Source of the DNA: Bradyrhizobium sp. CSA207
GTDB taxonomy: Bacteria; Pseudomonadota; Alphaproteobacteria; Rhizobiales; Xanthobacteraceae
Direction: 5' to 3'
Length of the DNA stretch: 64,000 nt
NCBI RefSeq assembly: GCF_029051685.1
Contig: NZ_JAACFT010000003.1
Span: forward strand, 124,001 to 188,000
Within the stretch, counting starts at the first letter, position 1. Each line of letters opens with the position of its first letter. Shown one piece after another: positions 1 through 64,000 of this stretch. Under the pieces are notes generated by a model that saw only the letters and a program-made list of their open reading frames with translations, was not told the origin of the DNA and made no database searches. The position numbers and the translations under genes are program-made.

Positions 1-1860
1 TACACCAGCGCGACCGCGCTCTCCAACGTGCTGTTCTCCGGCGCGGCTGGTGGCGTCACGGCAGCGACCTCGACGACCACGCTGGGCGCGTCGGCCGTGG
101 CCAGCTATACGGGCACCGCGATCAACGCGGCGACCACGGCGGCCAGCCTCCTGAACGGCACGGCTGCTGTCAGTGACGCCAACGCCGGCGTTGTCGCGGG
201 TGACACTTTCACTGTCAACGGCAAGACCATCACCTTTGCTTCGGGTGACGCGCCGGGTACGGCACCGACTGGATTCACCAAGGTCGCTGCGTCGGCCGGC
301 GTGACCACCGGCAACGTCTATACGGATGCGAGCGGCAATTCGCTCGTCTATCTTGGTTCTACGACGAAGGCCTCGGTCGGTGACGTGCTGACCGCGATTG
401 ACGTCGCCAGCGGTGTGCAGAGCAACGTCGCCGGTACTTTGACGCTGAACACCAGCCAGACCGCCTCGACCGTCAACGGCAGCGGTGCGCTGCTCCTCGA
501 GAGCTCGACCGGTGCGGATCTGAGCGTTTCGGGCAAGGCCGACATCCTCAAGGCTCTCGGGCTGACCACCGCGACCGGTACCGGTAGTGCCACTGTCACT
601 GCGGCTCGCGTCACTGCATCGGGCAGCCTCGGCTCGTTCGTGCAGGATGGATCGACCCTGAACGTCAACGGCAAGACCATCACCTTCCAGAACGGTGGAA
701 CCCCCGCTGCGGCGCAGGTTGCGAGTGGCTCGGGCGTGAGCGGCAACGTTGTGACCGACGGCAGCGGCAACTCGACGGTCTATCTCAACAAGGGTACGAT
801 TGCCGACGTGCTGAAGGCGATCGATCTCGCCACCGGCGTGCAGACCGCATCCAACTCCGGCGGTACGGCGACCCTGAGCACCGCAACCGGTCAGACCAAC
901 TCCTCGCTGGTCGCCGGTTCGCTGCATATCTCCACCGGCGCCAACGCGGATCTGTCGATCACCGGCACCGGCAATGCGCTGTCCTCGCTCGGCCTGACCG
1001 GTTCGACCGGCACCGGCACCGCCTTCACCGCGAGCCGTTCTGCGGCGTCGGGCGGCGTCTCGGGCAAGACCTTGACCTTCTCCTCCTTCAACGGCGGCAC
1101 GGCGGTCAACGTCACCTTCGGCGACGGCACTGGTGGCACGGTCAAGACGCTCGATCAGCTCAATACGGCGCTTCAGGCCAACAACCTGAGCGCCACGATC
1201 GACGCCAACGGCCTGCTCACGGTCTCGGCGACCAACGACTACGCCTCCTCGACCATCGGTTCGGCTGTCGCGGGTGGCACCATCGGCGGCACGATCACAT
1301 CGGCTCTGAGCTGGTCGAACGCCACGGCGCCCGTCGCTGACGCAGTTGCCCAGGCCACCCGTACCAACCTGGTGTCCCAGTACAACAACATCCTGACACA
1401 GATCGACACGACCTCGCTGGATGCTTCGTTCAACGGTGTCAACCTGCTCAACGGCGACCAGCTCAAGCTGGTTTTCGACGAGACCGGCAAGTCGAACCTG
1501 AACATCACCGGCGTGACCTTCAACTCGAAGGGTCTGGGTCTGGCCGGCCTGGTGCAGGGCACCGACTTCATCGACAACGCCGCGACCAACAAGGTGCTGA
1601 CCAGCCTGAACTCGGCCTCGAGCACCCTGCGGTCGGAAGCCTCGACCCTGGGTTCGAACCTCTCCATCGTGCAGATCCGCCAGGACTTCAACAAGAACCT
1701 GATCAACGTGCTGCAGACCGGCTCGTCCAACCTGACGCTGGCCGACACCAACGAGGAAGCGGCCAACAGCCAGGCGCTGTCGACCCGCCAGTCGATCGCG
1801 GTGTCCGCGCTGTCGCTGGCCAACCAGTCGCAGCAGAGCGTGCTCCAGCTGCTCCGCTAA
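1..1860 (+). CDS. fliC: Flagellin, long repeat-containing type (5' end outside window)
   Basis: This is the filament subunit, exported through the flagellar type III apparatus. The reading frame is open from base 1, so the N-terminal D0/D1 helices lie upstream of the window. Aligned with the next flagellin, about 128 residues are missing. The middle carries beta-rich repeats built around NGKTITF, SGNSxVYL and ADLSxxG motifs, resembling the DUF1522/flagellin-IN repeats of rhizobial flagellins. The C-terminus has the conserved helix with LINVLQTGSSNLTLADTNEE and ends in SVLQLLR. A 10-bp GC hairpin with a T-run follows. The central kilobase is almost identical to the next gene, while the 3' third is more diverged. 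Confidence 0.95.
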   Translation, partial: YTSATALSNVLFSGAAGGVTAATSTTTLGASAVASYTGTAINAATTAASLLNGTAAVSDANAGVVAGDTFTVNGKTITFASGDAPGTAPTGFTKVAASAGVTTGNVYTDASGNSLVYLGSTTKASVGDVLTAIDVASGVQSNVAGTLTLNTSQTASTVNGSGALLLESSTGADLSVSGKADILKALGLTTATGTGSATVTAARVTASGSLGSFVQDGSTLNVNGKTITFQNGGTPAAAQVASGSGVSGNVVTDGSGNSTVYLNKGTIADVLKAIDLATGVQTASNSGGTATLSTATGQTNSSLVAGSLHISTGANADLSITGTGNALSSLGLTGSTGTGTAFTASRSAASGGVSGKTLTFSSFNGGTAVNVTFGDGTGGTVKTLDQLNTALQANNLSATIDANGLLTVSATNDYASSTIGSAVAGGTIGGTITSALSWSNATAPVADAVAQATRTNLVSQYNNILTQIDTTSLDASFNGVNLLNGDQLKLVFDETGKSNLNITGVTFNSKGLGLAGLVQGTDFIDNAATNKVLTSLNSASSTLRSEASTLGSNLSIVQIRQDFNKNLINVLQTGSSNLTLADTNEEAANSQALSTRQSIAVSALSLANQSQQSVLQLLR

Positions 1861-1888
1861 TAGCGGCTGACATCGCAATCAAGTCATG

Positions 1889-1922
1889 GCGGCGGGGCTT
1901 CGGCCCCGCCGCTTTCTTTTTG
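1889..1922 (+). terminator. Rho-independent terminator after flagellin 1
   Basis: A perfect 10-bp GC stem (arms 1889-1898 and 1903-1912) closes a TTCG loop and is followed by a T-rich run. It lies 28 bp after the stop codon. Confidence 0.85.
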
Positions 1923-1975
1923 CGCAGAGCGATCGCGAAGGGGCCTGATCGCTCCTGGAAAAGTAACCGTTGGTT

Positions 1976-1983
1976 ATGGTTAA
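1976..1983 (-). promoter_or_regulatory. CtrA-like half-site upstream of flagellin 2
   Basis: The minus strand reads TTAACCAT, the common CtrA half-site of alphaproteobacteria. It lies about 200 bp before the next flagellin start, in the 325-bp gap 1861-2185. Apart from the terminator, nothing else was recognised in that gap. No full TTAA-N7-TTAA partner is present here, so this is only a candidate. Confidence 0.35.
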
Positions 1984-2185
1984 CGGGACGCAAACGCCAC
2001 AAAATATCAAGGGATTTCAAGCGGATCATTATTGGGGCAAACGTGCTGGCGCCGCCTTATGGTGAACCAGCGCTTACGGTTGCCGAGCGGGTTTCACCCT
2101 TTGTTAGCCATGTCCGCGCAGGCTGTGCGCGTCACTCGATCCGAAACGGTCGAACGAAGACGCGTAAACCAGAAGGGTAAGAGTT

Positions 2186-4429
2186 ATGTCCGGTATCGTT
2201 CTCTCTGCGTCGGTTCGTCAGAACCTGCTCTCTCTCCAGTCCACCGCCGACCTGCTCGCCACCACCCAGTCCCGTTTGTCGACTGGCAAGAAGGTGAACT
2301 CGGCGCTCGACAACCCCACCAACTTCTTCACGGCACAGTCGCTCGACAACCGCGCGAGCGACATCAACAACCTGCTCGACGGCATCGCCAACGGCGTGCA
2401 GGTGCTCCAGGCCGCCAACACCGGCATCACCTCGCTGTCGAAGCTGCTCGACAGCGCGAAGTCGATCGCCAACCAGGCGCTGCAGACCACGGTCGGCTAC
2501 TCGACCAAGTCGAACGTCTCGACCACGATCGCGGGCGCAACCTCGTCCGACCTGCGCGGCACCACGACCTATTCCAGCGCGACCGCGCTTTCCAACGTGC
2601 TGTTCTCCGGCACAGCTGGTGGCGTCACGGCAGCGATCTCGACGACCACGCTGGGCGCATCGGCCGTGGCCACCTATACGGGCACCGCGATCAACGCGGC
2701 GACCACGGCGGCCAGCCTCCTGAACGGCACGGCTGCTGTCAGTGACGCCAACGCCGGCGTTGTCGCGGGTGACACCTTCACTGTCAACGGCAAGACCATC
2801 ACCTTTGCTTCGGGTGACGCGCCGGGTACGGCACCGACTGGATTCACCAAGGTCGCTGCGTCGGCCGGCGTGACCACCGGCAACGTCTATACGGATGCGA
2901 GCGGCAATTCGCTCGTCTATCTTGGTTCTACGACGAAGGCCTCGGTCGGTGACGTGCTGACCGCGATTGACGTCGCCAGCGGTGTGCAGAGCAACGTCGC
3001 CGGTACTTTGACGCTGAACACCAGCCAGACCGCCTCGACCGTCAACGGCAGCGGTGCGCTGCTCCTCGAGAGCTCGACCGGTGCGGATCTGAGCGTTTCG
3101 GGCAAGGCCGACATCCTCAAGGCTCTGGGGCTGACCACGGCGACCGGTACCGGTAGTGCCACTGTCACTGCGGCTCGCGTCACTGCATCGGGCAGCCTCG
3201 GCTCGTTCGTGCAGGATGGATCGACCCTGAACGTCAACGGCAAGACCATCACCTTCCAGAACGGTGGAACCCCCGCTGCGGCGCAGGTTGCGAGTGGCTC
3301 GGGCGTGAGCGGCAACGTTGTGACCGACGGCAGCGGCAACTCGACGGTCTATCTCAACAAGGGTACGATTGCCGACGTGCTGAAGGCGATCGATCTCGCC
3401 ACCGGCGTGCAGACCGCATCCAACTCCGGCGGTACGGCGACCCTGAGCACCGCAACCGGTCAGACCAACTCCTCGCTGGTCGCCGGTTCGCTGCATATCT
3501 CCACCGGCGCCAATGCGGATCTGTCGATCACCGGCTCGGGCAATGCGCTGTCCTCGCTCGGCCTGACCGGTTCGACCGGCACCGGGACCGCCTTCACCGC
3601 GAGCCGCACGCCCGCGTCAGGTAGTATCTCGGGCAAGACCTTGACCTTCTCCTCCTTCAACGGCGGCACGGCGGTCAACGTCACCATCGGCGACGGCACC
3701 AATGGCACGGTCAAGACGCTCGATCAGCTCAATACGGCGCTTCAGGCCAACAACCTTGCGGCCACGATCGATGCCAACGGCCTGCTCACGATCTCGACGA
3801 CCAACGAGTATGCTTCCTCGACAATCGGCTCGGCAGTCGCAGGCGGCGTGATCGGCGGCACGATCACCTCGGCCCTGAGCTGGACGAATGCGACGACGCC
3901 GACTGTTGATCCCGTGGCGCAGGCCACCCGCTCCAACCTGGTGTCCCAGTACAACAACATCCTGGCGCAGATCGACACCACGTCGGTCGACGCGTCCTTC
4001 AACGGCGTCAACCTGCTCAACGGTGATCAGCTCAAGCTCGTCTTCGACGAGACGGCCAAGTCGACCCTGAATATTACCGGCGTGACCTTCAACTCGAAGG
4101 GTCTCGGCCTCGCCGGCCTGGTTCAGGGCAGCGACTTCATCGATAACGCCGCGACCAACAAGGTGCTCGTCAGCCTGAACTCGGCCTCGAGCACCCTGCG
4201 GTCGGAAGCCTCGACCCTGGGTTCGAACCTCTCGGTCGTGCAGATCCGTCAGGACTTCAACAAGAACCTGATCAACGTGCTGCAGACCGGCTCGTCCAAC
4301 CTGACGCTGGCCGACACCAACGAAGAAGCGGCCAACAGCCAGGCGCTGTCGACCCGCCAATCGATCGCCGTCTCCGCCCTATCGCTGGCCAACCAGTCGC
4401 AGCAGAGCGTGCTTCAGCTGCTCCGCTAA
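2186..4429 (+). CDS. fliC: Flagellin, 747 aa repeat-containing type
   Basis: This is a complete filament subunit. Residues 1-110 form the conserved N-terminal D0/D1 helices (SVRQNLLSLQSTADLL, LSTGKKVNSALDNPTNFFTA). Residues about 180-560 hold at least two related beta-rich units of about 130 residues (NGKTITF, SGNSxVYL, ADLSxxG) and a third unit starting at GKTLTFSSFNGG. The C-terminal helix ends in SQQSVLQLLR. It is far longer than enterobacterial flagellins, but such length is usual for the thick filament of Bradyrhizobium. The ATG follows a GGGTAAGAG ribosome site. It is one of three tandem copies, each with its own terminator, so each may be transcribed separately. Confidence 0.95.
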   Translation: MSGIVLSASVRQNLLSLQSTADLLATTQSRLSTGKKVNSALDNPTNFFTAQSLDNRASDINNLLDGIANGVQVLQAANTGITSLSKLLDSAKSIANQALQTTVGYSTKSNVSTTIAGATSSDLRGTTTYSSATALSNVLFSGTAGGVTAAISTTTLGASAVATYTGTAINAATTAASLLNGTAAVSDANAGVVAGDTFTVNGKTITFASGDAPGTAPTGFTKVAASAGVTTGNVYTDASGNSLVYLGSTTKASVGDVLTAIDVASGVQSNVAGTLTLNTSQTASTVNGSGALLLESSTGADLSVSGKADILKALGLTTATGTGSATVTAARVTASGSLGSFVQDGSTLNVNGKTITFQNGGTPAAAQVASGSGVSGNVVTDGSGNSTVYLNKGTIADVLKAIDLATGVQTASNSGGTATLSTATGQTNSSLVAGSLHISTGANADLSITGSGNALSSLGLTGSTGTGTAFTASRTPASGSISGKTLTFSSFNGGTAVNVTIGDGTNGTVKTLDQLNTALQANNLAATIDANGLLTISTTNEYASSTIGSAVAGGVIGGTITSALSWTNATTPTVDPVAQATRSNLVSQYNNILAQIDTTSVDASFNGVNLLNGDQLKLVFDETAKSTLNITGVTFNSKGLGLAGLVQGSDFIDNAATNKVLVSLNSASSTLRSEASTLGSNLSVVQIRQDFNKNLINVLQTGSSNLTLADTNEEAANSQALSTRQSIAVSALSLANQSQQSVLQLLR

Positions 4430-4458
4430 CAAACGACGGAAATCATAAGGTAAATATG

Positions 4459-4491
4459 GCGGCGGGGCCTCGGCGGCCCCGCCGCTTTTTT
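4459..4491 (+). terminator. Rho-independent terminator after flagellin 2
   Basis: An 11-bp perfect GC stem (arms 4459-4469 and 4475-4485) with a short loop is followed by six T residues. It is closely related to the hairpin after flagellin 1. Confidence 0.85.
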
Positions 4492-4564
4492 GCGTGTGCG
4501 GGAACCGCGCAGAGTCCGCGGTCCAAGCCGGGAAGACGCGCTAACCCGGCATTAACCGTATCCC

Positions 4565-4590
4565 TTAAACCGCCGTTAACCATACTTTAA
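4565..4590 (+). promoter_or_regulatory. CtrA-like site with three phased TTAA boxes, upstream of flagellin 3
   Basis: TTAA occurs at 4565, 4576 and 4587, each separated by exactly 7 bases, and the middle one reads TTAACCAT. TTAA-N7-TTAA is the full CtrA recognition pattern, so two overlapping full sites are present about 90 bp before the start codon. A further TTAA lies at 4552. CtrA binding is inferred from the motif only. Confidence 0.6.
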
Positions 4591-4675
4591 AGGACAGCCC
4601 CTAAAACTGGACAAAAGCCCGCTTTCCAGATCGGCGAGCCCCGATTCGTACCCGGTTCAAGAGGAAGACCAGCCA

Positions 4676-6916
4676 ATGTCCAACATCGTTCTCTCGGCGT
4701 CGGTTCGCCAGAACCTGTTGTCGCTGCAGTCGACGGCCGACCTGCTGGCCACGACACAGCAGCGCCTCTCGACCGGCAAGAAGGTCAACACGGCGCTCGA
4801 CAACCCCACCAACTTCTTCACCGCACAGGGGCTGGACAACCGGGCGAGCGATATCAGCAACCTGCTCGACGGCATCAACAACGGCGTGCAGGTGCTCCAG
4901 GCCGCCAACACCGGCATCACCTCGCTGCAAAAGCTGATCGACAGCGCCAAATCGATCGCGAACCAGGCGCTCCAGACCACGGTCGGCTATTCGACCAAGT
5001 CGAACATCACGACCACGATCCCCGGCGCAACGCCTGCCGATCTTCGCGGCACCACGAGCTACACGTACGCAACTGCAACCGGTAATGTCATCACCAACGG
5101 TACTGCTGGTGGTACGACTCCGATCACCGGCGCGACCACGCTCGGTGGCATCTCGCAGCCACTGGCAGGATTTGCTGCTCCCGACGGTGCCGGTACGGCA
5201 AATAGCCTTGCGGCGGGCCTCACCTTGCTCGGCACGCCCAGTGCCACCACCATCGCGGCGAACGGCGCGCCGTCAGACGGCGATGTGATGATCGTCGACG
5301 GCAAGACCATCACGTTCAGGGCCGGCGCTGCGCCTGCGGTGGCCAGCGTTCCCGCCGGTTCCGGCAGGAACAACAACGTCGTCACCGACGGCAATGGCAA
5401 TTCGACCGTTTACCTCGGGACAAATGCCATCCCGGCCGCGACCGTCCAGGACGTGATGGATGCGATCGATCTCGCGAGTGGCGTGCAAAAGGCCGCTATC
5501 ACAGGCGGCACCGCGACGTTGTCGAGCTCGTCAGGCACCAACGCAGCCATCGCCGGCGGTGTTCTGACCCTCACCACCGGAACGGGCGCCGATCTCAGCG
5601 TCACCGGCAAGGCCGACTTCCTCAAGGCGCTCGGTCTGACGACCGCGACCGGCTCTGGCAACGTCAGTGTTACCAAGGCGCGGCTGACGACCTCGGCGAC
5701 GCTGGGCACGCTTGTTGACGACGGCTCCACGCTGAACGTTGACGGCAAGACGGTGTCGTTCAAGAACGCGGCGGTTCCTGCTGCCGCTCCGACGGGGTCC
5801 ACCAAGATCGGCAACATCGTGACGGACAACAATGGCAACTCCGTCGTCTATCTCCAGGGCGCAAGCGTTCAGGATTCACTGAATGCGATCGACCTGGCCT
5901 CGGGCGCCGGCATCGTCAGCGGCGGTGCCGTGGTTGCGGCGAGCGGTTCGTCGCTTTCTTCGGTCGTCAACGGAGCTCTCAAGCTCAGCACCGGCACCAC
6001 GGCGGATTTGTCGATCACCGGCACGGGCAACGCGCTGTCCGCGTTCGGCCTGACCGGTCCGACCGGCACCGGCACGGCCTTTACTGCTGGTCGCGCGCCC
6101 GGAGCGGGCAGCATCTCGGGCAAGACCCTGACCTTTACCTCGTTCAACGGCGGCACGCCGGTCAACGTGACCTTTGGTGATGGTACCAACGGCACCGTCA
6201 AGACGCTCGATCAACTGAACTCTCAGCTGCAGGCGAACCATCTGACCGCGACGATCGACGCCAACGGCGTGCTCACGATCACCACCGTCAACGAGTATGC
6301 CTCCTCGACGCTCGGCTCGGTGACTGCCGGGGGCGCGGTCGGCGGCACGATCACGGGTGTGATCGCTTTCACGACCGCCCAGCCGCCGATCCAGGATCCG
6401 GTCGCGCAGACGGCGCGCTCAAACCTGGTCAACCAGTTCAACAACATTTTGGCGCAGATCGACACGACTTCGCAGGATGCTTCCTTCAACGGCGTGAACC
6501 TGCTTAATGGCGATACGCTGAAGCTGATCTTCAACGAGACCGGCAGCTCGACACTCGGCATCAACGGCGTGGTCTTCAACGCGGCGGGCCTCGGTCTCAG
6601 CAACCTCGTCAACGGTATCGACTTCATCGACAATGGCGCCACCAACAGGGTGCTGACCAGCCTGAACGCCGCCTCGAGCACGCTGCGCTCGGAAGGTTCT
6701 GCGCTCGGTTCGAACCTCTCGATCGTGCAGGTGCGTCAGGATTTCTCGAAGAACCTGATCAACGTGCTGCAGACGGGCTCGTCCAACCTGACGCTGGCCG
6801 ACACCAACGAGGAAGCGGCCAACAGCCAGGCGCTCTCGACCCGCCAGTCGATCGCGGTCTCGGCGCTGTCGCTCGCCAACCAGTCGCAGCAGAGCGTGCT
6901 GCAGCTGCTGCGCTAA
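4676..6916 (+). CDS. fliC: Flagellin, 746 aa repeat-containing type
   Basis: This is the third tandem filament subunit. The N-terminal helical region (residues 1-110) and the C-terminal 90 residues are nearly the same as in the two genes upstream. The central repeat region (about 150-560) is clearly diverged in sequence but keeps the same units (DGKTITF/DGKTVSF, GNSTVYL, TGADLSVTGKADFLKALGLT). GAGGAAGA precedes the ATG. It has its own CtrA-like sites and terminator. Together with its neighbours it gives the cell several filament proteins with identical polymerisation ends and different surface domains. Confidence 0.95.
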   Translation: MSNIVLSASVRQNLLSLQSTADLLATTQQRLSTGKKVNTALDNPTNFFTAQGLDNRASDISNLLDGINNGVQVLQAANTGITSLQKLIDSAKSIANQALQTTVGYSTKSNITTTIPGATPADLRGTTSYTYATATGNVITNGTAGGTTPITGATTLGGISQPLAGFAAPDGAGTANSLAAGLTLLGTPSATTIAANGAPSDGDVMIVDGKTITFRAGAAPAVASVPAGSGRNNNVVTDGNGNSTVYLGTNAIPAATVQDVMDAIDLASGVQKAAITGGTATLSSSSGTNAAIAGGVLTLTTGTGADLSVTGKADFLKALGLTTATGSGNVSVTKARLTTSATLGTLVDDGSTLNVDGKTVSFKNAAVPAAAPTGSTKIGNIVTDNNGNSVVYLQGASVQDSLNAIDLASGAGIVSGGAVVAASGSSLSSVVNGALKLSTGTTADLSITGTGNALSAFGLTGPTGTGTAFTAGRAPGAGSISGKTLTFTSFNGGTPVNVTFGDGTNGTVKTLDQLNSQLQANHLTATIDANGVLTITTVNEYASSTLGSVTAGGAVGGTITGVIAFTTAQPPIQDPVAQTARSNLVNQFNNILAQIDTTSQDASFNGVNLLNGDTLKLIFNETGSSTLGINGVVFNAAGLGLSNLVNGIDFIDNGATNRVLTSLNAASSTLRSEGSALGSNLSIVQVRQDFSKNLINVLQTGSSNLTLADTNEEAANSQALSTRQSIAVSALSLANQSQQSVLQLLR

Positions 6917-6948
6917 TCCCGAGCTTGAGAATCTCCGCATCCGAAATC

Positions 6949-6979
6949 GCGGCGAGGCCAGGGCCTCGCCGTTCCTTTT
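6949..6979 (+). terminator. Rho-independent terminator after flagellin 3
   Basis: A 10-bp perfect inverted repeat (arms 6949-6958 and 6961-6970) is followed by a T-rich stretch. With only two bases between the arms, the inner pairs must open to form the loop. Confidence 0.75.
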
Positions 6980-7125
6980 GAGCGAGATTGCTAAGACAAG
7001 ATTAGCCGAAATCAGCGCATGATAGACGCGATCGTTTACAGCGCACGCACGCGCATCTAGCTTGGGCTTGAGGAAGAATCCGCGGCCCGTAATTGTCCGG
7101 AGTGCTTCCACTCTCTCACGTAAGC

Positions 7126-7171
7126 AAATCTTAAGCGGTGCTGCCTAGGGTTGGGAACAAATCCTTAAGCG
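7126..7171 (+). repeat. Direct repeat AAATC(C)TTAAGCG upstream of flaF
   Basis: Two near-identical copies (7126-7137 and 7159-7171), 33 bases apart start to start, lie 40-80 bp before flaF. Each includes a TTAAG core, so they may be regulator half-sites. No factor can be assigned from sequence alone. Confidence 0.3.
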
Positions 7172-7207
7172 CGTTCAACGGGCTAGGTAACCTCCAAGGT
7201 GTGATTG

Positions 7208-7576
7208 ATGTCGAATTCCGCTGCCTCGGCTTACGCGCGTGTTGCCACGACCACAGCATCTCCTCGCGACGTCGAGGCGCAGACCCTGCTCAAGGCAGCG
7301 AACAAGCTTCAGGATGCGATCAACAACGCCGATCCGCTCAGCGAGCAGACGATGCAGGCCCTGATGTTCAATCGCAAGCTCTGGACCATCTTCCTCAGCG
7401 AAGCGATGCGCGATAACAATCCGCAGCCGATCGACGTCCGGCAGAAGATCGCCAACATCAGCGTGTTCGTGCTGAGCCAGACCGCCGCGCTGCAGATGAG
7501 CCCGCAGTTCGATCACTTCCGCCCGTTGATCGAGATCAACCGCAATATCGCTGCTGGTCTTTCCGGCCGGCCGTGA
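7208..7576 (+). CDS. flaF: Flagellar biosynthesis regulator FlaF
   Basis: This 122-residue protein matches the alphaproteobacterial FlaF family. It starts with SAAxAYARV and contains LMFNRKLWTIFLSEAM and LPxxxRQKIANISVFVLSQT-like segments. FlaF is known to promote flagellin export or translation and to act with FlbT and flagellins. The ATG at 7208 is preferred over the TTG one codon upstream because AAGGTG lies at a suitable distance. No flbT gene is adjacent, although flaF and flbT are often neighbours. Confidence 0.9.
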   Translation: MSNSAASAYARVATTTASPRDVEAQTLLKAANKLQDAINNADPLSEQTMQALMFNRKLWTIFLSEAMRDNNPQPIDVRQKIANISVFVLSQTAALQMSPQFDHFRPLIEINRNIAAGLSGRP

Positions 7577-7665
7577 CCGACACCCGCAAAGCCCAGAACG
7601 TCGTCACAGATCCCGCGACCGGCTCGACGTATCTCGACACCGCCGTCGCGACGCTCGATGCGTGA
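7573..7665 (+). CDS. Possible 30-codon ORF overlapping the flaF stop
   Basis: A GTG overlaps the flaF stop as GTGA and opens 30 codons with ordinary high-GC codon use before TGA at 7665. The overlap geometry is that of translationally coupled genes, but the peptide is not recognised and there is no independent evidence of expression. It could equally be chance. Confidence 0.2.
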   Translation: MTDTRKAQNVVTDPATGSTYLDTAVATLDA

Positions 7666-7668
7666 TCG

Positions 7669-8028
7669 TCAGGCGCTGAGGTCCGTATTGAGCGGACGCG
7701 AGGGCTCGGACTTCAGATCAAGTGCATGGAAATAGGCTCGCCGGCGCAGCATCGCTTCGTCGGGGAATTGATTGACCACCGCCTCGGTCCTCTCGTTGAC
7801 GACCTGGAAGACGAAGGATGCAGCCGCCTGGTCGAACACGACCTGGCGCGAGACGTTTTCGTTGCTGTGCAGATCGTTGCGCACAGCCGCGCTGGTATCG
7901 CTTGCGGCGACCGTCTGGCTCACCGGCAAATCGGTCTGTACGGCCTCATTCGCCGCCGCGTTCGACGTCGTTACGATCTGCACGGGGGCCGGTATCCCCA
8001 CCGGCCTGATGCTGAAATCTGTACTCAT
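7669..8028 (-). CDS. FlaG-like flagellar protein
   Basis: This 119-residue protein has a low-complexity Ala/Thr/Val N-terminal half. Its C-terminal part (ASFVFQVVNERTEAVVNQFPDEAMLRR) has the FlaG-family pattern of a beta strand, a T-x-E-V-V turn and a P-x-E-A-L helix. FlaG proteins influence filament length. The ATG has a strong AGGAGG site. It lies between flaF and the flgN-like gene and converges on flaF. The family call rests on the C-terminal motif only. Confidence 0.5.
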   Translation of the reverse strand: MSTDFSIRPVGIPAPVQIVTTSNAAANEAVQTDLPVSQTVAASDTSAAVRNDLHSNENVSRQVVFDQAAASFVFQVVNERTEAVVNQFPDEAMLRRRAYFHALDLKSEPSRPLNTDLSA

Positions 8029-8187
8029 GGCAGCCTCCTGGTTGCCTAACGTGAGTCAAATCCCAACCCCTCTCAATACGCAACCATGGAACACCAGGTT
8101 TGAAGACCCGGTTAGCGAACGTACCTAATTGCGCGACGATATCGCCGCGTGAATTTTCGTAAAATTGCAGGTGGTTTTCGCGCCCGC

Positions 8188-8685
8188 TCAGAGCGAGCGG
8201 CTGACCGCGAGCGGCGTGATATGGCGCGGGCCCGGGGTCGCGCGGCGCCCCGCCGCCGTATAGGTGTTCGGCACGTTGCGCTTCTGGATCTCGGCATTGA
8301 CGCCGCGCACGACGCTCTCGGAGACCGCGTGGGCGGTGGCGAGCACGGTGAGATTGACCTGGAGCATGGCGCGGAAGGCGTCGTGGTGGCGATGCAGCGT
8401 CGAGAGCAGCTCGGGCGCGGATTTCGCCAGCTGGGCCTGGTTCGCCTTGAGCTGACTGACGGCCCCGACATAGTTTCGCGACAGCTCCTGCTTCTTGCTT
8501 TCGAGTGTCATCGCCTCGCGGACCTTGCCGGCGCGGACGAGCTCGGTCTCATGCTCGATCAGGCCGAGCAGGGCGTTCATCGCATCCATCAGGCCTTCGG
8601 CAAGCTTGCGCGCCTCGGCGCTGCCGGGCGTGCTGTTCGGGCGCTGCCCGGGCATCGGCTGACGAGAGGCGTTGAAGTGGTTCAT
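8188..8685 (-). CDS. flgN: FlgN-like flagellar export chaperone
   Basis: This 165-residue, mainly helical protein (residues about 22-125) has the FlgN pattern: LMDAMNALLGLIEHETELVRAGKVREAMTLESKKQELSRNY is the leading helix pair, followed by a second long helix. FlgN chaperones hook-filament junction proteins FlgK and FlgL in the cytoplasm. It is the last gene of flgI-flgJ-flgN, 12 bases after the flgJ stop. The Arg/Pro-rich tail is not part of the family core. Confidence 0.7.
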   Translation of the reverse strand: MNHFNASRQPMPGQRPNSTPGSAEARKLAEGLMDAMNALLGLIEHETELVRAGKVREAMTLESKKQELSRNYVGAVSQLKANQAQLAKSAPELLSTLHRHHDAFRAMLQVNLTVLATAHAVSESVVRGVNAEIQKRNVPNTYTAAGRRATPGPRHITPLAVSRSL

Positions 8686-8697
8686 GTCGAGGGGACC

Positions 8698-9063
8698 TTA
8701 TGCCGTGCGGATGGTTTTCGCCTGCTGCAGGATGAGGGTGCGGTAGACTTCGGTGGCGACGCCGACGCCGCCGGCCTTGGCGAAGTTCTTGGAATATTGC
8801 TCGGTCAGCATCGAGCGCCACACGCCGGTGCCCGGCGTGTCGCCGAAGGGGCCTTCGCCCTTCAGGCCCGAGGTCATCTGCGAGAACATGCTGTTGAGGA
8901 ACATGGCCTCGAAATCGGTGGCGGTCTTCTGCGCCTTGGTCTGCTGCTGCGGCGAGACCTTTTGCAGCGCGGCGGCGAGCTCGAAATCGGGCCGACCGTT
9001 GCGGCTCTCCACGGAGAACGCAGAGGAGACGACGTGCGCGGTGTTGATCATGCCCGTCTGCAT
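8698..9063 (-). CDS. flgJ: Rod-binding protein FlgJ (rod-capping domain only)
   Basis: The 121-residue protein carries the FlgJ N-terminal rod domain (TATDFEAMFLNSMFSQM, then FGDTPGTGVWRSMLTEQYSKNFAKAGGVGVA). It lacks the muramidase domain found in enteric FlgJ, as is usual in alphaproteobacteria, so wall opening must be done by a separate enzyme. The start overlaps the flgI stop by one base (TGATG), which indicates translational coupling. Confidence 0.9.
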   Translation of the reverse strand: MQTGMINTAHVVSSAFSVESRNGRPDFELAAALQKVSPQQQTKAQKTATDFEAMFLNSMFSQMTSGLKGEGPFGDTPGTGVWRSMLTEQYSKNFAKAGGVGVATEVYRTLILQQAKTIRTA

Positions 9064-10187
9064 CACATCACCTCGATGTCGGCTTCGATCGCGCCCGCCG
9101 CCTTGATGGCTTGGAGGATGCTGATGAGGTCGCGCGGGCCGATGCCGAGGCCGTTGAGACCGTCGACGAGCTGCTGGAGCGAGACGCCGTCCTTGACGAC
9201 GGCGAACTTCTTGCCGTCCTCGGTGACGGTGACGCCGGTTCGTGGCGTTACCACGGTCCGCCCTCGCGACAGCGGGTTGGGCTGGCTCACCTGCGGGCTC
9301 TCGGAGATGGTGACAGTGAGGTTGCCTTGCGCGACCGCGACGGTGGCGACGCGGACGTCGCGGCCCATCACGATGATGCCCGAGCGCTCGTCGATGATGA
9401 TCTTGGCGGCGAGATCGGGATCGACCTGGAGCTGCTCGATCTCGGTGAGGAAGGCGACCACGTTGCCCTTGAACTCCGGCGGGATCGAAAGCTGTACGGT
9501 CGAGGGGTCGATCGGCTCGGCGGTCTTGACCCCGAGATAGTCGTTGACGGCCGCCGCGATGCGCTTGGCGGTGGTGAAGTCGGCGTTGCGCAGCGCAAGG
9601 CGTACGTTCGGCAGGCGATTGAGTGCGAACTCGATCTCGCGTTCGATGATGGCGCCGTTCGCGATACGCCCCACGGTCGGCACTCCGCGCACGATTTTCG
9701 CCGCTTCGCCCTCGGCCTGGAAGCCGGAGATTGCGAGCGAGCCCTGGGCTACCGCATAGACGTTGCCGTCGGCGCCGAGGAGGGGGGTAACGAGCAGGGT
9801 GCCGCCCTGGAGGTTCTTGGCGTCGCCGAGCGCCGAGACGGTGACGTCCATGCGCGTGCCTTGCGTCGCGAAGGCCGGCAGATTGCCGGTCACCATCACG
9901 GCGGCGACGTTGCCGGTGCGGATGGTGGCGCCGCGGATGTTGACGCCCATGCGCTCGAGCATCGCCTGCAGCGACTGCTTGGTGAAGGGAATGTTGTTGA
10001 GGGTGTCGCCGGTGCCGTTGAGGCCGACAACGAGGCCGTAGCCGATGAGCTGGTTCTGCCGGACGCCTTCGATATTGGCGAGGTCCTTGATGCGTGAGGT
10101 CGCATTGACGGACGCGGCCGAGAGCGCCAGCGCTGACAGCGCGGCGCAGGCCACCCCGAAAAATCTCACCCAACGAACGCCTGGCAT
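9063..10187 (-). CDS. flgI: Flagellar P-ring protein FlgI
   Basis: This periplasmic P-ring subunit of 374 residues surrounds the rod in the peptidoglycan layer. A signal peptide (about residues 1-30, VRFFGVACAALSALALSAASVNA) is followed by the family opening SRIKDLANIEGVRQNQLIGYGLVVGL. Other hallmarks are NTPFTKQSL-like, GTLLVTPLLGADG, and the C-terminal DGLNGLGIGPRDLISILQAIKAAGA. The ATG at 10187 is chosen because GGGGAG lies just upstream. A TTG eight codons earlier has no such site. It leads the flgI-flgJ-flgN operon and is divergent from fliX. Confidence 0.95.
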   Translation of the reverse strand: MPGVRWVRFFGVACAALSALALSAASVNATSRIKDLANIEGVRQNQLIGYGLVVGLNGTGDTLNNIPFTKQSLQAMLERMGVNIRGATIRTGNVAAVMVTGNLPAFATQGTRMDVTVSALGDAKNLQGGTLLVTPLLGADGNVYAVAQGSLAISGFQAEGEAAKIVRGVPTVGRIANGAIIEREIEFALNRLPNVRLALRNADFTTAKRIAAAVNDYLGVKTAEPIDPSTVQLSIPPEFKGNVVAFLTEIEQLQVDPDLAAKIIIDERSGIIVMGRDVRVATVAVAQGNLTVTISESPQVSQPNPLSRGRTVVTPRTGVTVTEDGKKFAVVKDGVSLQQLVDGLNGLGIGPRDLISILQAIKAAGAIEADIEVM

Positions 10188-10395
10188 CCTCTGCTCCCCG
10201 AGGCTCCTCAAATCTCGGACCTGTTCGACACTCCCATGACGAGCTGGTCCGACGCTTTCCTTGCGAGCGTTGTGCCAACGTCGGATAATGGGGTTAGGCG
10301 GTTGAATAGGTTGAATAAATCTGTTTCGACCGGTGTCAGCGGATGTTCGCCCTGAGGAGCGAAACTGCCGCCTGGCGGCAGTTTTTGCCGGGCTG

Positions 10396-10410
10396 TTTAC
10401 GCATCATTAA
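10396..10410 (+). promoter_or_regulatory. CtrA-like site between flgI and fliX
   Basis: TTTA-N7-TTAA continuing as TTAACCAT matches the CtrA full-site pattern with one mismatch in the first box. It lies about 50 bp before fliX in the divergent flgI/fliX region and could serve either direction. Confidence 0.5.
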
Positions 10411-10457
10411 CCATAAAGCGGCGAAGCTTGCGGCCATCGACCACCCGGATTGCTTCG

Positions 10458-10871
10458 ATGCGCATCTACGGACCGAACGGCACCACGCTCGGAACGCCGG
10501 CCAGCCAGGCCAGGCGGACGGGCTCCGGTACCTTCGTGCTGCCCGACACCTCGTCGGCGCAGGAGACGCGGGCGACCGCAGCGCCAAAGGCCACAGCCAA
10601 TATCGACGCGCTGCTCGCGATGCAGGGCGTCGAGGAAGATCCGGTCGAGCGTCGCAAGCGCTCGGTCGCCCGCGGCAAGACCGCGCTCGACGTGCTCGAC
10701 GATCTCAAGATGGGGCTTCTTGCCGGTAATCTCGACGCTTCGACCGTGATGCGGCTGCGCGATGCCGCCGCGAACCTGAAATCGTCCTCAGGCGATTCCG
10801 GCCTCGATGCCGTGCTCTCCGAGATCGAGCTGCGTGTCGAGGTCGAGCTGGCGAAGGCCGGGCAGGCGTAG
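10458..10871 (+). CDS. fliX: Flagellar assembly regulator FliX
   Basis: FliX is an alphaproteobacterial regulator that couples completion of the class II basal body to later flagellar transcription, in Caulobacter through FlbD. The 137-residue protein begins with the family hallmark MRIYGPNGT and ends with the helical part TALDVLDDLKMGLLAG and LDAVLSEIELRVEVELAK. The ATG at 10458 fits that conserved N-terminus. An upstream TTG would add ten unconserved residues. It is transcribed away from flgI from a CtrA-like site. Confidence 0.9.
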   Translation: MRIYGPNGTTLGTPASQARRTGSGTFVLPDTSSAQETRATAAPKATANIDALLAMQGVEEDPVERRKRSVARGKTALDVLDDLKMGLLAGNLDASTVMRLRDAAANLKSSSGDSGLDAVLSEIELRVEVELAKAGQA

Positions 10872-10874
10872 CGC

Positions 10875-11246
10875 TTACGCCGCTTCCTCTTTCAGCTGTG
10901 AATCGTAGCGTCGCTGGGCGGCGAGCACGTCTTTCAGATTCTGTTCGGCCCAGTCGCGCAAGGGATCGACGGCAGCGGCGAGGGTCACACCGAGCTGCGT
11001 GATCGAATACTCCACTGTCACCGGCACGGTCGCGATGGCGCGGCGCTTGATCAGGCCATCGCGTTCGAGCGATTTGAGAACCTGGCTCAGCATTTTCTGC
11101 GAGATGCCTTCAATCGTGCGACGCAACCGGTTGAAGCGCATCGGCTCCTCCCGCAGCAGCAGCAGGATCAGCACCGCCCATTTGTCGCCGACGCGGTCGA
11201 GGATCTGGCGCGTCGGGCAATCGGCGGCATAGACGTCGGGCTTCAT
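10875..11246 (-). CDS. HxlR-family transcriptional regulator
   Basis: This 123-residue winged-helix protein has the HxlR signature: a cysteine-containing N-terminus (C10), RVGDKWAVLILLLL, FNRLRRTIEGISQKMLSQVLKSLERDGLI as the recognition region, and VEYSITQLG as the wing. Several HxlR proteins sense electrophiles or oxidants through that N-terminal cysteine. It is divergent from the oxidoreductase gene at 11401, its probable target. It breaks the flagellar gene order and has no evident flagellar role. Confidence 0.85.
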   Translation of the reverse strand: MKPDVYAADCPTRQILDRVGDKWAVLILLLLREEPMRFNRLRRTIEGISQKMLSQVLKSLERDGLIKRRAIATVPVTVEYSITQLGVTLAAAVDPLRDWAEQNLKDVLAAQRRYDSQLKEEAA

Positions 11247-11290
11247 TGCTCGTTCCTCGCGATCCGTTTCGATTTGGCCTGCTGGTCGCG

Positions 11291-11378
11291 CTTACCGGTT
11301 ACTCCCGCGTAATCAGGTAAGCACAAAGTGCTCTCTTAACACCAGCATTCCTTGCGATATCTAGTAACCACTAGTTAC
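11291..11378. promoter_or_regulatory. Inverted repeats in the HxlR / oxidoreductase intergenic region
   Basis: Two inverted repeats lie between the divergent genes: CTTACC (11291) with GGTAAG (11316), and GTAAC (11364) with GTTAC (11374). The second is 20-40 bp before the oxidoreductase start. They are candidate operators for the HxlR regulator, and the shared GGTAA/GTAAC core supports one factor. This is inference from symmetry only. Confidence 0.35.
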
Positions 11379-11400
11379 CACAGAAGCAAAGGAGCCTTCC

Positions 11401-12012
11401 ATGAAAATCGCAGTTGCCGGCGCCTCGGGCCGGGCCGGGTCCGAAATTACCAAGGAACTGTCCCGCCGCGGCCATAGCGTCACCGCGATCGCGCGGAATC
11501 CCGAGAAGATTGCGGCGCTGCCGAACGTCAGGCCGACCAAGGGCGACGTGCTCGATCAGGCTGGTCTGAGCAAGCTGTGGGCCGGGCACGACGTTGCCGT
11601 GAGTTCCGTGCACTTCCTCGCCAGCGATCCACACAAACTGGTCGGCGCGGCCAAGGACTCGAAGGTGGGGCGCTACCTCGTCGTCGGCGGAGCCGGCAGT
11701 CTGGAGGTCGCTCCTGGCGTCAAGCTGGTCACAACTCCCGGTTTTCCGGCCCAATACAAGGCTGAGGCTGAGGCGGGTTCCGCCTTCCTCGATCTGTTGC
11801 GGCAGGAAAAGGACCTGAACTGGACCTTCATCTCGCCGTCGGCCCTGTTCATCGAGGGCGAACGGACGGCTAAGTTCCGGCTCGGGACGGATCAGCTTCT
11901 CGCAGATGCGAACGGCAAAAGCTGGATCACCTTCGCCGACTACGCCATCGCGCTCGCCGACGAGATCGAGCGTCCCGCCCACCTCAGGCAGCGCTTCACG
12001 GTCGGCTACTGA
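11401..12012 (+). CDS. NAD(P)-binding oxidoreductase (atypical SDR / NmrA-like)
   Basis: The 203-residue protein starts with a Rossmann dinucleotide site, KIAVAGASGRAGSEI, followed by HSVTAIARNPEKI. It has the GGAGSL turn near residue 100, typical of the YwnB/rrnaD-type NAD(P)H-binding proteins. Such proteins are often quinone- or stress-linked reductases or NADPH sensors. The substrate cannot be read from sequence. AGGAG precedes the ATG. It lies opposite the HxlR regulator, a common pairing for oxidant-induced reductases. Confidence 0.8.
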   Translation: MKIAVAGASGRAGSEITKELSRRGHSVTAIARNPEKIAALPNVRPTKGDVLDQAGLSKLWAGHDVAVSSVHFLASDPHKLVGAAKDSKVGRYLVVGGAGSLEVAPGVKLVTTPGFPAQYKAEAEAGSAFLDLLRQEKDLNWTFISPSALFIEGERTAKFRLGTDQLLADANGKSWITFADYAIALADEIERPAHLRQRFTVGY

Positions 12013-12180
12013 GTCTCGGCCGTCCCCGGGCCCTTGCGGATAAACCTTCCTGTGCAAGGGCTTGGGGGCGGGCCCCCAGATAGGAGGGAAATATTGTCTG
12101 TCACAGGACGCCGCTATATAAGCCCGGCTCAACGCACTCCGTTCCGTGTGCGAGTCGTTGCTTAGACAGATAGGCCGCCC

Positions 12181-12591
12181 TTGGAAAAGTTGAAAAATTA
12201 CCGACCAACCGAAAAAGAGCCTTTCATGAACGACAGGCAGAAGGAGTACTTCCGTTTGAAGCTCCTGGCCTGGAAGGATGAGATCCTCAAAGAGTCCAAG
12301 CTCACCCTGCAAGCGTTGCAGGAGGAGAACGTGAACCACCCCGATCTCGCCGATCGGGCTTCGTCCGAAACCGACCGTGCCATCGAGCTCCGCGCCCGCG
12401 ACCGCCAGCGCAAATTGATCGCCAAGATCGACGCCGCGCTCCAGCGCATCGAGGACAACACCTATGGCTATTGCGAGGAAACCGGCGAGCCTATCTCGTT
12501 GAAGCGGCTCGAGGCCCGGCCCATCGCGACGCTCTCGGTGGAGGCGCAGGAGCGCCACGAGAAGCGCGAGAAGGTCTATCGCGACGAATAA
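12181..12591 (+). CDS. dksA: DksA-type RNA polymerase-binding regulator, one-cysteine form
   Basis: DksA binds the RNA polymerase secondary channel and, with ppGpp, tunes rRNA and biosynthetic promoters. The 136-residue protein has the coiled-coil part (about 16-90, DLADRASSETDRAIELRARDR) and the globular end YGYCEETGEPI. Only one of the four zinc-finger cysteines remains (C98). The others read T, S and A, as in alphaproteobacterial DksA. The TTG at 12181 is chosen because YRPTEKEPFMN is conserved upstream of the first ATG (12226). An N-terminus at TTG 12190 is also possible. Confidence 0.85.
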   Translation: MEKLKNYRPTEKEPFMNDRQKEYFRLKLLAWKDEILKESKLTLQALQEENVNHPDLADRASSETDRAIELRARDRQRKLIAKIDAALQRIEDNTYGYCEETGEPISLKRLEARPIATLSVEAQERHEKREKVYRDE

Positions 12592-12596
12592 AGTCC

Positions 12597-12625
12597 GAGC
12601 CGCAGAGTTGCGGCTCTTTGTTTTT
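12597..12625 (+). terminator. Rho-independent terminator after dksA
   Basis: A perfect 8-bp stem (GAGCCGCA / TGCGGCTC) with a four-base loop is followed by TTTGTTTTT, five bases after the dksA stop. Confidence 0.85.
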
Positions 12626-13128
12626 GTGGACGCAAAGCGCCGCCTCGCGCCGCGGTTGGCGTTGTGTGCTGTTTTTCAGCCGTCCGCCCCAAGCCCGCCG
12701 CCGCAATCGCGAAAACTGAATCGCGATCAATGGGCTAGACTCAACTCCTCCGAGCTCACGTGAGTTCAGATGAGAAACAGCATTCACCTCAAGTGCGAGA
12801 AGTTTTGCGAGTCGCATCAACGGGATCGACTCGAATGTTGAGGCGCCGGGCGAGCAACATCAAGCATCGCTGCACTCACGCGTTTCGCGTCATCTGCAGC
12901 AATGCTGCAGGATGAGCACCCCTCCATAAAGCCTCGCGCAACTCAAATTTTTCCTTAAACGCCGGCACGAGGCGGCAACTGTTCCGCGACGGGGTTGGCC
13001 TGCTCTTGCGGGTGGTCCGGCCTGGCTTGGTCGAGGCGGGACGCTGTACGGCCGCGCCCATGCTTGTCAGGCGGGGGCGGGGATGCTCCACTGCCACGCA
13101 TGATCGCGTAGCGTGGGAGGCGGCGCCG
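12626..13128. other. Gene-free stretch
   Basis: About 500 bp between the dksA terminator and the hydratase gene. I see no supported coding region, RNA gene or clear repeat here. Only the GGGAGG ribosome site at its right edge can be assigned. Confidence 0.4.
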
Positions 13129-13908
13129 ATGGACAAAATTCTCCAAGCCGCAAAGGCGATCGCGCTCGCGCGCCGCAATCACGCGCCGCTCGCGGCGCTG
13201 GAGCGTCCTCCCGCCGACGAAGCCGAGGGCTATCAAGTCCAGCGTGCGCTCCACGATCTCCTGCTGCCGCATCTCGGGCCGCTGGTCGGCTACAAGATCG
13301 GCTGCACCAGCCAGGTGATGCAGGACTATATCGGCATCCCGCATCCCTGCGGCGGCGGGGTGTTCCAGAAGGGCGTGCATGAGAGCGGGGTGAAGCTCGC
13401 CGCCTCCGACTATGTCCGCGTCGGCGTCGAATGCGAAATCGCGGTCCGGCTGAAGCGCGACCTCGCGCCCGGCGAGGCGCCGTTCACGGCCGAATGGGTC
13501 GGCGAAGCCGTCGATGCCTATCATCCCGCGATCGAGATCGTCGACGACCGCTATGTGAAGTGGGAGACGATGGGCGCGCCCACGCTGATCGCGGACGATT
13601 TCTTCGCCGCCGGCTGCGTGCTGGGGCCGTCGGTTCCGCGCTCGTCCGTGCCGGACCTGAAGACAGTCAAGGGCCGCGCCATCGTGGGCGGCGAAGAGGT
13701 CAGCCACGGCACCGGCGCCGACGTGCTCGGCCACCCCCACAACGCCCTCGCCTGGCTCGCCAACCATCTCGCCGCCGAAGGCAAGGGGCTGCATGCGGGC
13801 CAGCTTGTGTTGACGGGCAGCCTCGTCAAGACGCTGTGGCTGAAGGCGGGCGACAAGGTGCGGATGGAGCTGGACGGGCTGGGGACGGTGGAGGCGGAGT
13901 TTACGTGA
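13129..13908 (+). CDS. 2-keto-4-pentenoate hydratase-like protein (FAA hydrolase superfamily)
   Basis: This 259-residue member of the MhpD/hydratase-decarboxylase family acts on 2-oxo-pent-4-enoate-type acids in meta-cleavage pathways. It shows LVGYKIGCTSQVMQDYIGI, VECEIAVRL with acidic metal ligands, and HPAIEIVDDRY. The C-terminal LAxHLAAEGKGLHAGQLVLTGS is typical. The ATG at 13129 has GGGAGG upstream, so the longer upstream reading frame is not used. No other aromatic-degradation gene is adjacent, so the physiological substrate is open. Confidence 0.85.
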   Translation: MDKILQAAKAIALARRNHAPLAALERPPADEAEGYQVQRALHDLLLPHLGPLVGYKIGCTSQVMQDYIGIPHPCGGGVFQKGVHESGVKLAASDYVRVGVECEIAVRLKRDLAPGEAPFTAEWVGEAVDAYHPAIEIVDDRYVKWETMGAPTLIADDFFAAGCVLGPSVPRSSVPDLKTVKGRAIVGGEEVSHGTGADVLGHPHNALAWLANHLAAEGKGLHAGQLVLTGSLVKTLWLKAGDKVRMELDGLGTVEAEFT

Positions 13909-13942
13909 TGGTGCAGCGGCACTCTCCATAGTCATTATAGTC

Positions 13943-14036
13943 ATTCCCCGCGAAGGCGGGGAATCCAGTACGCCGCGTCACATGGATGCAACCACGGATG
14001 TCTCAGAGTACTGGATCGTCCGCCTTCGCGGACGAT
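13943..14036. repeat. Paired-hairpin intergenic repeat (copy A)
   Basis: The element has two hairpins, a 9-bp stem with GAAG loop (13943-13964) and a 9-bp stem with CTTC loop (14015-14036). Between them are CCAGTA and TACTGG, which pair with each other, so the whole unit can fold as a nested cruciform. A copy with the same architecture but different arm bases lies at 52324-52418. It fills most of the 304-bp gap between the hydratase and flgH. Confidence 0.65.
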
Positions 14037-14212
14037 GACACTGGAGCGCGTGGCTAGGCTCGCGCTCATCATTATTCGTGGTCGCGGACCAATCGGCCAA
14101 ATCGCTACCGCAAAATACATGCGGCCCTCGCCAGGGGAGCTAGCGAGGGCCGCGTCGTACATCGTCGTTCGCGCCTAGGTTCGCGAACACGATGTGGGAG
14201 CTTGGGAGAAGG

Positions 14213-14977
14213 CTAGAAGGGCAGCAGCACGTCCATGACTTGCTGGCCGTAGCGCGGCTGTTGCACGTCCATGATCTGGCCGCGGCCGCCATAGGCGATG
14301 CGGGCCTGGGCGATCTTGGTGGAATCGATGGTGTTGTCGCTCTGGATGTCCTCGGGGCGGACGATGCCGGCGACCACGAGCTCGCGGATCTCGTAATTGA
14401 CGCGGATCTCCTGTTTGCCTTCGACCACGAGGTTGCCATTCGGCAGCACTTGCGTCACGACCGCGGCGACGTTGGTCTGCAAAGCTTCCTTGCGCTCGAC
14501 GCTGCCTTTGCCCTCGCTGGATGCGGTGGAGTCGGCAGTCAGGATGCGGCCGGGCAAGATCTTGTTGGCCTGGGTGATCGTCTTGGCGCCGAGGAAGTCG
14601 CTGATCCCGGAATTTTCCGAGTTGGTGCGGCTGCGCTGGGTGTCGTTCTCGATGTTGGCCTTGTCGGTGATGTTGACGGCCACCGTCAGGAGGTCCCCGA
14701 CCTGGTGGGCGCGTTGATCCTTGAAGAACGCGCGGCTGCCGCTGCGCCACAGCGAATTCGGATTGTAGGAGGCGACTTCCGGCTTCGGCATCGGCATCTG
14801 CACCGGCTTGTAGCCGGGCTGCGTCGTCGGATTGTCGATCGCCGACAGTTTCGGCTGCTCGCCGATCTGCGACAAGCGGTCGATCGAGGAGCAGCCGCTC
14901 GCGAGCGCACAGGTTGCGAGCAGCAAACCGGCGAGCGCGAGGCGACGAAGACGGGAAGCCGAACTGAAAGCGGACAT
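14213..14977 (-). CDS. flgH: Flagellar L-ring lipoprotein FlgH
   Basis: FlgH forms the outer-membrane ring around the rod. The 254-residue protein has a lipoprotein signal with lipobox LASGC (Cys29). Then come the family motifs SLWRSGSRAFFKDQRAHQVGDLLTVAVNI and NGNLVVEGKQEIRVNYEIRELVVAGIVRPEDI, with YGGRGQIMDVQQPRYGQQV at the end. It is the last gene of flgF-flgG-flgA-flgH and starts three bases after the flgA stop. Confidence 0.95.
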   Translation of the reverse strand: MSAFSSASRLRRLALAGLLLATCALASGCSSIDRLSQIGEQPKLSAIDNPTTQPGYKPVQMPMPKPEVASYNPNSLWRSGSRAFFKDQRAHQVGDLLTVAVNITDKANIENDTQRSRTNSENSGISDFLGAKTITQANKILPGRILTADSTASSEGKGSVERKEALQTNVAAVVTQVLPNGNLVVEGKQEIRVNYEIRELVVAGIVRPEDIQSDNTIDSTKIAQARIAYGGRGQIMDVQQPRYGQQVMDVLLPF

Positions 14978-14980
14978 GAC

Positions 14981-16090
14981 TTACTCTGACTTGGCTTGAG
15001 CTTGCAGGAATTGAGCTGGCGGGATCTGGGTTTGCGAGATTTTGGTCTGCGAGGCCGGAGCAGGGGCAGCCGCGGCCGGCGTTTCGCGCTGGAGCGACGA
15101 GGTCTGCTCGACCGCAGGGGCCATCGGCACGGACTGGCTGGCGCCCTGGACCGTGACCTGGCCGCGGCCGGTGACGACGCCGGACAGCGTGCGCTTGGTC
15201 TGGATGTTGAGCACGCTGACGATGTCGCCTTCGGCTCCGCTCTCGACCGCCTTGCCGCGCGTGGTGAGGTAGAGGCCGGGCACCTGGTAAATGATGGTGA
15301 CGTTCTGGTCGCGCTGCACGAATTCGGGCCGTGCCATGTCGGCAACCCGGATCGGCGTGCCCGCCCGCATCGGCCGGCGGAGCTGCATGCCAACCGCGCG
15401 GTCGCGCGAGGCGGGCTCGCCCGTAACCTCTGCTTTCGGCCGGCGCTCCAGAGCGACGTCGGAGGATTTCAGCATCTCGGTGCGCTCGATGTCCCGCGTC
15501 AGCACGGCGACCTCTACGGTCTCGATCGCGGTGCCAGTGAAGCGCAGCTTGGTCGGCGCCGGGTTGTTGTCGTTGCTGATCTCGAAGGTCAGGTCGAAAC
15601 GGCCGCTGCGTGCGTCGTAACGCGTCGCGACCGGCTGGAGCGCGCCGCTGTTGGAGGCATCCAGCCGCATCTCGGAGATGCCGCGGTCGAGGGTGATGGT
15701 GATGTTGGCGGCATCGCCGAGGCCGAAGCGGCGCTCCAGCGCCGAGGCGACCGCGTTTTCGAGGTCCTTGTTGCCGAGCGTGCGGGCGAGGCGGGTGACC
15801 GCGACCTCCTTGATGTCGCCGGTCATTACGCCGATCACCTGCTTGGCCCGCAGCACGCTCAGGACCTGCGCGACCGGCAGCGCGCCGGTGGTGCCGAGAT
15901 CGGGCGAGCGGTACACCGGGATCAGCGCGGCCGAGCCCGCATTGTCGATGAGATCGCCGACCCGCACCAGGTCGGAGGTGACGGTGACGCTGGCACGCAG
16001 CGTCGGCGCGGCAATGCCGTCGTCGGCGGCCTGCGCCGGCAGCGCCAACGCGACGAGGGCAGAGATGGTGGCGAGCGTGGTGCGGATCAT
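14981..16090 (-). CDS. flgA: Flagellar P-ring assembly chaperone FlgA
   Basis: FlgA is the periplasmic chaperone for P-ring (FlgI) assembly. A signal peptide (IRTTLATISALVALALPAQA) precedes two FlgA/SAF-type beta domains. The C-terminal one contains RDIERTEMLKSSDVALERRP, LRRPMRAGTPIRVADM and VTIIYQVPGLYLTTRGKA. A Pro/Ala/Gln-rich tail of about 60 residues follows the family core. The ATG at 16090 gives an eight-base gap to GAGG. ATG 16096 and GTG 16099 are possible alternatives. It starts just after the flgG stop. Confidence 0.9.
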   Translation of the reverse strand: MIRTTLATISALVALALPAQAADDGIAAPTLRASVTVTSDLVRVGDLIDNAGSAALIPVYRSPDLGTTGALPVAQVLSVLRAKQVIGVMTGDIKEVAVTRLARTLGNKDLENAVASALERRFGLGDAANITITLDRGISEMRLDASNSGALQPVATRYDARSGRFDLTFEISNDNNPAPTKLRFTGTAIETVEVAVLTRDIERTEMLKSSDVALERRPKAEVTGEPASRDRAVGMQLRRPMRAGTPIRVADMARPEFVQRDQNVTIIYQVPGLYLTTRGKAVESGAEGDIVSVLNIQTKRTLSGVVTGRGQVTVQGASQSVPMAPAVEQTSSLQRETPAAAAPAPASQTKISQTQIPPAQFLQAQAKSE

Positions 16091-16100
16091 CGTCATCACC

Positions 16101-16889
16101 TCAGCGGAACAGCGCCGTGGTCGATTGCATCATCTGGTCGGCGGCGCTGATGACTTTGGCGTTCATCTCGTAGGCGCGCTGGGCCGCGATCAGGTCACTC
16201 ATCTCCGAGACGACGTCGACATTGGCCTGCTCCAGGCTGCCCTGCGTGAGCTTGCCGTAGCCTTCGGCGTTCGCGGTGCCGTCCTGCGGCGGGCCGGAGG
16301 AGGGCGTCTCGGTGAACTGGTTGTTGCCGACGGGCTGAAGGCCCGCCTTGTTGATGAAACGGGTCACGCCGATCTGGCCCTGGACGGCCGAGGTCGACGA
16401 ACCCGGCAGGGTCACCGAGACCTGGCCCTGCTCGTTGACGGTGAGGCCGGAGGCGTTGTTCGGGATGGTGATGGTCGGCTGTACCGGGTTGCCCTGCGCG
16501 GTGACGATGCGGCCCTGATTGTCCATCTGGAAGGTGCCGTCGCGGGTGTACTGGAAGGTGCCGTCGGGCATCAGGATCTTGAAGAAGCCTTCGCCTGAGA
16601 TCGCGAGGTCGAGATCGTTGCCAGTCTGCGACAGCGTGCCCTGCGTCATGCTGCGCGGCGTGCCGACGGTCTTGACGCCGCCGCCGATGTCGACGCCGAC
16701 AGGCACGATGGTGCCTTGGTCCGAGGCCTGGGCGCCGACGCGGCGGACGTGCTCGTAGATCAGGTCCTGGAACGCCGCCGTCTGCTTCTTGAAGCCGGTG
16801 GTGCGCAGGTTGGCGATGTTATTGGAGATCACCTGAACGTTGAGTTCCTGTGCCGCCATTCCGGTCGCTGCGGTATGAAGCGCCTGCAT
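16101..16889 (-). CDS. flgG: Distal rod protein FlgG
   Basis: FlgG builds the distal rod. The 262-residue protein starts MQALHTAATGMAAQELNVQVISNNIANL, the rod/hook N-terminal signature. It carries GEGFFKILMPDGTFQYTRDGTFQMDNQG in the middle and ends with GSLEQANVDVVSEMSDLIAAQRAYEMNAKVISAAD. It lies between flgF (16 bases upstream) and flgA. Confidence 0.97.
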   Translation of the reverse strand: MQALHTAATGMAAQELNVQVISNNIANLRTTGFKKQTAAFQDLIYEHVRRVGAQASDQGTIVPVGVDIGGGVKTVGTPRSMTQGTLSQTGNDLDLAISGEGFFKILMPDGTFQYTRDGTFQMDNQGRIVTAQGNPVQPTITIPNNASGLTVNEQGQVSVTLPGSSTSAVQGQIGVTRFINKAGLQPVGNNQFTETPSSGPPQDGTANAEGYGKLTQGSLEQANVDVVSEMSDLIAAQRAYEMNAKVISAADQMMQSTTALFR

Positions 16890-16905
16890 GTCAGTTCTCC
16901 CTTAA

Positions 16906-17667
16906 TCAGGCCGGAACGTCGGCGAGCTTCTCGATCGCCGACTTGTGCATGTCGCTCTGCTGCTGGAGCAGGCTGGCGATGGAGGTGTAGCTGCGCATCA
17001 CCTCCACCATGCGGCTCATCTCGCCGACCGAGTTCACGTTCGACTTCTCGATGTAGCCCTGGCGCACGTTCGACCTGGCGTCGGCCTGCGGGGTCGCGGA
17101 GCCGACGTCATAGAGATTGGCGCCGAGCTTGGTCAGCCTGGCCGGATCGTCGAACGAGGCCATGCGGATCTTGCCGCGGATCGAGTCGGTCTTTGCCGTG
17201 CCCTCGAGCACGGTGACGGTGCCGTCGGGTGCGACGTTGATGTCGTGATCGGTCGGTTGGAAGGTGATCGGGCCGCCGGTGCCGAGCACGAGGTTGCCGT
17301 CGGAGGTGACGAGCTGGCCGGTGCTGTTGAGCGAGAACTTGCCATCGCGGGTGTAGCGCTCGCCGCCATTGGCCTGCACAGCGAAAAAGGCGTTACCGTC
17401 GATGGCCATGTCGAGCGGATTATTGGTCGGCTCCATCGGCCCCTGGCCGACGTCGCGGAAGGTGCCACGGTCCTGCACATAGGACACGCGGCGGTCGGAG
17501 CCGACGAAATTGTCCTCGCGTGCGTTCGAGTTGAGATACTCCTCGAACAGAGAATGGTCGGCCTTGAAGCCGTTGGTGTTGGCATTGGCGACGTTGTTGG
17601 CGATGACATCCATCTGCCGTTCCAACGTCATCTGCCGTGACAAGCCGATCAGAAGCGCGTTCTGCAT
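16906..17667 (-). CDS. flgF: Proximal rod protein FlgF
   Basis: FlgF is a proximal rod subunit. The 253-residue protein opens with ALLIGLSRQMTLERQMDVIANNVANANTNGFKAD, contains GNAFFAVQANGGERYTRDGKFSLNSTGQLV, and ends with the rod C-terminal helix (VNSVGEMSRMVEVMRSYTSIASLLQQQ). The ATG at 17667 has GGGGAG at good spacing. A longer frame upstream adds only unconserved residues. It is the first gene of flgF-flgG-flgA-flgH, divergent from fliL. Confidence 0.95.
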   Translation of the reverse strand: MQNALLIGLSRQMTLERQMDVIANNVANANTNGFKADHSLFEEYLNSNAREDNFVGSDRRVSYVQDRGTFRDVGQGPMEPTNNPLDMAIDGNAFFAVQANGGERYTRDGKFSLNSTGQLVTSDGNLVLGTGGPITFQPTDHDINVAPDGTVTVLEGTAKTDSIRGKIRMASFDDPARLTKLGANLYDVGSATPQADARSNVRQGYIEKSNVNSVGEMSRMVEVMRSYTSIASLLQQQSDMHKSAIEKLADVPA

Positions 17668-17924
17668 CGGATCAATCTCCCCTGAGTGGGGCCCGCCGCG
17701 TCGCTCTCCCAAGCGTCTTGGCCAACCCCGTGAACGAGACCGTCAGGTTCTCCCAAACCGTTGGGTCTCGCTCCCTTCTGAGCGAAAGCCGTGCCAACTC
17801 GGAAAATATCGTTATTACAAATACTTGGCTGTTTATCGCGGGCGCCGAGGGGCGGCAGAAAGGGTCTGTTGACCATGTTTGCCCGGCAGAATTTTCCTAG
17901 CTGAGACCCAATCGAAAGATTCCG

Positions 17925-17932
17925 TTAACCAT
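17925..17932 (+). promoter_or_regulatory. CtrA-like half-site between flgF and fliL
   Basis: TTAACCAT lies about 130 bp before fliL in the 386-bp divergent region 17668-18053. The position seven bases upstream reads GAAA rather than TTAA, so only the half-site is good. Nothing else in that gap was recognised. Confidence 0.4.
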
Positions 17933-18053
17933 TATTACCGTAGCGTTTGCGTGCAAGAGGAGCGCATTGCGCTGGGGCATTCGTATCGCGTCATTGTCTG
18001 CCAGGGGGCTTCGCTCTTTCGATCCGACTTAGAGATGAGCGAGCCCGGCAACC

Positions 18054-18554
18054 ATGGCAGAGAATGAAGCGGAAGGCGGTGCAGCCGCCGAAGGGGCAGA
18101 AGCCGCTGCGCCGAAGAACAAGCTCAAGCTCATCATCATGGCCATCGGCCTGCTCGCCATCCTCGGCGGCGGCGCGGCGACCTGGTTCTTCTTCTTTCGT
18201 CACGGCGACGATGAGCATCATGCCGAGGCGGCGGCGCCGCCGAAGCCGCCGGCTTTTGTCGACGTGCCCGACATCATGGTCAACCTCGCCGGCACGCCCG
18301 GGGAGCGCGTGCAATATCTGCGGCTGAAGATCGTGCTGGAGCTGAAGGAAGAGAAGCAGATCGAGGCGATCAAGCCGACGATGCCGCGCGTCACCGACAT
18401 CTTCCAGACCTATGTGCGGGAACTGCGCCCATCCGACCTCAACGGCTCCGCGGGCGTCTTTCGCCTCAAGGAAGAGCTGACCAAGCGCGTCAATGCCGCG
18501 GTCGCGCCGATCCAGGTCGGCGCGGTGCTGTTCAAGGAAGTCGTGATCCAGTGA
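18054..18554 (+). CDS. fliL: Flagellar stator-associated protein FliL
   Basis: FliL is an inner-membrane protein around the stator that affects torque. The 166 residues comprise an acidic/Ala-rich cytoplasmic head, one membrane helix (about 26-48, LIIMAIGLLAILGGGAATWFF), and a periplasmic domain. That domain contains VDVPDIMVNL, YLRLKIVLEL and MPRVTDIFQTYVRELRPSDLNGSAGVFRLKEEL. It heads fliL-fliM-DUF6468-motE, with fliM starting 19 bases after its stop. Confidence 0.95.
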   Translation: MAENEAEGGAAAEGAEAAAPKNKLKLIIMAIGLLAILGGGAATWFFFFRHGDDEHHAEAAAPPKPPAFVDVPDIMVNLAGTPGERVQYLRLKIVLELKEEKQIEAIKPTMPRVTDIFQTYVRELRPSDLNGSAGVFRLKEELTKRVNAAVAPIQVGAVLFKEVVIQ

Positions 18555-18573
18555 ACAGGGTGGACTAGGGATC

Positions 18574-19776
18574 ATGGCGGGCAACGACCAGGTCGATCAG
18601 GATGCAATTGCCGCCCAATGGGAGGCCTCGCTTGATTCCGAGGATCCCGCTGAGGCCGCGAAGGCTGCTTCCGAGAATGAATTGTCCGAGACCATGGCCC
18701 TGCAATGGGCGGCCATGGTCGAGGACGGCAGCCGCGATCTCGGCAGCGGCAAGAACTCCGGCGAGCGCGTGCTGTCGCAGGAGGAGATCGACAATCTCCT
18801 CGGTTTCACCGTCGGCGACGTCACCCTCGACGATCATTCCGGCATTCGCGCGATCATCGATTCGGCGATGGTCTCCTACGAGCGTCTGCCGATGCTCGAA
18901 ATCGTCTTCGACCGCCTGGTGCGGCTGATGACGACCAGCTTGCGCAATTTCACCTCCGACAACGTCGAAGTTTCGCTCGACCGCATCACCTCGGTGCGCT
19001 TCGGCGACTACATGAACTCGATCCCGCTGCCGGCCGTCCTCACCGTCTTCAAGGCCGAGGAGTGGGAAAACTTCGGCATGGCGACGGTCGATTCCAACCT
19101 GATCTACTCGATGATCGACGTGCTGCTCGGCGGCCGCCGCGGCACCAGCCAGCTTCGCATCGAGGGCCGGCCCTACACCACGATCGAGACCGAGCTGGTC
19201 AAGCGCCTGGTCGAGGTGGTCCTGGCCGATGCCGAGCAGGCGTTCCGGCCGCTGTCGCCGGTGACCTTCACGATCGACCGGCTCGAGACCAATCCGCGTT
19301 TCGCCGCGATCAGCCGTCCTGCCAACGCCGCGATCCTGGTGCGCCTGCGCATCGACATGGAAGACCGCGGCGGCAACATCGAACTCCTGTTGCCCTATGC
19401 GACCATCGAACCGATCCGGGGCGTCCTGCTCCAGATGTTCATGGGCGAAAAGTTCGGCCGCGATCAGATCTGGGAAGGCCATTTCGCCACCGAGATCGGG
19501 CAGGCCGAGATCTCCGTCGACGCGGTGCTCTACGAGGCCGACATTCCGCTCAAGCAGCTGATGCGGCTGAAGGTCGGCGACACGTTGCCGCTCGAAATGC
19601 GGGCGGATGCCAACGTCACCGTGCGCTGCGGCGACGTCACCCTTACCGAAGGACGCATGGGCCGGGTCGGCGACCGCGTCGCGATACGGGTGACGAAACC
19701 CCTGCGCAAGCCAAGTACGACACTTGCGATGTTCGAGAAAGTGGACGAGCAGAACAAGATGATGGAGGCCCCATGA
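18574..19776 (+). CDS. fliM: Flagellar motor switch protein FliM
   Basis: FliM is a C-ring switch protein that binds FliG, FliN and phospho-CheY. The 400-residue protein has the switch motif LSQEEIDNLLG at residues 67-77, and the middle domain with VSYERLPMLEIVFDRLVRL, SYLNSIPLP-like, and IDxLLGGRRG. The C-terminal SpoA-like domain is LKQLMRLKVGDTLPL. The CheY-binding motif is normally at the extreme N-terminus. Here about 65 acidic residues precede it. Its stop overlaps the next gene as ATGA. Confidence 0.95.
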   Translation: MAGNDQVDQDAIAAQWEASLDSEDPAEAAKAASENELSETMALQWAAMVEDGSRDLGSGKNSGERVLSQEEIDNLLGFTVGDVTLDDHSGIRAIIDSAMVSYERLPMLEIVFDRLVRLMTTSLRNFTSDNVEVSLDRITSVRFGDYMNSIPLPAVLTVFKAEEWENFGMATVDSNLIYSMIDVLLGGRRGTSQLRIEGRPYTTIETELVKRLVEVVLADAEQAFRPLSPVTFTIDRLETNPRFAAISRPANAAILVRLRIDMEDRGGNIELLLPYATIEPIRGVLLQMFMGEKFGRDQIWEGHFATEIGQAEISVDAVLYEADIPLKQLMRLKVGDTLPLEMRADANVTVRCGDVTLTEGRMGRVGDRVAIRVTKPLRKPSTTLAMFEKVDEQNKMMEAP

Positions 19777-20219
19777 ACCACTCCCTGGGAATGGCGATCG
19801 AGACGCTGGTGGCTATCCTGCTGATGCTCACGATCGGTTACTGTATCCTGCTCAACAAGCGGCTGATGCGGCTGAAGGCGGACGAGCACTCGCTGAAGGC
19901 GGTCATCGCCGAGCTGATCACCGCGACCGAGATCGCCGAGCGCGCGATCGGCGGGCTGAAGCTCGCCGTCCGCGACGTCAACGAGAATCTCGGCAGCCAG
20001 CTCGCCGCCGCCACCCAGATGTCGGACCAGCTCTACAAGCAGCTGGGGGAAGCCGACAACGTGGTGCGGCGTCTCTCCAAGATCGCGATCGCCGCGCGAC
20101 CGGTCACGAATCCGGAAATGGCTGCCGCGCCCGCGGCCAGGCCCTCGGCGGCGAAGGCGGTTGCGGCTGCGGCCGAAGCATTCTCCGAGCGCCGAAGGTC
20201 CAACGGTCTGGCTGCATAA
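19773..20219 (+). CDS. DUF6468-type flagellar-operon membrane protein
   Basis: This 148-residue protein has one N-terminal membrane helix (about 6-28, MAIETLVAILLMLTIGYCILL). A basic stop-transfer (NKRLMRLK), a helical region suited to a coiled coil (about 35-100) and an Ala-rich tail follow. The layout matches the DUF6468 proteins found between fliM and motE in alphaproteobacteria, recalled from genome context rather than searched. Its ATG overlaps the fliM stop. Position and topology suggest a motor- or stator-linked role, but no function is established here. Confidence 0.65.
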   Translation: MNHSLGMAIETLVAILLMLTIGYCILLNKRLMRLKADEHSLKAVIAELITATEIAERAIGGLKLAVRDVNENLGSQLAAATQMSDQLYKQLGEADNVVRRLSKIAIAARPVTNPEMAAAPAARPSAAKAVAAAAEAFSERRRSNGLAA

Positions 20220-20228
20220 AGTCAAGGT

Positions 20229-20990
20229 ATGAAGTCCTTTCGTAACATCCGCGTCATTCCCGTCGTCCTGGTTGCGGTCGCAGGTCTCGCCATGCTGAAG
20301 GTCGCGGGCCTCGCGATCAACGGCGGCTATGTCTTCGACTACAAGCCGAATTCGGCGAAGAAGTCGTGGGCACAGGAGAACCTGAATTTCCCGACCGGGC
20401 GGGAAGACCCCGACATCACGGGATCGACGCATGGTGCGCCGAAGGAGGCGCCCAAGCCGGCCGCGCCCGAGACCAAGCCCGAGGGCACCGTGGTCAAGGT
20501 CGAGGAGTCCCAACCGCAGGTCTCGGCCTCGGAGCGCGCGATCCTGGAGCGGCTGCAGTCGCGCCGCCAGGAGATCGAGGCCCGCCAGCGCGAGATCGAC
20601 ATCCGCGAGAGCCTGTTGAAGTCGGCCGAGAAGCGCATCGAGAACAAGGTCGAGGAGATGAAGGCGGTGGAATCCCGCATCTCCACCACCCAGGCCGAGC
20701 AGAAGGCCGCCGAAGCCCAGCGCATGAAGGGCCTCGTGACCATGTATGAAGGCATGAAGCCCAAGGACGCTGCGCGGGTGTTCGACCGGCTGGAGATGGG
20801 CGTGCTAATCGAGATCGCCTCGCAAATCGCCCCGCGAAAGATGTCGGACATCCTCGGCCTGATGTCGTCCGAGGCCGCCGAGCGGCTGACGGTCGAGATG
20901 GCGCGGCGTGCCAATGGCGGCGGAGACCAGTCCGCCTCGGCCGGAGATCTCCCGAAGATCGATGGCAAGCCGACGCAAAAGCCGAATTGA
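20229..20990 (+). CDS. motE: MotE-like flagellar motor chaperone (MgtE-N domain)
   Basis: The 253-residue protein has an N-terminal signal/anchor (about 9-28, VIPVVLVAVAGLAMLKVAGLA) and a Pro/Lys-rich linker. A long coiled coil (about 95-160) follows, then an MgtE-N-like domain with KGLVTMYEGMKPKDAARVFDRL and APRKMSDILGLMSSEAAERLT. In Sinorhizobium, MotE is a periplasmic chaperone for MotC. It starts nine bases after the DUF6468 stop and is followed by the giant TPR gene, which may be its partner. Confidence 0.75.
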   Translation: MKSFRNIRVIPVVLVAVAGLAMLKVAGLAINGGYVFDYKPNSAKKSWAQENLNFPTGREDPDITGSTHGAPKEAPKPAAPETKPEGTVVKVEESQPQVSASERAILERLQSRRQEIEARQREIDIRESLLKSAEKRIENKVEEMKAVESRISTTQAEQKAAEAQRMKGLVTMYEGMKPKDAARVFDRLEMGVLIEIASQIAPRKMSDILGLMSSEAAERLTVEMARRANGGGDQSASAGDLPKIDGKPTQKPN

Positions 20991-21000
20991 GGGCTCATAC

Positions 21001-21015
21001 TTAAGAAGTCCTTAA
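21001..21015 (+). promoter_or_regulatory. CtrA-like site upstream of the large TPR gene
   Basis: TTAA at 21001 and TTAA at 21012 are separated by exactly 7 bases, an exact match to the CtrA box spacing. It lies between motE and the TPR gene, about 70 bp before the likely start, and would allow the TPR gene to be expressed separately from fliL-motE. Confidence 0.5.
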
Positions 21016-21083
21016 TTGCCAAAATCTACAGTTCACGGAACGGGCCGGCGCCAGTGCCGGCATGGACGGTCGAACCGGAAGAA

Positions 21084-24000
21084 ATGCCGCCAATGGCGCG
21101 AGAGGCTGCCGCTGGATTGTTGTCGCGAGCCCGCGCCATGGCGCGAGGACTGTCGCGCCATGTCCGCAAGGCGCCCGTGCTGGCAGCCTGCCTTCTGATC
21201 GGCCTCAGCGCGGCTGCCCGTGCCGCCGACCCGATCCGCGGCGAGGCGACTTTCGCGGCCGGCGGCGGCTTTGCCCGTCTCGTGATCAAGCTCGGCGAGG
21301 ATGTTCCCTCCGAGGTGACGACCGCGGGCTCGATCCTCATCATCCGTTTCGATCGCCCCGTCGACGTTCCCGTCGACCGCGTTCCGGAGGGCGCGCCCGA
21401 CTACGTCAACTCCGCCCGGCGCGATCCCGACGGCGGTGCGATCCGGTTGTCGCTGGCGCGGCGTGTCACCGTCAACACCATGAATGCAGGTGAGCGCACC
21501 TTCGTCGACCTGCTGCCGGAGGGCTGGAAGGGACCGCCGCCGAGCCTGCCCATGGACGTCGTCAAGGAGCTCGCCGAACGGGCGCGCGTCGCCGAGCGGG
21601 CGCTGCGCGCCCAGCGTGCCGCGGCCGAGAGCAAAAAGCGTCCGACGATCCGCGTGCGTGCCTCGGTGCAACCGACCTTCGTGCGTTTCGTGTTCGAAAT
21701 GCCCGACGGCGTCGGGGTCTCCTCCGTGCTCAACGAACAGAAGCTCACGCTGGCCTTTAACGCCAACCTCAATTTCGATCTTGCCGATGCCGTCGTGGCG
21801 GCGCCGCCGAACGTGGCCTCGATCAAGCAGAGGGCCGACATTGACCAGACCGCGGTCGAGATATCGCTGATCGGCGATTCCGACGTGCACTCCTTCCGCG
21901 ACGAGAAGAATTACGTCGTCGACATCGCCTTCCAGCCGGACAAGGGCAAGACGCCCGAGGCGCCGATCGCGCAGGCCAAGCCGGCCGGTCACGGACCGGC
22001 ACCGGCTGCTGAAAAGCCGGCGGCCGAGAAGAAAGACGCCCATCGCGAGATCATCCCGCCGACGTCCGAGACGATCGCGCGCGAAGCCAAGATCGACGTC
22101 AAGCCGGAATCCCTCGTTGCAGCGCCGCCTGCGGAAGCTCCGAAACCAGCACCGGCACCGGTTGCGGCCGCGCCCGAAGCTGCGCACGCTGCCGAAGCGC
22201 CCAAGCCTGCGGCGCCTGTCGCGGAAACTGCGGTTGCGCCCGCCAAGCCGGAGGCGTCTGCGGTCACCGAGGCTCCCAAGGAGGTCGTGAAGGAGCCGGC
22301 CAAGGAAACGATCAAGGACACGATCAACGAAGCGACCAAGGAAACGACCAAGGCTGCCGAGGCTCCGGCCGCGCCGCAGCCTGCCGCGGCCAGCGTCGAT
22401 GCGCGCCGCGACAGCGACGGTCTGCGCGTGACGTTCCCGCTTCAGGTCGCAACGCCTGCGGCAGCGTTCCGCCGCGGCGATACGATCTGGCTGGTGTTCG
22501 ATACGCCAAAACCGATCGACGTCGAGCCGATCCGCGCCAGGGGCGGGGCGATGATCGGCGAGGTCAGCCGCATCCCGCTCAAGAAGGGGCAGGCCGTTCG
22601 CATTCGCCTCACCCGGCCGCTGGTCTACTCGCTGTCGACCGAGGAGGTCGGCAAGGAGACGAACTGGCTGCTGACGCTCGCCGACAAGATCCAGGCGACG
22701 CCGCTGCCGCTGATGATGTCGCGCAACATCACCGATCCCGCGCTCGCCAACATCGCCATTCCCTTCGCCAATCCGGGCCTTCTGCACAAGCTGACCGATC
22801 CCGACGCCGGCGACACGCTCTATATCGTCACCGCGCAGCGGCCGGTCCGCGGCTTCATCAAGCGCCAGGACCTCGTCGATCTCTCGCTGCTGGAATCCGC
22901 GCACGGTATTGCGATCCGGCCAAACTCCGACGAGATCGGGGTTGAGGTCGGGGCCGACAAGGTCATTCTCGGCAAGAAGGGCGGCTTGACGCTGTCGCCG
23001 GTCGACATCTCCGCCGAGCGGGCGCCGACCGCGGTGCGGCCGATCTTCAGTCCAGAAAATTGGCGCAAGGGCCAGTCGGAGAATTTCATCACGCGCCAGG
23101 GCGATCTGATCACGGCGATCGCGGCCGTCGAACCGGCGATGCGCTCGCTGCCGCGGCTCGACCTCGCGCAGTTCTACATGTCACGTGCCATGTATCACGA
23201 GGCCAAGGCCGTCACCGACCTGATGCTGAGCGATCCCCTCAACAAGGAGGAGAGCGGCGCGCTGATCATGCATGCGATCGCAAGCATCCTGATCGGCCGG
23301 CCGGCGCAGGGCCTGAAGGACCTTGCCAATCCCGTGATCGGCAACAGCCACGACTCCCAGCTCTGGAAGGCGCTCGCCTATGCACGCCAGGGCAAATGGG
23401 CCGATGCGCGCGAGAAATTCAAGAACGTCGAATTCGCCATCGCCTCGCTGCCGCTGGACATCCAGCGCATCGTGACGATGGATGCGATGCGCGCCTCGCT
23501 CGAGGTCAAGGACTATGCCGGTGCCTCCAAGCGCCGCGGCGAGATCGAGGTGGTCGGCGTGCCGCCCGAGACGGCGCCCGCCTTTGCGGTGCTGCGCGGC
23601 CGGCTCGCCGAGGCGCTCGGTCACGACAAGGATGCGCTCGACGACTACAAGATCGCGGTCGCCTCGAACGACCGTCAGGCCGCGGCAGAGGCCAAGCAGC
23701 TCGAGGTCGCGCTGCGACAGAAGCGCGACGAGATCAGCAAGGAAGAGGCGCTGGGCGAGCTCGAAACGCTGTCGATGACCTGGCGCGGCGACGCGATCGA
23801 GGTCAAGACGCTCCAGCTGCTGTCGCGGATGTACTCGGAGAACGGGCGCTACCGTGACGCGCTCACCGCGGCACGCACGGCGACCAAACTTCAACCGAAT
23901 GCCGAGGCCTCGCGCCTGGCGCAGGATCTCGCCTCCGACCTGTTCACGCAGATATTCCTGGGGCCGAAAGGCGACGAGTTGCCGCCGATCGAGGCGCTCG

Positions 24001-24827
24001 CGATGTTCTACGAGTTCCGCGAGCTGACGCCGATCGGCCGGCGCGGCGACGAACTGATCCGCCGCCTGGCCGACCGTCTGGCCTCGATCGATCTGCTCGA
24101 CCAGGCTGCCGAGCTCTTGCAATACCAGGTCGACCACCGGCTCGAAGGCGCTGCGCGCGCGCAGGTCGCCGCGCGGCTTTCGATGATCTATCTTGCCAAC
24201 CGCAAGCCCGACATGGCGATTTCGGCGCTGCGCGCGAGCCGCATCAGCGATCTCTCGGGCGAGCTGCGGCAGCAGCGCCTGCTGCTGGAGGCGCGTGCGC
24301 AGAGCGACGTCGGCCGCCATGATCTCGCGCTCGACATCGTCTCCAACGTCTCGGGGCGAGAGGTGCTCCGACTGCGCTCCGACATCTTCTGGGCGGCGCG
24401 GCGCTGGCGTGAATCCGCCGAGCAGCTCGAACTCTATTACGGCGAGCGTTTCCGCGACTTCAAGCCGCTCAATTCGGTGGAGAAGAGCGACGTCATCCGC
24501 GCCGCGGTCGGCTATGCGCTGGCCGACGACTCGATCGGCCTGTCGCGCTTCCGCGAGAAATACGCGCCGCTGATGAGCGAGAGCGCCGACCGGCTCGCCT
24601 TCGACATCGCGAGCAAGCCGGCCGGAGCCTCCAGCGCCGAATTTGCCGAGATCGCCAAGTTGGCTGCCAGCGTCGACACGCTCGACGGCTTCCTGCGCGA
24701 GATGAAGCAGCGCTTCCCCGACGCCACCGCCCGCGCGCCGGCAGCCCCCCAGGCCAAGGACGAAGCCGAGCATACCGGCTCACTGCCGAAGATCCCCGCC
24801 GTGCGGCAGATCAAGATGACGCGGTAG
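21084..24827 (+). CDS. Large periplasmic AMIN-like / TPR protein of the flagellar cluster
   Basis: This protein of about 1247 residues has a signal peptide (VLAACLLIGLSAAARA). Two beta-rich segments follow at about 52-145 and 185-290 (FARLVIKLGEDVP, LIIRFDRPVDVPVD; FVRFVFEMPDGV). Then comes a Pro/Ala/Glu/Lys linker of about 150 residues, and a third beta segment (GDTIWLVFDTPKPIDV, about 440-540). The long helical C-terminal part (about 690-1200) has TPR character (AQFYMSRAMYHEAKAV, ALEVKDYAGASKRRGE). The beta segments look like AMIN-type cell-wall domains. Its place after motE suggests a periplasmic motor or stator scaffold, perhaps filling the role of MotC. The start could also be 21093 or GTG 21054. 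Confidence 0.65.
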   Translation: MPPMAREAAAGLLSRARAMARGLSRHVRKAPVLAACLLIGLSAAARAADPIRGEATFAAGGGFARLVIKLGEDVPSEVTTAGSILIIRFDRPVDVPVDRVPEGAPDYVNSARRDPDGGAIRLSLARRVTVNTMNAGERTFVDLLPEGWKGPPPSLPMDVVKELAERARVAERALRAQRAAAESKKRPTIRVRASVQPTFVRFVFEMPDGVGVSSVLNEQKLTLAFNANLNFDLADAVVAAPPNVASIKQRADIDQTAVEISLIGDSDVHSFRDEKNYVVDIAFQPDKGKTPEAPIAQAKPAGHGPAPAAEKPAAEKKDAHREIIPPTSETIAREAKIDVKPESLVAAPPAEAPKPAPAPVAAAPEAAHAAEAPKPAAPVAETAVAPAKPEASAVTEAPKEVVKEPAKETIKDTINEATKETTKAAEAPAAPQPAAASVDARRDSDGLRVTFPLQVATPAAAFRRGDTIWLVFDTPKPIDVEPIRARGGAMIGEVSRIPLKKGQAVRIRLTRPLVYSLSTEEVGKETNWLLTLADKIQATPLPLMMSRNITDPALANIAIPFANPGLLHKLTDPDAGDTLYIVTAQRPVRGFIKRQDLVDLSLLESAHGIAIRPNSDEIGVEVGADKVILGKKGGLTLSPVDISAERAPTAVRPIFSPENWRKGQSENFITRQGDLITAIAAVEPAMRSLPRLDLAQFYMSRAMYHEAKAVTDLMLSDPLNKEESGALIMHAIASILIGRPAQGLKDLANPVIGNSHDSQLWKALAYARQGKWADAREKFKNVEFAIASLPLDIQRIVTMDAMRASLEVKDYAGASKRRGEIEVVGVPPETAPAFAVLRGRLAEALGHDKDALDDYKIAVASNDRQAAAEAKQLEVALRQKRDEISKEEALGELETLSMTWRGDAIEVKTLQLLSRMYSENGRYRDALTAARTATKLQPNAEASRLAQDLASDLFTQIFLGPKGDELPPIEALAMFYEFRELTPIGRRGDELIRRLADRLASIDLLDQAAELLQYQVDHRLEGAARAQVAARLSMIYLANRKPDMAISALRASRISDLSGELRQQRLLLEARAQSDVGRHDLALDIVSNVSGREVLRLRSDIFWAARRWRESAEQLELYYGERFRDFKPLNSVEKSDVIRAAVGYALADDSIGLSRFREKYAPLMSESADRLAFDIASKPAGASSAEFAEIAKLAASVDTLDGFLREMKQRFPDATARAPAAPQAKDEAEHTGSLPKIPAVRQIKMTR

Positions 24828-24854
24828 GGTGCCGCGCGAACGCCCTTCCGGCCG

Positions 24855-25607
24855 CTAGCCCCCGTAGCTCTGCACCAGACTCCCCGCTACCAGCGACCAG
24901 CCGTCGACCAGCACGAAGAAGATCAGCTTGAACGGCAGCGAGATCGTCGCGGGCGGCAGCATCATCATGCCCATCGACATCAGCACGGATGCGACGACGA
25001 GATCGATGATCAGGAACGGCAGGAACAGGAGGAAGCCGATCTCGAAGGCGCGCTTCAGCTCGGAGATCATGAAGGCGGGGACGAGGATGCGCAGGCCGAG
25101 TTCGTCGGGTGTGGTCGGCGGCGGCTCGCCCGAGAGATCAAGGAACAGCTTCAGGTCCTTCTCGCGCACGTTCTTCTGCATGAAGCCGCGCAGGGGCACC
25201 GAGGCCCGCTGGAGCGCGTCCTCGACGCCGAGCTGGTTGGCGACGAGTGGGCGAATGCCGTCGTCGTAGGATTTTTGCAGGACGGGGCCCATCACGAAGA
25301 AGGTGAGGAACATCGCCAGCGCGATGATCACCGAGTTCGGCGGCGCGGTCGCGGTGCCCATCGCTGTGCGCAACAGCGACAGCACGACCACGATGCGCGT
25401 GAACGACGTCATCATGATCAGGATCGACGGCGCGATCGACAGCACCGTGAGCAGCGCGATGAGCTGGATCGCGCGCTCGGTGACGCCGCCGCCCTGGCTG
25501 CCGAGATTGATGCTGATGTCCTGCGCATGCGCAGGGCTTGCGAGCGAGGCCGCGCCGATCAGGACAGAAAGAAGAAGAACTCTACGCGGGAGGGCCGGCA
25601 GCCTCAC
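24855..25607 (-). CDS. fliP: Flagellar export gate protein FliP
   Basis: FliP is the core of the FliP-Q-R export gate. The 250-residue protein has a signal peptide (LLLSVLIGAASLASPAHA) and family motifs SIAPSILIMMTSFTRIVVVLSLLR, PPNSVIIALAMFLTFFVMGP, LVPAFMISELKRAFEIGFLLFLPFLIIDLVV and VLMSMGMMMLPPATISLPFKLIFF. The start is a GTG that overlaps the fliO stop as GTGA. The frame extends far upstream, but that part is the shadow of fliO. Confidence 0.95.
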   Translation of the reverse strand: MRLPALPRRVLLLSVLIGAASLASPAHAQDISINLGSQGGGVTERAIQLIALLTVLSIAPSILIMMTSFTRIVVVLSLLRTAMGTATAPPNSVIIALAMFLTFFVMGPVLQKSYDDGIRPLVANQLGVEDALQRASVPLRGFMQKNVREKDLKLFLDLSGEPPPTTPDELGLRILVPAFMISELKRAFEIGFLLFLPFLIIDLVVASVLMSMGMMMLPPATISLPFKLIFFVLVDGWSLVAGSLVQSYGG

Positions 25608-26566
25608 GAAGGTGGCTTTGGACGGCCGAGCAGGGAGGCCATCTCGTCTTCGAGGTTCTCGAAGCTGGTCTTTTCTGTGGCCGGTTTCGCTGGCGCGGCC
25701 GGTGCGGCGGGCGGTTCGGCGCGTGCCGCGCGCGGCGCAGGTGCCTCGGGCGCAACCGGAGGCGCGACCGTCTCGCCGGCCGGACGGCGCAGCGCGGCTT
25801 CGAGCCGCTGCGCCATTTCGGCGAGATTCTGCTCGGCGCTCGAGGGCGCCGCAGGGGCCGGGGCCGGCGGCGGAACGGGCGGAGCCTGCGGGATCGGCGG
25901 AGGCGGCGCGGCTGCACGCTCGGCGCGCACCGGCGGCACCTTCACCGGCTCGCTGTGGCGGGACGGACGCGGCATCAAGGGTGGTTCGCTGCGGGCAACG
26001 CGCGGCGGCGCCGGCTCGGGACGCGGCTCGCGTTCCGGGCGCGGTGCGATCGGCTCGGGCGTAAAGCCGGCGAGGGGATCGCTGCGGCGCTCGGCCAGAG
26101 CGGGCGCTGGCCGGCGCACTTCGTCGGCAAATGACGGCCGCGAGGGCCGCGGCGGCGGCTCCGGCATTTGCGGCTCGGGATGATCGAGCAGTTCGGGTCG
26201 CGGCGCTTCGTCGGCCCAGCCGCTGGTGTCGGGCATGGGCGCAAGACGCGGCGGTTCGGCGGCATTGGAACGCTGCGGCAGCTGGTCGCGGCCGGGCGCG
26301 GCGCGCACGATGTTCGGTTCGACGACGATGTCGGTGGGGCCACCGATCATCAGGAGATGCTCGACATTGTCGCGCCGGACCAGCACCAGGCGCCGGCGGC
26401 CGTCCACCGCGGCGGCATCGATCACGGCGAGCCGGGGCATCCTGCCGCGCTGGGTGTTGGCACCGAGCCGGCTGCTGGCGAATCGGCGAACCAGCCATGC
26501 AGCGACGCCAATCAACGCCAGAACGACGATGAACGCGACGATGAAGGTGATAGGGCTGCCTTGCAT
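25604..26566 (-). CDS. fliO: FliO-like flagellar protein with long Pro-rich tail
   Basis: FliO assists assembly of FliP. Residues 5-30 are a membrane helix (FIVAFIVVLALIGVAAWLVRRF). After it comes the FliO-type cytoplasmic beta domain (GRMPRLAVIDAAAVDGRRRLVLVRRDNVEHLLMIGGPTDIVVE). About 220 residues of Pro/Ala/Arg/Glu-rich low-complexity sequence follow, ending in a short helix (SFENLEDEMASLLGRP). Usual FliO proteins are 90-150 residues, so the tail is the oddity. The ATG at 26566 has GGGGA upstream, and its stop overlaps fliP. It is divergent from flgB. Confidence 0.8.
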   Translation of the reverse strand: MQGSPITFIVAFIVVLALIGVAAWLVRRFASSRLGANTQRGRMPRLAVIDAAAVDGRRRLVLVRRDNVEHLLMIGGPTDIVVEPNIVRAAPGRDQLPQRSNAAEPPRLAPMPDTSGWADEAPRPELLDHPEPQMPEPPPRPSRPSFADEVRRPAPALAERRSDPLAGFTPEPIAPRPEREPRPEPAPPRVARSEPPLMPRPSRHSEPVKVPPVRAERAAAPPPPIPQAPPVPPPAPAPAAPSSAEQNLAEMAQRLEAALRRPAGETVAPPVAPEAPAPRAARAEPPAAPAAPAKPATEKTSFENLEDEMASLLGRPKPPS

Positions 26567-26832
26567 ACTTGTCCCCGACAAATGGCGCTTTTCTCGTGCC
26601 CGTGGTCAGTTGCGCCGACCACTGGCGCGGGATGCCCCAAACTGCGATTTCTTAATGTCCCACGGCAGATTTTGCCGTCCCCAGCTCTTAATAACCTATG
26701 AATCGCCCGATCCAAAACGACTTCTTGGCCTGTGCACGGGCCGCCAAACGGTTGGGTTAATGCCGCTTTTCGGACCATAGAATCACGGGGGCAACGACTT
26801 GTCCCGGCAGGGGACATGCGCCTGCGCCACCT

Positions 26833-26847
26833 TTAACCACCCGTTAA
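26833..26847 (+). promoter_or_regulatory. CtrA-like full site between fliO and flgB
   Basis: TTAA-N7-TTAA with the right half reading TTAACCAT is an exact match to the CtrA consensus. It lies 65 bp before flgB in the 345-bp divergent gap 26567-26911, the rest of which shows nothing recognisable. It is best placed for flgB-flgC-fliE and might also affect fliO-fliP. Confidence 0.6.
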
Positions 26848-26911
26848 CCATACACGCGGCAAATTCTGCCTAGCTTCGGACACAGGTCCGGGGGCGGAAG
26901 GAGCCGCAACG

Positions 26912-27316
26912 ATGTCCATCAACGACCTCCCGGTGCTGTCGGCGCTTCGCACCAAGATGCAATGGCACCAGGAACGCCAGCGCGTCCTGTCCGAGAACGT
27001 CTCCAACTCCGATACGCCCAATTTCCGGCCGCGCGATCTGGTCGAGCCGAAGTTCGACAAGACCGGCGCGGTCACCGGCTCGATGGGCCCCCTGGCCCTC
27101 GCCCGCACCAGCGGCTCCCACATGACGCCATCCGGCTCGCCCTCGGGCTTCGACCAGAACAGGAATGCGGGCTTCGAGACCCGCCCCGCGGGCAACGCCG
27201 TCAATCTCGAGGAGGAGATGATGAAGTCCTCGAGCAACCAGATGGACTATGCGGCGGCGACCTCGCTGTACTCGAAGAGCCTGCATCTGCTCAAGACCGC
27301 GATCGGCAAGGGCTAG
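26912..27316 (+). CDS. flgB: Proximal rod protein FlgB
   Basis: FlgB is a proximal rod subunit. The 134-residue protein has the rod N-terminal pattern LRTKMQWHQERQRVLSENVSNSDTPNFRPRDL and the C-terminal VNLEEEMMKSSSNQMDYAAATSLYSKSL helix. GGAAGGAG precedes the ATG. It is the first gene of flgB-flgC-fliE and lies 65 bp after a CtrA-like site. Confidence 0.96.
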   Translation: MSINDLPVLSALRTKMQWHQERQRVLSENVSNSDTPNFRPRDLVEPKFDKTGAVTGSMGPLALARTSGSHMTPSGSPSGFDQNRNAGFETRPAGNAVNLEEEMMKSSSNQMDYAAATSLYSKSLHLLKTAIGKG

Positions 27317-27328
27317 AGGAGGTAAACC

Positions 27329-27754
27329 ATGGCAAATGACAGCAGCGACTTTGCTCGCTCGATGGCGATCGCGACCTCCGGCCTGCGGGCGCAGGCCGGG
27401 CGGATGCGGGTGATCTCGGAGAATATCGCGAACGCGGATTCGACGTCGCAGACCGCCGGCGGCGACCCCTACCGCCGCAAGGTGCCGACCTTCTCCTCCG
27501 CGCTCGACCGTACGCTCGATGCGCAGGTCGTCACGCTCGGCAAGATCCGGCCCGACCAGTCCAACTTCCGCGTCAAGTACGAGCCGAACAATCCGGCGGC
27601 GGATGCCACCGGCAACGTCAAATATCCCAACGTGAACTCGGTGGTCGAGATGACCGACATGCGCGACGCGCAGCGGTCCTACGAGGCCAACGTCAACATC
27701 ATCAGTGCGACGCGCCGGATGATCCAGCGCACGCTCGACATTCTCAAATCCTGA
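27329..27754 (+). CDS. flgC: Proximal rod protein FlgC
   Basis: The 141-residue rod subunit shows MAIATSGLRAQAGRMRVISENIANADST, PYRRKVPTF and the terminal PNVNSVVEMTDMRDAQRSYEANVNIISATRRM. GAGGAGG lies just before the ATG. It is placed 12 bases after flgB and 17 before fliE. Confidence 0.96.
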   Translation: MANDSSDFARSMAIATSGLRAQAGRMRVISENIANADSTSQTAGGDPYRRKVPTFSSALDRTLDAQVVTLGKIRPDQSNFRVKYEPNNPAADATGNVKYPNVNSVVEMTDMRDAQRSYEANVNIISATRRMIQRTLDILKS

Positions 27755-27771
27755 ACGGGACACCTTAAGCC

Positions 27772-28080
27772 ATGGCATCACCGACAATCGCAGCCAATGC
27801 CTATGCCAACCTTGCCCGCGTGCTGGAGAACAGCGGCGCCAGCAAGGGCACCGAGGCGACCGGGCAATCATTTGCTTCGCTCCTGAAAGACGCCGTCGGC
27901 AGCGTCATGGAGTCCGGCCGCAAGTCCGATGCGCAGACGGTGGCGATGGCCGCCGGCAAGGCCAACGTGATGGACGTGGTGACGGCGGTCGCAGACACCG
28001 ACGTCGCCGTGTCCACGCTGGTGTCGGTGCGCGACCGCGTCATCGCGGCCTATGAAGACATCATGAAGATGCCGATCTGA
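27772..28080 (+). CDS. fliE: Flagellar hook-basal body protein FliE
   Basis: FliE joins the MS-ring to the rod. The 102-residue protein has the family C-terminal half: SFASLLKDAVGSVMESGRKSD, then VVTAVADTDVAVSTLVSVRDRVIAAYEDIMKMPI. It follows flgC closely and is separated from fliQ by an 80-bp palindromic repeat. Confidence 0.95.
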   Translation: MASPTIAANAYANLARVLENSGASKGTEATGQSFASLLKDAVGSVMESGRKSDAQTVAMAAGKANVMDVVTAVADTDVAVSTLVSVRDRVIAAYEDIMKMPI

Positions 28081-28094
28081 TTTCGGCGCCCGAT

Positions 28095-28174
28095 CGTCAT
28101 TGCGAGCGCAGCGAAGCAATCCAGAACCTTTCCGCGGCGGCAGTCTGGATTGCTTCGCTGCGCTCGCAATGACG
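28095..28174. repeat. 80-bp palindromic intergenic repeat (copy 1)
   Basis: The two ends are inverted repeats of about 31 bases (CGTCATTGCGAGCGCAGCGA at the left edge) around a short centre. A copy of the same length with near-identical ends lies at 42603-42682. It sits between fliE and fliQ, where it could form a hairpin in the mRNA. Confidence 0.7.
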
Positions 28175-28237
28175 GGGATAGGTCTTCACCTCGCTCGCAG
28201 GAGCGATGGGGAGGTGAGAATGAAAAGGAACTTTGTA

Positions 28238-28501
28238 ATGACCGGACCTGAAACCCTCGACGTCGCGCGCGATGCGATCTGGACCATCGTGATCGTGTCA
28301 TCGCCGCTGATGGTGGTGGGGCTCGTGGTCGGCGTCATCGTGTCGCTGTTCCAGGCGCTGACGCAGATCCAGGAGCAGACGCTGATCTACGTGCCGAAGA
28401 TCCTGGCCATATTCGCCACCATGCTGCTGGCGTTGCCGTTCATGGCCGACGCGCTCCATTCCCACATGCTGCGGATATCATCGCGAATCATCGGCGGCTG
28501 A
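28238..28501 (+). CDS. fliQ: Flagellar export gate protein FliQ
   Basis: FliQ is part of the export gate. The 87-residue protein has two membrane helices (IWTIVIVSSPLMVVGLVVGVIVSLFQALTQI-type, then ILAIFATMLLALPFMA) joined by the conserved QEQTL turn. The ATG at 28238 fits the family start (MTGPETLDVARD). An ATG at 28220 has a better GAGGTGA site and would add six residues. A longer frame through the repeat is not coding. Confidence 0.92.
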   Translation: MTGPETLDVARDAIWTIVIVSSPLMVVGLVVGVIVSLFQALTQIQEQTLIYVPKILAIFATMLLALPFMADALHSHMLRISSRIIGG

Positions 28502-28518
28502 GGCAGAATGCGGGCGCT

Positions 28519-29289
28519 ATGCGCATCGACGTCTCGCTGCTGCCGGCGCTCGCCGCAGCCTTCATGCTCGCTTTCGCTCGGGTCGGCGCGATGGTGATGC
28601 TGTTGCCGGGGCTCGGCGAGTCCAACATCCCGACGCGGATCAAACTGTCGATCGCGCTGCTGCTCACGCTCATCATCCTGCCCCTGCACCGCAACGCCTA
28701 TCACGTCGACATGGGTTCGATCGCTCCGCTGCTGGTGCTGATGCTGCATGAGATCGCGATCGGCATCGTGCTGGGAGCGACCGCGCGCGTGACGCTGTCG
28801 GCGCTTCAGGTCGCCGGTGCCGTGATCGCGCAGCAGATGGGTCTGGGATTCGTCACTTCGGTCGATCCGACCCAGGGCCAACAGGGCGTGCTGGTCGGCA
28901 ATTTCCTGACCATGCTCGGCGTGACACTGCTGTTCGCGACCGACAGTCATCATCTGGTGATCGCCGCGCTCAACGACAGCTATACGATCTTCTCGCCGGG
29001 CGAGACCGTGTCGAGCGGCGACGTCGCCTCGCTCGCGACGCGGGCGTTCGCCGCGGCGTTCCGGCTCGGCTTGCAGCTTTCGGGCCCGTTCCTGGTATTC
29101 GGCCTCGTCTTCAACATCGGGCTCGGCGTGCTGGCGCGGCTGATGCCGCAGATGCAGGTCTATTTCGTCGGCGTGCCGCTGTCGATCTTCGTGGGCTTTC
29201 TGGTGCTCGGCGTGGTGATCTCGGCGATGATGGGCACATATCTCGATTACTTCATCGGTGTCATGCACCAGATGATGCCGCTCAAGTGA
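28519..29289 (+). CDS. fliR: Flagellar export gate protein FliR
   Basis: This 256-residue integral membrane protein of the export gate has about six hydrophobic helices. Family features are FARVGAMVMLLPGLGESNIPTRIKLSIALLLTL, the MLHEIAIGIVLGATARV segment and GLGFVTSVDPTQGQQ. It begins 17 bases after fliQ and ends nine bases before flhB. Confidence 0.95.
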   Translation: MRIDVSLLPALAAAFMLAFARVGAMVMLLPGLGESNIPTRIKLSIALLLTLIILPLHRNAYHVDMGSIAPLLVLMLHEIAIGIVLGATARVTLSALQVAGAVIAQQMGLGFVTSVDPTQGQQGVLVGNFLTMLGVTLLFATDSHHLVIAALNDSYTIFSPGETVSSGDVASLATRAFAAAFRLGLQLSGPFLVFGLVFNIGLGVLARLMPQMQVYFVGVPLSIFVGFLVLGVVISAMMGTYLDYFIGVMHQMMPLK

Positions 29290-29298
29290 AGGTGATCG

Positions 29299-30378
29299 AT
29301 GGCTGAAGACAACGATCCCGAGAGTCAAACAGAAGACCCGACGCAAAAACGTCTGGACGATGCCCTCGAACGCGGCGACGTCGCCAAGAGCCAGGAGATC
29401 AACACCTGGTTCGTGATCGCGGGCGGCACGCTCGTGGTCTCGACCTTCTCGGGCTCGATCGGCGGCGGGCTGGTGACGCCAATGCGCGGTCTGCTCGCCA
29501 ATTCCTGGATGATCAAAACCGACGGAAAGGCTCTGCTCGCGCTGATGCAGCAGCTCGAATTCGCGTTGCTTGCGGCGCTTGGCGTGCCGCTGCTGATGCT
29601 GGCGCTGGCGGCGATTGCCGGCAACATGCTTCAGCATCGCCTGGTGTGGTCGGCCGAATCCCTGAAGCCAAAATTCAGCAAGATCTCGCCCGGCGCCGGT
29701 TTCAAGCGCATCTTCGGCAAGCAGGCGGCGGCGAACTTTCTGAAGGGTATCGGCAAGCTGGTCGCGGTCGGCGTGGTCATGACCGTGATCCTGTGGCCGG
29801 AGCGGCACCGGATGGAGGCGATGGTCAGGCTTGATCCCGCAGCCATGCTCGGCGCGGCCACCAGCATGACCATCCATCTGCTCGGCGCGGTGGTCGCAGC
29901 GCTCGCGATCGTCGCCATTGCCGACTATTTCTTCCAGTACCGAAGCTGGTTCCAGCGGCAGAAGATGTCGCTTCAGGAGATCAAGGAAGAGTACAAGCAG
30001 TCCGAGGGCGACCCCCACATCAAGGGCAAGATCAGGCAACTGCGTCAGCAGCGCGCCAAGAAGCGCATGATGGCGGCGGTTCCCAAGGCCTCCGTGATCA
30101 TCACCAACCCGACCCACTATTCGGTGGCGCTGTCCTATGAGCGCGGCATGCAGGCACCGATCTGCGTCGCCAAGGGCGTCGACAATCTCGCCTTCAAGAT
30201 CCGGGAAATCGCGCGCGAGCACGACATCCCCATCGTCGAGAACGTGCCGCTGGCCCGCGCACTCTACGCCACCGTCGAGATCGACGAGGAAATCCCCACT
30301 GAGCACTACCACGCGGTCGCCGAAGTTATCGGCTACGTCATGCGGCTGAAGCGCGGATTCGGCGCCGGACGTCAATAA
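29299..30378 (+). CDS. flhB: Flagellar export switch protein FlhB
   Basis: FlhB controls substrate switching from hook to filament. The 359-residue protein starts DPESQTEDPTQKRLDDALERGDVAKSQE, has four membrane helices, and carries the autocleavage motif NPTH (within SVIITNPTHYSVAL). After it come YxxGMQAPICVAKGVD, AREHDIPIVENVPLARALY and EIPTEHYHAVAEVIGYV. It ends the fliQ-fliR-flhB group. Confidence 0.96.
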   Translation: MAEDNDPESQTEDPTQKRLDDALERGDVAKSQEINTWFVIAGGTLVVSTFSGSIGGGLVTPMRGLLANSWMIKTDGKALLALMQQLEFALLAALGVPLLMLALAAIAGNMLQHRLVWSAESLKPKFSKISPGAGFKRIFGKQAAANFLKGIGKLVAVGVVMTVILWPERHRMEAMVRLDPAAMLGAATSMTIHLLGAVVAALAIVAIADYFFQYRSWFQRQKMSLQEIKEEYKQSEGDPHIKGKIRQLRQQRAKKRMMAAVPKASVIITNPTHYSVALSYERGMQAPICVAKGVDNLAFKIREIAREHDIPIVENVPLARALYATVEIDEEIPTEHYHAVAEVIGYVMRLKRGFGAGRQ

Positions 30379-30532
30379 AGCTCCCGAAAAATACCGGAAA
30401 TGGCTGTAATCTGGGAATCAGCGTACCTTTCACCCTTGCTGCCCTTGCGCCTGCGGGTCCGATTCAGGCAGGGAGGACCCGGCGCGCCCCGTAGCGCGTT
30501 GATTCTCTGCCGACAGGCTGCGCCGGCTTGAT

Positions 30533-33109
30533 ATGACTGCCGAGACCGACCACGACCTCACGCGAGAGCCCATTGCGGCGCACGAACCGTCGCCGCGCTC
30601 GGGCAGCATCGCGCTTGTGCTGCTGGTGGCCGCCGGCCTCGTCGCCGTCGCCGTCGGGCTGATGACGCTCGGGCGCGCGCAGGCGCAGCCCTATATTCTC
30701 GGCATCCTCGCCGTGCTGGCGATGGTCGGCCTGTTCAACCTGTTCGCCTTTGCCGCGGGCATCATCCGCTTCGTCGACCGCAATCTCGACGATCCGGTAA
30801 TGGGGCGGATCGCCGACCATGCCTTCGATGGGCTCGCGGTGACCGATCCGCGCGGCCACGTAGTCTATTCCAACGCCGCCTATCTGACCCTGACCGGCGC
30901 CACCGGCCCGCAGGAGGTGCGCCCGGTCGAGCGCGTCTTCATCGGCAATCCCGATGTCTCCGAGGCGGTGTTCCGCCTGCTGAAAGCCGCGCGTGAGGGC
31001 AAACGCCAGCAGGAAGAGGTGCGCATTTCCGGTCATGACGGCAGCCAGGGGCGCTGGCTGCGCATGCGGGTGCGCCCGCTCGGCACCGGCAAGCGCGAAG
31101 CGAAATATGCGGTGTGGTCGATCGCCGACATCACCCGCGACCGCGAGCGCCAGGAGGACGTGTTCCAGGAACTCCAGCATGCGATCGAATATCTCGATCA
31201 CGCGCCCTGCGGCTTCTTCTCGGTCAATCCGGCCGGCGAGCTCGTCTATGTCAACGCGACGCTCGCGAACTGGCTCGACTACGACCTCGCCGAGATCGGC
31301 TCCGGCGGCCTGAAGCTGACCGATATCGTCTCCGGCGATGGTACATCGCTGCTGACCTCGATCGTGGCGGTGCCGGGCGAGGTGAAGACGGAAGTCTTCG
31401 ACATCGACCTGCGCATGCGCACCGGCAAGACCATGCCGGTGCGGCTCTATCACAAGCTCGCCTTCGGCGCCGACGGCGCGCCGGGGCCGTCGCGCACGCT
31501 GGTCATCAGCCGCGCCCGCGACGAGCGCAGCGATCCCGACCGCGCCGCCGAAGTGCGCTTCATGCGCTTCTTCGACCACACGCCGATGGCAATTGCGACC
31601 GTCGACCGCGGCGGCAACGTCGTGCGCGCCAATGCCCGCTACGCCAAGCTCGGGCAGGCCCTCGGGCTCGACAGCGCCAGCAAATCGATCTTCCGCGCGG
31701 TCAATTCGCGCGACCGGCACCTGCTGATCGCGGCCATCAACCAGGCCGCCGAAGGCCGCGGCGACGTTGCGCCGGTCGAGGTGGCGCTCGAGGGCACGAA
31801 AGAGCGCTGGGGGCAGTTCTTCGTCACGCCGGTCGACGAGGCCGAGCACGATACTGAAGCCGCCATCGTCCACATGCTCGAGACCACCGAGCGGCGCGCG
31901 CTGGAGAACCAGATCAACCAGTCGCAGAAGATGGAGACGGTCGGCCAGCTAGCCGGCGGCATCGCCCACGACTTCAACAACGTGCTGTCCGCCATCATGA
32001 TGGCGAACGACTTCCTGCTGAACGCGCATAAGCCGACCGATCCGTCGTTCCAGGACATCATGCAGATCAAGCAGAACGCGACGCGCGCCGCGACTCTGGT
32101 GCGGCAGCTGCTCGCGTTCTCGCGGCGGCAGACCCTGCGGCCGCAGGTGCTCGATCTCGGCGATGCGCTGAGCGACCTTGCCATGCTGCTGCGGCGGTTG
32201 ATCGGCGAGAAGGTCAAGCAGGAGACCATCCACGGCCGCGACCTCTGGCCGGTCAAGGTCGATGTCTCCCAGTTCGAGCAGGTGATCGTCAATCTCGCGG
32301 TCAACGCGCGCGATGCGATGCCGGACGGCGGCAAGCTGATCATCCGCACCGCCAATGTCAGCGCTGAACAAGCGGCCAAGCTCGCCTACAAGGGCATGCC
32401 GGCCGCGGATTATGTCCGCATCGAGGTGGCCGACACCGGCACCGGCATTCCCGCCGACATCCGCGACAAGATCTTCGAGCCGTTCTTCTCGACCAAGGAA
32501 GTGGGCAAGGGCACCGGTCTCGGGCTTTCCACCGTCTACGGCATCGTCAAGCAGACCGGCGGCTTCATCTATGTCGATTCCGAGCCGGGGCAGGGCACCT
32601 CGTTCAACATCTTCCTGCCGCGGCACCATGCCGAGCCGGACGCGCAGCTCGAGCAGCCCGCGGCGGTTGGCTCACCCAATGGCGCGAAGGAAACCGCGCC
32701 CGCGGCGGAGGCCAAGCCGCGCACCGATCTCACCGGACAAGGCACTATCCTTCTGGTCGAGGACGAAGAGGGCCTGCGCGCACTCAACGCGCGCGGCCTG
32801 CGCTCGCGCGGCTATACCGTGGTCGAGGCCGAGAACGGCGTCGAGGCCATGGAGGTGCTCGAGGAGCACAGCGGTGGCATCGATCTCGTCGTCTCCGACG
32901 TCGTGATGCCGGAGATGGACGGTCCGACGCTTCTGAAGGCGATGCGGGAGAAGAACCCCGAGATCAAGTTCATCTTCGTCTCCGGCTATGCCGAGGACGC
33001 CTTCGAGAAGAGCCTGCCCGAAGGCCAGCAGTTCGACTTCCTGCCGAAGCCGTTCACGCTCAGCCAGCTTGTGGCGGCGGTGAAGGAGACGATGGCGAAG
33101 GCGGGGTAA
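30533..33109 (+). CDS. cckA: Hybrid histidine kinase CckA
   Basis: CckA phosphorylates ChpT, which passes phosphate to CtrA and CpdR, the cell-cycle and flagellar control relay of alphaproteobacteria. The 858 residues hold two membrane helices (about 24-46 and 55-78) and PAS-type regions. The dimerisation domain has H479 (GGIAHDFNN), and the ATPase domain has NAVNARDAM-like, DTGTGIP and [17 protein letters not shown]-terminal receiver carries D789 ([11 protein letters not shown]). It lies 154 bp after flhB and is flanked by a flagellar cluster with CtrA-like sites, a physical link between regulator and regulon. Confidence 0.93.
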
Positions 33110-33305
33110 CCGGCTCCGTCAACGCGCCGGTAGCGGGCGACCGCGGTTCCACGCGCTTTGCCGTCAAAACCCTCGCCAAATATGGGCTTTTGCCACATCC
33201 CCGCGACTGAGGGCCGCAGTCACAAGTTCCGAAACCGGCTTCCCTTTTCGGGAAGGCTGACCATCTTAGGGTCACGTCCCCATGCCGGGGACTTGGGAAA
33301 AGCAC

Positions 33306-34277
33306 ATGAATTTCTCGCAACGTAGCCGCAGTCTCTTCAAGACGATTGCCGTCGTACTGGCGCTCGGGCTGCCGACTGCGGTGGTGATCTCGTCGGCCGA
33401 CGCCCGCGTCGGTGGCGGCATGTCGTCGGGTTCGCGCGGCTCGCGGACTTACTCGGCCCCGCCGTCGACCACGACCGCGCCGGGCTCGACGTCGCAGTTC
33501 AACCGCACCTACACCCAGCCGGGCGCAGGCATGAACTCGGCCGCAGCTGCGCCCCCGCGCGGCGGCCTGTTCGGCCGCGGCGGCGGCTTCCTGGGCGGCC
33601 TCGCGGCCGGTTTCCTCGGCGCGGGCCTTCTGGGCATGCTGTTCGGTGGCGGCCTGTTCGGCGGCCTCGGCGGCCTGTCCTCGATCCTGGGCCTGATCAT
33701 CCAGATCGTGCTGGTGGTGGTCGTGGTGCGGCTGGCGATGTCGTGGTGGCAGCGCCGCCACACGCCGCAGGCGGCTTATGCCAACGCTGATGCCAGTGCC
33801 GGTGCCGATCCGGGACCGCAGACGAACTATCGCAGCGCTCTCGGTGGTTTCGGCTTCGGCGCCAACAACGCGCCGCTCGAGATCAAGCCCGACGACTATG
33901 AGGCGTTCGAGCGCCTGCTTGGCGATGTCCAGGCCGCCTGGTCGAACGAGGACGTGGCCAAGCTGCACACGCTCGCGACGCCGGAGATGGTCTCCTATTT
34001 CGAGCAGGACCTCGCCCAGAACCGCGCGCGCAACGCCGTCAACAAGGTGACCAACGTCAAATTGTTGCAGGGCGACCTCGCGGAAGCCTGGCGCGAAGGC
34101 GAGACCGAGTATGCGACGGTGGCGCTGCGCTTCGCGCTCACCGACAAGACGGTCGACCGCAACACCGGCGCGCTCGTCGCGGGCAGCGAACAACCGGGCG
34201 AAGCCACCGAAGTCTGGACCTTTGCCCGGCGGCCGGGCGCCGGCTGGGAACTGTCGGCGATCCAGCAGACCAACTGA
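33306..34277 (+). CDS. Tim44-like domain membrane protein
   Basis: The 323-residue protein has a signal peptide (IAVVLALGLPTAVVISSADA). A Ser/Thr/Gly/Pro-rich region and a Gly/Phe/Leu-rich membrane stretch (about 85-145) follow. The C-terminal domain (about 185-320) has DYEAFERLLGDVQAAWSNEDVAKLHTLATPEMVSYF, the Tim44/MBA1-like pattern of a cone-shaped lipid- or protein-binding fold. The ATG at 33306 has GGGAAAAG upstream. The ATG at 33282 lacks a site. The role is unknown, and bacterial homologues are membrane-associated. Confidence 0.8.
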   Translation: MNFSQRSRSLFKTIAVVLALGLPTAVVISSADARVGGGMSSGSRGSRTYSAPPSTTTAPGSTSQFNRTYTQPGAGMNSAAAAPPRGGLFGRGGGFLGGLAAGFLGAGLLGMLFGGGLFGGLGGLSSILGLIIQIVLVVVVVRLAMSWWQRRHTPQAAYANADASAGADPGPQTNYRSALGGFGFGANNAPLEIKPDDYEAFERLLGDVQAAWSNEDVAKLHTLATPEMVSYFEQDLAQNRARNAVNKVTNVKLLQGDLAEAWREGETEYATVALRFALTDKTVDRNTGALVAGSEQPGEATEVWTFARRPGAGWELSAIQQTN

Positions 34278-34299
34278 TCGCGCGTGAGGTAACAAATGA

Positions 34300-34330
34300 G
34301 GGCGTCGTGCTTCGGCATGGCGCCCTTTTT
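34300..34330 (+). terminator. Rho-independent terminator after the Tim44-like gene
   Basis: An imperfect stem starting GGGCG and ending CGCCC with a TTCG loop is followed by five T residues, 23 bases after the stop. Confidence 0.7.
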
Positions 34331-34417
34331 GTTGTGGGCGCCTTGGAGCTCGGAATAACAGGGCGTGCTTTGGGTTGAAGTCAGGCAGCCAACGACAAAA
34401 TACAATCGGAGGAAGAG

Positions 34418-35107
34418 ATGACCCGTTTCGACGGACCCGTGAAATCCCCGGCTCTTATTCTTGCCGCTGCCGCCTTTGCCTTGTTTGCCGCGCCATCCGC
34501 GCAGGCGCAGTCAGCCGACATGACCTTCTTCGTGACCTCGAGCGGCCCCGGCAAGGGAGCGGATCTCGGCGGCCTGGAGGGAGCCGATGCGCATTGCCAG
34601 AAGCTCGCCCAGGCCGCCGGCGCCGGCGCCAAGAGCTGGCGCGCCTATCTCTCGACGCAGGCCGCCGACGGCAAGCCGGCGATCAATGCGCGCGATCGCA
34701 TTGGCAAGGGGCCGTGGCAGAATGCCAAGGGCGCGGTCATCGCCAAGGATGTTGCCGACCTGCATGGCCCCGCCAACAACCTCACAAAGCAGACGGCGCT
34801 GAGCGAGAAGGGCGAGGTCAACAACGGCGCCGGAGATACGCCGAACCGGCACGATATCCTCACGGGCACGCAGCCCGATGGCACTGCGTTCGCCGCCGGC
34901 GAGGACAAGACCTGCAAGAACTGGTCGTCCAGCACGCAAGGTGCTGCGATGCTCGGTCATGCCGATCGGAAGGGCCTGCGCGACGACGAGCCGTCGAAAT
35001 CGTGGAACAGCTCGCATCCCTCGCGCGGCCCCGATGGCGGCTGCTCGCAGGCCGACTTGAAGAGCACGGGCGGCGTCGGGCTGCTGTATTGCTTCGCGTC
35101 GAATTGA
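34418..35107 (+). CDS. Secreted protein with endostatin/lectin-like (DUF1554-type) domain
   Basis: This 229-residue protein has a clear signal peptide (ALILAAAAFALFAAPSAQA). The mature part reads MTFFVTSSGPGKGADLGGLEGADAHCQKLA, then SWRAYLSTQ and NARDRIGKGPW. It ends with CKNWSSS, GHADRKG and GLLYCFASN, with four cysteines likely in two disulfides. The arrangement resembles the DUF1554 endostatin/C-type-lectin-like fold. The family call is from memory of the pattern. AGGAAGAG precedes the ATG. The ligand is unknown. Confidence 0.6.
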   Translation: MTRFDGPVKSPALILAAAAFALFAAPSAQAQSADMTFFVTSSGPGKGADLGGLEGADAHCQKLAQAAGAGAKSWRAYLSTQAADGKPAINARDRIGKGPWQNAKGAVIAKDVADLHGPANNLTKQTALSEKGEVNNGAGDTPNRHDILTGTQPDGTAFAAGEDKTCKNWSSSTQGAAMLGHADRKGLRDDEPSKSWNSSHPSRGPDGGCSQADLKSTGGVGLLYCFASN

Positions 35108-35185
35108 GGCGCGGAACTCTCGCCGCCGTCATGGCGTTCGTAGTTGCGTGCTAAACTCGCCGCAACGCAATCACGGACTGCTTCC

Positions 35186-35254
35186 ATGAAATACGAGCTC
35201 TACTGCTGGCCCGAGATTCATGGCGCCGCGATTCAGTCCGCGGCGCCATTTTAA
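35186..35254 (+). pseudogene. 5' fragment of a glutathione S-transferase gene
   Basis: The first 13 codons (MKYELYCWPEIHG) match the start of the intact GST at 40707 (MKYELYYWPEIQG) at 11 of 13 positions, with strong base identity. The frame then diverges and stops after 22 codons. The upstream region also shares short blocks (TGCGTGCTA, TCACGGAC) with that of the intact gene. It is best read as a truncated paralogue or the remnant of a duplication or insertion event. It lies in the 307-bp gap before the amidase. Confidence 0.6.
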
Positions 35255-35414
35255 TTTCTCACGGTTTCATCTCTCACGGAAGGTATCCGGGCGCTCGCCG
35301 AGCGTGTGCGCTCGCCCCTGGTGACGACTCGCGTTCGGGCAAGGCACTTAATTGCTTGTTGCACAAGCAGCCCTCCCGCAATCTCGATCACGCCGGCCGA
35401 CAGGGAGATACTCA

Positions 35415-36797
35415 GTGAGCCAGTCCATTGCGCGCTCCGGGACACGCCACGAAGTCATTGCGAAAAATTCCATGTCGCCGCTGGAGGCGATCGATGTGGC
35501 CTATGACCGGATCGAGGCCGAACGTGACCGCAACTGCTGGATCCATGTGCGTCCAAGGGATGAAGCACGTGAGGAGTGCCGCAGGTTCATGGCACGCGCG
35601 CGAGCCGGCGAGAGCCTGCCGCTGCTCGGCATTCCTTTTGGCGTCAAGGACAACATAGACGTCGCGGGAATGCCGACCACCGCCGGGTGTCCGGCATTCA
35701 GCTACATACCCTGGCATTCCGCGCGCAGCGTCGAGCGTCTCGTAGCGGCCGGAGCCATCTGCCTTGGCAAGACCAATCTCGATCAGTTTGCCACGGGACT
35801 CTCCGGAGCGCGCTCACCCTACGGCTCCTGCGCGTCAGTTGCCGATGCACGCTACGTCTCGGGCGGCTCCAGTTCCGGCTCGGCGGTTGCTGTGGCGGCC
35901 GGGCATGTCGCATTCGCGCTCGGCACCGATACCGGCGGCTCCGGCCGCATTCCTGCCGGCTTCAACGGCATCGTCGGGATCAAGCCAACGCTGGGGCTGG
36001 TGTCGTCGCGCGGCTTGGTGCCGAACTGCCCGACCCTCGATTGCGTTTCGGTGTTCTGCAATACCATCACCGACGGCGAGGCGGTCCTCGACGTCATCGA
36101 AGGGTTCGATCCCGAGGATCCCCACAGCCGTTCGCCCCAAGATTTGTCCGGCGGCAGGGTCGGGCCGTGGTTCCGGTTCGGCCGCATTGCCGCGGCCAAT
36201 GTCGAATGCTTCGGCATGCCCGAATGCGGTGAACTGTACGAGCGTGCTTGTGAGCGTCTTTCGCAAGCCGGCGGAACACCGATCGAGATTGACTTCGCCC
36301 CATTCCGCGAGACGGGCGAGTTGATGTTCAATGGCCCTTGGGTTTCCGAGCGCCGTTCGGCCATCGCCGCGCTCATCGAAATCGAAGCTCCTCCCTTGCT
36401 CGAGGTCACGGGGGCCGTGCTGAAATCGGCGCTCGGCTATTCGGCAGTCGATGCGTTTGGCGCCATCCACTCGCTCTATCGGCTGCGCCGGGACGCGGAG
36501 AAGATCTTTGCCGGCATTGATGTGCTGATGGTCCCGACGGCGCCACGGCCGTTCACGCTCGAGGAGATGCACCGCGATCCGATCACCCTCAACAATCGCC
36601 TCGGTTACTACTCCTATTTCGCCAATCTGCTTGATCTCTGCGGCGTGGCTATTCCGAACGCGACGTTGTCAAACGGAATGCCGATGGGCGTGACGCTGCT
36701 GGCGCCGGCCTGGCAGGATCGAGCACTGATCGGCCTGGCGCGCCAGATCGAAGGCAAGTGCAGCAGCGCGGCGTTCGAGCTGAAATCCCGCGCGTGA
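35415..36797 (+). CDS. Allophanate-hydrolase-type amidase (amidase domain only)
   Basis: This 460-residue amidase-signature enzyme has catalytic Lys78 (GIPFGVKDNIDVAG), the serine-rich motif GGSSSGS (150-156) and nucleophile Ser176 (TDTGGSGRIPA). Blocks such as KTNLDQFATGLSGARSPYG and LDCVSVF are those of AtzF/DUR1-type allophanate hydrolases, which split allophanate to ammonia and CO2. Those enzymes usually have a second C-terminal domain, absent here, so another amide substrate is possible. The GTG at 35415 follows GGGAGA. It neighbours a Crp-type regulator and an ABC importer, which suggests uptake and use of an amide or urea-like nitrogen source. Confidence 0.8.
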   Translation: MSQSIARSGTRHEVIAKNSMSPLEAIDVAYDRIEAERDRNCWIHVRPRDEAREECRRFMARARAGESLPLLGIPFGVKDNIDVAGMPTTAGCPAFSYIPWHSARSVERLVAAGAICLGKTNLDQFATGLSGARSPYGSCASVADARYVSGGSSSGSAVAVAAGHVAFALGTDTGGSGRIPAGFNGIVGIKPTLGLVSSRGLVPNCPTLDCVSVFCNTITDGEAVLDVIEGFDPEDPHSRSPQDLSGGRVGPWFRFGRIAAANVECFGMPECGELYERACERLSQAGGTPIEIDFAPFRETGELMFNGPWVSERRSAIAALIEIEAPPLLEVTGAVLKSALGYSAVDAFGAIHSLYRLRRDAEKIFAGIDVLMVPTAPRPFTLEEMHRDPITLNNRLGYYSYFANLLDLCGVAIPNATLSNGMPMGVTLLAPAWQDRALIGLARQIEGKCSSAAFELKSRA

Positions 36798-36871
36798 GTG
36801 CGATCGACGCCTGAGCGTGATGGTCGATGGCTAAATCAGCTGCCAGCTCTCTTCCCTCGCTCTAAGAAGCT

Positions 36872-37609
36872 CTAGTTCATCTCGCGATCGAGCGTCGAAA
36901 GATCAAGAATCGAAATCATCGATCGATCGTAGGTGATGACGCCTTCCTCCTGGAGGCGCGCAAGTTGCACCGTCACCCACTGACGGGTGGATCCGATGAG
37001 GTTTGCGAGATCGCCGTGGGTAAAAGGCATGCCAATGACGGTTTCACCGTCGCGCTGCACGCCATAGACGTGCGAGAGGAAGATCAACAGCCGATGCAGC
37101 CGCTCGGTGACTGACCGCGTCCCCAGCATCTGGGCCATCGCCGAATAGCATCGCGCCTTGAAAGCGAGCGCATCCAGCAGGGCCACCGCGATCGATGCGG
37201 ATTCCAGCGCGAGGCGCCGCAAGGCCAAGCCAGGCAGGAACGTCAGCAGGCTGCGCTCCGCTGCAACCGAGGTCCACATATGTGGACCCATTCCGAAGAT
37301 ATCGGGACCGCCGACGAAATTGCCCGCAAACCAGTAGGCGAGCGTGACCTCCCGTCCCGAGGGCGCCACGTAATAGCTGCGAACGCGCCCCTCGCGGATG
37401 AGATAGATTCCGCTCTGTGCATCGCCCTGGCTCCAGACCAGCTGCCCCGCTTCCAAGAGCTTTTCTCGTCCGATCGCGCGCAACCGCTTGCAATCGACGC
37501 TGCTTAGGCCATCCAACAGGCCGGGCAGCGGCCTCACAAGTTTGTCCGACTCCGCCAGCATCACGCCAGCCGCTACCGCGCTATTCGCCCTCTGCATCGC
37601 CGGCTCCAC
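36872..37609 (-). CDS. Crp/Fnr-family transcriptional regulator
   Basis: This 245-residue protein has a cyclic-nucleotide-binding-type beta barrel (about 45-150, with GIYLIREGRVRSYYVAPSGREVTLAYWFAGNFVGG). A dimer helix and a Crp-type winged helix (THGDLANLIGSTRQWVTVQLARLQEEGVI) follow. FNR-type cysteines for an iron-sulfur cluster are not evident. It lies between the amidase (convergent) and the ABC transporter (same strand, 76 bases after its end), so it probably controls this uptake and degradation set. Confidence 0.88.
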   Translation of the reverse strand: MEPAMQRANSAVAAGVMLAESDKLVRPLPGLLDGLSSVDCKRLRAIGREKLLEAGQLVWSQGDAQSGIYLIREGRVRSYYVAPSGREVTLAYWFAGNFVGGPDIFGMGPHMWTSVAAERSLLTFLPGLALRRLALESASIAVALLDALAFKARCYSAMAQMLGTRSVTERLHRLLIFLSHVYGVQRDGETVIGMPFTHGDLANLIGSTRQWVTVQLARLQEEGVITYDRSMISILDLSTLDREMN

Positions 37610-37685
37610 GTCAAGAGACGACTTCGATCATTCAAGAACCATGCCAGCGCGCTAGCGGTTTGGCGTCACGCGAGCATCGGCGCGG

Positions 37686-38546
37686 TCAGCTCGAGTCCGA
37701 TTGATTGAACGCCCGTAACCCTTCCGCGCGAATGACTTCGAGGCAATCTCGCTTGAGCGCCAGGTAGGTCGGCTCGATCAGGATCGCGCTCGACCGCGGA
37801 CGCGGCAGGTTGACGGCGATTTCCCGCAGGATGCGACCGGGCCCCGCGCTCATGATCAGGACGCGGTCGGCCAACACGATGGCTTCATCGATATCGTGCG
37901 TGACGAACACGATGGTCGCCTTGATCCGGTCCCGCAGCTCCAGCAGATTGTCCTGCATCACCGCTCGGGTCTGCGCGTCAAGTGCCCCGAAGGGCTCGTC
38001 CATCAGCAGAACGCGCGGCTCATTGGCAAGTGCTCGCGCAATTGCGACGCGCTGCTGCATGCCGCCGGATAGCGTGTTTGGATAGGCGTCGGCGAAGCGT
38101 TTAAGCCCGATCATCGCGATCAGATCGTCCGCGATGGCACCGGCCTCCTTCGCGGACTTTCCGAGCATTCGCGGGCCGTGGGCGATGTTTCTGCGAACGG
38201 ACTTCCAGGGAAACAGATGCGGCTGCTGAAACACCATTCCGATATCAGGCCGCGGATGGCCCACAGGCGACCCCTCCACCAGGATTTCGCCTTCGAACGG
38301 CACCTCCAGCCCGGCAATCGTATTGAGCACTGTCGACTTGCCGCAGCCCGAAGGACCGACGATGCAAACGAACTCGCCGGCTGCGACGTCGAAGGAAACC
38401 CGGTCTACCGCGATCATCTGGCCGCGATTGGTGTCGAACACGATGCTCAGGTTTGAGACTTGTATCGCCGGTTGCTCCGACACCGTCTTGACAGACGGCT
38501 GCGAACTTGCGAGCGCCAGTTTTGTGGTCGACCGATATCCCGACAT
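37686..38546 (-). CDS. ABC transporter ATP-binding protein (nitrate/sulfonate/taurine type)
   Basis: The 286-residue ATPase has Walker A GPSGCGKST (about 64-72), the Q-loop in MVFQQPHLFPWKSV, signature LSGGMQQR and Walker B RVLLMDEPFGALD, followed by the H-loop in FVTHDIDEA. It matches SsuB/TauB/NrtD-type proteins. Its ATG overlaps the permease stop (TGATG), so the two are coupled. Order on the minus strand: binding protein, permease, ATPase. Confidence 0.92.
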   Translation of the reverse strand: MSGYRSTTKLALASSQPSVKTVSEQPAIQVSNLSIVFDTNRGQMIAVDRVSFDVAAGEFVCIVGPSGCGKSTVLNTIAGLEVPFEGEILVEGSPVGHPRPDIGMVFQQPHLFPWKSVRRNIAHGPRMLGKSAKEAGAIADDLIAMIGLKRFADAYPNTLSGGMQQRVAIARALANEPRVLLMDEPFGALDAQTRAVMQDNLLELRDRIKATIVFVTHDIDEAIVLADRVLIMSAGPGRILREIAVNLPRPRSSAILIEPTYLALKRDCLEVIRAEGLRAFNQSDSS

Positions 38547-39394
38547 CAGCGCCACCAAACCGTTCGTTCTGCAAGAGCGGCAAACAGGCGATCGGCAATG
38601 AAGGAAATCAGCCCGAGCGCCGCCAGCCCGCCCATCACCTGGCCTGTCTGTAGATTTTGCTGCGCGATCTCGATCCGGTAGACCACGCCCGCAAACGTGC
38701 CGGCAAGTTCCGCTGCGACCAGCGTGTAGAAGGAGATGCTGACAGCAGTACGCAGCCCGACCACGATGTAGGGCAACGCGCCCAGCAGAATGATTTCCTG
38801 TAGCATCTGCCGCCGCGGCGTGCCGAGCATCAACGCGGCGCGGATCAAGCCGCGGTCGACCTTCTGAACGCCGATATGGGTCGACAGCCATACCGTGAAG
38901 AATACGCCCCACACGACGAGAAACAGCTTTCCTGCTTCCGACAGGCCAAACCAGAGAATGACGATCGGCACGAAGGCAATCGGCGGGATTGGCCGCAGGA
39001 TCTGGAACAGCGGCGACAGCAGGCTGGAAACGACGGGAAATTGGCCCGTGAGAATGCCGAGCAGGACGCCGAGCGCGCTGCCGAGGAGGAAACCTGCGGT
39101 GACCCGATAGAGGCTTGCCGCCACGTCCCAAAAAAACTGTCCGCTTCGCATCCATTCCAGGACGGCTGCCGCAACCACGGTCGGTGGCGGGAATAGCACC
39201 ATATTGACGATGCCCGATCGGGAGGTCAGCTCCCAAAGAATAATGAACAGGGGGATCGAAAGCACTCCAACGAGGACATTGAGACGACGAAAGCGGCCTG
39301 AGCTCGGCCGCCGGCCAGGGCGATCAGCCCCGGTCGTCACCGCAGCGCGCTTCGGAGTCTGGTTCTGCACGATCGCTTCGGCACCTATTTCCAC
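38546..39394 (-). CDS. ABC transporter permease (nitrate/sulfonate/taurine type)
   Basis: The 282-residue membrane protein has about six helices and the BPD-type coupling loop (ALMLGTPRRQMLQEIILLGALPYIVVGLRTAVSISFYTLVAAEL). That is the SsuC/TauC pattern, with the P-I-P-P-I-A-F-V-P segment. The start overlaps the end of the binding-protein gene by a few bases. A charged cytoplasmic N-terminus of about 35 residues precedes helix 1. Confidence 0.92.
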   Translation of the reverse strand: MEIGAEAIVQNQTPKRAAVTTGADRPGRRPSSGRFRRLNVLVGVLSIPLFIILWELTSRSGIVNMVLFPPPTVVAAAVLEWMRSGQFFWDVAASLYRVTAGFLLGSALGVLLGILTGQFPVVSSLLSPLFQILRPIPPIAFVPIVILWFGLSEAGKLFLVVWGVFFTVWLSTHIGVQKVDRGLIRAALMLGTPRRQMLQEIILLGALPYIVVGLRTAVSISFYTLVAAELAGTFAGVVYRIEIAQQNLQTGQVMGGLAALGLISFIADRLFAALAERTVWWR

Positions 39395-40386
39395 GACAGG
39401 GTGACTCGCGCGGGATCGAGTTTCTTGAGCGGCTCCGCGGCGATGATGTTGCGGAAATCCGGCATCGTCGCACCCGGCGGATGATTGCCGCTTTCAAGGC
39501 GCCATGCCGCGTGTGTTCGAAGGATTTCGATCAGCCGGTCGTCAAGACGCACCCGGTAGACATACTCGGACCAGATCGCCGAGAGTTCGTCCCGCTTCAT
39601 GCCGGCCGCATCCGCCACCACCGCGATCGCTTCGTCCGGATGCGCTTTCATCCAGATTTCGGCATCGATCAGTGCGCCGATGAACTTCTCGACCAGCGCG
39701 GGATTGGCGTCGAGATAAGGCCGCATCACTACGATATTGAAGGTCTCGGAGTAGGTCCCCTTTGTGTCGAGTTCGCCGGCAGCTTCGCCGAGCGCCTTCT
39801 TCGCGTTGGAGATGTGTGGCTCCCAGGTGTCGAACGCATCGATGCTTCCGGCCGCCAGCGCCGGCAGCATCTCCTGCGGGCGCAGATTGACCAAGGTGAC
39901 GTCCTTGGCCGTCAAGCCCGCCGATTTCAACAGCGTCGCCGTATAGACCTCGCTGCCGGTGCCGGCGGTGAACGCGATCCGCTTGCCGCGGAGATCCGCT
40001 CTGGTTTTGATGCCGGCCTTGGCGGCAACCACGGTCTTGAGATCGGAATATTCCATGCCGGCCACGAAGGCGATCGGCTGGTTTGCCATCGCTGACGCGG
40101 TGACCGGCGCTTCCGCCGTCGTTGCAATATCCGCGCCGCCGCCAATCACGGTGTCGAGGCACTGCTTGCCGGAGGTGAAGTTCGATACCGTGATCTCCAG
40201 TCCATGCTTCTCGAAGATCCCTTTCGACTTGGCTACGATCGCAAGGCCGGAAATCGGCCCGAGGTTTTGCGCAAGGCGAGCCTTCAGGAGTTCCTCGGCG
40301 GAGGCGCAGTCCGGTCCGGCGGCAAGGCATGAAAGCGCGACATAGCTCGCAAGCGCTGCAATGCGGCTGGTGGTCTTCCGATGCAT
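39385..40386 (-). CDS. ABC transporter substrate-binding protein (SsuA/TauA/NMT1-like)
   Basis: The 333-residue periplasmic protein has a signal peptide (IAALASYVALSCLAAGPDCASA). The type II binding fold follows: GLAIVAKSKGIFEKHGLEITV, GADIATTAEAPV, KRIAFTAGTGSEVYTATLLKSAGL, LPALAAGSIDAFDTWEPH. The WEPH segment and the GTG loop resemble proteins for sulfonates, taurine, nitrate or pyrimidine precursors. The ligand cannot be fixed by sequence. It leads the transporter operon. Confidence 0.88.
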   Translation of the reverse strand: MHRKTTSRIAALASYVALSCLAAGPDCASAEELLKARLAQNLGPISGLAIVAKSKGIFEKHGLEITVSNFTSGKQCLDTVIGGGADIATTAEAPVTASAMANQPIAFVAGMEYSDLKTVVAAKAGIKTRADLRGKRIAFTAGTGSEVYTATLLKSAGLTAKDVTLVNLRPQEMLPALAAGSIDAFDTWEPHISNAKKALGEAAGELDTKGTYSETFNIVVMRPYLDANPALVEKFIGALIDAEIWMKAHPDEAIAVVADAAGMKRDELSAIWSEYVYRVRLDDRLIEILRTHAAWRLESGNHPPGATMPDFRNIIAAEPLKKLDPARVTLSWK

Positions 40387-40706
40387 GAACGATCTCCCCT
40401 AGCGCCGCGGCTCGCGGCAAAGCCCGATCGCGGACACCGCCCTGAACGGCCCGCAGCAAATTGTCCCCACGTCCTCCCTGGGCGATCACTTTGCGATCGG
40501 CCAAGCTCGGCATGCTCGCCGGCCGCAGCGGTCTGGGGAAGCAATTAATCGACATGGGCTGTCCGGCTCCGTGCCGCAGGGGTGGCAATAGGGAATTCCG
40601 TCGCGCCGGTGAATCGAGCGTGTGTGTGCGTCAAGCGTCTAGCGCTGACGGAACCGTGGCCTGCGTGCTACATTGGTATGACCGCACCCACGTTCACGGA
40701 CCTCTC
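40387..40706. promoter_or_regulatory. Divergent intergenic region, transporter operon / GST
   Basis: These 320 bp separate the minus-strand binding-protein gene and the plus-strand GST gene and must carry both promoters. I see no clear operator palindrome. The last 40 bp share short blocks with the region upstream of the GST fragment at 35186. Confidence 0.4.
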
Positions 40707-41414
40707 ATGAAATACGAACTCTACTACTGGCCCGAGATTCAGGGCCGCGGCGAATATGTGCGGCTGGCGCTGGAGGAGGCGGGCGCGACGTACGTCGATG
40801 TCGCACGCGGTCCGCGCGGCACCAGTGCGATGATGAAGATGATGGACGGGCGTGGCGGCACGCCGCCGTTCGCGCCGCCGTTTCTGAAAGCGGGCAAGCT
40901 CGTCATCGGCCAAACCGCAAACATCCTGCTCTATCTCGGCGTCCGCCACGGGCTCGCGCCGAAGACGGAAGCAGGCCAACTGTGGGTGCATCAGCTTCAG
41001 CTCACTATCACCGACTTCGTGGTCGAGATCCACGATACCCATCATCCACTCGGGCCTTCGCTATACTACGAGGACCAGAAGCCGCCCGCGAAGAAGCGAA
41101 CGGCCGATTTCTGGAGCGAGCGCGTGCCGAAATATCTCGGCTATTTCGAGCAGCTTCTGACCGATCATGGCGATGCCTACGTCACCGGCCGCAAATTGAC
41201 CTATGTCGATCTTTCGCTGTTCCAGATCGTCGACGGGCTGCGCTACGCTTTCCCGAAACGGATGAAGGCTTTCGAGACAGATATCCCGGGCCTGGTCGGA
41301 CTGCACGACCGCGTCGCGGCGCGGCCGAACATCAAGGCCTATCTCGCCAGCGACCGCCGCATTGCTTTCAACGAGCAGGGCATCTTCCGCCGTTACCGCG
41401 AGCTGGATGATTAG
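40707..41414 (+). CDS. Glutathione S-transferase family protein
   Basis: The 235-residue protein has a thioredoxin-fold N-terminal domain (ELYYWPEIQGRGEYVRLALEEAG, the Tyr-type site near residue 6-7; then PPFLKAGKLVIGQTANILLYLG). A helical C-terminal domain follows, with VDLSLFQIVDGLRYAFP and the closing RVAARPNIKAYL. It conjugates or reduces with glutathione. Its natural substrate is unknown. The ATG at 40707 is chosen because the fold starts there. A longer upstream frame is non-coding. Its 5' end is duplicated at 35186. Confidence 0.9.
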   Translation: MKYELYYWPEIQGRGEYVRLALEEAGATYVDVARGPRGTSAMMKMMDGRGGTPPFAPPFLKAGKLVIGQTANILLYLGVRHGLAPKTEAGQLWVHQLQLTITDFVVEIHDTHHPLGPSLYYEDQKPPAKKRTADFWSERVPKYLGYFEQLLTDHGDAYVTGRKLTYVDLSLFQIVDGLRYAFPKRMKAFETDIPGLVGLHDRVAARPNIKAYLASDRRIAFNEQGIFRRYRELDD

Positions 41415-41478
41415 CCGGTCCGTCAGTCGATCGGAGCACAAGATGCTTTCCCAACGGCCCGGCGTTATTGATGCGCGC

Positions 41479-42153
41479 TCACCAGACACCCGGCAGCAGG
41501 CGATAGGGCACCCGGGCCGCATAGTCGTTATAGCCCGGCAGGCCCTCTCTCAGCGTGCGCTCTTCGATGCGGATGCGGACCGCGAACAGGGCGAGGAAGA
41601 CAGGCGTCATCGCAAGTCCCCACCATGACCCCAGCAGCAGCGACAGGCCGGCGAAGAACAGGATCATGCCGCTATACATGGGATGGCGGACATGGGCGTA
41701 AGGCCCGGTCGAGATCACGCGCTGCGCGCGCTCGGCTTGCAGCTTCACCACGGGCGCGGCGAATGAGTTTTCGCGGAACACCCACATCGTGAAGAATGTC
41801 GAGGCCATGAACAGCAGAAAACCGAGCGCCTGTAGTGCGAGCGGCACGTTGGACGCGAGATAGCGCCGGTCGATCCCCATGGCGGCCAGCCAGGCCACCA
41901 TCGCCAGCACGAACACGGCCATGAAGGCCTTGTCGGCGGGCGGCTGGTCCTTCTGGATGACCGGACGAAGACGCTCGGCCAACAGCGCCGGATCGAGCCG
42001 GTAAAGCCACCAGCCGCAGAGCGGGCCGAACAGGGCGGACGCGAGCAGCATCGCCCAGGCGCCGGGCCAGTGTAGCGTTCCGGCGGACGCAAACAGCAGC
42101 GCGCCCATCCCGACAACGAAGATCGTATTCTGCAACAGCAATTTTGCGATCAT
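41479..42153 (-). CDS. Isoprenylcysteine carboxyl methyltransferase-like membrane protein
   Basis: This 224-residue integral membrane protein has about five helices. Its C-terminal motif GPYAHVRHPMYSGMILFFAG plus RIRIEERTLREGLPGYNDYAARVPYRLLPGVW is the SAM-binding signature of the ICMT/phospholipid-methyltransferase superfamily. Bacterial members methylate lipids or small substrates, and the target here is unknown. The ATG at 42153 is preferred. Frame upstream of it has no conserved sequence. Confidence 0.85.
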   Translation of the reverse strand: MIAKLLLQNTIFVVGMGALLFASAGTLHWPGAWAMLLASALFGPLCGWWLYRLDPALLAERLRPVIQKDQPPADKAFMAVFVLAMVAWLAAMGIDRRYLASNVPLALQALGFLLFMASTFFTMWVFRENSFAAPVVKLQAERAQRVISTGPYAHVRHPMYSGMILFFAGLSLLLGSWWGLAMTPVFLALFAVRIRIEERTLREGLPGYNDYAARVPYRLLPGVW

Positions 42154-42276
42154 GCGCGGTTCCCCGGGCAATGTCGCATAATGCATAATATTCGCTTGGC
42201 CATCCGGCAAAGATGGGGCCGGACGCGGAACAGGCCCGATCAACCGGATCAGGCGAATCATCGTCGGCGGGCCCGA

Positions 42277-42450
42277 TCAGGCGAGCTGATCGATCCGTGT
42301 GCCCTGTCCCGGCGGCAGCGGCGCCGGCGGCGGCGGCTTGTAGGTCGGGTCGGTATCCTTGGCCTTGGTCTGATCGTCCTGCTGCTTGGTCGTGTCGTGG
42401 CTCGGGACCACGATCGCGATCGGCGGCGGTGCAACGCTGGAAACACTCAT
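42277..42450 (-). CDS. Small Pro-rich hypothetical protein
   Basis: A 57-residue protein (MSVSSVAPPPIAIVVPSHDT...) with a hydrophilic Lys/Asp/Gln middle and PPPPAPLPPGQG near the end. GAGGA lies seven bases before the ATG, which supports it as a real gene. No family was recognised. There is no signal peptide or membrane helix. Confidence 0.5.
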   Translation of the reverse strand: MSVSSVAPPPIAIVVPSHDTTKQQDDQTKAKDTDPTYKPPPPAPLPPGQGTRIDQLA

Positions 42451-42602
42451 CCACACATCCTCACAGATGGAAACAATCCACACTGGCCTGCGAGGAACGA
42501 AACTTCCGTCAAGGCAATCGCTAAAATGCAAGGGATTGGCGCGCTGAGCGCTGCCTGTGCTTCCGTGAGCGCACGATTCGAAAGAGCGGTCACTCTCTCC
42601 TC

Positions 42603-42682
42603 CGTCATTGCGAGCGTAGCGAAGCAATCCAGAATCCCTCCGCGGAGACAGTCTGGATTGCTTCGCTTCGCTCGCAATGACG
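42603..42682. repeat. 80-bp palindromic intergenic repeat (copy 2)
   Basis: It has the same length and nearly the same ends as 28095-28174: inverted arms of about 31 bases around a short variable centre. It lies in the 302-bp gap between the small Pro-rich gene and the secreted hypothetical gene, which holds nothing else I can support. Confidence 0.7.
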
Positions 42683-42752
42683 GAGTTTGTGGCGGGCAGC
42701 GTCTCGTACGCGCCAGCTGCGTGTGCGACGGAGCGGGACTGCAGGCGTGCGC

Positions 42753-43232
42753 CTACTCGTCCTTTGGCCGCGTGATCGCGATCGCGGCGTCCGTTTTCGT
42801 GCGCGCGCATTCCATGTTGAGGCGCTTGTACCGCATCGACACCTTGTCGCCGCGCAACAAGCCCATCCGCTTCAGGCAGCGTGTGGCGCCGGTCGTGGTG
42901 TCGCCCTTCGGCAGCGTGAAAATGATCGCGGCTGCGGACCCGACCAGATCATAGAACTGCGGCGTCGGCTTGCGGTCGCCCTTGGCATAGAGCTCGTTGG
43001 CGTAGGTCTTCCCCTGTGCGCGGCAGCCGAGCGACAGCTCCTTCGCCGCCGGGTGGTTGAGATAGATGATGTTGGCGGCCTTGAAGTTGACCTTCAGCTT
43101 GTCGATACCGCCCGCGAGCTGTTTGGCGATGTCGTCGCACTGGTCCGCGCGCGCAGGCGCGGCGAGGGCGACAAGACCGGTGATGGCGGCGGCAAGCAGA
43201 AGCGCGCCGCGGACGTTCAGTTTCAAAATCAT
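42753..43232 (-). CDS. Secreted hypothetical protein with conserved cysteines
   Basis: The 159-residue protein has a signal peptide (LLLAAAITGLVALAAPARA). The mature part has four cysteines (DQCDDIA, LGCRAQG, TRCLKRM, MECARTK), suggesting two disulfides in the periplasm. No known domain was recognised. It stands alone, upstream of the toxin-antitoxin pair on the opposite strand. Confidence 0.7.
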   Translation of the reverse strand: MILKLNVRGALLLAAAITGLVALAAPARADQCDDIAKQLAGGIDKLKVNFKAANIIYLNHPAAKELSLGCRAQGKTYANELYAKGDRKPTPQFYDLVGSAAAIIFTLPKGDTTTGATRCLKRMGLLRGDKVSMRYKRLNMECARTKTDAAIAITRPKDE

Positions 43233-43319
43233 GATGAAATGCCCCTTAGGGGGCCATTGAAGCGTCCGAGCGCGCGAAGTGCAAGGGCGGGTCTTTCATG
43301 TTGGCAGGTGCGTGATATT

Positions 43320-43559
43320 ATGAAACACATGAGCAAAGAGCAGGTAAAGACCATCCTGGACCGCGTTCTGACCTGGCCGCCCGAGCGTCAGGAAGACGCG
43401 GCGAAGATGCTGATGCTCATGGAGTCGCAGGACGAGAGCGTCCATCGGTTGACCGATGAGCAGGTCGAGGAGGTTCGCCGCCGTCGGTCCGATCCGAATG
43501 CGCGCCGGCTCACCCTCGAGGAGTTTAGGGAACGGCTCGATCGGCGCCTCGGCGAATGA
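43320..43559 (+). CDS. Antitoxin-like protein of a ParE/RelE-type module
   Basis: A 79-residue, charged, helical protein (SKEQVKTILDRVLTWPPERQEDAAKMLMLMESQDE...) of the sort that pairs with ParE/RelE toxins, with a C-terminal Arg/Glu-rich tail for toxin binding. Its stop overlaps the ATG of the downstream toxin reading frame as ATGA, a classic antitoxin-toxin arrangement. The start could be 43320 or 43329. Confidence 0.65.
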   Translation: MKHMSKEQVKTILDRVLTWPPERQEDAAKMLMLMESQDESVHRLTDEQVEEVRRRRSDPNARRLTLEEFRERLDRRLGE

Positions 43560-43829
43560 AGGTCGTTATTCACGAGTCGGCGGCTCGTGATCTCGATGCG
43601 GATCTCTCAGGATAGCCCGCGCGCGGCAGCCAGGGTGGCCGATCGCATCAGGACGAAAGTCGAGCGCCTTGCCGTTTCCGGCCTGTCTCACGTAGGTCGT
43701 CCGGGTTTGCTTGAAGGGACGCGAGAGCTGGTGGAGGCTCCCTACATCATCGTCTATGCGATCGATCAGCCAAACCAGCTAATTGACGTATTGGCCATTC
43801 TTCACGGGGCGAGGCATCGCGAAATCTAG
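43556..43829 (+). pseudogene. ParE/RelE-type toxin, frameshifted
   Basis: The ATG at 43556 opens MKVVIHESAARDLDADLSG and stops at 43615. The rest of a ParE-like toxin continues in another frame from about 43596: ISQDSPRAAARVADRIRTKVERLA, then GLLEGTRELVEAPYIIVYAIDQPNQLIDVLAILHGARH. Together they form one complete toxin of about 90 residues apart from a small indel near 43597-43612. The toxin is therefore probably inactive, unless the assembly has an error or frameshifting occurs. Confidence 0.7.
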
Positions 43830-43944
43830 GGCTCACCCATAACTTAGGCGAGCTTCCGAAGCGCTTCCTTTTACGGCAAAAAAGCTTAGAACGCTTCTAT
43901 GCTAGGGGCCCGCGCGAGGGCTCCAAAACCCCGAGATTCGCCCC

Positions 43945-45615
43945 ATGAACGCTCCCACCGCATTCCCCGATCCGTCAAAGCCCGTCCCGCCCTATAAGCA
44001 CACACCGCTGTTCCCCCTCGGCAAGGACGAGACGCCCTACAAGAAGATCACGGCCGAGGGCGTCCGGGTCGAGAAGGTCCTGGGCAAAGACATGCTGGTG
44101 GTGTCGCGCGAGGCGCTGCGGGCGCTGTCGGAAGCCGCCTTTGGCGACATCAACCATTATCTGCGGCCCGGCCATTTGAAGCAGCTCCGCGCGATCCTCG
44201 AGGACGGCGAGGCCAGTCCGAACGACAAGTTCGTCGCGCTCGACTTTTTGAAGAACGCCAACATCGCCGCCGGCGGCGTGCTGCCGATGTGCCAGGACAC
44301 CGGCACGGCGATCATCATGGGCAAGAAGGGCTGCAACGTCATCACCGACGGTGACGACGAGGCGGCGCTGTCGGAAGGCGCGCGTGACGCTTACCTGCGC
44401 CGCAATCTGCGTTACTCGCAGGTCGCGCCTCTGTCGATGTACGAGGAAAAGAACACCGCCAATAATATGCCGGCGCAGTGCGAGATCTACGCCGAGGGTG
44501 GCTCTTCAGAAGTAGATTCGGCCTACAAGTTCATGTTCATGGCGAAGGGCGGCGGCTCCGCCAACAAGAGTTTTTTATTCCAGGCCACGCCCTCGGTGCT
44601 GACCAGGGACCGGCTGCTCGCTTTCCTGAAGGAGAAGATCCTGACGCTCGGCACCGCCGCGTGCCCGCCCTATCACCTCGCCATCGTGATCGGCGGCACC
44701 TCGGCCGAGCTCTGCATGAAGACGGTGAAGCTCGCCTCGGCACGCTATCTCGATGCGCTGCCGACCCACGGTTCGCCCGACGGCAACGCCTTCCGCGACG
44801 TCGAGATGGAGCAGGAAATTCACAAGATGACGCAGTCACTCGGCGTCGGCGCGCAGTTCGGCGGAAAGTATTTCTGCCACGACGTGCGCGTGATCCGCAT
44901 GCCGCGCCACGGCGCCTCGCTGCCGATCGGGCTTGGCGTGTCCTGTTCGGCTGACCGTCAGGTGCTCGGCAAGATTACCAAGGACGGCGTCTATCTCGAA
45001 GAGCTCGAGCACAACCCGGCGCAATATTTGCCGCAGGTCGAGCAGTCGCTCGGCGGCGAGGTCGTCAAGATCGACCTCAACCAGCCGATGAAGGACATTC
45101 TGGCGACCTTCTCGCAATATCCGATCAAGACGCGGGTCTCGATGACCGGCACCATGATCGTGGCGCGCGATTCCGCGCATGCCAAGCTGCGCGAGCGGCT
45201 GGAGAAGGGCGAGCCGCTGCCGGATTACTTCAAGAACCATCCGGTGTATTACGCCGGCCCCGCCAAGACGCCCGAAGGCTACGCCTCCGGCGCGTTCGGC
45301 CCGACCACCGCGGGCCGCATGGATTCCTTCGTCGACCAGTTCCAGGCCGCGGGCGGCTCGATGGTGATGGTGGCGAAGGGCAACCGCGCGCCGGCGGTGC
45401 GGGAGGCCTGCAAGAAATATGGCGGCTTCTATCTCGGCTCGATCGGCGGTGCGGCGGCGAACCTCGCCGAGCACTGCATCAAGAAGGTCGAGGTGCTCGA
45501 ATATCCCGAACTCGGCATGGAAGCGATCTGGCGCATCGAGGTCGTCGACTTCCCCGCCTTCATCATCATCGACGACAAGGGCAACGACTTCTTCAAGGAG
45601 TTGAACCTGGGCTGA
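43945..45615 (+). CDS. fumA: Fumarate hydratase class I (iron-sulfur)
   Basis: This enzyme interconverts fumarate and malate in the TCA cycle. The 556-residue protein matches class I fumarases of the one-chain type. The probable [4Fe-4S] ligands are C116 (PMCQDTGT), C240 (TAACPPYH) and C334 (GVSCSAD). The C-terminal beta domain carries [19 protein letters not shown] and [16 protein letters not shown]. It stands alone with its own upstream region. Being oxygen-sensitive, it usually coexists with a class II enzyme elsewhere. Confidence 0.95.
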
Positions 45616-45635
45616 TGAGGGAGGCCTCTCAACTC

Positions 45636-45719
45636 GTCGTGGCCGGGCTTGACCCGGCCATCCATCTCTCTTCAAGGAAAGATGAATGCGCGGGTCAAGC
45701 CCGCGTATGACACGATGAG
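45636..45719. repeat. Palindromic intergenic repeat (GGCCGGGCTTGACCCGGCC type)
   Basis: Two imperfect inverted arms, GGCCGGGCTTGACCCGGCC on the left and CGCGGGTCAAGCCCGCG on the right, are joined by ATCCATCTCTCTTC and its mirrored partner. Read on the minus strand it gives the peptide-like MDGRVKPGHDE, a known appearance of this dispersed element. It lies between fumarase and the SH3-like gene. Confidence 0.6.
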
Positions 45720-45742
45720 TAGCCGGCGAAGTCCGGCGCGCG

Positions 45743-46666
45743 CTAACTGCAATTCGTGACCTGGTTGGAGCACAGCCCGCGCCACCAGCCGCGGACGCCG
45801 TCCTGGCTCTCGACGAGACTCCAAAAGCCGCTGCATGCGAGCAGCCGCTTCGGGCCGCCGTCGGTGTCGATAGGGTCGCCAAGCTCGCGTTGCGCCGGCA
45901 TCCATCTGGCGTCGACGAAGGGGGCCTGGAATAGGCCGCCCATGCGCGTGCCGCCATTGGCGTAGGCCGCACCAACCTTGTTGGCTGCGACCCAGCCGCG
46001 TCCCGCATAGGGCTTTGGCGCATTGCGCGGATACTTTGTTTCGTCCTCGTAATTCTTGCCCGGCGGTTTGGCGCCTTCGATCAGAAACCAGCCGTCCCTG
46101 AAACCGATGATGCGGAATTCGGTGAGCCAGCCGCCCTCGGGCGTGTTCTCGCTGCCGCCGAGCTTCAGCCGGTAGGGCGGCGGCAGCGTGCCGAGCACGC
46201 GCGCCTTCACCGAGGGTTCGGCGCGCACGTTGAGGCCGCTCGGATCCTTGTCGATCGACCACGCGCCGAGATCGCAGGGCTCGGTACCCTCGGGGAGCGT
46301 TGCGCGTTTCGCCGCGAGATCGGCGTGCAGCTTTGCGGAATCGATGTCGTCGTCGTCGGGATCGGGTTCAGTGCGCGGCTTCAATTGAGCCGATACGGCC
46401 TGTTTTCCGTCCTGCGTAAGCGTGACCGTGAGCGCTTGGCGCGCAGCGAACACGCTCGCTGGCATCTTCGGGTCGTTCGACGTTGCCGGATAGACGGCGA
46501 GATAGCCGGTCGAACCGTCGGTTCGATATGCTGCGCCGGCCACGTAGCCTGCCGGCACCAGTGCGAGCGCGCTTGCGCGCCACGCCGGTTCGATGTCGTC
46601 CGCACGCCCTGCCGTCGGCGTCGCGACACACAGGATTGTCGCTGCGATAAGACGGAGAACGCGCAT
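45743..46666 (-). CDS. Secreted protein with bacterial SH3-like domain
   Basis: The 307-residue protein has a signal peptide (MRVLRLIAATILCVATPTAGRA). An N-terminal region of unknown type and an SH3b-like segment around residues 140-200 follow (DPSGLNVRAEPSVKARVLGTLPP, then GWFLIEGAKPP). SH3b domains often bind cell-wall peptides. The C-terminal part holds GRGWVAANKVGAAYANG and a cysteine-rich end. The neighbouring gene on the same strand starts 13 bases downstream of its ATG region's opposite end only by chance. Confidence 0.7.
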   Translation of the reverse strand: MRVLRLIAATILCVATPTAGRADDIEPAWRASALALVPAGYVAGAAYRTDGSTGYLAVYPATSNDPKMPASVFAARQALTVTLTQDGKQAVSAQLKPRTEPDPDDDDIDSAKLHADLAAKRATLPEGTEPCDLGAWSIDKDPSGLNVRAEPSVKARVLGTLPPPYRLKLGGSENTPEGGWLTEFRIIGFRDGWFLIEGAKPPGKNYEDETKYPRNAPKPYAGRGWVAANKVGAAYANGGTRMGGLFQAPFVDARWMPAQRELGDPIDTDGGPKRLLACSGFWSLVESQDGVRGWWRGLCSNQVTNCS

Positions 46667-46678
46667 GGTCGCCGTGCT

Positions 46679-46975
46679 CTACGCGCGCGTGCCCGTGAAC
46701 GGAAAGCTGCCCATCGGGCCGAGGCCCATCTCGCCGCTCATGCTGTCGCCGGACGCCGTTCCAATGAACTCGAGCGTCAACGGCATCGGATTGGTGATCG
46801 AGACCTTCCAGTTGACGGCGTCGCCGCTGATGCTGCCGTCGAAAATCTCGGCGGAATTGCCATCGTCGCCCAGTGTGCCCGTCAGCGTACCGCCGGAGCT
46901 CAAAAGGGTCAGCGCCGCCTGGCGCTCGCCCATTGGCGTCGTCATGGTCAGATTCCAGTTGCCGTCCACGGCCAT
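46679..46975 (-). CDS. Small beta-rich hypothetical protein
   Basis: This 98-residue protein (GNWNLTMTTPMGERQAALTLLSSGGTLTGTLG...) looks like a single beta-barrel or lipocalin-like unit, with alternating strands and Gly turns and no signal peptide. Similar short proteins are common in Bradyrhizobium, but I know no function. It lies 12 bases upstream of the SH3-like gene on the same strand and may share its mRNA. Confidence 0.6.
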   Translation of the reverse strand: MAVDGNWNLTMTTPMGERQAALTLLSSGGTLTGTLGDDGNSAEIFDGSISGDAVNWKVSITNPMPLTLEFIGTASGDSMSGEMGLGPMGSFPFTGTRA

Positions 46976-47071
46976 TCCCGTCTCCCAAGGTCATCCGGCG
47001 AAGCGCGACGATCCGCGGCCGGTCCAGCGCCGAGCCTATAACCCAACTCGGAGCCCCTGCCTAACACTGTG

Positions 47072-47626
47072 TCAGGCGCGCGCAGCGGCGCGCAGTCGGC
47101 TTGTGACGATGAGCCGCAGAACGACATATTGCACGGCAAAAGCCAGGATCTTGGCGCCGCCGGCAACCACGGAAATGTAGAACGCCCACAGTTTCAGGTC
47201 GCCGGTGGAGGCGACCGCGATCGTGCCGGCGCCGATCACGAACATCAGCACCGACCAGGCATAGCCCGCAGCCGTCACATATTCCGGAACCGTCCCGGCG
47301 ACGACCGGCGGCATGTAGCGCAGCATCCAGCCGCGCTTGAGCATGATGACGCCGATCGCGAAATGCGCGATCGCGGGCTTCGCCAGCATGAAGCGGGGAT
47401 CGTTGGTAAGGAGCGTCATCGCCCCCAGCACGATGACGAGCGCGAGGCTCGCATAGGTCATAAAGCTCAACTGGCTTCCTTTGACGCGGGCGTAGATCAC
47501 CTGTGCGATTGCACTGGCAATCGCCACCGAGGTTGCCAGGACGACATTGTCGGTGATGAGATAGATCGCCAGGAAGATGATGGCCGAAAGGAAGTCGGAG
47601 GCGAGGCGGGCAAACACGTCCTTCAT
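47072..47626 (-). CDS. YciB/IspZ-like inner-membrane septation protein
   Basis: A 184-residue membrane protein with five or six helices. It has the YciB pattern: SAIIFLAIYLITDNVVLATSVAIASAIAQV, LALVIVLGAMTLLTNDPRFMLAKPAIAHFAIG. YciB proteins act in envelope and division-site integrity. The ATG at 47626 is chosen because AAAGGAT-type sequence precedes it and the fold starts there. It lies 28 bases after a second membrane protein, with which it probably forms an operon under a TetR-type operator. Confidence 0.75.
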   Translation of the reverse strand: MKDVFARLASDFLSAIIFLAIYLITDNVVLATSVAIASAIAQVIYARVKGSQLSFMTYASLALVIVLGAMTLLTNDPRFMLAKPAIAHFAIGVIMLKRGWMLRYMPPVVAGTVPEYVTAAGYAWSVLMFVIGAGTIAVASTGDLKLWAFYISVVAGGAKILAFAVQYVVLRLIVTSRLRAAARA

Positions 47627-47654
47627 CGTCGATCCTTTTCGGGTCAAGCTTCGA

Positions 47655-48227
47655 TCAGCTGTTGGGCAGCGCCGCGGCTGCGGCGATGTCCTTGATCCTG
47701 CGATACTCAGGATACCACTTCGTAAAATATATCGCGCCGTTGCGGGCTGCAAATGCGATTGCGAGGCTCGACCAGATCGGGAGGCCGGGCACATAGAGCA
47801 GGACGACGTTGGCCGCCATCATCAACAGCATGGCGGCGGTCCAGGCCGCGGTGATCGTGTAGTTGGCGCGCAGGAAACCCGGCACTCCTGCGGTCTCCGC
47901 GGGCACTTCTTCCAGCGCATATTGCAGCGTGAAGGGACGGCGGACCAGCATCGAGCCCAGCGAAATGAGGAAGATGCCGGCGTCGACTGACACTTTGACC
48001 GCAATCTCGCTCAGCGCGGGATGGGCAAGGGCGAGGTAGAGGCCGATACCGGCGAACAGCATCGCCGAGCCGGCGGCGAGGATCTTCACCGAGCGGCCGC
48101 GCATCACGTCCACTGCGATGGTGGCGAGGCAGATCGCGGAGGCCGCGAACACGCTCACCGTCGCCGAGGTCACGAACAGCAGGAAGGTGTAGACGCCGTA
48201 GGGGGCAAGGATCAGGAAAATCGTCAT
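47655..48227 (-). CDS. Integral membrane protein, partner of the YciB-like gene
   Basis: This 190-residue protein has about five hydrophobic helices (LAPYGVYTFLLFVTSATVSVFAASAICLATIAV, ILAAGSAMLFAGIGLYLAL, and others). Its overall layout and C-terminal helix are similar to the YciB-like gene downstream, which suggests an old duplication, but identity is low. It is first in the pair, 20 bases from the operator 48247-48265. Function is unknown. Confidence 0.7.
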   Translation of the reverse strand: MTIFLILAPYGVYTFLLFVTSATVSVFAASAICLATIAVDVMRGRSVKILAAGSAMLFAGIGLYLALAHPALSEIAVKVSVDAGIFLISLGSMLVRRPFTLQYALEEVPAETAGVPGFLRANYTITAAWTAAMLLMMAANVVLLYVPGLPIWSSLAIAFAARNGAIYFTKWYPEYRRIKDIAAAAALPNS

Positions 48228-48246
48228 GGGCCGTCTCGGTGGGTCA

Positions 48247-48317
48247 ATCTTTACGATGTAAAGATAGCTAGTTCAGGGACCATGCGCGGTCAAGCGAAAT
48301 CTTTACAGTGTCAAAAT
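48247..48317 (-). promoter_or_regulatory. Promoter and TetR-type operator module of the membrane-protein pair
   Basis: A perfect palindrome ATCTTTACGATGTAAAGAT (48247-48265) lies upstream of the gene ending at 48227. A minus-strand promoter is visible: TTGACC (48288-48293), 17 bases, TAGCTA (48265-48270). The -10 box abuts the palindrome. A weaker second site, ATCTTTAC-AGT-GTCAAAAT (48299-48317), is centred 52 bases away. The module recurs with the same spacing at 50121-50192. Confidence 0.75.
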
Positions 48318-48566
48318 AATGTAAGCGACCTGCAAAAGATGAGCTGCAGCAATGGCTTGGTCGGATACCTCTTCGGCGAATTCCGCCCAGGGCAGAAGCG
48401 ACAGTATCGGCAGCGCGCAGGCGATCAAGAGGCCTATGGAAAGCAGGATGCCGCCGCTGAAGGTGGTCTGGTTGCTCCGCCGCAGCCGGATCATCTGGAA
48501 TGCGAGCGCGGCGCAGGCCAGGGCAAGGACTGCGAGGCAATCGGCGGTGATTGAGGGCATGCGCAT
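48303..48566 (-). CDS. Small two-helix membrane protein, hypothetical
   Basis: An 87-residue protein with two clear membrane segments (CLAVLALACAALAFQMI and GGILLSIGLLIACALPILSLL), a basic loop between them, and a third weaker hydrophobic end. GAGAGG precedes the ATG. It lies between the carotenoid oxygenase and the operator at 48247-48317, whose upstream half overlaps its last codons. No family was recognised. Confidence 0.5.
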   Translation of the reverse strand: MRMPSITADCLAVLALACAALAFQMIRLRRSNQTTFSGGILLSIGLLIACALPILSLLPWAEFAEEVSDQAIAAAHLLQVAYIILTL

Positions 48567-48595
48567 GGGAGGCCTCTCTGGTGACACATCTAAGC

Positions 48596-48706
48596 TGTCA
48601 TTCCGGGGCGACGCAAAAGCGTCGAACCCGGAATCCATCGGGCGGCAACACGCGTGGCGAAATGGATTCCGGGCTCGCGCCAATTGGCGTGCCCCGGAAT
48701 GACGGG
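48596..48706. repeat. Palindromic intergenic repeat (TGTCATTCCGGGGC type)
   Basis: The ends are inverted (GTCATTCCGGGGC and GCCCCGGAATGAC), with inner inverted pairs CCCGGAATCCAT / ATGGATTCCGGG. It fits a nested hairpin of about 110 bp between the small membrane protein and carotenoid oxygenase genes. No coding content. Confidence 0.65.
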
Positions 48707-48708
48707 AG

Positions 48709-50106
48709 CTACTGCGCTCCCACCCAATTGCCGTGAAAACCATCGGGCACGCGGTGGCCGAGCTGTACCAGCGCGACGGGGCCGACCTCGACATCGGTGG
48801 CGTTGAAGATGGCGAGGTCGCTGCGGTTCTCCCGCGCGCGCCAGACCACCGCGAGCAGCCAGCCGTCGCCCTCGGGCGCGTCTTTCGATCGCTCGACGAA
48901 CACCGGCTCGGAGATGGTGTCGCCCGCCGGAAGCAGATAATGGCCGAGCCGCCTGCCGGCGCCGTCGACATGGACGATGCCAGACAGCGCGCCGAACATC
49001 GGCAGCCTCGGATTGGCGCAGGCGTACCAGCCATGACGGTTCTTCAGCCCGGCGCGGCGATCGTCGATGCGCGGGAATTCGCCGGTGAGATCGTCCAGAT
49101 AGGTTTGCTGGAAGCGGTCGGTATTCCCGGCAAGATCGAACGTCCAGCGACAGTGGCGTGCGCGCGATTTCTCGGGATCGGTCGGCCGGCCGTCGGGATG
49201 GGGAAACAGCGGCGCTTCCTCGAACTGCATGACGTCGGCGATGATGCGATCGCCATCTTCCCACGCATTCATGACGTGGAAGACGTAGCAGGCCTCCGCA
49301 CGGAACCAGACGATGTCCTTCGCCGTGCCCTTGCGCTTCATCACGCCGACATAGGCGCCCTTGTCCGGCTCCCAGGCATATGGCGGCCGTCCGCTCATCG
49401 CACGCTCCATGCTGCCGGTGATCGGCAGGATCGGAAACAGGACGTGGTTTGCGGTGACGATGAAGTCGTGCACCATGCTGGCATAGGGCGCCTCGAAACG
49501 CTCGAAGCGTGTTGCCTTGCCCGACGCATCGATCGATCCGTAGGAGAGGGCGGATGTCAGCGGTCCCGCCGCGTTGTAGCCGAAGAACACGAGCTCGCCG
49601 GTGACGGGATCGATCTTCGGGTGCGCCGTGAAGCTGCCGGCGACGCGGCCCTGATAATTGTGATAGCCGCGCGTTGCCAGCGTGCCCGGCTCGATCTCGG
49701 TCGGCAGATGCGCTTCCTCCAGCGCCAAGAGCTTGCCGGCATGGAAGATGATGTTGGTATTCGCGACGCCGCTATCGCTGAGGTTTGCCGGCGCATCCGG
49801 CAGCTTGCGGCCGAAGCCACCGAACAGCGCGCGGCCGGCGTCGTGCTCGGCGAGCCACTTCGGCGTGCGGACCCAGCGGTTGCGGTAGCTGGCGCGGCCG
49901 TTTTCGAGGTGAAATGCGTGCAGCATGCCGTCGCCGACGAACCAGTGCGCGCCGGGAGAGTCGAACTGCGGATTGGGGCCGTTGCGATAGAGCGTGCCGT
50001 TCAGCTCGCGCGGCAATTCGCCGACGATCTTGAGGAAGGGCGCGTCGGCCTCGAACGGGATCGGCGCGAGATTGTTGCGGCGCTCGGCGACGGTGTCCTG
50101 CTGCAC
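48709..50106 (-). CDS. Carotenoid oxygenase family protein
   Basis: A non-haem iron enzyme cleaving carotenoids, apocarotenoids or lignin-type stilbenes. The 465-residue protein starts with the family block LNGTLYRNGPNPQFDSPGAHWFVGDGMLHAFHLENGRASYRNRWVRT. Iron-binding histidines are expected in SFTAHPKIDP, YASMVHDFIVT, CYVFHVMNAWEDGD and the C-terminal PDGFHGNWV. All four are present. The substrate is unknown. It is divergent from a TetR regulator and sits directly behind its likely operator. Confidence 0.93.
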   Translation of the reverse strand: MQQDTVAERRNNLAPIPFEADAPFLKIVGELPRELNGTLYRNGPNPQFDSPGAHWFVGDGMLHAFHLENGRASYRNRWVRTPKWLAEHDAGRALFGGFGRKLPDAPANLSDSGVANTNIIFHAGKLLALEEAHLPTEIEPGTLATRGYHNYQGRVAGSFTAHPKIDPVTGELVFFGYNAAGPLTSALSYGSIDASGKATRFERFEAPYASMVHDFIVTANHVLFPILPITGSMERAMSGRPPYAWEPDKGAYVGVMKRKGTAKDIVWFRAEACYVFHVMNAWEDGDRIIADVMQFEEAPLFPHPDGRPTDPEKSRARHCRWTFDLAGNTDRFQQTYLDDLTGEFPRIDDRRAGLKNRHGWYACANPRLPMFGALSGIVHVDGAGRRLGHYLLPAGDTISEPVFVERSKDAPEGDGWLLAVVWRARENRSDLAIFNATDVEVGPVALVQLGHRVPDGFHGNWVGAQ

Positions 50107-50120
50107 GGCGTATCCTCCCG

Positions 50121-50192
50121 ATCTTTACATCGTAAAGATTAGGTAGCGCCGATGACCTTGCCCGTCAAGTGAAATCTTTACACTGTCAATAT
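50121..50192. promoter_or_regulatory. Promoter and operator module between carotenoid oxygenase and tetR
   Basis: A perfect palindrome ATCTTTACATCGTAAAGAT (50121-50139) lies 14 bp from the carotenoid oxygenase start. The minus-strand promoter reads TTGACG (50163-50168), 17 bases, TACCTA (50140-50145), with the -10 box adjoining the palindrome. A second weaker site, ATCTTTAC-ACT-GTCAATAT (50174-50192), lies just before the tetR start. The TetR protein encoded next door is the obvious candidate binder. Confidence 0.78.
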
Positions 50193-50211
50193 TGCGTCAT
50201 ATAGCTTGCCC

Positions 50212-50940
50212 ATGGCCAAATCCGAAACGAAGACCGAAACGGCACGCCGCATCCGTACGACATCGCCCGCTTCCCGCGGGCGGCTTCGCCCCGCGCCGCG
50301 GACGGCGAGCGCCAAGGCCGAGACGCCCTATCACCATGGCGCCCTGCGCGAGGCGCTGCTCCAGGCGGCCGAACGGGTGCTGGAGCGCGAGGGCCTCGCC
50401 GGTCTCACGCTGCGCGCGGTGGCGCGCGAAGCGGGGGTGTCGCATGCAGCCCCGACGCATCATTTCGGCGACCTGACCGGTCTCGTCAGCGAACTCGCGG
50501 CGATCGGCTTCCGCCAGTTCAACGCGGCGATGGTCTCGGCCTGCGACGCCGCCACCACGCCGCTCGAGCGCATGCTGGCGCGGCCGAAGGCCTATGTCGC
50601 CTATGCGCAGGCCCATCCGGGCATGTACGGCCTGATGTTCCGCACCGAGCGGCTCGACCATTCCAGGCCTTCGCTGCACGAGGCGGCCGAGGCCTCGTTC
50701 GCCGGGCTCGCCAATGCGATCGGCGCGATGCGGCAGGAGCAGATCAGCGGCGATGCGCTAACGCTCGATCAGGGCGCGGCGATCGCGCGCGCGTGGTCAA
50801 TGGTGCACGGCTTCACCACGCTGCTGCTCGACGGACGGCTCAAGGATATTTTGGAGCGGCTGCCCAAGGGGACCACGGCTGAACAGCTCCTCCAGGCGAT
50901 GCTGACGTCGACGGTGACGCCGAAGCCGCCAGGATGCTGA
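50212..50940 (+). CDS. TetR-family transcriptional regulator
   Basis: This 242-residue protein has a basic, disordered N-terminus of about 40 residues. A TetR helix-turn-helix follows (ALLQAAERVLEREGLAGLTLRAVAREAGVSHAAPTHHFGDLTGLVSELA), then a helical ligand domain with LARPKAYVAYAQAHPGMYGLMF of the TetR_C_33/WHG type. It is divergent from carotenoid oxygenase, and the duplicated operator modules suggest it controls that gene, itself, and the membrane-protein pair at 47072-48227. Confidence 0.9.
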   Translation: MAKSETKTETARRIRTTSPASRGRLRPAPRTASAKAETPYHHGALREALLQAAERVLEREGLAGLTLRAVAREAGVSHAAPTHHFGDLTGLVSELAAIGFRQFNAAMVSACDAATTPLERMLARPKAYVAYAQAHPGMYGLMFRTERLDHSRPSLHEAAEASFAGLANAIGAMRQEQISGDALTLDQGAAIARAWSMVHGFTTLLLDGRLKDILERLPKGTTAEQLLQAMLTSTVTPKPPGC

Positions 50941-50964
50941 CCGGATCGGCCACCAGGCGAACGC

Positions 50965-51573
50965 CTAACGCCTGGTCGCGACCTCGACGGCGCGGCCGAT
51001 CGCGCCGATGATCTTCGCCTCGTCCTCGCCGCATCGAAAACCGCGGGCAATCTCGTCCGCGGCCTTGCGCGCTAGCTCATTGGCGTTTGGATTGGCGACG
51101 GCGTCGACATAGGCGACATGGCAGACCGGTCCGGGCGGCAGCCGCGTGACGACGAGCATGGCCTTGGTGTTGGGCCGTCCCTGCTTGTCGAGGTCAGTCC
51201 CGTCAGCGATGTGCCAGCGCTGGATGATGGCGAACGGCTTTGCGCCATTGGTGCGCCACTCGACGGTGGTTTCGGACGAGTTGAATGGGCCGAACCAGAG
51301 CTTTGCCGCCGGTTCCTCGGCAGCGAGCTTGCGATTGCGGCCGACCGAGACGACTTCGCGAAGATCGTCCTCGGCGATCAGCACGATGAGGCCGTCCTTG
51401 CCCGGGCACACGCGCGTGGTGCTGCCGTCGAGCTCGCTGGGCTTGCCGATCTGGCGGCAATCCTTCGGCGCGGTGGAGGTGTAGGTGCTGCCCAGCGATT
51501 GGGCGGCGGCGCGATCAAGGCCGGTGCCCATCAGCAACAGGGCCAGGCACAGGGTGGCGATGCGGGTCATCAT
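50965..51573 (-). CDS. Secreted hypothetical protein
   Basis: The 202-residue protein has a signal peptide (IATLCLALLLMGTGLDRAAA). A mature domain containing DCRQIGKPSELDGSTTRVCPGKDGLIVLIAEDDLREVVSVGR, FGPFNSSETTVEWR and PPGPVCHVAYVDA follows. The four cysteines likely form disulfides. The pattern occurs in rhizobial periplasmic proteins of unknown function. ATG at 51573 or 51570. Confidence 0.7.
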   Translation of the reverse strand: MMTRIATLCLALLLMGTGLDRAAAQSLGSTYTSTAPKDCRQIGKPSELDGSTTRVCPGKDGLIVLIAEDDLREVVSVGRNRKLAAEEPAAKLWFGPFNSSETTVEWRTNGAKPFAIIQRWHIADGTDLDKQGRPNTKAMLVVTRLPPGPVCHVAYVDAVANPNANELARKAADEIARGFRCGEDEAKIIGAIGRAVEVATRR

Positions 51574-51733
51574 GAGGCCTTGATGCAGCGGAACTCCTTC
51601 CATCTGACGCGTTCATTGTGGGCAAGGTTCAAACAAGCCCGGGAGACACCTGACATGGGCGCGGAATCGTTCTAGAAGAGCGGCTTCGCTTGGGCTTCAT
51701 CGAGCCTTGTTCGCGTCCTCTGTTTTACTGATC

Positions 51734-52300
51734 ATGCCAACCACCTCGTCGAACAAACCTTACCGCGTCGGCCGCTCCAAGACCGGGCTCGGCCTCTTCG
51801 CCACCAAACCGATCAAGAAGGGGACCCGGATCGTCCGCTATTTCGGGCCGATTCTGGATTCGCGCATCCCCGAGCATGATGACATCGAGAACAAATACCT
51901 GTTCGAACTCAACGGCCGCTGGACCATCGACGGCTCGGTGCGCAAGAACCTCGCCCGCTACATCAACCATTCTTGCCGGCCCAACGCCGAATCCGACGTC
52001 CGTCCGCGCGAGCGCAAGGTCTATATCCGCGCCATCAAGAACATCGAGCCGGGCGACGAGATCAACTACGATTACGGCACCGACTATTTCAAAGCCTATC
52101 TGAAGCCGATCGGCTGCAAATGCGAGTCTTGCGAGAAGAAGCGCAAGAAGCTGCGCGCCGAAGCCCGGGCTGAGCGCGCCAAGGTCAAGGCGCGCGCGGT
52201 GCGCAAGGCCGACAAGACCGCTGGCAAGGCCCCGGCCGCGAAAAAGAAAAAGCTGAACGGCAAGCACTTCGGCGGCAAGGTCGGACGCTCGCGGGCGTAG
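51734..52300 (+). CDS. SET-domain protein (lysine methyltransferase-like)
   Basis: The 188-residue protein has a compact SET domain: YRVGRSKTGLGLFATKPIKKGTRIVRYFG, then RYINHSCRPNAE (75-84, the SAM/knot motif) and DEINYDYGTDYF with the catalytic tyrosine. A post-SET zinc motif C128-x-C130-x2-C133 follows. The last 50 residues are Lys/Ala/Arg-rich, like a histone H1 tail. Bacterial SET proteins methylate lysines in ribosomal or nucleoid proteins. The target here is unknown. The ATG at 51734 begins the conserved part. An upstream frame adds nine residues. Confidence 0.88.
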   Translation: MPTTSSNKPYRVGRSKTGLGLFATKPIKKGTRIVRYFGPILDSRIPEHDDIENKYLFELNGRWTIDGSVRKNLARYINHSCRPNAESDVRPRERKVYIRAIKNIEPGDEINYDYGTDYFKAYLKPIGCKCESCEKKRKKLRAEARAERAKVKARAVRKADKTAGKAPAAKKKKLNGKHFGGKVGRSRA

Positions 52301-52323
52301 CGCAAGCTCCTAACTCAGCGGTC

Positions 52324-52418
52324 ATGCCCCGCGAAAGCGGGGCATCCAGTACGTCGCGGCTTGTCAGTAGACAATGACCGCCTCTGGAATACTGGGTCGC
52401 CCGGTCGAGCCAGGCGAC
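52324..52418. repeat. Paired-hairpin intergenic repeat (copy B)
   Basis: A 9-bp stem with GAAA loop (52324-52345), then CCAGTA, a spacer, TACTGG, and a second 9-bp stem (arms 52396-52404 and 52410-52418, one mismatch). This is the architecture of 13943-14036 with altered but still paired arm bases, which supports selection on structure. Confidence 0.65.
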
Positions 52419-52440
52419 GACTCCTAGTGATGGCTGACCT

Positions 52441-52842
52441 TCACACCGCCACCGCACCCTCGCTCTTCCGCAATCCCACATATTGCAGCTCGGCGAACAC
52501 ACCCGTCGCGATCGCCTGCGCCACAACCATGAGTTCGCCGGAAAGATTCGGCGACACCGCGTCCGAGAACAGCAGCGCGATGCTTCCGACGGTCCAGGCG
52601 GCGTTGCCGATCACGACCAGCAGGACAAGCGGCTTCGGCACCGCTGTGCGCGAGGCGAGCCAGCCGACCAGCGCGGTGTAGGCGACCAGGAACAGGCCGG
52701 TTTCGCGCAGCAGCGCTTCAGGCAGGTTGAAGAGCGCCGCAAACGCGCTCGCACCGAAGGTGAAGCCAAGGGCGGCGACGCCGCTGAAGATGGCGTCGGC
52801 GAGCAGCGCGCGGCGCAGGAAGATGGATGCATTAATCATCAT
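52441..52842 (-). CDS. Four-helix membrane protein, hypothetical
   Basis: A 133-residue protein with four hydrophobic helices (ADAIFSGVAALGFTFGASAFAALF, LFLVAYTALVGWLA, PLVLLVVIGNAAWTVGSIALLF, ELMVVAQAIATGVFAELQYVG). Its type is common among small integral membrane proteins of rhizobia. No function is known to me. It lies 39 bases downstream of the small gene at 52882 on the same strand, so the two may form an operon. Confidence 0.65.
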   Translation of the reverse strand: MMINASIFLRRALLADAIFSGVAALGFTFGASAFAALFNLPEALLRETGLFLVAYTALVGWLASRTAVPKPLVLLVVIGNAAWTVGSIALLFSDAVSPNLSGELMVVAQAIATGVFAELQYVGLRKSEGAVAV

Positions 52843-52881
52843 GGTCTCCTCTCATGGTTTGGGGTGGGCTTGGGGTGGAAC

Positions 52882-53112
52882 TCAGTGCTGTCCGCGCCAC
52901 CAGGCTCGGACGAGAGCGGCGAGGCGGAAGGGACAGAGGCACTTGCAAACGCCATGTTCGAAGGCGACGACCTGCGCGACGACATAGTCGCCGGTCGAAT
53001 GCACCAGCGGCTCGGGCATGTTGAGGCCGCGCGCGAGCATGCGGGTTGCGAACGTTGTGGCCCAGGGCTCGATGTGGTCTGCAAGGGTGCGGTAGAGCAG
53101 CAGCGCAATCAT
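52882..53112 (-). CDS. Small hypothetical protein with conserved cysteines
   Basis: A 76-residue protein (MIALLLYRTLADHIEPWATT...) with FEHGVCKCLCPFRLAALVRAWW near the C-terminus, where CxCxC could bind metal or be a redox site. AGGAG lies six bases before the ATG at 53112, favouring it over ATG 53118. No family was recognised. It is divergent from the XRE regulator. Confidence 0.5.
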   Translation of the reverse strand: MIALLLYRTLADHIEPWATTFATRMLARGLNMPEPLVHSTGDYVVAQVVAFEHGVCKCLCPFRLAALVRAWWRGQH

Positions 53113-53212
53113 GGTCATCTCCTGTGCCAGGGAAGATGCGCTGGCCGGAGGCTCAATTCGATTACTTCGGAGGTAATGGATGGGGTGAAATCCGCATGCT
53201 AGGTTTTCGACC

Positions 53213-54034
53213 ATGAACGCACATGCATCCACGGCCCGGACCGAACGCAGCCAGCCGATCCATATCGGCGATCATTTGCGCGAATGGCGGCAGCGCCGCC
53301 GCATGAGCCAGCTCGATCTCGCGGGCGAGGCCGAAATCTCCTCCCGGCATTTGAGCTTCGTCGAGACCGGCCGCGCCGCGCCCTCGCGCGAGATGGTGCT
53401 GAAGCTCGCCGAGCGTCTCAACGTGCCCTTGCGCGAACGCAACGTGCTGCTGGTCGCCGCCGGCTACGCGCCGGCTTTCCCGCAGCGTCCGCTGGAGGAT
53501 CCCGCCTTGAAATCAGCCCGCCAGGCGATCGACCTCGTTCTCAAGGCGCATGAGCCCAATCCGGCGCTCGCGGTGGACCGGCAATGGAATCTCGTATCCG
53601 CCAACCGCATGGTGGCGCCGCTGCTCGAGGGCATTCCGCAGCGGCTGCTCGGCCAGCCCTTCAACGTGCTGCGGCTTGCCTTTCATCCCGAGGCGCTGGC
53701 GCCGCGCACGGTCAATCTCGCGGAGTGGTGCGGACATCTTTTGGAGCGATTGCATCGGCAATGCGAGGCGACGGCCGACCCGGAGCTGATCAAGCTCTAC
53801 AACGATCTCAAGAGCTATCCGATTCCGGCGCGGTCGGGACCTTTGTCGAGCGACAACGTCGCGATCCCTTTCAAGCTCCGCCATCAGGGGGAGATTCTCA
53901 GTTTCTTCTCGACCACCATGGTGTTCGGCACGCCGGTCGACATCACCCTGTCGGAGCTGGCGCTGGAGACGTTCTTTCCGGCCGACGAGCGCACCGCCGA
54001 GCGGCTGAAGCAGATGGCGGCAAAAATGGGCTAG
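53213..54034 (+). CDS. XRE-family regulator with MmyB-like ligand domain
   Basis: The 273-residue protein has an N-terminal helix-turn-helix (GDHLREWRQRRRMSQLDLAGEAEISSRHLSFVETGRAAPSREMVLKLAERLNVP). A MmyB-like domain follows (ALAVDRQWNLVSANRMVAPLLEG, NVLRLAFHP), a PAS-type fold that binds small ligands such as fatty acids. It is the divergent neighbour of the two small membrane/cysteine genes and 69 bases upstream of the dsbA-like gene, any of which may be targets. Confidence 0.88.
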   Translation: MNAHASTARTERSQPIHIGDHLREWRQRRRMSQLDLAGEAEISSRHLSFVETGRAAPSREMVLKLAERLNVPLRERNVLLVAAGYAPAFPQRPLEDPALKSARQAIDLVLKAHEPNPALAVDRQWNLVSANRMVAPLLEGIPQRLLGQPFNVLRLAFHPEALAPRTVNLAEWCGHLLERLHRQCEATADPELIKLYNDLKSYPIPARSGPLSSDNVAIPFKLRHQGEILSFFSTTMVFGTPVDITLSELALETFFPADERTAERLKQMAAKMG

Positions 54035-54103
54035 CGCTCTTGCCTCGGGGCGCCCTGGACTTATCTTGCGGGGAACCCGCATCGCCCGAAGGAGGCGCCT
54101 GAT

Positions 54104-54769
54104 ATGAGCACGCTGAAACCGCTCCAGATCGACGTCGTCTCCGACGTGGTGTGCCCCTGGTGCTACATCGGCAAGCACCGGATCGAGAGCGCGCTCGCGC
54201 TCGCGCCCGACGTTCCGGTCAAGCTCAACTTCCGTCCCTTCTTCCTCAATCCCTGGGTTCCGCGCGAGGGCATCAGCCGCGAGGACTATCTCACCAAGAA
54301 GTTCGGCTCGGTCGAGGCCTATAAGGGCATTGCCGGCCGCGTCGTCGCAGCCGCGGGCGAGGAAGGCCTCGTCTACCGGCCCGAGTTGGTCGCACGCCAG
54401 CCCAATACGACCGACTGCCACCGCCTGATCCTCTGGGCGGAAGCGATCGGCAAGGCGCCCGAGATGAAGCAACGTTTGATGGAGCTCTATTTCCGCGACG
54501 GCGGCGATCTCACCGACGTGAATGTGCTGGTGCAGGCGGCGGCCGATATCGGGCTCGATGCAGACGACGTGCGCCGCCGCCTTGCCACCGACGAGGACGT
54601 CGCGCGCGTCTCGGGCGATGCGCAGGAGGCAGCGGAGAAGGGCATCTCCGGCGTGCCGACCTACGTCTTCGCGCAGAAGTACGCCGTCTCAGGCGCTCAG
54701 GACCCGAACATGCTCGCGCGTGCCATTCGCGAAGTGTCGGCGGAGATCAATGCGCAGGCGGCGGAGTAG
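54104..54769 (+). CDS. DsbA-family oxidoreductase, FrnE-like
   Basis: The 221-residue protein has a thioredoxin fold with active site C17-P-W-C20 (SDVVCPWCYIGKHRI) and the cis-proline loop GISGVPTYVF near the C-terminus. It has a helical insert typical of FrnE/HCCA-isomerase-like proteins. No signal peptide, so it acts in the cytoplasm, probably in thiol-disulfide or glutathione chemistry. GGAGG precedes the ATG. Confidence 0.9.
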   Translation: MSTLKPLQIDVVSDVVCPWCYIGKHRIESALALAPDVPVKLNFRPFFLNPWVPREGISREDYLTKKFGSVEAYKGIAGRVVAAAGEEGLVYRPELVARQPNTTDCHRLILWAEAIGKAPEMKQRLMELYFRDGGDLTDVNVLVQAAADIGLDADDVRRRLATDEDVARVSGDAQEAAEKGISGVPTYVFAQKYAVSGAQDPNMLARAIREVSAEINAQAAE

Positions 54770-54776
54770 TTCGCTT

Positions 54777-55946
54777 TTATTTGCGCAGCAGGTGGATGAC
54801 GCGCCGCGCTGTTTCGTACGCGAAGCCGTGCGCGATCAACGCCGCGTGAATCACGGCCACCATTGGATCGTTCCGCTTCAGCGGAATCAGCGCGTCGCCG
54901 ATCGCCAAGCGCCCGCGCCAGATCGGGTTGATCATGGGATGATCGGCGCTTGCGGTGGAATCTGCGCTGGCGATTGACGGATCGGCGCAGAGATGGCGGG
55001 TGAGCTCGAGCGTGAGCTGCACGCCCGGCGAATATTTTGCGAAGCGCTCGTCGATGCCGAGCTTGAAGAAGAAGGCGCGGTCCTGATGCCGCAGCACGAT
55101 GCCGGCGGCAACCGGCGTCGTGCCGGCACGCAGCGTGACGATCTCGCATTGCGCGGTCTCCGCCAGCGCCGGCACGGCGCGGCGGATGAAGGTCGCATCG
55201 CCGGCATTCTGGAGTAGCGCGGTGCCGCGCTTGCCTTTCCAGCCGCTGGCTTCGAGCTGCAGGAATGTTTCGAGCGCGGGCCCGATCTCGTCCGGCCGGC
55301 GCGCAATGTCGAACACGATTGGTCCGTGCTCCTCCAGGCGATGGCGCTGGCGGCGCAGCTCCTTGAGCTTCTTGGCGCCAAGCGCCTCGCGCAACAGCAC
55401 GTCGCCGTCCTGCGTCGCATCGAGACTGGCGCGAATGTAGGAGCTGAGAATGCGCGGCTTCAATCCGGTTCGGCCGAGCACCTCGCGGAGCGACATCATC
55501 GCCGCGCCGTCGAGTGCGACGTCGCGCAGGATCAGCGCGTGTGCGCCGGCCTCGCGCGCCTGCTGCAATAGTCGTGTTGCAGCTTCAGTCGTAGCGTCGC
55601 GGTCGATCAGCGGACTGCACAGCGTGCCATAGGGATGCGCGCTCGCCAGCGCGGGCAGGGGGATCTTCCAGGCACGCCAGAGTGAGATGGCCGGCATCAG
55701 GCCGATCAGCCGCTTCGAAGAGCTGTCGAACGCGGGGAGCGCCGAGGCCTTGGTGCGGTCGCGCGCGGTTGCGCTGACGGCGAGTTCCCAACCGGGCAGG
55801 TAATAGCCGTTCGGCTCAATCGCCCGCTGCGCGAGCGCGCGCCACTGGCCGGGTTCGATCGCCGTGAGCGGGACGAGCGCGCGCGTCGTCGCGGCGCCCT
55901 CTGCCGATGCCGGATTGATCGCAGCCTGGTGCGCGATGTCGACCAC
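54777..55946 (-). CDS. GNAT-fold (BioF2/CelD-like) acyltransferase
   Basis: The 389-residue protein has a double GNAT-like arrangement. The C-terminal part carries LRRQRHRLEEHGPIVFDIARRP, FLQLEASGWKGKRGTALL, and VAAGIVLRHQDRAFFFKLGIDERFAKYSPGVQLTLEL, the Acetyltransf_6 pattern seen in CelD/BcsL and exopolysaccharide-linked proteins. The transferred group and acceptor are unknown. It converges on the dsbA-like gene with seven bases between the stops. Confidence 0.75.
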   Translation of the reverse strand: MVDIAHQAAINPASAEGAATTRALVPLTAIEPGQWRALAQRAIEPNGYYLPGWELAVSATARDRTKASALPAFDSSSKRLIGLMPAISLWRAWKIPLPALASAHPYGTLCSPLIDRDATTEAATRLLQQAREAGAHALILRDVALDGAAMMSLREVLGRTGLKPRILSSYIRASLDATQDGDVLLREALGAKKLKELRRQRHRLEEHGPIVFDIARRPDEIGPALETFLQLEASGWKGKRGTALLQNAGDATFIRRAVPALAETAQCEIVTLRAGTTPVAAGIVLRHQDRAFFFKLGIDERFAKYSPGVQLTLELTRHLCADPSIASADSTASADHPMINPIWRGRLAIGDALIPLKRNDPMVAVIHAALIAHGFAYETARRVIHLLRK

Positions 55947-56069
55947 GTCCCGTCGTCCCCGTTCACGCGGGCAAAATCCGCGCTACGCGGCCATGCTTAG
56001 CGCAAAGATTGGAAAATACGGTTGGCCCGCCGCTTCAATTCTAGCGGTAGTATTAACGTTGCGTTGAGC

Positions 56070-56091
56070 ATCCGGCGGCACGCCGCCGGAT
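56070..56091. terminator. Perfect inverted repeat after ccoG
   Basis: ATCCGGCGGC / GCCGCCGGAT with two bases between arms lies eight bases after the ccoG stop (on the minus strand). It could be a terminator hairpin, but no T-run follows it on that strand. Confidence 0.4.
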
Positions 56092-56098
56092 AAGGGCG

Positions 56099-57538
56099 CT
56101 ATCGGTCGGCCGGGACGAAATGGTCGCGGGCGCTGGCGCTTTCGCCGCTGGCGACATCAGTGATCCTGATCGCGATATCAGCCGCGTTCGGCGGCAGATG
56201 GGCGGGACCGACCTGCACCGATACCCTGACCTCGCGGGTCTGATCCTGTCCGACCTCGACGACCGGCTTGCGACCTGGCTCAGACTCGATGCCGGCGACG
56301 TGAACGGCCGCGCCCGGCAGGCCCGAGACCTCCAGCGTGAATGATCGCTGCACGCCCTTGTTGAGGAGCCGCACGGTGTAGTCGTTGCGGATCCCGCCGT
56401 CCGAGAGCTGCACGAACAGCGGATTGCGCTCGTGCAGCACGTTGACGTCCATCGTGCCGCGCGTGGCAAGCGCATAGAGCATGATGCTGCCGACGATCGC
56501 AATCGCGGCGGCATAGACGAGGGTGCGGGCGCGGATGATACGGTAGACCGGCGCCTTGCCTTCGCGGCGCCGCTGCATGTTGATGTCGGTGTCGTAGCCG
56601 ATCAGCCCGGCGGGCCGGCCGATCTCGCGCATGACATTGTCGCAGGCATCGATGCAAAGGCCGCACTGGATGCAGCCGAGCTGGATGCCGTGGCGGATGT
56701 CGACGCCGGTCGGACAGACATTGATGCATTGGTGGCAATCGACGCAGTCGCCGGCGACGTCGCCATGAGTGCGGGCGAGTTCCGCTTTCTTCACCGACAT
56801 GCGCGGTTCACCGCGATCGCGCCGGTAGGTGACGTTGAGTGCCCATTCGTCGGTGAGCGCCGCCTGGATGCGCGGCCACGGGCACATGTAGATGCACATC
56901 TGCTCGCGGGCGTGACCGGCAAAGACGTAGGTGGTGGCGGTCAGGATGCCGATCCAGAGATAGGCGGCGAAAGGCGCCTGGAAGGTCGCAAGGTCCTTCA
57001 CCAAAGTCGGCGCGTCGGCGAAATAGAGCACCCAGGCGCCGCCGGTCCACCAGGCGATCATGATCCAGAGGAAATGCTTCAGTGCGGCCTTCCTGACACC
57101 GTCGAAGGTCCAGCCGCGTTTGTCTCCGAGCATGCGTTCGCGCCGGTCGCCTTCCACCCAGCGCTCGACGGCGTAGAAAAGGTCGGTCCACACCGTCTGC
57201 GGGCACATGTAGCCGCACCATAGCCGGCCCGCGACGGCGTTCATCAGGAACAGCATCATGGCCGCGATGATCAAGAGACCGGTGAAGTAGTAGACCTCCT
57301 GCGGCCACAGCTCGATGAAGAAGAAATAGAAACGGCGATGGGGGAAGTCGATCAGCACGGCCTGGCTCGGCAGGCCGGCGCCGCGATTCCAGCGCACGAA
57401 CGGCAGCAAATAGTAGGTGCCGAGCGTGATACAGAGAATCGCCCATTTGATGCGGCGGAACTGCCCGCTCACCGACTGCGGATAGACCTTCCTGCGCTTC
57501 TCGTAGAGAGGCCCTTCGATGAAGGTGTCGTCGGTCAT
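56099..57538 (-). CDS. ccoG: Cytochrome c oxidase accessory protein CcoG (FixG/RdxA)
   Basis: CcoG is a membrane iron-sulfur protein, reported as a cupric reductase supporting cbb3 oxidase assembly. The 479 residues have several membrane helices and NAVAGRLWCGYMCPQTVWTDLF. A bacterial ferredoxin pair follows (CVDCHQCINVCPTG and CIQCGLCIDACDNVM), then a periplasmic immunoglobulin-like C-terminal domain (PLFVQLSDGGIRNDYTVRLLNK). No ccoNOQP is nearby. Instead it is the last gene behind SQR-like, trxC and DUF2892, an unusual context pointing to thiol/sulfide stress. Confidence 0.93.
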   Translation of the reverse strand: MTDDTFIEGPLYEKRRKVYPQSVSGQFRRIKWAILCITLGTYYLLPFVRWNRGAGLPSQAVLIDFPHRRFYFFFIELWPQEVYYFTGLLIIAAMMLFLMNAVAGRLWCGYMCPQTVWTDLFYAVERWVEGDRRERMLGDKRGWTFDGVRKAALKHFLWIMIAWWTGGAWVLYFADAPTLVKDLATFQAPFAAYLWIGILTATTYVFAGHAREQMCIYMCPWPRIQAALTDEWALNVTYRRDRGEPRMSVKKAELARTHGDVAGDCVDCHQCINVCPTGVDIRHGIQLGCIQCGLCIDACDNVMREIGRPAGLIGYDTDINMQRRREGKAPVYRIIRARTLVYAAAIAIVGSIMLYALATRGTMDVNVLHERNPLFVQLSDGGIRNDYTVRLLNKGVQRSFTLEVSGLPGAAVHVAGIESEPGRKPVVEVGQDQTREVRVSVQVGPAHLPPNAADIAIRITDVASGESASARDHFVPADR

Positions 57539-57575
57539 GGCAAATTCCCCCGCACTAAAGCTTACGTTTGCATGC

Positions 57576-57779
57576 TCACGAGAACGCGCAGCCGCCGCGC
57601 AGTCCGAGCTTCTTGAACACGATCGCGGCCGGGCAGAAGCCGGTAAACGAGGCCTGCATCATGTTCAGCCCGGCGAAGGCCGTCAGCAGATACCAGTAGG
57701 CGTTGACGTAAGTACCGAGCGCCAGACCGAGCAGGACGACGAAGCCTGCGAAGGCAAGGACAGCTTTATCGACATTCAT
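57576..57779 (-). CDS. DUF2892 / YgaP-type small membrane protein
   Basis: A 67-residue protein with two membrane helices (AVLAFAGFVVLLGLALGTYV and WYLLTAFAGLNMMQASFTGFCPAAIV). The closing FCPAAIVFKKLGLRGGC is typical of DUF2892 proteins that accompany rhodanese and sulfide genes. It lies 37 bases before ccoG and 29 after trxC in the same strand and operon. Confidence 0.85.
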   Translation of the reverse strand: MNVDKAVLAFAGFVVLLGLALGTYVNAYWYLLTAFAGLNMMQASFTGFCPAAIVFKKLGLRGGCAFS

Positions 57780-57808
57780 GATTTACTCCTCTTGAAGATG
57801 CGGTGACG

Positions 57809-58252
57809 TTACGATTGGTTGAGGCTCGTTTCGGTCCAGGCCACGATGCTGCGCGCGTCCATTGCGCCTGCATGGCGGGCGATCTCGCGGCCGCCGCGCA
57901 TCAGCAGCAAGGTCGGGATACCCGAGATGTTGAGATGCGACGACAAAGCGGGCGCCTTGTCCGAGTTGAGCTTCAGGAGCCGGACTTTCGGCTCCAGCTT
58001 GTGCGCCGCGCGCTCGAACATCGGCGCCATGGCGCGGCAAGGTGCGCACCAGGGCGCCCAGACGTCGACCAGCACGGGGATGTCGCTATTGGCGACATGG
58101 CGGCCAAAGGCTTCCTCGTCGACCTCGACGGGATGGCCGGTGAACATCGGCTGGTGACAGGCGCCGCAGCGCGCAGCTTCCGGCGCGCGCTCGGCCGGCA
58201 GGCGGTTGGTCCGCCCGCAATGACCGCAGACGATCTGGTGTGTCGCGTTCAT
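57809..58252 (-). CDS. trxC: Thioredoxin TrxC (zinc-containing thioredoxin 2)
   Basis: The 147-residue thioredoxin has an N-terminal zinc ribbon (C9, C12, C29, C32) and the redox site W-C69-A-P-C72. The usual thioredoxin site is WCGPC, so Gly is replaced by Ala. The cis-proline loop GIPTLLLM is present. It reduces protein disulfides or persulfides in the cytoplasm. Its ATG overlaps the stop of the SQR-like gene (ATGA). Confidence 0.92.
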   Translation of the reverse strand: MNATHQIVCGHCGRTNRLPAERAPEAARCGACHQPMFTGHPVEVDEEAFGRHVANSDIPVLVDVWAPWCAPCRAMAPMFERAAHKLEPKVRLLKLNSDKAPALSSHLNISGIPTLLLMRGGREIARHAGAMDARSIVAWTETSLNQS

Positions 58253-59535
58253 GTGCCCGTCCGAACCTCCTTGATCTTGGCGATGTTCAGCTTGTCGAGC
58301 AAAAAGCGCTCATAGAACGGCGCGCTCTCGCCGCGTCGCATCTTGCGCAGGAAGTACTTTTCGAAGGCAACTTTGGCGTAGTGAACCCACTCGCCTTTGG
58401 ACGACCAGTTGACGTTGCGCGGCGGAATCTGCGGTTGTGCCAGGAAGGCGACGCCGGAATCGCCAAAGTCGGCCAAACAAATCGCGTTCCAGGTCGGTTG
58501 CGCCGTGGGTTCGTTGCCACGGAGCAGGGCGCCGACATTGATTGCAGTCGCGGTCACCATGGATTCGATCATGAAACCGGTCTTCGGCACGCCAACCGGC
58601 ACTGGTGTCGCCGCCACCGGCGGGATCGCAACGCAGACGCCGACTGCGAAGACGTTGGTGAAAGCGGGGTTGCGCTGGTACTTGTCGACGACGACGAAGC
58701 CGCGCGGGTTGGTCAACTTCTCGATGCCACGGACGGCCTCGACGCCGCGGAACGCCGGCAGCATCATCGAATAGGCGAACGGCAGTTCGTGCGTCTTACG
58801 CACCGCGCCGTCGTCGGCGAGTTCCTCAACGATCATCTTGCCGGCTTCGACGCCCTTGACGCGCGCGTTGGTGATCCACTTGATGTGCTTCTCGCGCATC
58901 TCGCTTTCGAGCAGGCCCTTGGTATCGCCGACGCCGTCGAGTCCGAGATGGCCGATATAGGGCTCGGAGGTGACGAAGATCATCGGCACCCGATCGCGCA
59001 GCTTACGCCGGCGCAGCTCCGTTTCCAGGATGAACAGAAATTCGTAGGCCGGGCCAAAGCAAGAGGCGCCCTGAACGGCGCCGATCACGACGGGGCCGGG
59101 ATTCGACGCGAGCGTATCGAAGGCGTCCCGCGCATGGGAGGCGTGGTCGACGTGGCAGATCGATTCGGTGTGGCCCTGCGGCCCGAGCCCCGGAATCTCG
59201 TCGAAGGCGAGTTCAGGTCCTGTCGCGATCACCAGAAAGTCGTAGTCGATGGATGTCCCGTCGCCGAGTTCGATCTTGTTATCGGTCGGATGAACGCGTT
59301 TCGCACCTTGCGTGAGCAAGCGAACGCCCTTGCGCTTCATGATGTCGGCGAGATCGATCTCGATCTCGCTGCGCTTGCGCCAACCGACTGCGACCCAGGG
59401 ATTTGAGGGGACAAAGTGATAGACCGCGCCCTGCGAGACCACGCTGAGGCGATCGTCCTTTCTCAACTGGGGCAGCAATTCATACGCCATCAACGTTCCG
59501 CTCAGCCCGGCTCCGAGTACGACAACTTCCGCCAT
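58249..59535 (-). CDS. Sulfide:quinone oxidoreductase-like FAD protein
   Basis: This 428-residue FAD/NAD(P)-type disulfide-oxidoreductase-fold protein has a dinucleotide site at the start (VVVLGAGLSGTLMAYEL) and a second block YDFLVIATGPELAFDEIPG. The SQR-like segment GAVQGASCFGPAYEFLFILE follows. Three cysteines in ESICHV, GASCFG and AVGVCVAI fit the redox cysteines of sulfide:quinone oxidoreductases. It would oxidise sulfide at the membrane and pass electrons to quinone. It heads the operon opposite the BigR-type repressor. Confidence 0.85.
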   Translation of the reverse strand: MAEVVVLGAGLSGTLMAYELLPQLRKDDRLSVVSQGAVYHFVPSNPWVAVGWRKRSEIEIDLADIMKRKGVRLLTQGAKRVHPTDNKIELGDGTSIDYDFLVIATGPELAFDEIPGLGPQGHTESICHVDHASHARDAFDTLASNPGPVVIGAVQGASCFGPAYEFLFILETELRRRKLRDRVPMIFVTSEPYIGHLGLDGVGDTKGLLESEMREKHIKWITNARVKGVEAGKMIVEELADDGAVRKTHELPFAYSMMLPAFRGVEAVRGIEKLTNPRGFVVVDKYQRNPAFTNVFAVGVCVAIPPVAATPVPVGVPKTGFMIESMVTATAINVGALLRGNEPTAQPTWNAICLADFGDSGVAFLAQPQIPPRNVNWSSKGEWVHYAKVAFEKYFLRKMRRGESAPFYERFLLDKLNIAKIKEVRTGT

Positions 59536-59606
59536 GGGTACCTCCGTTGAAAATTCGCTCCGCCGGTTCAGTCCCGGCCCTTCTATGCTTGACTATATAT
59601 TCGTAA

Positions 59607-59622
59607 TTGCGTATATACGCAA
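59607..59622. promoter_or_regulatory. Perfect 16-bp palindrome, likely BigR/SqrR-type operator
   Basis: TTGCGTATATACGCAA is its own reverse complement and lies between the SQR-like operon and the ArsR-type gene, two bases before that gene's ATG. An AT-rich stretch (GACTATATATTCG) precedes it. The position would repress both divergent transcription units. It is an inference from symmetry and context. Confidence 0.7.
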
Positions 59623-59624
59623 GT

Positions 59625-59945
59625 ATGAAAATAAATAGCGAAGTCATGGAGCGGGCGGCGGACCAGGCGAGCGAGTTGCTGAAGGCGCTCTCCAACCGGC
59701 ACCGGCTCCTGATCATCTGCCAGTTGATCGACGGCGAACGTTCGGTCGGCGAACTGGCCGAATTCCTGAGCCTGAGGGACTCCACCGTCTCCCAGCATCT
59801 TGCGCTCCTTCGCAAGGACGGCTTGGTGTTCGCACGGCGCGACGCGCAAACGATTTTCTACTCGATTGCGAGCGAACCGGCGCGCGAGATCCTGAAGACG
59901 CTCTATCAGGTGTTCTGTGCACCGAAGTCTACAAAGACGAGATGA
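59625..59945 (+). CDS. bigR: ArsR-family repressor, BigR/SqrR-like persulfide sensor
   Basis: The 106-residue protein has the ArsR winged helix (LLKALSNRHRLLIICQLIDGERSVGELAEFLSLRDSTVSQHLALLRKDGLVFARRDAQTIFYSI). Its only cysteines are C32 and C98 (YQVFC). These sit where BigR and SqrR carry their persulfide-sensing pair, so sulfide or persulfide should release it from DNA. It is divergent from the sulfide-oxidation operon and 120 bases before an RND adaptor. The ATG at 59625 excludes the operator that an upstream TTG would read through. Confidence 0.85.
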   Translation: MKINSEVMERAADQASELLKALSNRHRLLIICQLIDGERSVGELAEFLSLRDSTVSQHLALLRKDGLVFARRDAQTIFYSIASEPAREILKTLYQVFCAPKSTKTR

Positions 59946-60062
59946 GCTTATGCGCGCTTAAGCGGCGGCGCGTTGAGCAGGATCAACGCCCCGCCTGACA
60001 AAACCGATGAAATGACAAAGGGACACCGCATCGCGGTGTGACGGTTCCATGATCGAACGGAC

Positions 60063-61058
60063 ATGCCCATGCGCCTCCTAGGATTTTTGGCGGTTCTCGC
60101 GGCCGTCGGCCTGCACGCCGGTCTCGCCGCGGCGGAAACGCTCACCGTAGCCGAGCATCCTGTCGCCGACGAAAAGGCGGTGTTTGCGACGGTCGAAAGT
60201 ATCAGCGTAGTGCCGGCGCGCGGGCGCATCGGCGGAATCGTCGTCCAGCTTAATGTCAGGGAAGGGGACCGCGTCACCGCCGGCCAGGCAATCGCGACCA
60301 TCGGCGACGAGAAGCTGGTCCTGCAAATGAAGGCCCTGGACGCACAGATCGAGGCGCTGCATGCGCAGGCCAATCAGGCGCAGATCGATTTCACCCGAAT
60401 CGAGGGGTTGGTCGATCGCGGCACGCTGCCGCGCGTCAAGCTCGACGAAGCCCGGACCACGCTGAACGTGGCCGAGAACGGCCTGCGTGCGAAGACCGCC
60501 GACCGCGCCGTGATCGCACAGCAGCTCAGTGAAGGTCAGGTGTTGGCGCCCTCCGGTGGCCGGGTGTTGAAGAAGCTCGTCACTGTCGGCTCCGTGACGT
60601 TGCCCGGCGACGCCATCGTCACGATTGCGCAGCAGCATTTCAAGCTGCGGCTGCGGGTGCCGGAGCGGCACGCGCGCCTGCTCAAAGCCGGGGACAGGAT
60701 TCGCGTCGACGGCGCAGAGCTCGGCGAAGAAGCGTCCAAATGGGGAGTCATCGATCTCGTCTATCCGCAAATCGAAGAAGGTCGCGTCATTGCAGATGCC
60801 AGTGTCGAAGGTCTCGGCGAATATTTTGTCGGGGACCGGCTGCGGGTGTGGATCCCCGGTGGCGCGCGGCCGGCTTTCGTCATTCCGGTAGGCTACGTAA
60901 CGACCCGGTTCGGCATCGACTACGTGCGGCTTCGAAAAGCCGATGGGACGGTCGACGTGCCAGTGCAGCGCGGCCGTGAATTGCCGACGCCGACATTTCC
61001 CGACGGACTTGAAATCCTGTCCGGCATCCTTGCCGGCGACCAGTTGGTGCGCCCGTGA
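60063..61058 (+). CDS. RND efflux periplasmic adaptor (HlyD/MFP family)
   Basis: The 331-residue adaptor has a signal peptide (LLGFLAVLAAVGLHAGLAAA). A lipoyl-like beta domain (VVPARGRIGGIVVQLNVREGDRVTAGQAIATIGDE), a helical hairpin (about 100-150), and a barrel domain with LRLRVPERHARLLKAGDRIRV follow. It links an inner-membrane pump to an outer-membrane channel. It overlaps the pump gene by GTGA. The start may be 60063 or 60069. Its place after the BigR-type gene suggests the pump belongs to the same response. Confidence 0.9.
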   Translation: MPMRLLGFLAVLAAVGLHAGLAAAETLTVAEHPVADEKAVFATVESISVVPARGRIGGIVVQLNVREGDRVTAGQAIATIGDEKLVLQMKALDAQIEALHAQANQAQIDFTRIEGLVDRGTLPRVKLDEARTTLNVAENGLRAKTADRAVIAQQLSEGQVLAPSGGRVLKKLVTVGSVTLPGDAIVTIAQQHFKLRLRVPERHARLLKAGDRIRVDGAELGEEASKWGVIDLVYPQIEEGRVIADASVEGLGEYFVGDRLRVWIPGGARPAFVIPVGYVTTRFGIDYVRLRKADGTVDVPVQRGRELPTPTFPDGLEILSGILAGDQLVRP

Positions 61059-64000
61059 ATCTCGGACTCTCAGGCCGGCTCACCAAAGCGACGATCGCGT
61101 CGCCGCTGACGCCGTTGTTTCTGCTCGCGGCGCTCGTCATCGGCCTCATCGCCGTCATCGTGATTCCGCGTGAAGAAGAACCGCAGATTAGCGTGCCGAT
61201 GGTCGATATCCGCGTCAATGCGGATGGCTTGCGTGGGCCCGACGCGGTCGAGCTCGTCACCAAGCCGCTGGAAGCCATCGTCAAGGGCATCGACGGTGTC
61301 GAGCATGTCTACAGCCAAACCGAGGACGATCGCGTCATGGTCAGCGCTCGGTTCCTGGTTGGAACCAAGTCCGAGGACGCCATCCTGCGCGTCCACGAGA
61401 AGATCCGCGCCAATCTCGATCGCATCCCGATCGGCATCCCCGAGCCGCTGATCGTCGGTCGCGGCATCAATGATGTCGCGGTAACGGTGTTGACATTGTC
61501 CCCGAAGCCGGAGGCCGCCGAGCGCTGGACGGACCATGACCTGTTCGAACTTGCCGACAAGATGCGCTCGGAGCTCGTCAAGGTCGATAGCATCGGACTG
61601 ACCTACATTTCGGGCGGCGCGGCGCAGCAGATCAGAGTCGAGCCGGATCCAGAGAAATTGTCGTTGTTCGGCGTCACACTGCAACAGCTCGTGGCCAAGG
61701 TGAAGGACGCCAATCGCTCGTTCCTGGCCGGCCAGGTCCGCGATTCGGGCGTCGTGCGCAATGTCGCGGCCGGCCAGACGCTCTCAGGCATTCCCGACGT
61801 TGGATTGCTCCTGATCTCGACCCGCGATGGGCGGCCGGTCTATGTCAAGGACGTGGCCTCCGTCATCATCGGACCGAATACGGTCGAGCATCGGGTCTGG
61901 AACGATGCGCGAGACGAGAAGGGGCAGTGGTCGCGGGTGCCTGCGGTGAGCCTCGCGCTCGCCAAGCGCGCCGGCGCCAATGCAGTGGTGGTCTCGGCCG
62001 ACATCGCCCATCGTCTGGAAGGATTAAGGGGGCGCCTGATCCCCGACGACGTCCAGGTGACGGTGACCCGAGACTATGGCGAGACCGCCAACGAGAAGGC
62101 CAACGAGCTCCTTTTCCACCTTGGTCTCGCCACGATCTCGATCGTGGTGCTGATTGCGATTGCGATCGGCTGGCGCGAGGCGGTGGTGACTTTCGTCGTC
62201 ATTCCGACAACGATCCTACTGACGATGTTCGCGGCCAATCTGATGGGCTACACCATCAATCGGGTCAGCCTGTTCGCGCTGATCTTCTCGATCGGCATCC
62301 TCGTCGATGACGCCATCGTGGTGGTCGAGAACATCGCACGCCATTGGGGCATGCGCGATGGCCGCTCGAGGTTGCAGGCGACCATCGAAGCGGTCGCGGA
62401 GGTCGGAAATCCCACGATCGTTGCCACGCTGACCGTCGTCGCGGCGCTGTTGCCGATGCTATTCGTGTCGGGCCTGATGGGTCCCTATATGGCGCCGATC
62501 CCCGCCAACGCGTCGGCCGCCATGCTGTTCTCGTTCTTCGTCGCGATGGTGGTGGCGCCCTGGCTGATGCTCAAGCTCGCACCAAATGACAATGTTGCGT
62601 CGACGCATCCGGCGCACGATGAAGGCCGGCTCGGCCGGCTCTACCGGCGCTTCGCCACGCCGATCGTGCGAAGCAAGCGGTCGGCCTGGATATTCCTGCT
62701 CGGTGTCGGCATCGCGACACTGCTGTCGATGACGCTGTTCGCGACCAAGTCGGTGACCGTCAAGCTGCTGCCGTTCGACAACAAGTCAGAGATCGCAGTC
62801 GTCGTCGATCTGCCGGAAGGCGCGAGCCTCGAGGCGACCGAGCGCACGCTGTTCGGTGCGGCCGAGATCGCCCGGCAAGTGCCCGAGGTGACCTCGGTGC
62901 AATCCTTTGCTGGCACGGCGGCACCGTTCAATTTCAACGGCCTGGTGCGGCACTATTATCTGCGCGAGCGCCCGGAACTCGGCGAAGTGCAGCTCAACCT
63001 GACGGCGCGCGGCGAGCGCAAGCGCACCAGTCACGAGATCGCAATCGAGCTTCGCGAGAAGCTAAAAGCGCTCGATCCTCCCAGGGGAACCAGCATCAAG
63101 GTGGTCGAAGTGCCGCCCGGGCCGCCTGTGCTTTCGACGCTGCTAGCCGAGGTCTACGGACCCGACGCGGCCACCCGCCGCGCGATCACGGCCGAGCTCA
63201 AGAAGCTTTTCGCCGAAGTTCCCTTCATCGTCGACATCGACGACTCCATCGGCGACAAGCGGCCGCGCCTGCGGCTGTCGATCGACCAGGACCGTCTTGA
63301 ATTTTTCGGCGTCGAGCAGCGCGATGTCTACGACACGATACAGACGCTATTCGGCGGCACCTCGATCGGCTACTCGCATCGCGGCGAAGACCGCAACCCG
63401 ATCGAGATCGCGGTTCATCTGGGCAAGCGTAACCTAGTCTGGGACGAGGCGCTGGCATCGACGCCGGTGCCCGCCAATACGGTGCCCGGCAGCAAGACAG
63501 TGGTCGAACTCGGCCAGGTGGTGAAGGCAACGCTGGAGGAAGGTTCGCCGACGATCTTCCGCCGCGACGGGCGCTTCGCCGACATGGTAACGGCCGAGCT
63601 CGCCGGGCGCTTCGAGGCGCCGCTCTACGGCATGCTTGCCGTAGCAGACCGCATCGATGCCCATGACTGGGGCAAGCTGCCGAAGCCCAAGATCGGTCTG
63701 CACGGGCAGCCTGCGGACGAGGCACATCCCACGCTGCTGTGGGACGGGGAATGGGAAATCACCTGGGTGACTTTCCGCGACATGGGGGCCGCCTTCGGCG
63801 CGGCGATCCTCGGCATCTACGTGCTGGTCGTCGCGCAGTTCAGGAGTTTCCGTTTGCCGCTCGTCATCCTGACGCCGATCCCGCTGACGCTGATCGGCAT
63901 CCTGGTCGGGCACTGGCTGCTGGCTGCGCCGTTTACGGCGACCTCGATGATTGGCTTCATCGCGCTCGCGGGCATCATCGTGCGTAACTCGATCCTGCTG
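61055..64000 (+). CDS. RND efflux pump, AcrB-type (3' end outside window)
   Basis: An inner-membrane proton-driven RND pump, at least 982 residues here and open at the window edge. It starts with GTG overlapping the adaptor stop. Features are a first helix (PLFLLAALVIGLIAVIVIP), EEEPQISVPMVDI, the helices around ISIVVLIAIAIGWREAVVTFVVIPTTILLTMF, and RND motif SIGILVDDAIVVVENIARH with the paired Asp of the proton relay. A second half begins near 62640. The large periplasmic loops contain PLFDNKSEIAVVVDLPEG. The sequence resembles heavy-metal/organic-acid-type RND pumps rather than AcrB itself. Confidence 0.93.
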   Translation, partial: MNLGLSGRLTKATIASPLTPLFLLAALVIGLIAVIVIPREEEPQISVPMVDIRVNADGLRGPDAVELVTKPLEAIVKGIDGVEHVYSQTEDDRVMVSARFLVGTKSEDAILRVHEKIRANLDRIPIGIPEPLIVGRGINDVAVTVLTLSPKPEAAERWTDHDLFELADKMRSELVKVDSIGLTYISGGAAQQIRVEPDPEKLSLFGVTLQQLVAKVKDANRSFLAGQVRDSGVVRNVAAGQTLSGIPDVGLLLISTRDGRPVYVKDVASVIIGPNTVEHRVWNDARDEKGQWSRVPAVSLALAKRAGANAVVVSADIAHRLEGLRGRLIPDDVQVTVTRDYGETANEKANELLFHLGLATISIVVLIAIAIGWREAVVTFVVIPTTILLTMFAANLMGYTINRVSLFALIFSIGILVDDAIVVVENIARHWGMRDGRSRLQATIEAVAEVGNPTIVATLTVVAALLPMLFVSGLMGPYMAPIPANASAAMLFSFFVAMVVAPWLMLKLAPNDNVASTHPAHDEGRLGRLYRRFATPIVRSKRSAWIFLLGVGIATLLSMTLFATKSVTVKLLPFDNKSEIAVVVDLPEGASLEATERTLFGAAEIARQVPEVTSVQSFAGTAAPFNFNGLVRHYYLRERPELGEVQLNLTARGERKRTSHEIAIELREKLKALDPPRGTSIKVVEVPPGPPVLSTLLAEVYGPDAATRRAITAELKKLFAEVPFIVDIDDSIGDKRPRLRLSIDQDRLEFFGVEQRDVYDTIQTLFGGTSIGYSHRGEDRNPIEIAVHLGKRNLVWDEALASTPVPANTVPGSKTVVELGQVVKATLEEGSPTIFRRDGRFADMVTAELAGRFEAPLYGMLAVADRIDAHDWGKLPKPKIGLHGQPADEAHPTLLWDGEWEITWVTFRDMGAAFGAAILGIYVLVVAQFRSFRLPLVILTPIPLTLIGILVGHWLLAAPFTATSMIGFIALAGIIVRNSILL

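Follow-up and report, generated by a model that had tools for sequence, protein, structure and literature searches.

A Triple-AMIN/TPR Protein Encoded Behind motE in Bradyrhizobium sp. CSA207 Is a Member of the FssB/MotK Family of Flagellar Proteins

The 1247-aa protein encoded behind motE in Bradyrhizobium sp. CSA207 carries three AMIN-type domains and is a further member of the already known FssB/MotK family. With a probability of about 0.8, we regard it as the Bradyrhizobium representative of this family and as a spoke or scaffold in the periplasm that places and enables the stators of the CtrA-controlled flagellar motor. The gene was analyzed in a stretch of 64,000 nucleotides of contig NZ_JAACFT010000003.1 (the window), whose numbering is used throughout. 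The domain build, family membership, gene order, and a conserved CtrA-type site were computed for the Bradyrhizobium protein itself.

The Gene and Its Export Signal

The open reading frame consists of 1247 codons and a stop, and the frame counted from 21054 has a coding-type GC bias (0.85 at position 3 and 0.48 at position 2). Either 21084 or 21093 is possible as the start codon, the latter because the alignment to several relatives in Bradyrhizobium begins only at residue 4. A single-sequence search of its own genome gave one match to the protein. A hydropathy scan in 19-residue windows revealed a signal-type hydrophobic segment at residues 30-48 and no further window above the cut-off of 1.6. 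The initial description of a secreted protein of about 1247 residues, made from the DNA letters, was thus borne out by the reading frame and this segment. A lipoprotein signal appears unlikely, since the sole cysteine of the protein (residue 36, in L-A-A-C) sits inside the hydrophobic segment, six residues past the last basic residue; aligned relatives, e.g., L006 and L008, have no cysteine at this position. The features of the gene and its product are as follows:

21084..24827, + strand: FssB/MotK-family flagellar scaffold gene, 1247 aa (ORF, profile searches)
21084..21224, + strand: signal-peptide region, residues 1-47 (hydropathy)
21225..21536, + strand: D1, predicted AMIN-fold domain, residues 48-151 (AlphaFold2 model, AmiC match)
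21639..21938, + strand: D2, predicted AMIN-fold domain, residues 186-285 (PilQ match, hhalign to D1)
21939..22385, + strand: Pro/Ala/Glu/Lys-rich low-confidence linker, residues 286-434 (pLDDT, composition)
22386..22688, + strand: D3, AMIN-like domain, residues 435-535 (hhalign to D1 and D2)
22689..22994, + strand: D4, beta domain unmatched to D1-D3, residues 536-637 (pLDDT, hhalign)
23052..24734, + strand: all-helical TPR half, residues 657-1217 (predicted model, TPR_2)
23931..24233, + strand: stretch of highest conservation, residues 950-1050, candidate docking site for a partner (column conservation)

Domain Organization

The AMIN fold of the domains is supported by structure prediction. 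In VIA-align, D1 was superimposed on AmiC (4bin) with Z 12.4 and rmsd 2.5 over 103 aligned residues, and D2 on PilQ (4av2) with Z 10.1 and rmsd 2.4 over 92. The domains also matched one another in hhalign (E 5e-12 for D1-D2, 6e-9 for D2-D3, and 3e-6 for D1-D3). The three AMIN-like beta segments proposed in the sequence-only reading were therefore recovered by the AlphaFold2 model, by the alignments to AmiC and PilQ, and by the mutual matches. The pTM of the N-terminal model is 0.42, which makes the relative arrangement of its domains unreliable. D4, whose blocks were modelled with pLDDT >90, was not matched to D1-D3 (hhalign E 0.065-0.14); this fourth beta domain was absent from the earlier description. 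The long linker noted earlier is present at residues 286-434, where 70% of residues are P, A, E, or K and pLDDT is mostly <50.

The C-terminal half, earlier called a TPR half, deserves the name: it matches Pfam TPR_2 (E 6e-8), and its model is all-helical with a mean pLDDT of 86. Column conservation in 25 sequences averages 0.66 at residues 950-1050, compared with 0.41 overall, and this stretch is perhaps the docking site for MotE. In searches of the PDB, the single sequence gave a best E of 0.11, which is not credible, and the family profile placed designed and natural TPR proteins on top, with PilQ at E 4.5e-4.

The AMIN domains may be protein-docking modules that contact the P/L ring, FliL, or each other, with no peptidoglycan contact, in a spoke running between rings only. 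We consider this a serious alternative whose chances fall somewhat short of even. It is favored by the AMIN number, which ranges from one to three in the family, and by the presence of PilQ, a secretin, among the AMIN matches. In addition, PMC11870540 describes how, in C. jejuni, the loop after the AMIN domain of PflA wraps around and binds PflB, so an AMIN domain need not mean wall binding. The match of D1 to AmiC at Z 12.4 argues the other way, as a reference cited by PMC10954123 calls the AMIN domain of AmiC peptidoglycan-binding in its title.

Relationship to Caulobacter FssB

Family profile A1 matched the counterparts in two Caulobacter genomes with E 1e-242 and 7e-242, the alignment spanning profile positions 333/339-1144 with a second piece for D2, and single-sequence phmmer gave about 1e-106. 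Similarity to the FssB (CC_2058) group is thus significant over most of the length. The two genomes were taken as Caulobacter because their CckA fragment is 100% identical to PDB 5idj, presumably a Caulobacter crescentus structure. FssB shares the signal peptide, the D2-D3-D4-TPR build, and the gene order fliL-fliM-pflI-motE-gene with the protein in the window. It differs in length (957-958 aa versus 1247 aa), in that no D1 was found, in the distance of the gene from motE (9 bases versus 93), and in the absence of a TTAA-N7-TTAA site from the stretches examined, compared with one in the window gap. The first AMIN-type domain of the Caulobacter counterpart lies at about residues 36-130, and the MotK paper gives 36-132 for the AMIN-like region of CC_2058 (PMC10954123). 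Deletion of fssB in Caulobacter leaves cells non-motile with assembled filaments (PMC7885107).

Relationship to MotK

The comparison with MotK was made through proteins in the MotK position, defined as X in fliL-pflI-motE-motA-X and exemplified in Rhodobacterales by Paroceanicella; the C. sphaeroides MotK sequence itself lies outside it. The hhalign comparison with these proteins (profile of 30 sequences) gave 1e-31 over the full length, 1.6e-16 for their AMIN domain against D2, and 6e-24 for the TPR part. For comparison, the TPR halves within the family gave 9e-7 against each other, and an alignment that had been reversed gave 0.18. The family profile matched 24 of the 30 proteins at E 4e-10 or better and missed six. 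A MotK-type profile scored 30.8 bits on the Bradyrhizobium protein, with a large composition-bias term, and the family profile gave no match to the single MotK-position protein of L143. MotK and the Bradyrhizobium protein have the same build of signal peptide, AMIN-like N-terminus, linker, and TPR C-terminus, and both genes lie downstream of motE; MotK differs by its 652 aa in C. sphaeroides and by motA standing between motE and motK. The AMIN domain of the MotK-position proteins matched D1 and D2, whereas no clear match was obtained to D3 (E 0.002) or to D4 (E 0.27), so that these proteins differ from ours in having no D3/D4 match.

According to the 2024 MotK paper, BLAST shows no similarity of MotK to the Caulobacter counterparts (PMC10954123). 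On the basis of the profile comparisons, the sequence link between FssB and MotK is new. The module count is one AMIN in the MotK type, two plus D4 in the Caulobacter type, and three plus D4 in most loci examined; this modular build is described here as new.

MotK of Cereibacter is periplasmic and interacts in vitro with MotE and MotB2, and its mutant still builds filaments and is paralysed (PMC10954123). Cereibacter MotE is unstable without MotK (PMC10954123), which would fit a protein that mainly stabilises MotE and leaves the mechanical work to it. We consider this improbable: MotK interacts with MotB2 and requires MotA2/MotB2 for its location, MotE-sfGFP was localised even without MotK (PMC10954123), and a conserved 1200-residue multidomain protein exceeds what a stabiliser needs.

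Gene Order and the CtrA-Type Site

The neighbors of the scaffold gene are as follows:

18054..18554, + strand: fliL (profile match)
18574..19776, + strand: fliM (profile match)
19773..20219, + strand: pflI, DUF6468 (PF20072, E 3e-21)
20229..20990, + strand: motE-type gene (E-ring protein), presumed partner (gene order, sub-threshold MgtE_N and FlbB collar matches)
21001..21016, + strand: CtrA-type site TTAAGAAGTCCTTAAT, between motE and the scaffold gene (site kept in relatives)

The gene was described as following motE directly, and it does so after a gap of 93 bases. Its position directly behind pflI-motE holds in the window and in relatives, and motE is the nearest recognized upstream gene in 47 of 53 loci with >3.5 kb upstream. 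In the two Caulobacter genomes, the counterparts of the motE-type gene encode 260 and 264 aa; an E-ring review gives 264 aa for Caulobacter MotE. Among 190 genomes, 96 contain both the gene and pflI, eight the gene only, five pflI only, and 81 neither, a co-occurrence confounded by shared ancestry and the presence of flagella. The CtrA-like site ascribed to the gene begins at 21001. Of 67 relatives that could be scored, 58 have a TTAA-N7-TTAA site upstream of the gene; elsewhere in these loci, only 28 of 1744 windows of 450 bases contain one, which upholds the claim.

Comparison with PflA, MotC, and FimV

In the literature, CC_2058 and MotK have already been compared with the spokes that PflA forms on the E-ring of MotE/FlgY. 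According to PMC11870540 and PMC13023049, PflA of Campylobacter jejuni likewise consists of an AMIN-like beta domain, a loop, and TPR repeats and is tied to an E-ring protein; it differs in having one AMIN domain. The Bradyrhizobium protein combines AMIN-like domains and a TPR half beside a MotE/FlgY-type gene, where motE was recognized from the gene order and from matches below threshold. In Foldseek, the TPR half matched the C. jejuni flagellar periplasmic scaffold 9hmf_K at rank 3 with E 2.5e-6. This fold match is weak, with a TM-score of 0.30 and an rmsd of 23.7 along an extended solenoid, and the hits include many TPR proteins that are unrelated; chain K, unnamed in the output, is presumably PflA. 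No bacterial flagellar protein was found among the 50 VIA entries listed.

That motC is missing, as first noted, is correct for the window as far as seen and incorrect for the genome, which carries motC in a second flagellar cluster (score 512.6 versus a cut-off of 487) together with the other of its two MotE-type genes. The presence of two such genes in one genome is likewise described here as new. In the literature, MotC of the Sinorhizobium meliloti type is also a periplasmic TPR-type partner of MotE; it differs in showing no match to the AMIN domains. None of the MotC NCBIfam models matched the 1247-aa protein at E up to 1. The profile match between MotC and the TPR part reached E 6e-5. 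Since the TPR halves within the family resemble each other more closely (9e-7), we take this match as generic TPR likeness and reject homology; the comparison is rough, as those halves do not extend over the whole TPR part. A further motE candidate on contig C107 (E 0.8) was taken as chance; across the surrounding 39 kb, covered by two stretches that overlap, the flagellar queries gave a single match, that of the fliQ query through its over-long N-terminus.

The protein is reminiscent of FimV in its size, its location in the envelope, its TPR repeats, and a linker rich in Pro and Ala. The hallmarks of FimV/HubP are a LysM domain, a transmembrane helix, and a FimV-type TPR motif. No LysM or FimV model matched at E up to 1 in libraries that we take to include them, and there is no second hydrophobic segment after the signal region, so the supposed FimV-type layout was abandoned. 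That the protein is a FimV/HubP-type scaffold that marks the pole or positions the flagellum is very improbable despite the proximity of pflI, as the relatives' mutants are flagellated but paralysed and MotK location depends on the stator. The suggested placement of the flagellum at the pole is likewise disfavored, since FssB and MotK mutants still assemble filaments and positioning is linked to PflI in the literature.

Proposed Role in the Motor

For a periplasmic scaffold of the FssB/MotK family, we propose the following course. Export of the protein would most likely use the Sec pathway. Its TPR half would dock, perhaps with residues 950-1050, on MotE, which would ring the MS-ring as the E-ring, and the AMIN-fold arm would extend outward past the linker to peptidoglycan or other motor proteins. 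Together with MotE, the scaffold would bring the MotA/MotB stators into place at the rotor and permit their activation. Stator support is well backed by the orthologues, and the earlier suggestion that the protein may anchor the stator fits both the non-motile, filament-bearing fssB deletion (PMC7885107) and the interaction of MotK with MotE and MotB2 (PMC10954123). By analogy with its relatives, the Bradyrhizobium protein probably shares their periplasmic location, the MotE/MotB interaction of MotK, and the paralysed-mutant phenotype of MotK and FssB; the binding partner of each part, and any wall binding, are inferred. If the scaffold positions or activates stators, its loss should give intact, non-rotating flagella, a phenotype that may be masked because the genome has a second flagellar system.

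A broader and rather doubtful proposal is that MotE1 and the triple-AMIN protein serve the CtrA-controlled flagellum and MotE2 and MotC the Sinorhizobium-type one, and that the scaffold, not the rotor, determines which stators each motor receives; a stepwise gain of AMIN domains, from one in MotK through two in Caulobacter to the present three, would have tuned anchoring and so torque.

Occurrence and Significance of the Family

Flagellar clusters on plasmids of Sulfitobacter, Alloyangia, Salipiger, and Marinovum contain putative weak relatives of about 600 residues; the parts of the records that were inspected have no annotated motE. The named plasmid records examined label the gene 'hypothetical protein', and one further listing reads 'tetratricopeptide repeat protein'. 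Genome G131 was matched in one search (E 7e-10) and was absent from the matches of a later one. In viral contigs, three stretches matched a pattern and none was confirmed as a relative.

FssB and MotK, two stator-supporting proteins that were earlier tied by predicted structure, are now tied by sequence. A likely function can now be assigned to a widespread gene labelled 'hypothetical protein'. With two MotE-type genes that have different periplasmic partner candidates, the role of E-ring spokes and the assignment of stators may be addressed in a single cell.

Domain organization of the protein

The open reading frame at 21084-24827 (+ strand) proved to be real: it codes for 1247 residues and has a signal-type N-terminus, as the sequence-only reading of a giant secreted-type protein had stated. 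No more hydrophobic windows above the cut-off applied were found after the signal region. The gene order is fliL, fliM, pflI (DUF6468), motE and the gene in question, with 93 bases between the last two. Its closest named relatives come from Bradyrhizobium, and the loci L033, L034, L035 and L048 show 82-90% identity.

The AMIN/TPR build proposed in the same reading was supported by AlphaFold2 and profile comparison. The model of residues 48-691 (58 sequences, mean pLDDT 82, pTM 0.42) contained four beta domains, with a D2-D3 linker of low confidence.

Beta domains of the protein in the AlphaFold2 model
D1, residues 48-151, about eight strands, confident
D2, residues 186-285, about eight strands, confident
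D3, residues 435-535, about eight strands, confident
D4, 22689-22994 (+ strand), residues 536-637, fourth beta domain, confident

D1, D2 and D3 are AMIN-type and mutually related by profile comparison (E 5e-12, 3e-6 and 6e-9), a method by which no significant match of D4 to them was found. With this model and a limit of E 0.001, Foldseek gave a single PDB match, PilQ 3jc8 (E 1.7e-4), which was also the top row of VIA-align (Z 13.7, but with an rmsd of 26 across several domains). By VIA-align, D1 was matched with AmiC (Z 12.4, rmsd 2.5, 103 aligned) and D2 with PilQ, both in 4aqz (Z 9.9) and in 4av2 (Z 10.1, rmsd 2.4, 92 aligned). After AmiC and PilQ came small heat-shock proteins, at Z of 7.4 or less.

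The C-terminal half, residues 641-1247, was all helical in the predicted model (68 sequences, mean pLDDT 86, pTM 0.71). Third in the Foldseek ranking (E 2.5e-6, TM-score 0.30), alongside many unrelated TPR proteins, was a chain from the flagellar periplasmic scaffold of C. jejuni; the 50 VIA-align matches listed for the TPR half did not include it.

Relation to Caulobacter FssB

Caulobacter genomes were picked by their CckA kinase, and two matched the PDB 5idj fragment, which we take to be C. crescentus CckA, at 100%. Both have the same fliL-fliM-pflI-motE-homologue order as the window. The homologues have 957 and 958 residues, and the MotE proteins 260 and 264; a review of the E-ring gives 264 residues for Caulobacter MotE (PMC13023049). 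The first AMIN-type domain of the Caulobacter homologue is D2, at about residues 36-130 (profile-match coordinates minus the three residues preceding the predicted start), and the MotK paper places the AMIN-like region of CC_2058 (FssB) at 36-132 (PMC10954123). On gene order, MotE length and AMIN position, we take the window gene to be the orthologue of FssB. Cells deleted for FssB are described as having filaments and being unable to swim, like a motB mutant (PMC7885107).

Distribution, neighbors and CtrA-type site

A single-sequence search of 190 genomes sampled from the class found relatives in 104, a count that includes the CSA207 genome itself. The family profile matched 120 genomes at E 1e-3, 103 of them at E 1e-20; the weaker matches may be generic TPR proteins. 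DUF6468/pflI was present in 101 genomes, and together with a relative of the window gene in 96. Loci L004-L032 come from 29 other genomes, and by an eye count 26 of these have pflI on the contig and strand of the gene, less than 6 kb from it. Among the exceptions, no pflI was found in G099, G063 carries it on a different contig, and in G087 it is 9.6 kb away on the opposite strand. More than 3.5 kb of upstream sequence was available at 53 of 80 loci; in a survey for 15 window genes only, motE was the nearest recognized upstream gene in 47 of the 53, pflI in one, and five had no recognized gene. A TTAA-N7-TTAA site preceded the gene at 58 of 67 scorable loci, vs 28 of 1744 other 450-base windows from the same loci; 13 of the 80 were left out because their 5' ends were short or did not align. 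Flagellar clusters on plasmids of Azospirillum brasilense (L114) and Erythrobacter aureus (L115) contain weak relatives recorded as hypothetical proteins; in Azospirillum the gene is directly 5' of motA-motB.

Other CtrA-like sites were seen in the window, one near-palindromic (TTAACCACCCGTTAAC at 26833, 5' of flgB) and one double (4565-4590). The latter lies before the last of three flagellin-type ORFs in a row (28-6916; 610-747 aa, DUF1522 in each), the first of which lacks the N-terminal flagellin match, perhaps being cut by the window edge. Close 3' of the flagellar cluster is a gene for a CckA-type hybrid kinase (30533-33109) that matches PDB 5idj/5idm; the kinase CckA acts upstream of CtrA. 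In its longest frame, the fliQ ORF (28100 onward) begins with an N-terminal peptide ending LDCFAALAMT, which again opens an unrelated ORF on contig C107 (L136:6960-7793). The peptide is probably a dispersed repeat, with the true fliQ start further on.

After removal of 5 duplicates and 17 loci cut at contig edges, 110 of 132 family loci were kept; this set leans to close relatives of the window gene, most being drawn from the 80 surveyed loci. The D1-D2-D3-D4-TPR architecture was found in 85 and D2-D3-D4-TPR in 16, of which 14 come from genomes of Caulobacter's family. Five had other mixes with D3-D4, one D2 only, and three no domain found.

Comparison with MotK

Genome G022 has a fliL-pflI-motE-motA-X arrangement (pflI assigned from its place in the order and from weak similarity to DUF6468), where X is the MotK-position protein, present in 80 of 120 genomes of the family to which G022 belongs. 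On a Paroceanicella plasmid (Rhodobacterales), X is annotated as a hypothetical protein, is 883 residues long and follows fliL, two hypothetical genes and motA. A 30-sequence X profile matched the window-gene family at full length (E 1e-31) and by parts (AMIN against D2, E 1.6e-16; TPR part, E 6.4e-24); as controls, comparing TPR halves within the window-gene family gave 9e-7, and reversing an alignment gave 0.18. The family profile matched 24 of the 30 X proteins at E 4e-10 or better and missed six, including that of locus L143. D3 and D4 were looked for in the X proteins and not found.

Second flagellar system and proposed role

The CSA207 genome (8.4 Mb, 151 contigs) has a Sinorhizobium-type flagellar cluster on contig C22 (L140, C22:36000-54000). 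It holds a MotE-type protein directly 5' of flgH (sub-threshold MgtE_N, E 7e-5) and motB-motC-fliK, with motC at 512.6 bits vs a cut-off of 487. A second motB (PF13677), preceded by a motA-like gene, is on contig C59. Judged by sequence, two MotE-type genes are present, and the clusters in which they stand hold different periplasmic partner candidates; no likeness of MotC to the window-gene family beyond generic TPR was found.

A description of the gene in Bradyrhizobium was not found in the literature searched; the supplementary tables of PMC11870540, outside this search, may list it. Conservation peaked at 0.66 (0.41 overall) in residues 950-1050, a stretch of the TPR part that is a likely candidate for a docking site. 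The AMIN arm may bind either peptidoglycan or a further motor protein. MotE has been proposed as the E-ring, and MotC, MotK and CC_2058 as PflA-like by structural likeness (PMC13023049, PMC11870540). For FssB and MotK, the evidence from sequence comparison agrees with the PflA-like proposal.
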